From contig CAMVGI010000012.1 of the NCBI GenBank assembly GCA_947166955.1, positions 1 to 12,912 on the forward strand: DNA of 12,912 nt, given 5' to 3'. Positions 1-12,912 of the stretch are shown here, piece after piece; the stretch's first letter is position 1, and each line of letters starts with the position of its first letter. The DNA is from an uncultured Clostridia bacterium (GTDB taxonomy: Bacteria > Bacillota_A > Clostridia > Oscillospirales > Oscillospiraceae). The notes below the pieces were generated by a model. That model ran no database searches and had not been told where the DNA came from. It worked only from the letters and a program-made list of their open reading frames with translations. The position numbers and the translations under genes were made by a program.

Positions 1-885
1 TGGTAACATCAATTCATCGCACGTGAGCGGCACCCGCCTGATGAATGGCATCGGAACACCGAGCGTGGTTCCTGAGATGCTCCACGTGGTTGTGGTCTCG
101 CCCTCATAGTTGCCGGCGAGGCCGTTCTTGTTGAGCGTAAGCGCAAGTGTCGCCGGGCTACTGTTTACGTCGGGGACGTTGATTGCAAGCGGCGTCGTCT
201 CATCGATCTCCACGGACGCCAGATTATCCACGGTGGAGTTGGGGTAGGTGATCGAAGCGGTCATAACTTCGGCGGTCTTATACGGGCTGCTGGAATGCGG
301 TCTAAACGCCGTCTGGTCGTTCGTTTTCGACATCATGTAGGCCGCGGCAAGGGAGTTATCGCCGTTCATGGCGGCAACCTGCTCCGTGTCCGTCGTGGGG
401 AAATGGATGGACGCTTTGTTCAGGTCGTCCGTATTTGACACCTTGAAGTAAAATTCCAGAACATCTTTTCCAGATGTAGTATTAACGCCAGTGTTGTGAC
501 TAATATCTACGTGAGCACTCTGGTAAAGGTCACAACCCGCACTGTCAACGCCAACTACGCTAAAGTTGCTTTTCGCCAAGAATGATTCGCTCAGCTCGCT
601 TGCCGCAGTCACCGTTGAAGAATCAGTATACGCTTCTTGATTGATCGGTGTAATCACTGCGGGATCATAAAGTAGGCAAGCGCCGATGACTGTGGTTTTT
701 TCAAATCCGGTCGCATGAGCAACCAACTTGAAAACAACGTCCGTCTTCTGCTCCGCATCTGCGGTGAGGCGTGTGCAAGTAAAATTCAAGCTCTTGCCAT
801 CAGCGCGCGCCGTTGGCATCGTGCAGGGCAGAACCATAATCAGCGCAAGCAACAGCGCCAGTGCCGATCTCAGTTTTTTCTTCAT
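1..885 (-). CDS. Secreted cohesin-like domain protein, C-terminus cut by window edge
   Basis: The frame is open for 295 codons from the ATG at 885 to the window edge, so the C-terminus is missing. Residues 1-28 form a signal peptide: Lys/Arg-rich start, Leu/Ala core and an A-R-A cleavage motif before Asp29. Residues ~32-190 resemble a cohesin-type beta sandwich, with a YDP..I.TP strand, an NFSVVG segment and the GKDVLEFYFKVSN strand typical of the end of cohesins. The region after ~220 looks like another beta-rich domain. A GGGAGGAAG ribosome binding site precedes the ATG, and the gene starts 21 bp after the dockerin gene stops, so it is probably the third gene of the operon. Cohesins bind dockerins on the cell surface or in cellulosomes. 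The cohesin call is by pattern only, and binding to the neighbouring dockerin is inference. Confidence 0.75.
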   Translation of the reverse strand, partial: MKKKLRSALALLLALIMVLPCTMPTARADGKSLNFTCTRLTADAEQKTDVVFKLVAHATGFEKTTVIGACLLYDPAVITPINQEAYTDSSTVTAASELSESFLAKSNFSVVGVDSAGCDLYQSAHVDISHNTGVNTTSGKDVLEFYFKVSNTDDLNKASIHFPTTDTEQVAAMNGDNSLAAAYMMSKTNDQTAFRPHSSSPYKTAEVMTASITYPNSTVDNLASVEIDETTPLAINVPDVNSSPATLALTLNKNGLAGNYEGETTTTWSISGTTLGVPMPFIRRVPLTCDELMLP

Positions 886-906
886 CTTGTGTCTTCCTCC
901 CAATAT

Positions 907-1776
907 TTACTCAACGATGGCTCCTTGATTAAGATTGCTGATCAGCAGCGACAAGTCGGATGCGTTCACCCTTCCTCCTCCGTCAAAATCTGCGTAAACT
1001 AGGTTTCCTGTCAAATCAGTGGTATTCGCATTAAAAGCACTAATCAGTAGATTCAGGTCGGTGGCGTTTATACGGTCGCTGTCATCGATATCGCCGGCAA
1101 TCAGTTGCACAGCCACGTCGCCGTCATCCGTCGCGAGATCCATCGCGTTTCTGGTATAGCTCAAAAAGCCGTGGACCTTCACTGTCACCGTATATTCTGC
1201 AATGGGTAAGTTATCAGGCAACTCGTACTTGCCTTCTTCGTTCGTTGTTACTTGTATCGGTGACCCGTTTACAGGTGTGAATGTGATAACAGCGCCATTC
1301 ATCTTATCGTCGTCGCGCCCTTGGATCGTAATCGTCCCCTCCACCTTCACGGTGTTCGCCTGCGCCGGAGTAGCTGCCTCGCTTGCGCCGTTCGCGCCGG
1401 CGTTGCGGATGACGCCGAGCGTCTTCGGCGAGGTCGTGCCGCTGCCGTCCTTGAACACGCCGCCAAGCAGCAGCTCGCAGTTCTGCGCCTTCCTCGGCGT
1501 GAACGTGAAGCTGGCCTTGACGCCGCTATCATCCGCCGCTGCCGCCTGGTTGATGTACTGGACGGTGTCTTCGTTTAATACCGTCTCGCCGTTCTGCTTC
1601 TCCACCACAAGCAGGATGTACTGGTTGCCCTCGACGAGGTCGGCGCCCGTGTAGGTGACGGTGTACTGATCGCCCGTATGGGTGATCGTCACGCCGTCCA
1701 CCTTTGCCGCCAACGCGCACACGGTCAGTGCCGCGAGCGTCAGGGCGAGGCAGAACAACAGTTTGAACCGTTTCAT
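907..1776 (-). CDS. Secreted dockerin-containing protein with Ig-like and carboxypeptidase-regulatory-like domains
   Basis: 289 residues. Residues 1-24 are a signal peptide. Residues ~26-125 form an Ig-like beta domain, followed by an Ala/Asn-rich linker (~126-143). Residues ~144-225 resemble a carboxypeptidase regulatory-like fold (KVEGTITI, then TTNEEGKYELPD and an EYTVTVKVHGF strand). The C-terminus (~227-286) is a type-I-like dockerin with two calcium-loop/helix repeats, D229-D240 and D263-D274, each followed by a DL.LLIS helix. Loop position 5, usually Asp, is Ser in the first repeat and Gly in the second; positions 10-11 are Ala-Thr and Ala-Ser. There is no catalytic domain, so this is probably a structural or adhesive partner. 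It starts 13 bp after the upstream gene stops and has a GGAGGGAG ribosome binding site. The dockerin is clear; the other domains are likely. Confidence 0.85.
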   Translation of the reverse strand: MKRFKLLFCLALTLAALTVCALAAKVDGVTITHTGDQYTVTYTGADLVEGNQYILLVVEKQNGETVLNEDTVQYINQAAAADDSGVKASFTFTPRKAQNCELLLGGVFKDGSGTTSPKTLGVIRNAGANGASEAATPAQANTVKVEGTITIQGRDDDKMNGAVITFTPVNGSPIQVTTNEEGKYELPDNLPIAEYTVTVKVHGFLSYTRNAMDLATDDGDVAVQLIAGDIDDSDRINATDLNLLISAFNANTTDLTGNLVYADFDGGGRVNASDLSLLISNLNQGAIVE

Positions 1777-1789
1777 ATCTTCTCCCTCC

Positions 1790-3091
1790 TTATTTCACAA
1801 ACATGCCGTACAGAGCCAGCATGGACTGTGCCTTGTCGAGCGCGGCGGACGCCGCCTCGCTCTCCATGTTCCATTCCGCCGCGCCGCCAATGACCACCAG
1901 CGCGCGCCGCGCATCCCACTCGACCTGACGGCCCAGCGCCTCCGCCACAAAGCGGATGGGCACCGTCGTGCGGACGTAGCCCTGCGCCGAAGGGACCGTT
2001 TCGGCGGGGGCGTCCATCGTCTTTTCCATGCCGTCGATGGTATAGGTCAGGCTGCCGAGCGTCATGCGCACGGTGCGCCCGTTCCCGGTGATGGTCACCG
2101 TCTTGGTTGCGCCGTCCCAGTCCACCGCCGCGCCGAGACGCTCCGCCACGAAGCGCACGGGCACGAAGGTCCTGTCGTTTCGGATGTAGGCGGTCACGTC
2201 CGGCTCGCCGGGGTAGATGGCGACCACACCGCCGCCCGCCACCGCCGCGTTGCTGCCCAGCGGCAGAAGGACGGCGCTTTGCAGCAGCTCGTCCGCGGTG
2301 GGGTTCGCCGGGTCGGCGGGCTTCGGCTCCGGCTTTTGCTCAGGCGTCTGCGTCGGCTTCTGCTCGGGCGTTTCGGTCGTCGACGGTTGCGTCGCCGCCC
2401 CCGGCTTTGTCAGAGACGCCTTCGGCGGGTCGCCGGGCAGGTCGATCGTCACGGTATCCGCGCCGGGCAGGTCGATCGTCACACGCAGCGGCGCGGCGGC
2501 TCCCGCGTTCAGCACCATGCCCCCCTCGGGCAAATAGTCGCGGCTCGGCGTTCCGCCGTCCGCGGTCGCCAGCTTTATGACTGGCGCGGTGCCGCCCGTC
2601 TGTTTGAAGCGGAATGTGAAAGCCAAAACGCCACTCTCGCCCGCGACCGCGACGCCCTTCTGCTTTGCGAGGCCGTCACTCGCAGTGCTCTGTCCCGGCG
2701 TCACATAGCCAGTGAAGTCAATCAGGCCCTTTTCGCTGTCAAGCTCCGTGCCAACGGTGGACATCCAGCCCGTATCGGTCTTTTTCGCGAAATCAGAAAA
2801 CTCTCCCGCCGCCGTGCCGTCTGCCTTCACGGGGGTCACGGTGTCCGCGTCGTACCACAGGGCAAACTGGAAGGCGTTGAACATTGCGCTCTTTATGGTC
2901 AGGTCCACGGTGAACACGCCGGTCGCGTCCGGCTCGCTTGCCGTGAAGTCCGCCTCGGCAGTCGTGCCGGACGTGTCCTCCGCGCGCGCCGGAAGTGCCA
3001 AGCCAATCGTCAGCACCGCAGCCAACAATAGGGAAAACGCCTTGTGCCTCCCCGGATCAGTGCCGGTAGCATATCGCTTTAGGCTTCTCAT
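1790..3091 (-). CDS. Secreted cohesin-like / copper amine oxidase N-terminal-like domain protein
   Basis: 433 residues from the ATG at 3091. AGGAGG lies 12 bp upstream of this start. In-frame ATGs at 3133 and 3124 have no ribosome binding site and would put charged residues ahead of the signal peptide. Residues 1-37 are the signal peptide, ending A-R-A before Glu-Asp. Residues ~46-190 resemble a cohesin-type domain (FQFALWYDADTVTPVKADG, later GVLAFTFRFKQTGG). Then comes a Pro/Thr/Lys linker with TPEQKP repeats (~245-275). Residues ~300-410 hold two copies of the copper amine oxidase N-terminal-like motif (RTFVPVRFVAERLGAAVDWD and VPIRFVAEALGRQVEWD), a domain common on Firmicutes surface proteins. 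It is the first gene of the three-gene operon and lies directly downstream of the proposed invertible promoter. Its partner or ligand is unknown. Confidence 0.85.
   Translation of the reverse strand: MRSLKRYATGTDPGRHKAFSLLLAAVLTIGLALPARAEDTSGTTAEADFTASEPDATGVFTVDLTIKSAMFNAFQFALWYDADTVTPVKADGTAAGEFSDFAKKTDTGWMSTVGTELDSEKGLIDFTGYVTPGQSTASDGLAKQKGVAVAGESGVLAFTFRFKQTGGTAPVIKLATADGGTPSRDYLPEGGMVLNAGAAAPLRVTIDLPGADTVTIDLPGDPPKASLTKPGAATQPSTTETPEQKPTQTPEQKPEPKPADPANPTADELLQSAVLLPLGSNAAVAGGGVVAIYPGEPDVTAYIRNDRTFVPVRFVAERLGAAVDWDGATKTVTITGNGRTVRMTLGSLTYTIDGMEKTMDAPAETVPSAQGYVRTTVPIRFVAEALGRQVEWDARRALVVIGGAAEWNMESEAASAALDKAQSMLALYGMFVK
2431..2482. repeat. 22-bp direct repeat, 30-bp period, inside the linker-coding region
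   Basis: Bases 2431-2452 and 2461-2482 are identical. The repeat encodes a duplicated TIDLPG segment between the cohesin-like domain and the Pro/Thr linker. It is a likely site for slippage or unequal recombination that changes linker length in frame, since the 30-bp period is ten codons. Confidence 0.85.
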
Positions 3092-3136
3092 TACGTCACT
3101 ATTCCTCCTCTTTTCATACCGCATACACCCCATAAC

Positions 3137-3162
3137 GGTGCGTAAAGTACACTTTATGCCCC
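3137..3162. repeat. Putative serine-recombinase crossover site A
   Basis: A 26-bp imperfect palindrome: left arm GGTGCGTAAAGT, core AC at 3149-3150, right arm ACTTTATGCCCC. The arms match at 10 of 12 positions. This size and two-arm, 2-bp-core layout is that of invertase sites such as hix. Bases 3144-3162 are the exact inverse complement of 3252-3270 (19 bp). The site sits 46 bp upstream of the surface-operon start codon. Confidence 0.75.
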
Positions 3163-3265
3163 AACTTGTACTTGCAAAATGCGAACGTGCTTGATATACT
3201 AAAAGATGGTCTAATATGAGATTTTACCGCATGCCAAAGTTTCCGAGAATCGGGGCATAAAGTGT
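3149..3265. other. Putative invertible promoter segment (phase switch), OFF orientation
   Basis: The segment lies between the crossover cores of site A (3149-3150) and site B (3264-3265), which are inverted relative to each other. It contains a strong promoter reading rightwards, away from the surface operon that starts at 3091. I found only a weak leftward candidate (TTGGCA, 15 bp, TATTAG). Inversion maps position x to 6414-x, which would turn the strong promoter towards the operon and give a leader of about 115 nt. The segment also contains the last codons and the stop of the adjacent serine recombinase. The geometry is seen directly; switching is inferred. Confidence 0.7.
3172..3200 (+). 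promoter_or_regulatory. Sigma-A-type promoter inside the invertible segment
   Basis: -35 TTGCAA (3172-3177), 17-bp spacer, extended -10 TGA-TATACT (TATACT at 3195-3200). As sequenced it fires rightwards into the 3' end of the recombinase on the opposite strand, giving an antisense transcript. After inversion it would fire into the cohesin/dockerin operon. Confidence 0.7.
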
Positions 3266-3871
3266 ACTTTCTGCCCTATCTGTATCGCTCACCCAACGTA
3301 AAAAAGTTTTATGGCTCACACCAAGCTGACGTGCTGCTGCCCGCGCTGATAAGGTTCCCAACTTCCATTCTGTCCTAACGGCTTCATAGTCAGGCGGTTT
3401 TTCCATTGGCTGTCGCCCAAAACGAACGCCATTCGCCTTCGCCGCCGCGATGCCTTCTGCCTGCCGCTGGCGGATGAACTCGCGTTCCGTCTGCGCGACA
3501 TAGCTGAGTAGTTGGAGCACGATGTCTGCAATCAGCGTTCCCGTGAGGTCGCGTCCCTGCCGCGTGTCGAGCAGCGGCATATCCAAAACGACAATATCGG
3601 CGCGCTTTTCCTTTGTGATGACGCGCCATTGCTCCAAAATCTCATCGTAGTTGCGGCCAAGCCGGTCGATGCTCTTGACAAAAAGGGTATCGCCCGGCTT
3701 CAGCTTCTTGAGAAGTCTCTGCCAGCCGGGGCGTTTGAAGTCCTTGCCGCTTTGCTTGTCCATGAAGGTATTACGCTCTGGGACGCCCACCTCACGCATG
3801 GCAATACGTTGCCGATCTTCGTTCTGATCCTTGCTGGAAACTCGAATATAGCCATAGATTTCGTTATTCAT
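3224..3871 (-). CDS. Small serine recombinase (resolvase/DNA invertase family)
   Basis: 215 residues from the ATG at 3871, chosen because GGAGG lies 7 bp upstream; earlier in-frame starts lack this. The catalytic domain begins YGYIRVSS, with R10 and nucleophile S12. SIDRLGRN (R70, R73) is the conserved active-site arginine motif. A long E-helix follows (QTEREFIRQRQAEGIAAAKANG), then a Hin-like DNA-binding HTH at ~160-195 (ARQLGVSHKTFLRWV). It would make a 2-bp staggered cut at paired sites. The last ~15 residues extend past the usual end of the family and are encoded by crossover site B and the invertible DNA. In the inverted state residues 208-215 would be replaced by 12 different residues ending at 3200-3202. 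Its own promoter lies at 3932-3960. It is probably the enzyme of the adjacent switch. Confidence 0.93.
   Translation of the reverse strand: MNNEIYGYIRVSSKDQNEDRQRIAMREVGVPERNTFMDKQSGKDFKRPGWQRLLKKLKPGDTLFVKSIDRLGRNYDEILEQWRVITKEKRADIVVLDMPLLDTRQGRDLTGTLIADIVLQLLSYVAQTEREFIRQRQAEGIAAAKANGVRFGRQPMEKPPDYEAVRTEWKLGTLSARAAARQLGVSHKTFLRWVSDTDRAESTLYAPILGNFGMR
3252..3277. repeat. Putative serine-recombinase crossover site B
   Basis: A 26-bp imperfect palindrome: left arm GGGGCATAAAGT, core GT at 3264-3265, right arm ACTTTCTGCCCT. The arms match at 10 of 12 positions. It is inverted relative to site A and lies inside the 3' end of the recombinase gene, where it encodes AESTLYAP. Confidence 0.75.
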
Positions 3872-3931
3872 GCGATTTCCTCCAATCTTTGATGCAGAAA
3901 TTATAGAGGAAACCTTGGTATGTAGTTTTAT

Positions 3932-3960
3932 ATTATAGTCAATCCGTTGAGTATAGTCAA
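3932..3960 (-). promoter_or_regulatory. Promoter of the serine recombinase
   Basis: Read on the minus strand: -35 TTGACT (3960-3955), exactly 17 bp, -10 TATAAT (3937-3932), near-consensus sigma-A. It gives a leader of about 54 nt to the ATG at 3871. An 18-bp tandem repeat overlies both boxes. Confidence 0.8.
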
Positions 3961-3969
3961 TGGATTGAG
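3934..3969. repeat. Two 18-bp tandem repeats over the recombinase promoter (possible operator)
   Basis: Units 3934-3951 and 3952-3969 both read TATAGTCAAT, then three differing bases, then TTGAG (15 of 18 identical). They cover the -10 and -35 of the recombinase promoter and lie just upstream of the divergent XRE gene at 4010. That placement suits an operator for this small regulator. TCAATCC and GGATTGA within the pair also form an inverted repeat. Confidence 0.55.
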
Positions 3970-4009
3970 CATGATAGGATATAGCAAATCGCTTCAAGAG
4001 GTTTGCTGT

Positions 4010-4219
4010 ATGATCTCCTATGAGCCGTTCTGGAACACGCTAAACAAGAGGGATATGTCCACCTATGACCTCATTTACAGGCATGGGTTATCCGCGAATA
4101 CGGTTCACCGCATGAAAGGTGGGAAGGACATCACGACAAAAACGCTGAACGAGCTATGCTTTATTCTGAAGTGTTCCGTGTCCGACATATTGGAATATCG
4201 GGAAACCGACGAGGACTGA
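4010..4219 (+). CDS. Small XRE/Cro-type HTH transcriptional regulator
   Basis: 69 residues. The ATG at 4010 is chosen over an upstream in-frame ATG (3947) because AAGAGG lies 8 bp before it and the protein then begins where the family does (MISYEPFWNTLNKRDMSTYD). The whole protein is one five-helix HTH: helix 2 near STYDLIYRHG, recognition helix SANTVHRMKGG, then TTKTLNELCFILKCSVSDILEY, a hallmark of the short YozG-like Cro/CI group. It is divergent from the serine recombinase and shares a control region that carries tandem repeats. It could therefore control recombinase levels, which is inference. About 165 bp downstream, up to the end of the helicase gene, shows no gene and only a weak hairpin near 4319. 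Confidence 0.85.
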   Translation: MISYEPFWNTLNKRDMSTYDLIYRHGLSANTVHRMKGGKDITTKTLNELCFILKCSVSDILEYRETDED

Positions 4220-4385
4220 AAACCTAAAATCCATATTGACCAACCGCAGCGAAATTGTCTTTGAATTCCGCATCATCGCTTCGTTCCTTACGTCCTCCAG
4301 CTTCCGCCCCCTACCGCAGCGTTGTTGGCAACGGCTTGAGTGATGTGATCAGAATAATCTCTCCGTTTCGCGATTCTGAGACATG

Positions 4386-5894
4386 TCAAAACCTCCATTC
4401 TTTGTTCGCCTTTGCCGCGAGGTGTGAGTTTCTGGGTGAAGGCCTGGTCCGAAGGGCCCGCTCGACTGCTTCCTCCGTACCGAACAGGATCACGCGTTTT
4501 TTTGCGCGCGATATCGCCGTATAAAAGAGGTTTCGGTTGAGCATATTGCCCATCTGCTCCTCGGACAGCGGGATCAGCACGGTATCATAGCCGCTCCCCT
4601 GTGCCTTGTGTACGGTCATGGCGTAGGCGAGCTCCAACGGCAGCCGGCTGTTCAGCTCCTCCGCAGACCAACTCGCACGGCTTCCGTTTTGAAGGGATAC
4701 GTCGCATCGCGGATGATCTTCGGTTCCGCGCAGGCACAGCACGCCGGCGTCCCCGTTGAAGCAGCCGCGCGCGGCATCGTTCACGTTCACCATGACACGG
4801 TCACCGTCACGCAGTTGTGTTTCCCCGTATGGAATCGCTCTCACGCCGTCTCGCAGCGGATTGAGCTTCTCCCGTATGAGGAGACTGAGTTCCTCCGCAC
4901 CCAGCGGAACGCCTCTCCGCCGCGGCGTGATCACGCAGATGCTCTCACCGGTGCGATATCGGCGGACCGCCTCTTCCACCAGTTTCGCACGGATCTCGTC
5001 GTCCGTTCCCGCCTGGATCTGAAAATTCTCGTCTTTCAGCAAACCGGACACGTCTGCAATCTCCGAAAAACGCGCCACGTTGTGGTACAATGCCGAAGCG
5101 GCGTCTTTCTGCCGGTAGAGCGTCCGAAGCTCCTGGTTGGGCACGCCGAGTTCCAACAGGTCTGCCAGAACGTTGCCCGCGCCGATGCCCTGCAGCTGGT
5201 TCCTGTCGCCCAGCAGCACGATCCGGCAGTCGTCCGGCGCCGCCTTGAGAAGCTCGGCAAAAACACGTAGCGGAATCATGCCCGCCTCGTCCACGACGAC
5301 CAGCTTCTTTCCCTTCAGCGCATCCGGCTCCTGCGCGCCGCCGCTGTGGAGCATGTGCAGCGCCTTGTGCAGCGTACTGGCGGGATAGCCCGTCGCCTCG
5401 CATAGGTTGCGTGCGGCCTTGCCTGTCGGCGCGCAAAGGGCGAGCTCCGTGCCCGGGTCGATGCCGAGCGTATCGATCAGCGCGCAGGCTGTTGCGCTCT
5501 TGCCGCTGCCGGCGCCGCCGATGATCAGCGTCAGATCATTCTCCATCGCCTTCAGAACAGCCGCACGCTGATCTCCGTCCAGGACGACGTTCCCCGACCG
5601 GATCGTCTCCGGCAGCGGCTCTGCGTCACGCGGCGTCTTCCGCAGGCGTTCGGCAAGTTTTTTCGCTGCGAGCGTCTCGTCCTCCCAAATCTCCTTTAGA
5701 TAGACGGCGTCGCCCTCCAAAACCAAGCGTCCGGCTTTGACAAGCGTTTCCAGCTCCGCCGTGAAACCCTCCCGGCCGCTCCCCGGGTGCTCTGCCGAAT
5801 ACAGGCAGAGCACCGCGTCCCAACGCATATAACTGTGCCCGTTCCGGCAGTACTTATCAAGAATGTCAGGAATCGTTGCGCTGTCATGCGTCAT
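4386..5894 (-). CDS. RecD2-like SF1 DNA helicase, short form
   Basis: 502 residues. ATPase/helicase motifs are intact and in order: Walker A GGAGSGKS (126-133), motif Ia APTGKAA (155-161), Walker B VVVDEAGM (199-206), motif III GDRNQLQGIGAG (229-240), LYRQ (259-262), the UvrD-C2-type AMTVHKAQGSGYD (425-436) and FYTAISRAKKRVIL (457-470). The N-terminal ~100 residues resemble the winged-helix part of RecD2. RecD2 proteins are usually ~720-800 residues, so the N-terminal OB/HhH part is absent and this is a compact form rather than housekeeping RecD2. It should unwind DNA 5'-3' using ATP. The start overlaps the stop of the upstream HTH gene by 11 bp, with a G-rich ribosome binding site, implying translational coupling. 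Its neighbours suggest it works with a putative nuclease. Confidence 0.88.
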   Translation of the reverse strand: MTHDSATIPDILDKYCRNGHSYMRWDAVLCLYSAEHPGSGREGFTAELETLVKAGRLVLEGDAVYLKEIWEDETLAAKKLAERLRKTPRDAEPLPETIRSGNVVLDGDQRAAVLKAMENDLTLIIGGAGSGKSATACALIDTLGIDPGTELALCAPTGKAARNLCEATGYPASTLHKALHMLHSGGAQEPDALKGKKLVVVDEAGMIPLRVFAELLKAAPDDCRIVLLGDRNQLQGIGAGNVLADLLELGVPNQELRTLYRQKDAASALYHNVARFSEIADVSGLLKDENFQIQAGTDDEIRAKLVEEAVRRYRTGESICVITPRRRGVPLGAEELSLLIREKLNPLRDGVRAIPYGETQLRDGDRVMVNVNDAARGCFNGDAGVLCLRGTEDHPRCDVSLQNGSRASWSAEELNSRLPLELAYAMTVHKAQGSGYDTVLIPLSEEQMGNMLNRNLFYTAISRAKKRVILFGTEEAVERALRTRPSPRNSHLAAKANKEWRF

Positions 5895-6372
5895 TCAGAT
5901 CCCCCGCCTGCACCGCGGCATACTTTTCCAGAAACTCCTCCGGCGACATCCCCTCATACTTGCTGATGCGCCGAATACCGGCCTTCGTTTTCGCCTGTGC
6001 GCACATTTCCTGAGCGCACTGCCGCGACACGCCGAGTCTTCCGGCAAGCTGCTCAAACGTAAGTCCATTCGCTGCGCGATAGTTGCCGAGCGCGCTGTTC
6101 GCGCCGCGTTTGCTCTCGCGCTGCGGATGGTCCCCGTCATCGAGCTGAGCGGTCGAGTGAATCTCGAAAAGCTGGTCGACCGTTACCCCCAAGCGGTCGG
6201 CGACGGCAATCAGACTGGGAACGCAGGACATGTTCAGCAGCTTGTTGGGATTACGCCAGCAGCTGCTCGGGCTTCCGCCGAAAAGCCGCTGGATCTCGGC
6301 GTTTTTCACGCGTCTTTTTCTGCGATAATACTCCACGCCGGAAATGACTCTGTTCGTTTCCCTCTTTGCCAT
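5884..6372 (-). CDS. HTH protein of the nuclease-helicase operon
   Basis: 162 residues. Two DNA-binding-like halves are visible. Residues ~10-72 resemble an XRE domain ending in the typical SLIAVADRLGVTVDQLFEIH. Residues ~94-120 hold a second HTH (LTFEQLAGRLGVSRQCAQEM). The C-terminal tail (MSPEEFLEKYAAV) is helical. It starts 4 bp after the upstream gene stops, with AAGGAGG inside the end of that gene, and overlaps the helicase start by 11 bp, so the three are made as one unit. The ending of the first domain is very like that of the HTH in the upstream fusion protein, suggesting the two descend from one regulator or bind related sites. I do not recognise a named family; a DNA-targeting or autoregulatory role is inference. 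Confidence 0.75.
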   Translation of the reverse strand: MAKRETNRVISGVEYYRRKRRVKNAEIQRLFGGSPSSCWRNPNKLLNMSCVPSLIAVADRLGVTVDQLFEIHSTAQLDDGDHPQRESKRGANSALGNYRAANGLTFEQLAGRLGVSRQCAQEMCAQAKTKAGIRRISKYEGMSPEEFLEKYAAVQAGDLNDA

Positions 6373-6376
6373 CCTT

Positions 6377-7105
6377 TCAGTCCTCCTTCCGATGCATCAA
6401 ATAGCTCTCCGGTTCGGGATCAAACAGGGAAACCACTTCCGCCGCCGAGTAGACGACATACTCATAGGTTTCCGCTTTCCGATCCAGCGCGTAAATGCGA
6501 AACAGCTCATAGTTTGCGCCGCTCTCGGCCATCTGACGCGCCTTGCGCAGCTCGCCGCCACTCATGTGGAACGGTTCGAGCGGGTCCTGCGACGTCGTGG
6601 CCTTGACTTCGATGTATTTCGGCTGTCCATTCGAGGTGACGGAAATCACGTCGTAACCGTTGCGGCGGTTCTTCGCGGGTTCGGTGGATACGCGGCATTC
6701 GTAGCCGGTTCCCGCAAGGCGTTCACGCTCGAAATCGGCAACGAGCATCTCGCCGAGCTCTCCGGTTTCAATCTGTGACGCGGAGCGACATTTGTGTTTT
6801 GCGGAATGAACCGCATGCACACAGTTTGCACTCGTCTTGACGGCGCTCAGATCGTTGCGGACGAGCTCGTCCATCGTCACGCCGTAAAGCTCGGCAAGCT
6901 CCTTGATTACGCAAAACCGAGCGTTATGCCCATACTCCAGCCGCCTGAGTGTGTGTACGCAGGCGTGCGTCAGATTCGCAAGCTGGGAAAAAGAGTACCC
7001 GTGTGCCTGACGCAGAATGTAATAGGCGTTATCCGCCGCGTCGCTTTTGCGTCCGGGCCAGGGGACGGGCGTTTCGTTCAGCCGATTCGTGTCAAAGTTT
7101 ACCAT
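6377..7105 (-). CDS. XRE HTH fused to DUF3883-like putative PD-(D/E)XK nuclease
   Basis: 242 residues. Residues ~27-83 are an XRE-type HTH (FSQLANLTHACVHTLRRLEYG, then VIKELAELYGVTMDELVRN). After a linker, residues ~113-225 match the DUF3883/NO VEIN C-terminal pattern: TGELGE (E116, E119), NGYDVISV (D152), YIEVKATT (E166, K168), FHMSGGEL and YELFRIY. The order E, D, ExK is the PD-(D/E)XK nuclease signature, and all acidic residues are present, so it could be active. DUF3883 domains are common in restriction and defence proteins, usually next to helicases. It is the first gene of the operon, after a long structured leader. The ribosome binding site is weak (AAGGA at 12 bp). Fusion of this domain to an XRE HTH is unusual in my knowledge. 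It could instead be a regulator with an inactive fold. Confidence 0.8.
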   Translation of the reverse strand: MVNFDTNRLNETPVPWPGRKSDAADNAYYILRQAHGYSFSQLANLTHACVHTLRRLEYGHNARFCVIKELAELYGVTMDELVRNDLSAVKTSANCVHAVHSAKHKCRSASQIETGELGEMLVADFERERLAGTGYECRVSTEPAKNRRNGYDVISVTSNGQPKYIEVKATTSQDPLEPFHMSGGELRKARQMAESGANYELFRIYALDRKAETYEYVVYSAAEVVSLFDPEPESYLMHRKED

Positions 7106-7123
7106 TGTCTTCTACCATCCTTT

Positions 7124-7140
7124 TTTGTTGTTACAACAAA
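7124..7140. promoter_or_regulatory. 17-bp perfect dyad just upstream of the HTH-DUF3883 gene
   Basis: TTTGTTGT-T-ACAACAAA, 8-bp arms around one base. It lies between the terminator-like hairpin and the weak ribosome binding site of the gene starting at 7105. It could be an operator for an HTH protein of the operon or a second RNA hairpin that extends the terminator. Confidence 0.5.
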
Positions 7141-7337
7141 GAAGCGCCGTGCAGGCTCAAAACCTGCACGACGCTCCTGATGGTATCAGGATACGAGAGA
7201 TTGCCCCTTGCATCGCGTGCCGAAAAAGGATATACTACGGCTGTCGATGCGGGGAATCCCGTCATGCCGGTGGTCTGTTCACCTGCGTGGGTCATAGCGA
7301 GCTGCAACTCGCTATGACTGTCGGCTTTTCTGTTGTT
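7128..7337 (-). ncRNA. Candidate ~210-nt structured RNA / attenuator leader, class not recognised
   Basis: A strong promoter ends about 7 bp upstream, and the RNA then shows ordered stems. P1 is 11 perfect bp (7318-7308 with 7301-7291, 6-nt loop). Then come GGTG/CACC (7283-7280 with 7272-7269), CGGG/CCCG (7261-7258 with 7253-7250), and GCATCG/CGATGC (7250-7245 with 7215-7210) enclosing GCCG/CGGC. CCTGAT/ATCAGG (7190-7185 with 7181-7176) and the terminator-like hairpin at 7178-7140 close the series. There is no convincing ORF. It could be a free small RNA, an attenuator controlling the HTH-nuclease operon, or both. I could not match it to a known riboswitch. Confidence 0.6.
7140..7178 (-). terminator. 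Terminator-like hairpin in the nuclease-helicase operon leader
   Basis: On the minus strand, 16 bp can pair around a TTTTGAG loop (7156-7162), including the core AGCGTCGTGCAGG with CCTGCACGGCGCT. Two of the pairs are G-U and form only in the minus-strand RNA. TTCTTTGTTGTT follows, an imperfect U-rich tract. The hairpin lies before the first gene, so it is either the end of a small RNA or an attenuator. Confidence 0.6.
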
Positions 7338-7343
7338 ATTGGT

Positions 7344-7372
7344 ATTATATCATATGTGGGAACACACGTCAA
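7344..7372 (-). promoter_or_regulatory. Promoter of the structured leader and nuclease-helicase operon
   Basis: Read on the minus strand: -35 TTGACG (7372-7367), 17-bp spacer, -10 TATAAT (7349-7344). The spacer contains the dyad operator candidate at 7354-7366. Transcription should start near 7337, about 230 nt before the first gene. Confidence 0.8.
7354..7366. promoter_or_regulatory. Operator candidate O1, dyad TGTGGGAACACA
   Basis: TGTG/CACA arms around GGAA, located between the -35 and -10 of the minus-strand promoter, where a bound protein would block transcription. It matches O2 at 7425-7438 in 12 of 14 positions when aligned from 7354. Confidence 0.6.
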
Positions 7373-7424
7373 GCGATATTATTCGATAAAAGTGTACAAG
7401 GAATAAGAGCGCTATTTGTGCGAA

Positions 7425-7438
7425 ATGTGGGCACACAT
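7425..7438. promoter_or_regulatory. Operator candidate O2, dyad ATGTGGGCACACAT
   Basis: Arms ATGTG/CACAT around GGCA, ending 5 bp before the -35 of the ribbon-helix-helix gene promoter. It is nearly identical to O1, 71 bp away, so one regulator probably acts on both divergent promoters. Confidence 0.6.
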
Positions 7439-7442
7439 AGTC

Positions 7443-7473
7443 TTGACTATTTCCACAATCGATATATTATAAT
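7443..7473 (+). promoter_or_regulatory. Promoter of the ribbon-helix-helix gene
   Basis: -35 TTGACT at 7443-7448. The -10 is TATTAT (7465-7470, 16-bp spacer) or TATAAT (7468-7473, 19-bp spacer). Transcription starts near 7477, just before the AAGGAGG ribosome binding site. Confidence 0.7.
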
Positions 7474-7503
7474 AGTATAGATTTTATCAAGGAGGGGAAT
7501 GTT

Positions 7504-7710
7504 GTGAGTCAAACCCCCGCGCAGCTGGCTGCGAGCAAAAAATATCATCAGGAAAAACTTGATGAGCTAAAGCTCCGCGTCCCCAAAGGCAACAAGGATC
7601 GCATTCAGGAGCACGCCAAAGCACAGGGCGAATCCACGAATGCGTTTATTTACCGCGCCGTGAACGAGACCATCGAGCGGGATCAGGCCAAGCGCCTCAA
7701 GGTAGATTGA
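7504..7710 (+). CDS. Arc-like ribbon-helix-helix DNA-binding protein
   Basis: 68 residues from a GTG at 7504, with AAGGAGGGG ending 7 bp upstream. The ATG at 7499 leads to a stop after one codon and is not used. The N-terminus is Ala/Lys-rich (residues 1-20), followed by the RHH core: a beta strand LDELKLRVPKG, helix A KDRIQEHAKAQG, the S-T-N turn and helix B AFIYRAVNETIERDQ. RHH proteins dimerise and insert the strand into the major groove, commonly at tandem or dyad sites, and often autoregulate. The dyad beside its own -35 and its copy in the divergent promoter make it the best candidate to bind both. There is no toxin partner gene next to it, so a toxin-antitoxin role is not supported. 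Confidence 0.85.
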   Translation: MSQTPAQLAASKKYHQEKLDELKLRVPKGNKDRIQEHAKAQGESTNAFIYRAVNETIERDQAKRLKVD

Positions 7711-7814
7711 CTGTAAGCCCAAAAAGGCTGGCCCTTTCGCAGTCTGACGGTTACTGATTCCAGATTATAGGTTTTCTAAAACGCAGTTATCGCTTAGTGA
7801 TTGTATTACGCAAA

Positions 7815-7832
7815 AATATTTTTAAAAATATT
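7815..7832. repeat. 18-bp perfect A/T palindrome upstream of promoter A
   Basis: AATATTTTT followed by AAAAATATT, a perfect 9+9 palindrome ending 9 bp before the -35 box. It could be an operator, an UP-like element or a bent-DNA site. The 100 bp before it (7711-7814) hold nothing that I can assign. Confidence 0.6.
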
Positions 7833-7841
7833 GAAAATCAC

Positions 7842-7869
7842 TTGACAAATGATACATCTGTGCTATACT
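7842..7869 (+). promoter_or_regulatory. Promoter A, upstream of the long structured leader
   Basis: -35 TTGACA (7842-7847), 16-bp spacer, -10 TATACT (7864-7869). The expected start is near 7876. It is similar in sequence to promoter B at 9323-9351. Confidence 0.8.
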
Positions 7870-7889
7870 AATAATATCAGAAGGAAGAT
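7860..7889 (+). repeat. Promoter/leader cassette, copy A (copy B at 9342-9371)
   Basis: The 30 bases from the end of the spacer to AAGGAAGAT are 26/30 identical to 9342-9371. The similarity covers the -10 box, the start and the first leader bases. In both copies a hairpin begins right at or after AAGGAAGAT. The AT-rich DNA before the -35 is also related (AAAAATAYTGAAAAT in both). Confidence 0.8.
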
Positions 7890-8397
7890 AAGCGTACGCT
7901 GAGTTGGCGTGCGCTTTTGTTTTGCAATTTAGCGTCTGTACTTCCCCATGTTTGGTAATAGGCGCACATCGAGCAAGAAAGGAGAAGTCGAGCTCGCACA
8001 GAGAAGTGTGTGGCAAATCAAGCCGCACACGTAATAAGGCTGCGAATCGGTCTGCCATGAGTGGGTGTGCAATGCGCAACCATGGTCATGACAACGTGGG
8101 ACGTAAGACAAGGAAGTCGAAGGCTGACTTATCTAACGTCACGTTGCAGAGCACGTCTTAGGCGTGGCTGAGCAACGCGCAAGCGAAGATGCGCACCCGC
8201 GCATTGGAACGTCACCCCGCCGATCAGCAGCACACCGTATGGCGGCAGTCCCATGTATTATCTCTTGAAAAGGGGAAATAAACGGGGATTTGCCGCCACA
8301 ACCATAGCCAGATGGCAAAGTACCAGCACGGGGCAGCTGGTCTATCAAAAAGCTCTCAAGTTCTTAACGTGTTCTAGCGAAGGAGGTGACTGCAAGT
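7876..8397 (+). ncRNA. Candidate ~520-nt structured RNA / leader upstream of tyrosine recombinase
   Basis: No gene is supported here, but the plus-strand RNA folds repeatedly. After the early terminator come GTGTGTGGC/GCCGCACAC (8006-8014 with 8022-8030, loop AAATCAA) and CATGA/TCATG (8056-8060 with 8086-8090) around an 8-bp inner stem. AACGTG and ACGT (8093-8104) pair with ACGTCACGTT (8136-8145) around AAGTC/GACTT. CACGTC/GGCGTG and ATGCGC/GCGCAT (8189-8194 with 8199-8204) follow, then CCGCC/GGCGG (8218-8222 with 8241-8245) and CCAGC/GCTGG. TTCCCC near 7943 could pair with GGGGAA near 8271 to close the domain. The non-Watson-Crick pairs that I checked are G-U on the plus strand, supporting that direction. 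It does not resemble a known intron or riboswitch to me. Confidence 0.6.
7891..7923 (+). terminator. Early terminator hairpin after promoter A
   Basis: AGCGTACGC (7891-7899) pairs with GCGTGCGCT (7907-7915) around TGAGTTG; the single imperfect pair is a G-U in the plus-strand RNA. TTTGTTTT follows. It begins only ~15 nt after the expected transcript start, so most transcripts would stop at about 48 nt unless termination is prevented. Confidence 0.65.
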
Positions 8398-9264
8398 ATG
8401 CCAAAACATCATAGCATCGAAAACCAAGCAACTCAAAAACTGCGCTCAATGGCAGCGTTCGGCACATCGAAGCACCTGGACAAGTTGGCGAATGACGGAA
8501 AGCCTGCACAGGATAAGATTTACAGCTACTCGACGATGGACAATTATAGACAAGCAGGCAAAGGCTTTGTGCAATGGGCAAAGTCCGAATACGGTTGCAG
8601 AGACTTAGAAGACGCCCGATTGTATGTTGGAGATTACTTACAGCATCGTATCGATGAAGGCAAAAGCGCATGGACCGTTTGCCGTGACGCTGCGGCACTA
8701 GGCAAACTGTACCAGACGAAGAGTACAAGCTTTGGTGTTAAACTCCCCACTCGCTCACGAGCGAACGTGACCCAGCACCGCACCAATGCAGAAAAAGGGC
8801 ACTTTTCCGAGTCCAAAAACGCTGATCTTGTCACGCTTTGCAAGGCAACAGGCTTGCGGCGGCATGAAATTCCTCCGGTGACCGCCGACAAGGTAATGCG
8901 GGACAAGAACGGGCATACCGTGCTGACAGGCATCGTGGGCAAAGGCGGCAAGGTGCGTGTCGTGCCAGTGCTGCCGCAGTACAAGAACCAAATTAAGGAG
9001 ATGGCAGAGCGCGCCGCTGCAGATAATCGTCCGTTGGTGGAGCACATCCCAAAATACGCTCCGTGTCACGTTTACCGGGCTGAGTATGCGCGCAAGCTGT
9101 ATGCGCTCCATGCCCGCGACGTGAAAACAATCGACCGCGCCGAGAGATACGACGGACGCCGCGATCTCGCCGGGCAAAGCTTCGACAAAGCCGCAATGTC
9201 AATCGTCACTGCCGCTCTTGGTCACAATAGAGATGATATCGTCACGAACTACATCGGACACTGA
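8398..9264 (+). CDS. Tyrosine recombinase (first of two)
   Basis: 288 residues from the ATG at 8398, with AGGAGGTG 10-11 bp upstream; an in-frame GTG at 8386 lies inside that site and is rejected. Residues ~40-108 form a SAM-like core-binding domain (STMDNYRQAGKGFVQWAKSEYG, SAWTVCRDAAALGKLYQ). The catalytic domain carries R154 in TGLRRHEI, Lys in GKGGKVRVVP (182/185), H224-V-Y-R227, H276 in ALGHNRDD and Y285 near the end, a full R-K-HxxR-H-Y set. It is unlike the canonical integrase at 11391: there is no arm-binding N-domain, HVYRAEYARKLYALHA replaces the usual box II, and the nucleophile is three residues from the C-terminus. It follows a ~520-nt structured leader. It may act in element resolution or excision. 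Confidence 0.85.
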   Translation: MPKHHSIENQATQKLRSMAAFGTSKHLDKLANDGKPAQDKIYSYSTMDNYRQAGKGFVQWAKSEYGCRDLEDARLYVGDYLQHRIDEGKSAWTVCRDAAALGKLYQTKSTSFGVKLPTRSRANVTQHRTNAEKGHFSESKNADLVTLCKATGLRRHEIPPVTADKVMRDKNGHTVLTGIVGKGGKVRVVPVLPQYKNQIKEMAERAAADNRPLVEHIPKYAPCHVYRAEYARKLYALHARDVKTIDRAERYDGRRDLAGQSFDKAAMSIVTAALGHNRDDIVTNYIGH

Positions 9265-9322
9265 CCGGCTTTTTCATCACCCAACCAAATCCAAAAATAC
9301 TGAAAATTTTTGAAATAATTGC

Positions 9323-9351
9323 TTGACTTTTTTTGGAAACCGTGCTACACT
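9323..9351 (+). promoter_or_regulatory. Promoter B, upstream of the excisionase/ATPase module
   Basis: -35 TTGACT (9323-9328), 17-bp spacer, -10 TACACT (9346-9351), with AT-rich DNA before it. The start is near 9358. It is a sequence relative of promoter A. Confidence 0.75.
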
Positions 9352-9366
9352 AACATTATCATAAGG

Positions 9367-9416
9367 AAGATGTCACTCTGGGTGTGTGTAAATGTGCGCC
9401 CAGAGTGACATCTTTT
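9367..9416 (+). terminator. Early hairpin after promoter B
   Basis: A 16-bp perfect stem (9367-9382 with 9399-9414) with a 16-nt loop, followed by TTTTGT. It begins ~9 nt after the expected start. An ORF of 12 codons (ATG at 9370, stop TGA at 9406-9408) lies within the hairpin, but AAGGA is only a few bases before the ATG, so a leader peptide is uncertain. Confidence 0.65.
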
Positions 9417-9425
9417 GTGGATTTA

Positions 9426-9469
9426 CCGCGATTTCACTTTTTTTCTGTGAAATCGCGGTTTTTTGTTTT
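9426..9469 (+). terminator. Strong rho-independent terminator
   Basis: CCGCGATTTCAC (9426-9437) pairs perfectly with GTGAAATCGCGG (9447-9458), then TTTTTTGTTTT. Together with promoter B this defines a discrete ~110-nt two-hairpin RNA, or a two-stage attenuator for the genes starting at 9740. Confidence 0.85.
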
Positions 9470-9470
9470 C

Positions 9471-9739
9471 GTGAGATTCACGCTTGCTTGCTAACGGCTC
9501 GGTCAGCTGCCAGCCGAGGAAAAACATTGATTGCACACAATAGTCTCATTGTTATCGCGGACGTACTTTTGCTTATGCCCAGGGCGCGGGGCACACTTCC
9601 AAGTGGGAAGACAGCGCCACGGAAAACGGCAGCGCCCCATCCACCTGCGTTGATGCGACAGTGCGCATCCCCGGCGCCGCAGGTGCATACGGCCTAATCG
9701 TTCCGCCAGCCGGGGCGGATGATGAAGGAGGTTTTCGCA
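9471..9739 (+). ncRNA. Structured leader before the excisionase gene
   Basis: No gene is supported. Stems include CTCGG/CCGAG (9498-9502 with 9514-9518), GGGCGC/GCGCCC (9582-9587 with 9632-9637) enclosing CTTCC/GGAAG (9596-9600 with 9606-9610), and CACCTGCG/CGCAGGTG (9642-9649 with 9678-9685) enclosing GATGCG/CGCATC (9652-9657 with 9664-9669). CCGCC/GGCGG (9703-9707 with 9714-9718) ends just before the ribosome binding site. It has the same position and design as the leader of the tyrosine recombinase module. Confidence 0.5.
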
Positions 9740-9979
9740 ATGAACCATTTGCGTACAATCAAGGTTGCCGCAGCGTTTTTCAAGCGTGTCGATCCGCAGA
9801 CTGCCCTCACCGAATACGCGATTCGCACCCTGCTCCGCACCGGCAAGGTGCCCTGCGTCCGGGTCGGGAAAAAGTACCTTGTCACCATCGAAGCGCTGGA
9901 GGCGTACCTGGCGCCCGACCAGCCTACCGAGCGGAATGGATCCGCCGGCAGCGCGAGAAAGGAGTGGCGTATAAAGTGA
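9740..9979 (+). CDS. Excisionase-like MerR-type HTH protein
   Basis: 79 residues. The ATG at 9740 is chosen over 9719 because AAGGAGG (9725-9731) lies 8 bp before it. The fold is the short winged HTH of excisionases: IKVAAAFFKRVDP.TALTEYAIRTLLRTGKVPCVRVGKKYLVTIEALEAYL, with the wing around CVRVGKKYLV. A basic tail follows. Proteins of this type bend DNA near integrase arm sites to favour excision, or act as regulators of mobile elements. The gene overlaps the AAA ATPase start by 4 bp (GTGA), so the two are translated together. The arm-type repeats at 12462-12542 and the integrase at 11391 are the likely partners, but the pairing is inferred from context. Confidence 0.85.
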   Translation: MNHLRTIKVAAAFFKRVDPQTALTEYAIRTLLRTGKVPCVRVGKKYLVTIEALEAYLAPDQPTERNGSAGSARKEWRIK

Positions 9980-11037
9980 ATGGAAGTACACCCAATAATT
10001 TGCATGATTGCTTTAAGCCGCTTTCGCAATTCTCGGAGGAGGAGGCGACCTGGCTCATTCCCGGCTGGCTGCCAGAAGGGCAGATCACGCTCCTCGCCGC
10101 TGACGGCGGAATCGGCAAAACATCACTCTGGTGCCACATCATCGCTGCAATCAGTTCTGGATCGCGCTGTGTACTTGATCCGCCGGATTACACTCGCCCG
10201 CCTGCGGAGGTATCCTTCCTGACCACCGAGGATAGCGTCAGGAAAAAACTTGTGCGGAAGCTGCGCCTCGCTGGGGCGTGTATGGATAATGTGTATGCTC
10301 CCGATTTCTCCTCCGATAAGAGCGGTTTGCTTCGGACGCTGAAGTTTGGCTCGCCGGTGATGGAAAGCTTTGTCCGGGAAAGTATGCATAAGTTGTATGT
10401 TTTTGATCCTATACAGAGTTTTATCCCGCCGAGCCTGAACATGGGCAGCCGCAACGCCATGCGCGACTGCCTTGCGCCACTTATCTCGCTCGGCGAGGAG
10501 ACTGGCGCGACATTTTTCATTATTGCGCACACGAACAAGCGCAAGGGAGCGTCCGGACGTGACAGAGTCGCAGACAGCGCGGATTTCTGGGATATTTCCC
10601 GCTCCGTCCTGATGGCCGGTTACGCGGATGAGCAGGGCGTCCGCTATCTCAGTAATGAGAAAAACAATTACTCCCGGCTGCAGGAAACGCTGCTGTTCAC
10701 CGTCGACGAGGACGGTCAGATTGTGGAGAAGGGCCGGAGCTGGAAGCGGGACCGCGAGTTCCAGCAGGATGCGTTGATGGGCATTTCCGCTCCAAAGCGT
10801 GAGGACTGCAAAAACTGGCTCCTCGCGCAGCTGGAAGCGTCCGACGGGAGAATGCCGTCTGTGGAGCTGGACGACGCGGCAAAGGCTGCGGGCTTTACCA
10901 GTAAGACAGTCCGCAATGCCAAGGATGCGCTCAAAAACGAAGGGATGCTTCTGTATCGGCAGACCTTCACTGAGGGGAGAAAGCAATGGTACACTGAACT
11001 GTTGCAGTCTCCCGATGAAGAACCGTTTCCTTTATGA
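9976..11037 (+). CDS. RepA-like AAA ATPase (AAA_25 type) with C-terminal winged helix
   Basis: 353 residues from a GTG at 9976, with AAGGAG 11 bp upstream and a 4-bp overlap with the preceding stop; a GTG at 9964 sits on the ribosome binding site. Walker A is ADGGIGKTS (42-50), Walker B KLYVFDPIQSF with D144, and FFIIAHTNKRKG (180-191) is the sensor strand. The motifs and order are those of the RecA-fold RepA/AAA_25 helicase-like ATPases on plasmids and integrative elements. The C-terminal part (REDCKNWLLAQL, FTSKTVRNAKDALKNEGML) is a winged helix that probably binds DNA. It likely drives replication or partition of the excised element. In relatives that I recall, the C-terminus runs further into a Lys-Asp-Tyr-rich tail; here it stops at EEPFPL. 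Confidence 0.88.
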   Translation: MNGSTPNNLHDCFKPLSQFSEEEATWLIPGWLPEGQITLLAADGGIGKTSLWCHIIAAISSGSRCVLDPPDYTRPPAEVSFLTTEDSVRKKLVRKLRLAGACMDNVYAPDFSSDKSGLLRTLKFGSPVMESFVRESMHKLYVFDPIQSFIPPSLNMGSRNAMRDCLAPLISLGEETGATFFIIAHTNKRKGASGRDRVADSADFWDISRSVLMAGYADEQGVRYLSNEKNNYSRLQETLLFTVDEDGQIVEKGRSWKRDREFQQDALMGISAPKREDCKNWLLAQLEASDGRMPSVELDDAAKAAGFTSKTVRNAKDALKNEGMLLYRQTFTEGRKQWYTELLQSPDEEPFPL

Positions 11038-11091
11038 AGCGGGCGTCAGCCCACTCCCAGACCATTTTATCAGTCTTCTCCAAAAGGGCTT

Positions 11092-11214
11092 ATGACTATA
11101 AAGAGCTTTAACTATAAGGATTTCATCATTTGCCCGCAGGGACAAGTGACAAGTGACCTCCCGTTTATCGGCTGCGTCATTTGCCCCTGTGGGCAGGTGG
11201 TTCACGCCGCATGA
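11092..11214 (+). CDS. Possible 40-residue small protein or detached ATPase tail
   Basis: ATG at 11092, stop TGA at 11212-11214. The product starts MTIKSFNYKDF and contains an internal near-repeat, IICPQGQV then VICPCGQV, with four cysteines. The ribosome binding site is poor (AAGGG only 3 bp before the ATG). The repeat exists at DNA level too, so the ORF may be a by-product of the DNA repeat. The NYKDF stretch recalls tails found at the C-terminus of related ATPases, so it may be a tail separated by a frameshift. Confidence 0.3.
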   Translation: MTIKSFNYKDFIICPQGQVTSDLPFIGCVICPCGQVVHAA

Positions 11215-11362
11215 TCCGGCGTTTCCCGGTGCAGATGCCCTTCCGCCTCTCGATGACGACCAAGGCGGCGTGGGTATCGCATGGGAGATGCAGGCATTTT
11301 CACAAAACCTTATTGCCTTTTCGCCCCTGCGGACGTAAGATACAGTCAGTACGATATCCGCG

Positions 11363-11387
11363 GGGCGTTATCGAAAGGAGAACGCCC
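11363..11387 (+). promoter_or_regulatory. Hairpin presenting the integrase ribosome binding site
   Basis: GGGCGTT (11363-11369) pairs perfectly with AACGCCC (11381-11387). The 11-nt loop carries AAAGGAG, and the start codon is only 3 nt after the stem. It may set the rate of integrase translation; this is inference. Confidence 0.55.
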
Positions 11388-11390
11388 ATC

Positions 11391-12452
11391 ATGGCAATCA
11401 AAGCTACAGAACCGAAAAAATATCAATACAAGCGCAAGACGCTCATGCTCCCCAACGGTGAGCGGAAGGATCTCTACGCAAGGACTCAGGAGGAACTGGA
11501 CGACAAGGTCATGGAGGTCAGAATCCTCACACACTCCGGCGTGGACGTGTGCAGTGAGGAGACCTTCGGGCACTTCGCGCAGATGTGGTACGACGTGTAC
11601 AAGAAACCCTATCTCCGCGACAAGAGTCAGGAGATGGTCAAGTACATCCTCAATCAGCACATCCTGCCGGTCATCGGCGGTTATCGCCTACAGGACATCA
11701 CGCCGATGCAGATCCATGCGATCATGTCTGGGCTTGTCGGCAAGAGTAACAGCCTGCAGTCCAAGGTTCTCATCAACCTGCGCAGCATTTTCAAGGCGGC
11801 GCAGGAAAACGGCCTGATCGTCCGTTCACCGGTCAGCAGCATGCTCAAGCCGGGCGGAAAGAAGACGCAGGAGAAGGCCGCGCTGACGCCGCAGGAGTGC
11901 GAGAAGCTGATCGAACGTGTCATGAATCCGCGCGCTAGGACCTTCCTTCTGATCGCGCTCAACACGGGCATGCGCCGCGGCGAGATCCTCGCGCTCAAGT
12001 GGGCGGACGTGGATTTCAACAAGAAGATCATCCACGTCCGCCGGAACGCCGTGTTGCTGCGTGGCGGCACGAAGCTCTCCGACGAGCTGAAGACCAAGGC
12101 CGGTCGGCGCGACATCCCGCTCACCGAGACGCTGGAGGCGCATCTGCTGGCCGAGAAGAAGCGCACGCACTCGCAGTACATCCTCGCCATGCAGAACCAC
12201 CAGCCTATGACCGACTCCTCGTACAAAAGCATGTGGCGTCTGATCGAGCGCGAGCTTCCGGAACGTCACGTCACGGCGCACATCCTCCGCCACACTTATA
12301 TCACCCGGCTTTTTGAGGCGGGACTGGACATCAAGGAAATCCAGTACCTCGCCGGCCACAGCTCGGTGGACATGACGCTTCGGGTGTACACGCACTACGA
12401 CCGTGCCTCCCGTGAGCAGACGACCATCGAAAAGGTTCGCGCCGCGCTGTGA
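11391..12452 (+). CDS. int: Tyrosine integrase of an integrative element
   Basis: 353 residues from the ATG at 11391, with AAAGGAG 10 bp upstream; a longer in-frame start at 11181 has no supporting site or family match. Residues ~10-50 (KRKTLMLPNGERKDLYARTQEELDDK) form the arm-binding AP2-like domain, ~57-150 the SAM-like core-binding domain, and ~165-350 the catalytic domain. The catalytic set is complete: R195 in NTGMRRGEIL, Lys in LKTKAGRR, H297-x-x-R300 in HILRH, H323 in LAGHSS and Y333 in RVYTHYDR. This is the Tn916/phage-type integrase that recombines attP with attB. It ends 170 bp from the 3' end of tRNA-Val, with arm-type repeats between. Confidence 0.95.
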   Translation: MAIKATEPKKYQYKRKTLMLPNGERKDLYARTQEELDDKVMEVRILTHSGVDVCSEETFGHFAQMWYDVYKKPYLRDKSQEMVKYILNQHILPVIGGYRLQDITPMQIHAIMSGLVGKSNSLQSKVLINLRSIFKAAQENGLIVRSPVSSMLKPGGKKTQEKAALTPQECEKLIERVMNPRARTFLLIALNTGMRRGEILALKWADVDFNKKIIHVRRNAVLLRGGTKLSDELKTKAGRRDIPLTETLEAHLLAEKKRTHSQYILAMQNHQPMTDSSYKSMWRLIERELPERHVTAHILRHTYITRLFEAGLDIKEIQYLAGHSSVDMTLRVYTHYDRASREQTTIEKVRAAL

Positions 12453-12461
12453 AAAAACACG

Positions 12462-12489
12462 CAGGTGGTCAAAAACAGGTGGTCAAAAA
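12462..12489. repeat. Two perfect 14-bp tandem repeats, candidate integrase arm sites
   Basis: CAGGTGGTCAAAAA occurs at 12462-12475 and 12476-12489, starting 9 bp after the integrase stop codon. Short direct repeats here are typical of arm-type sites bound by the N-domain of tyrosine integrases. Confidence 0.65.
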
Positions 12490-12542
12490 TTTACCGCACT
12501 TTTACCGCACATGCGGTAAAAATTGCCAAAAACTGCGGTAAA
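12490..12542. repeat. Four TTTACCGCA sites, two direct and two inverted
   Basis: TTTACCGCA starts at 12490 and 12501. Its complement TGCGGTAAA lies at 12512-12520 and 12534-12542, so the middle two form a palindrome across 12501-12520. They are likely excisionase or integrase binding sites at the element end. Confidence 0.6.
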
Positions 12543-12574
12543 TTACTTTAAGACGCGAAAGTGCAACACATAGA

Positions 12575-12620
12575 AAAAGTTCCGAAAATCAACCGTTTCC
12601 GGTCAATTCTCGGAACTTTT
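12575..12620 (-). terminator. Terminator of the tRNA operon (also symmetrical for the integrase side)
   Basis: AAAAGTTCCGA (12575-12585) and TCGGAACTTTT (12610-12620) form an 11-bp perfect stem, with a small ACCG/CGGT stem inside the loop. The minus-strand copy ends in a T run right after tRNA-Val. The symmetry lets it also terminate plus-strand transcription. Confidence 0.75.
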
Positions 12621-12621
12621 C

Positions 12622-12698
12622 TGGTGGAGACTGCTGGACTCGAACCAGTGACCTCCTGCGTGTGAAGCAGGCGCTCTAACCAGCTGAGCTAAGCCTCC
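12622..12698 (-). tRNA. tRNA-Val, anticodon CAC
   Basis: 77 nt including an encoded CCA (complement of 12622-12624). Acceptor stem GGAGGCT/AGTCTCC with one G-U, anticodon stem CCTGC/GCAGG around TTCACAC, T arm CTGG-TTCGAGT-CCAG. The integrase and its arm-like repeats adjoin its 3' end, making this gene a possible integration target. Confidence 0.95.
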
Positions 12699-12726
12699 AT
12701 ATGGGCGGGACGCCGCGCGCCCCGCG

Positions 12727-12801
12727 TGGTGACCCGTACGGGATTCGAACCCATGTTACAGCCGTGAAAGGGCCGTGTCTTAACCACTTGACCAACGGGC
12801 C
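12727..12801 (-). tRNA. tRNA-Glu, anticodon UUC
   Basis: 75 nt including CCA. Acceptor stem GGCCCGT/ACGGGTC, anticodon stem CGGCC/GGCTG around CTTTCAC, T loop TTCGAAT. It lies 28 bp from tRNA-Val in the same direction. Confidence 0.95.
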
Positions 12802-12850
12802 GCGGTGGGCATGGTTTGTGCTCGGAGTTACGAGGGTTCTTGTTTAAGCG

Positions 12851-12879
12851 CGCGGGACGCCCGCATCGGACGTCCCGCG
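12851..12879. repeat. 9-bp perfect inverted repeat between tRNA genes
   Basis: CGCGGGACG (12851-12859) and CGTCCCGCG (12871-12879), 11-nt loop. A CTTTT follows on the plus strand; on the minus strand no T run follows. It is more likely a processing or structural element of the tRNA transcript than a terminator. Confidence 0.5.
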
Positions 12880-12884
12880 GCTTT

Positions 12885-12912
12885 TGGTAGCGGCACCTGG
12901 ATTCGAACCGGG
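12885..12912 (-). tRNA. Partial tRNA, 3' part only
   Basis: Only CCA (12885-12887), the 3' acceptor strand TGCCGCT and the T arm with loop TTCGAAT are inside the window. The anticodon is outside, so the identity is unknown. One T-stem pair (C-A) is mismatched. Confidence 0.75.

What the first reader, a model, noticed from the sequence alone, without database searches (positions are those of the whole stretch)
3137..3277. Serine-recombinase-type invertible promoter controlling a cohesin/dockerin surface operon
Two 26-bp sites lie in inverted orientation. Each has 12-bp arms (10/12 symmetrical) around a 2-bp core (AC/GT), and they share 19 perfect bp. They flank a promoter with 17-bp spacing and extended -10 (3172-3200) that faces away from the operon starting at 3091. 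A complete small serine recombinase gene adjoins the segment. Every part expected of a phase-variation switch is present: inverted sites with an asymmetric core, a promoter between them, an invertase beside them, and surface proteins downstream. The sequenced state would be OFF. I know of no description of this switch on a cohesin/dockerin locus.
Basis: partly seen in the sequence, partly recalled or inferred. Interest (0 to 1): 0.93.

Follow-up and report, generated by a model that had tools for sequence, protein, structure and literature searches.

The report
Flippable promoter beside its own recombinase
A 117-base stretch of DNA carrying a predicted promoter lies between two inverted repeats, the likely recombination sites, at the end of a small serine recombinase gene, and would likely flip to switch a cohesin/dockerin operon on and off; pairs of related bacteria carry such a stretch in opposite orientations.

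Summary
Two 26-bp inverted sites (3137-3162, 3252-3277) with matching AC/GT cores flank a promoter-like sequence (3172-3200) pointing away from a cohesin-like/dockerin operon, so the sequenced state should be OFF. Correction: the recombinase gene (3224-3871) does not merely adjoin the segment; it crosses the right site, so a flip would change its last residues (215 aa now, 219 aa modelled).

Comparative evidence is new. By a strict rule, 65 of 140 recombinase loci (window included) carry such a site pair at the gene's 3' end, against 3 of 140 shuffles and 2 of 138 upstream stretches. Core-to-core distances follow a 10.45-bp period. Between relatives close to each other the segment sits inverted in collinear flanks: L076/L143 match 99% inverted versus 58% native, L117/L196 97% versus 30%. 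Predicted promoters point away from the next gene in 43 of 65, towards it in 15. Downstream genes are diverse: adhesin-like, glycosyltransferase, helicase/defence-like, NRPS.

So this is very likely one of a widespread family of self-contained invertible-promoter cassettes in Oscillospiraceae and other Clostridia. The flip was not seen for this window: no genome or reads are held. The mechanism class is known; my searches found no description of this family.

The parts
3149..3265 (.). Predicted invertible segment, core to core (cores included), 117 bp
   Evidence: Inverted sites; cores AC/GT; core spacing 115 fits the family's 10.45-bp phasing; segments at the same position are inverted between relatives. 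The window's own segment did not align to any relative's in the minus orientation
3137..3162 (+). Left recombination site, 26 bp, core AC at 3149-3150
3252..3277 (-). Right recombination site, 26 bp, core GT at 3264-3265; lies inside the recombinase reading frame
3172..3200 (+). Predicted promoter TTGCAA-17-TATACT with extended -10, facing the recombinase tail and away from the operon (OFF)
   Evidence: similar promoters at a similar place in most strict relatives
3224..3871 (-). Small serine recombinase, 215 aa, whose stop codon lies inside the segment; the modelled flipped form is 219 aa with a different tail
   Evidence: PF00239 E 2.3e-31; best-scoring solved relatives Sin/Tn552 and gamma-delta resolvase; in-silico flip
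3932..3960 (-). Predicted promoter of the recombinase, TTGACT-17-TATAAT
   Evidence: consensus match only
1790..3091 (-). First gene of the operon: hydrophobic start that looks like a signal peptide (by eye), type II cohesin-like domain, copper-amine-oxidase-N-type domain
   Evidence: PF07833 E 3.4e-31; AlphaFold model matched to type II cohesins, Foldseek E 1.8e-7
907..1776 (-). Second gene: carboxypeptidase-regulatory-like domain plus type I dockerin
   Evidence: PF00404 E 6.1e-9, PF13620 E 4.1e-8
1..903 (-). Third ORF, runs off the window; no family found
4010..4219 (+). Divergent small HTH regulator (HTH_26), found upstream in only 5 of 151 loci (window included), so probably not part of the core cassette

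Best explanation
A 117-bp segment bearing a predicted promoter lies between two inverted 26-bp sites, one of them inside the 3' end of a small serine recombinase gene, and is likely flipped by that recombinase so that a cohesin/dockerin operon would alternate between OFF (as sequenced) and ON. Inferred mechanism: recombinase dimers bind the two sites, pair them across a DNA loop of about 11 helical turns, cut at the 2-bp AC/GT core and rejoin after rotation. In the ON state the promoter would read the operon on the minus strand, its -10 element ending 122 nt before the ATG. In the OFF state it would fire backwards into the recombinase gene, which may also oppose read-through from the recombinase promoter into the operon. 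Each flip would also swap the recombinase's last residues. Shown: the arrangement, and inversion of segments of this kind between relatives. Inferred: the flip, transcription and phenotype of this locus.
For: (1) Perfect 19-bp inverted pair with matching asymmetric cores. (2) An open recombinase frame with PF00239 that aligns to gamma-delta resolvase over the RVS and DRLGR stretches (their catalytic role is recalled). (3) Family test: strict site pair in 65 of 140 loci (window included), 3 of 140 dinucleotide shuffles, 2 of 138 upstream and 4 of 119 downstream control stretches. A simpler test without the motif: inverted-repeat score 12 or more in 60 of 125, 1 of 125 shuffles, 10 of 123 upstream, 4 of 89 downstream. 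(4) Cores equal in inverted register in 81 of 89 permissive pairs (biased upward because pairs were chosen by inverted similarity). (5) Core-to-core distance phased at 10.45 bp, R 0.75 over 35 clusters (0.66 at 10.5 bp over all 65), 0 of 2000 jittered sets as strong; the window's 115 lies on the main peak. (6) Inverted segments between collinear flanks: L076/L143 99% inverted against 58% native with gene body 591 of 593; L117/L196 97% against 30%; L193/L196 87% against 20%. (7) One promoter direction stands out in 58 of 65 segments; extended -10 in 51 of 65. (8) No promoter match in the 60 nt before the operon ATG; the modelled flip places the segment promoter in sense. (9) The first two operon genes occur together in two other genomes without the recombinase in the fetched 7.0 and 9.0 kb, each with a promoter-like sequence directly upstream (promoters by eye).
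Against: No second copy of this locus in either orientation was found, so its own inversion is unseen. No terminator-like site lies between the recombinase and the operon, so read-through from the recombinase promoter could make OFF leaky. The promoter is a consensus match only, and in 5 of the 65 strict relatives half or more of the shuffles of the segment score as high (L068, L153, L155, L180, L204). 75 of 140 related loci failed the strict rule. Two of the eight scored pairs matched better in native orientation (expected if both are in the same state). A weaker sense promoter-like match (TTCTCG-17-TAAAAT) also exists in the OFF orientation. Homologues of the first operon gene are many (142 proteins) but their surroundings were seen in three genomes only.
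Confidence: 0.86

Rival explanations
1. The segment is a dead or locked relic: sites and recombinase belong to the family, but this copy no longer flips and the operon is permanently OFF or driven by read-through.
For: No alternative orientation of this locus was found. Some relatives look damaged: L001 has an in-frame stop inside the match and cores that read AC and GT in inverted register (by eye).
Against: In the window the cores match, 19 bp of the two sites are identical, and the recombinase frame is open across the aligned region.
Confidence: 0.1
2. The recombinase is a transposon resolvase and the repeats are parts of its res site, with no role in gene expression.
For: Best-scoring solved structures by sequence are Sin/Tn552 and gamma-delta resolvases; the window's right half carries mobile-element-like genes; NCBIfam gives weak below-cut-off matches of the recombinase to XisF and IS607.
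Against: The sites are inverted rather than direct, lie at the 3' end, enclose a promoter, and such segments are inverted between relatives. No transposase family reached its cut-off among the window proteins scanned (10, 10; not every ORF was scanned).
Confidence: 0.02
3. The switch flips, but what matters is the recombinase: promoter and tail swap tune the recombinase itself, and the operon is mainly transcribed by read-through from the recombinase promoter.
For: Recombinase and operon are co-directional with no terminator-like site between; in 25 of 65 strict loci the recombinase frame crosses the core by at least 3 nt.
Against: In 40 of 65 strict loci the stop precedes or meets the core, and in the window no promoter match lies in the 60 nt before the operon ATG.
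Confidence: 0.1

Closest known systems
Serine DNA invertases Hin, Gin, Cin, Pin (recalled)
   Same: Small serine recombinase; roughly 26-bp dyad sites with a 2-bp core in inverted orientation; recombinase gene in or beside the segment
   Different: Hin's segment is about 1 kb and contains the whole hin gene and an enhancer bound by Fis (recalled); here it is 117 bp and holds only the gene's tail. An enhancer was not looked for
Bacteroides Mpi and its invertible promoters (passages of PMC5903667; NCBIfam NF009949)
   Same: Serine recombinase flipping promoter segments, surface polysaccharide loci among them
   Different: One Mpi serves at least thirteen regions; here a recombinase gene sits at each site pair. 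The window protein scores 58 bits against Mpi's cut-off of 272
Clostridioides difficile RecV-type invertible switches (passages of PMC5903667 and PMC11868660)
   Same: Clostridia; inversion of DNA in front of genes giving ON/OFF
   Different: RecV is a tyrosine-type recombinase that serves several loci
Cellulosome cohesin/dockerin systems
   Same: Type II cohesin-like fold and a type I dockerin in one operon
   Different: No glycoside hydrolase family matched among the 10 window proteins scanned; the cohesin-like protein carries a copper-amine-oxidase-N-type domain; the operon runs off the window

Membership tests
Invertible-promoter switch (inverton) | Promoter between inverted repeats | tested here: met
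   (promoter by consensus only)
Invertible-promoter switch (inverton) | Both orientations occur for this locus | not testable with these tools
   No genome or reads held; 19-nt site absent from viral contigs
Invertible-promoter switch (inverton) | Both orientations occur in related loci | tested here: met
   12 pairs given, 8 scored, 6 match better inverted, up to 99%; 25 pairs flagged, not all independent
Small serine recombinase / invertase | Resolvase catalytic domain | tested here: met
   PF00239 E 2.3e-31, whole domain matched
Small serine recombinase / invertase | C-terminal HTH DNA-binding domain | tested here: inconclusive
   HTH_50 and HTH_23 below their cut-offs; the alignment to gamma-delta resolvase runs through to residue 196
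Small serine recombinase / invertase | Dyad sites with identical asymmetric 2-bp cores in inverted register | tested here: met
Hin/Gin subfamily | Fis-bound recombinational enhancer | not tested
   Not searched for
Mpi equivalog | NCBIfam NF009949 score at or above 272 bits | tested here: not met
   58 bits
Tn3/Tn552-type resolvase | Site pairs in direct orientation | tested here: not met
   Sites are inverted and enclose a promoter
Cellulosome | Cohesin module | tested here: met
   Foldseek to type II cohesins E 1.8e-7, target TM mostly about 0.6; by sequence profile only weakly, E 0.0019; no Pfam cohesin match
Cellulosome | Dockerin-bearing glycoside hydrolases and a multi-cohesin scaffoldin | tested here: not met
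   None among the 10 window proteins scanned; genes beyond the window edge unseen

The most novel reading that the evidence does not exclude
A plug-in switch: a self-contained invertase-plus-promoter cassette of about 0.8 kb that has been placed in front of unrelated operons across gut Oscillospiraceae and other Clostridia (scaffold-type proteins here; adhesin-like proteins, sugar transferases, helicase- or methyltransferase-type defence genes and NRPS elsewhere). It pairs its sites by helical phasing, rewrites the recombinase's own C-terminus with each flip, and in the OFF state aims its promoter back at the recombinase as a built-in brake on further flipping.
Probability: 0.35. Interest if true: 0.8.

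Novelty: new variant of a known kind. Interest (0 to 1): 0.64.

Why it matters
One inverton survey of a gut community reports few invertons in Clostridia-like Firmicutes_A, a median of 3 per genome (PMC11892184, passages). A compact one-recombinase-one-promoter cassette in these bacteria would give them a common way to make scaffold, adhesin, defence and natural-product genes all-or-none within a population. DNA matching the window's 2900-4000, in the listed places mostly the recombinase gene, occurs in 142 of 400 genomes of one family, and one genome has seven matches to the recombinase protein, some partial. The consensus site and the roughly 10.5-bp spacing rule make such switches findable, and their states countable, in existing metagenomes.

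Tried and rejected
Searching the window's own genome: none held. Exact site search in viral contigs: 0 matches. Whether switches in one genome use different cores to avoid crosstalk: 3 of 15 same-genome pairs share a core against 27% of all pairs, not distinguishable (permissive pairs with equal cores). Whether the divergent HTH regulator is part of the cassette: found in 5 of 151 loci, window included, so probably not. Transposon resolvase and cellulosome readings: set aside on the features in the membership test. Repeats of the tRNA region (12601-12700) as an attachment site: none printed within the window at 14, 16 or 20 nt. The permissive site rule (89 of 140) was dropped for counts because shuffles reach it in 21 of 140, upstream stretches in 24 of 138 and downstream ones in 13 of 119. 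Four of the twelve pairs given to could not be scored, because L008 and L028 are too short downstream for the site table. Orientation calls left 7 of 65 loci ambiguous. Pfam and PADLOC scans of 67 first downstream genes used loci picked by an earlier rule, so they are not counted for the strict set.

Full report
OBSERVATION. The inverted pair is real: 3144-3162 and 3252-3270, 19 bp identical, 89 nt apart. As 26-bp sites (3137-3162, 3252-3277) each has arms matching in 10 of 12 positions (by eye) around cores AC at 3149-3150 and GT at 3264-3265. Twenty mononucleotide shuffles of the region reached at most 11 against 19 observed. The promoter-like TTGCAA-17-TATACT with extended -10 lies at 3172-3200 on the + strand, pointing away from the operon on the - strand. 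Over 2900-4250 such matches are not above chance, but none of 30 shuffles of the segment reached its score.

The recombinase gene (3224-3871, PF00239) runs through the right site and stops 41 nt past its core. Flipping the segment in a script gives a 219-aa protein instead of 215 aa, with a different last stretch. In 25 of 65 strict loci (window included) the frame crosses the core by at least 3 nt.

THE FAMILY. With loci from the genome search and viral contigs there were 153 distinct recombinase copies, window included, 140 with enough downstream sequence. A strict rule (inverted-repeat score 9 or more, motif at least 14 of 20, equal cores, cores 80-230 apart) finds a site pair in 65 of 140, against 3 of 140 dinucleotide shuffles, 2 of 138 upstream and 4 of 119 downstream stretches. 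Without the motif, inverted repeats scoring 12 or more occur in 60 of 125, against 1 of 125 shuffles, 10 of 123 upstream and 4 of 89 downstream stretches. The site consensus over the 89 permissive pairs is about GG-N4-AAAAAGT-NN-ACYTTTT-N3-CC. Near-duplicates remain in these counts; at 80% nucleotide identity the 65 fall into 35 clusters. The other 75 of 140 loci have no strict pair; some may keep diverged sites, others none.

HELICAL PHASING. Over the 35 clusters, core-to-core distances are 95-96 (6), 105-106 (2), 114-118 (17), 127-128 (3) and 135-136 (3), with single outliers at 84, 101, 110 and 179. The best period is 10.45 bp, R 0.75; 0 of 2000 jittered sets were as strong; without the main peak 18 clusters still give R 0.67 at 10.5 bp; all 65 give 0.66. 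The window's 115 is on the main peak. I read this as the two sites needing to face the same side of a short DNA loop (inference).

INVERSION BETWEEN RELATIVES. A blastn of all regions flagged 25 pairs whose gene body aligns directly while a downstream stretch aligns in reverse. Some are not independent, and L014/L051 and L025/L066 align far downstream of the usual place. Of 12 pairs re-tested with core coordinates, 8 could be scored: 6 match better inverted, 2 better native. The clearest are L076/L143 (segment 95 of 96 inverted, 63 of 108 native; gene body 591 of 593; 196 of 200 beyond the far site) and L117/L196 (104 of 107 inverted, 32 of 107 native; body 93%, flank 92%). For L117/L196 the printed alignment breaks at the cores. 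This shows that the class inverts in nature. It does not show it for the window, whose own segment aligned in reverse to none of them.

PROMOTERS AND STATE. In 58 of 65 strict segments one promoter direction stands out by a score of at least 1: 43 OFF, 15 ON; 7 are ambiguous. The usual form is a TTGCAA-like -35, a 17-bp spacer and an extended -10 (51 of 65), the -35 usually starting about 21 bp from the core. In 5 of 65 (L068, L153, L155, L180, L204) half or more of the shuffles score as high. The window is OFF. Modelled ON, its -10 ends 122 nt before the operon ATG; in the 60 nt before that ATG no promoter match is found.

WHAT IS SWITCHED. In the window: a protein with a type II cohesin-like domain (AlphaFold mean pLDDT 86, pTM 0.52; Foldseek 3ghp E 1.8e-7, 1qzn target TM 0.65) and a copper-amine-oxidase-N-type domain, a dockerin protein (PF00404) and a third ORF with no family found. 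Surface location is inferred. Homologues of the first gene were found in 2 of 400, 2 of 394 and 1 of 11 genomes, three distinct genomes in all. In two of them (L222, 7.0 kb; L223, 9.0 kb) the dockerin gene follows, no recombinase match is present at E 1e-3, and a promoter-like sequence sits just upstream (by eye). In the third (L224, 4.1 kb) only the first gene matches, weakly (24% identity), again without the recombinase. So the operon exists elsewhere without the switch; the sample is small and this is suggestive only.

OTHER CARGO. Per-locus Pfam of 30 first downstream genes, picked by me from the strict loci, long ones cut to 1000 aa, gave a family for 22 at E 1e-5: PP2C phosphatase, HerA/DUF87, helicase with HA repeats, NRPS (L055, L154), glycosyl and sugar transferases (L049, L061), large proteins with a pilin-type N-methylation motif (L041, L059), List_Bact repeats, SHIRT, NPCBM, NAGPA, a symporter, Band 7, Hsp70 and others. 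L002 has a type II methyltransferase. Cargo varies while the cassette stays, hence the plug-in reading. No test for a common mobile carrier was made.

CAVEATS. The recombinase has a promoter-like sequence at 3960-3932 and reads towards the operon with no terminator-like site between, so OFF may leak. Backward firing of the segment promoter in OFF could oppose this; that is inference. Catalytic residues are named from recall on the alignment. The source organism of the window is unknown.

LITERATURE. Searches for dockerin or cohesin with phase variation each list one paper, a review on surface proteins (PMC3796261, listing and abstract start only). Searches on invertible promoters, serine recombinases, invertons, PhaseFinder and Firmicutes, Clostridi-, Oscillospir-, Ruminococcaceae or Lachnospiraceae list no paper that by title or abstract start describes this cassette; one search listed 20 of 69 papers and 20 of 21. 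I saw passages of PMC11892184 (12 of 22 places), PMC5903667 (5 of 5) and PMC11868660 (12 of 17). The library lacks most subscription journals, and the PhaseFinder paper itself (Jiang et al., cited) was not read, so prior description cannot be excluded.

VERDICT. Very likely an invertible promoter controlling a cohesin/dockerin operon; a member of a widespread cassette family that my searches did not find described; a new variant of a known kind.

Noticed in passing
window 4386-12452 and 12622-12801: RecD2-like helicase, an AAA_25 protein, two tyrosine integrases and, beyond the second, tRNA-Val and tRNA-Glu: the right part looks like an integrated mobile element. Whether the switch and operon travel with it is open.
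   Followed up: partly
L001 / L081, sites at 602-621 and 709-728 from the recombinase start: Cores read AC and GT in inverted register (by eye), so they do not match for inversion; the promoter points ON and the recombinase frame has an early stop: perhaps a switch locked ON.
   Followed up: no
L002, L003, L004, L006, L008 and L009, just beyond the second site: A terminator-like hairpin lies between the switch and the next gene (a type II methyltransferase in L002), seen by eye and cut off in L008 and L009; it might be an attenuator or a guard against read-through.
   Followed up: no
L055 and L154: NRPS genes directly downstream of the switch, suggesting phase-variable peptide synthesis in Clostridia.
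   Followed up: no
L018: The gene just beyond the switch is an IS605 TnpB-type protein, possibly an insertion between switch and original cargo.
   Followed up: no
G004 (L013, L103, L109): One genome has seven matches to the recombinase at E 1e-40 or better, some partial or with a stop; three of them have a site pair by the permissive rule, two (L103, L109) by the strict one.
   Followed up: partly
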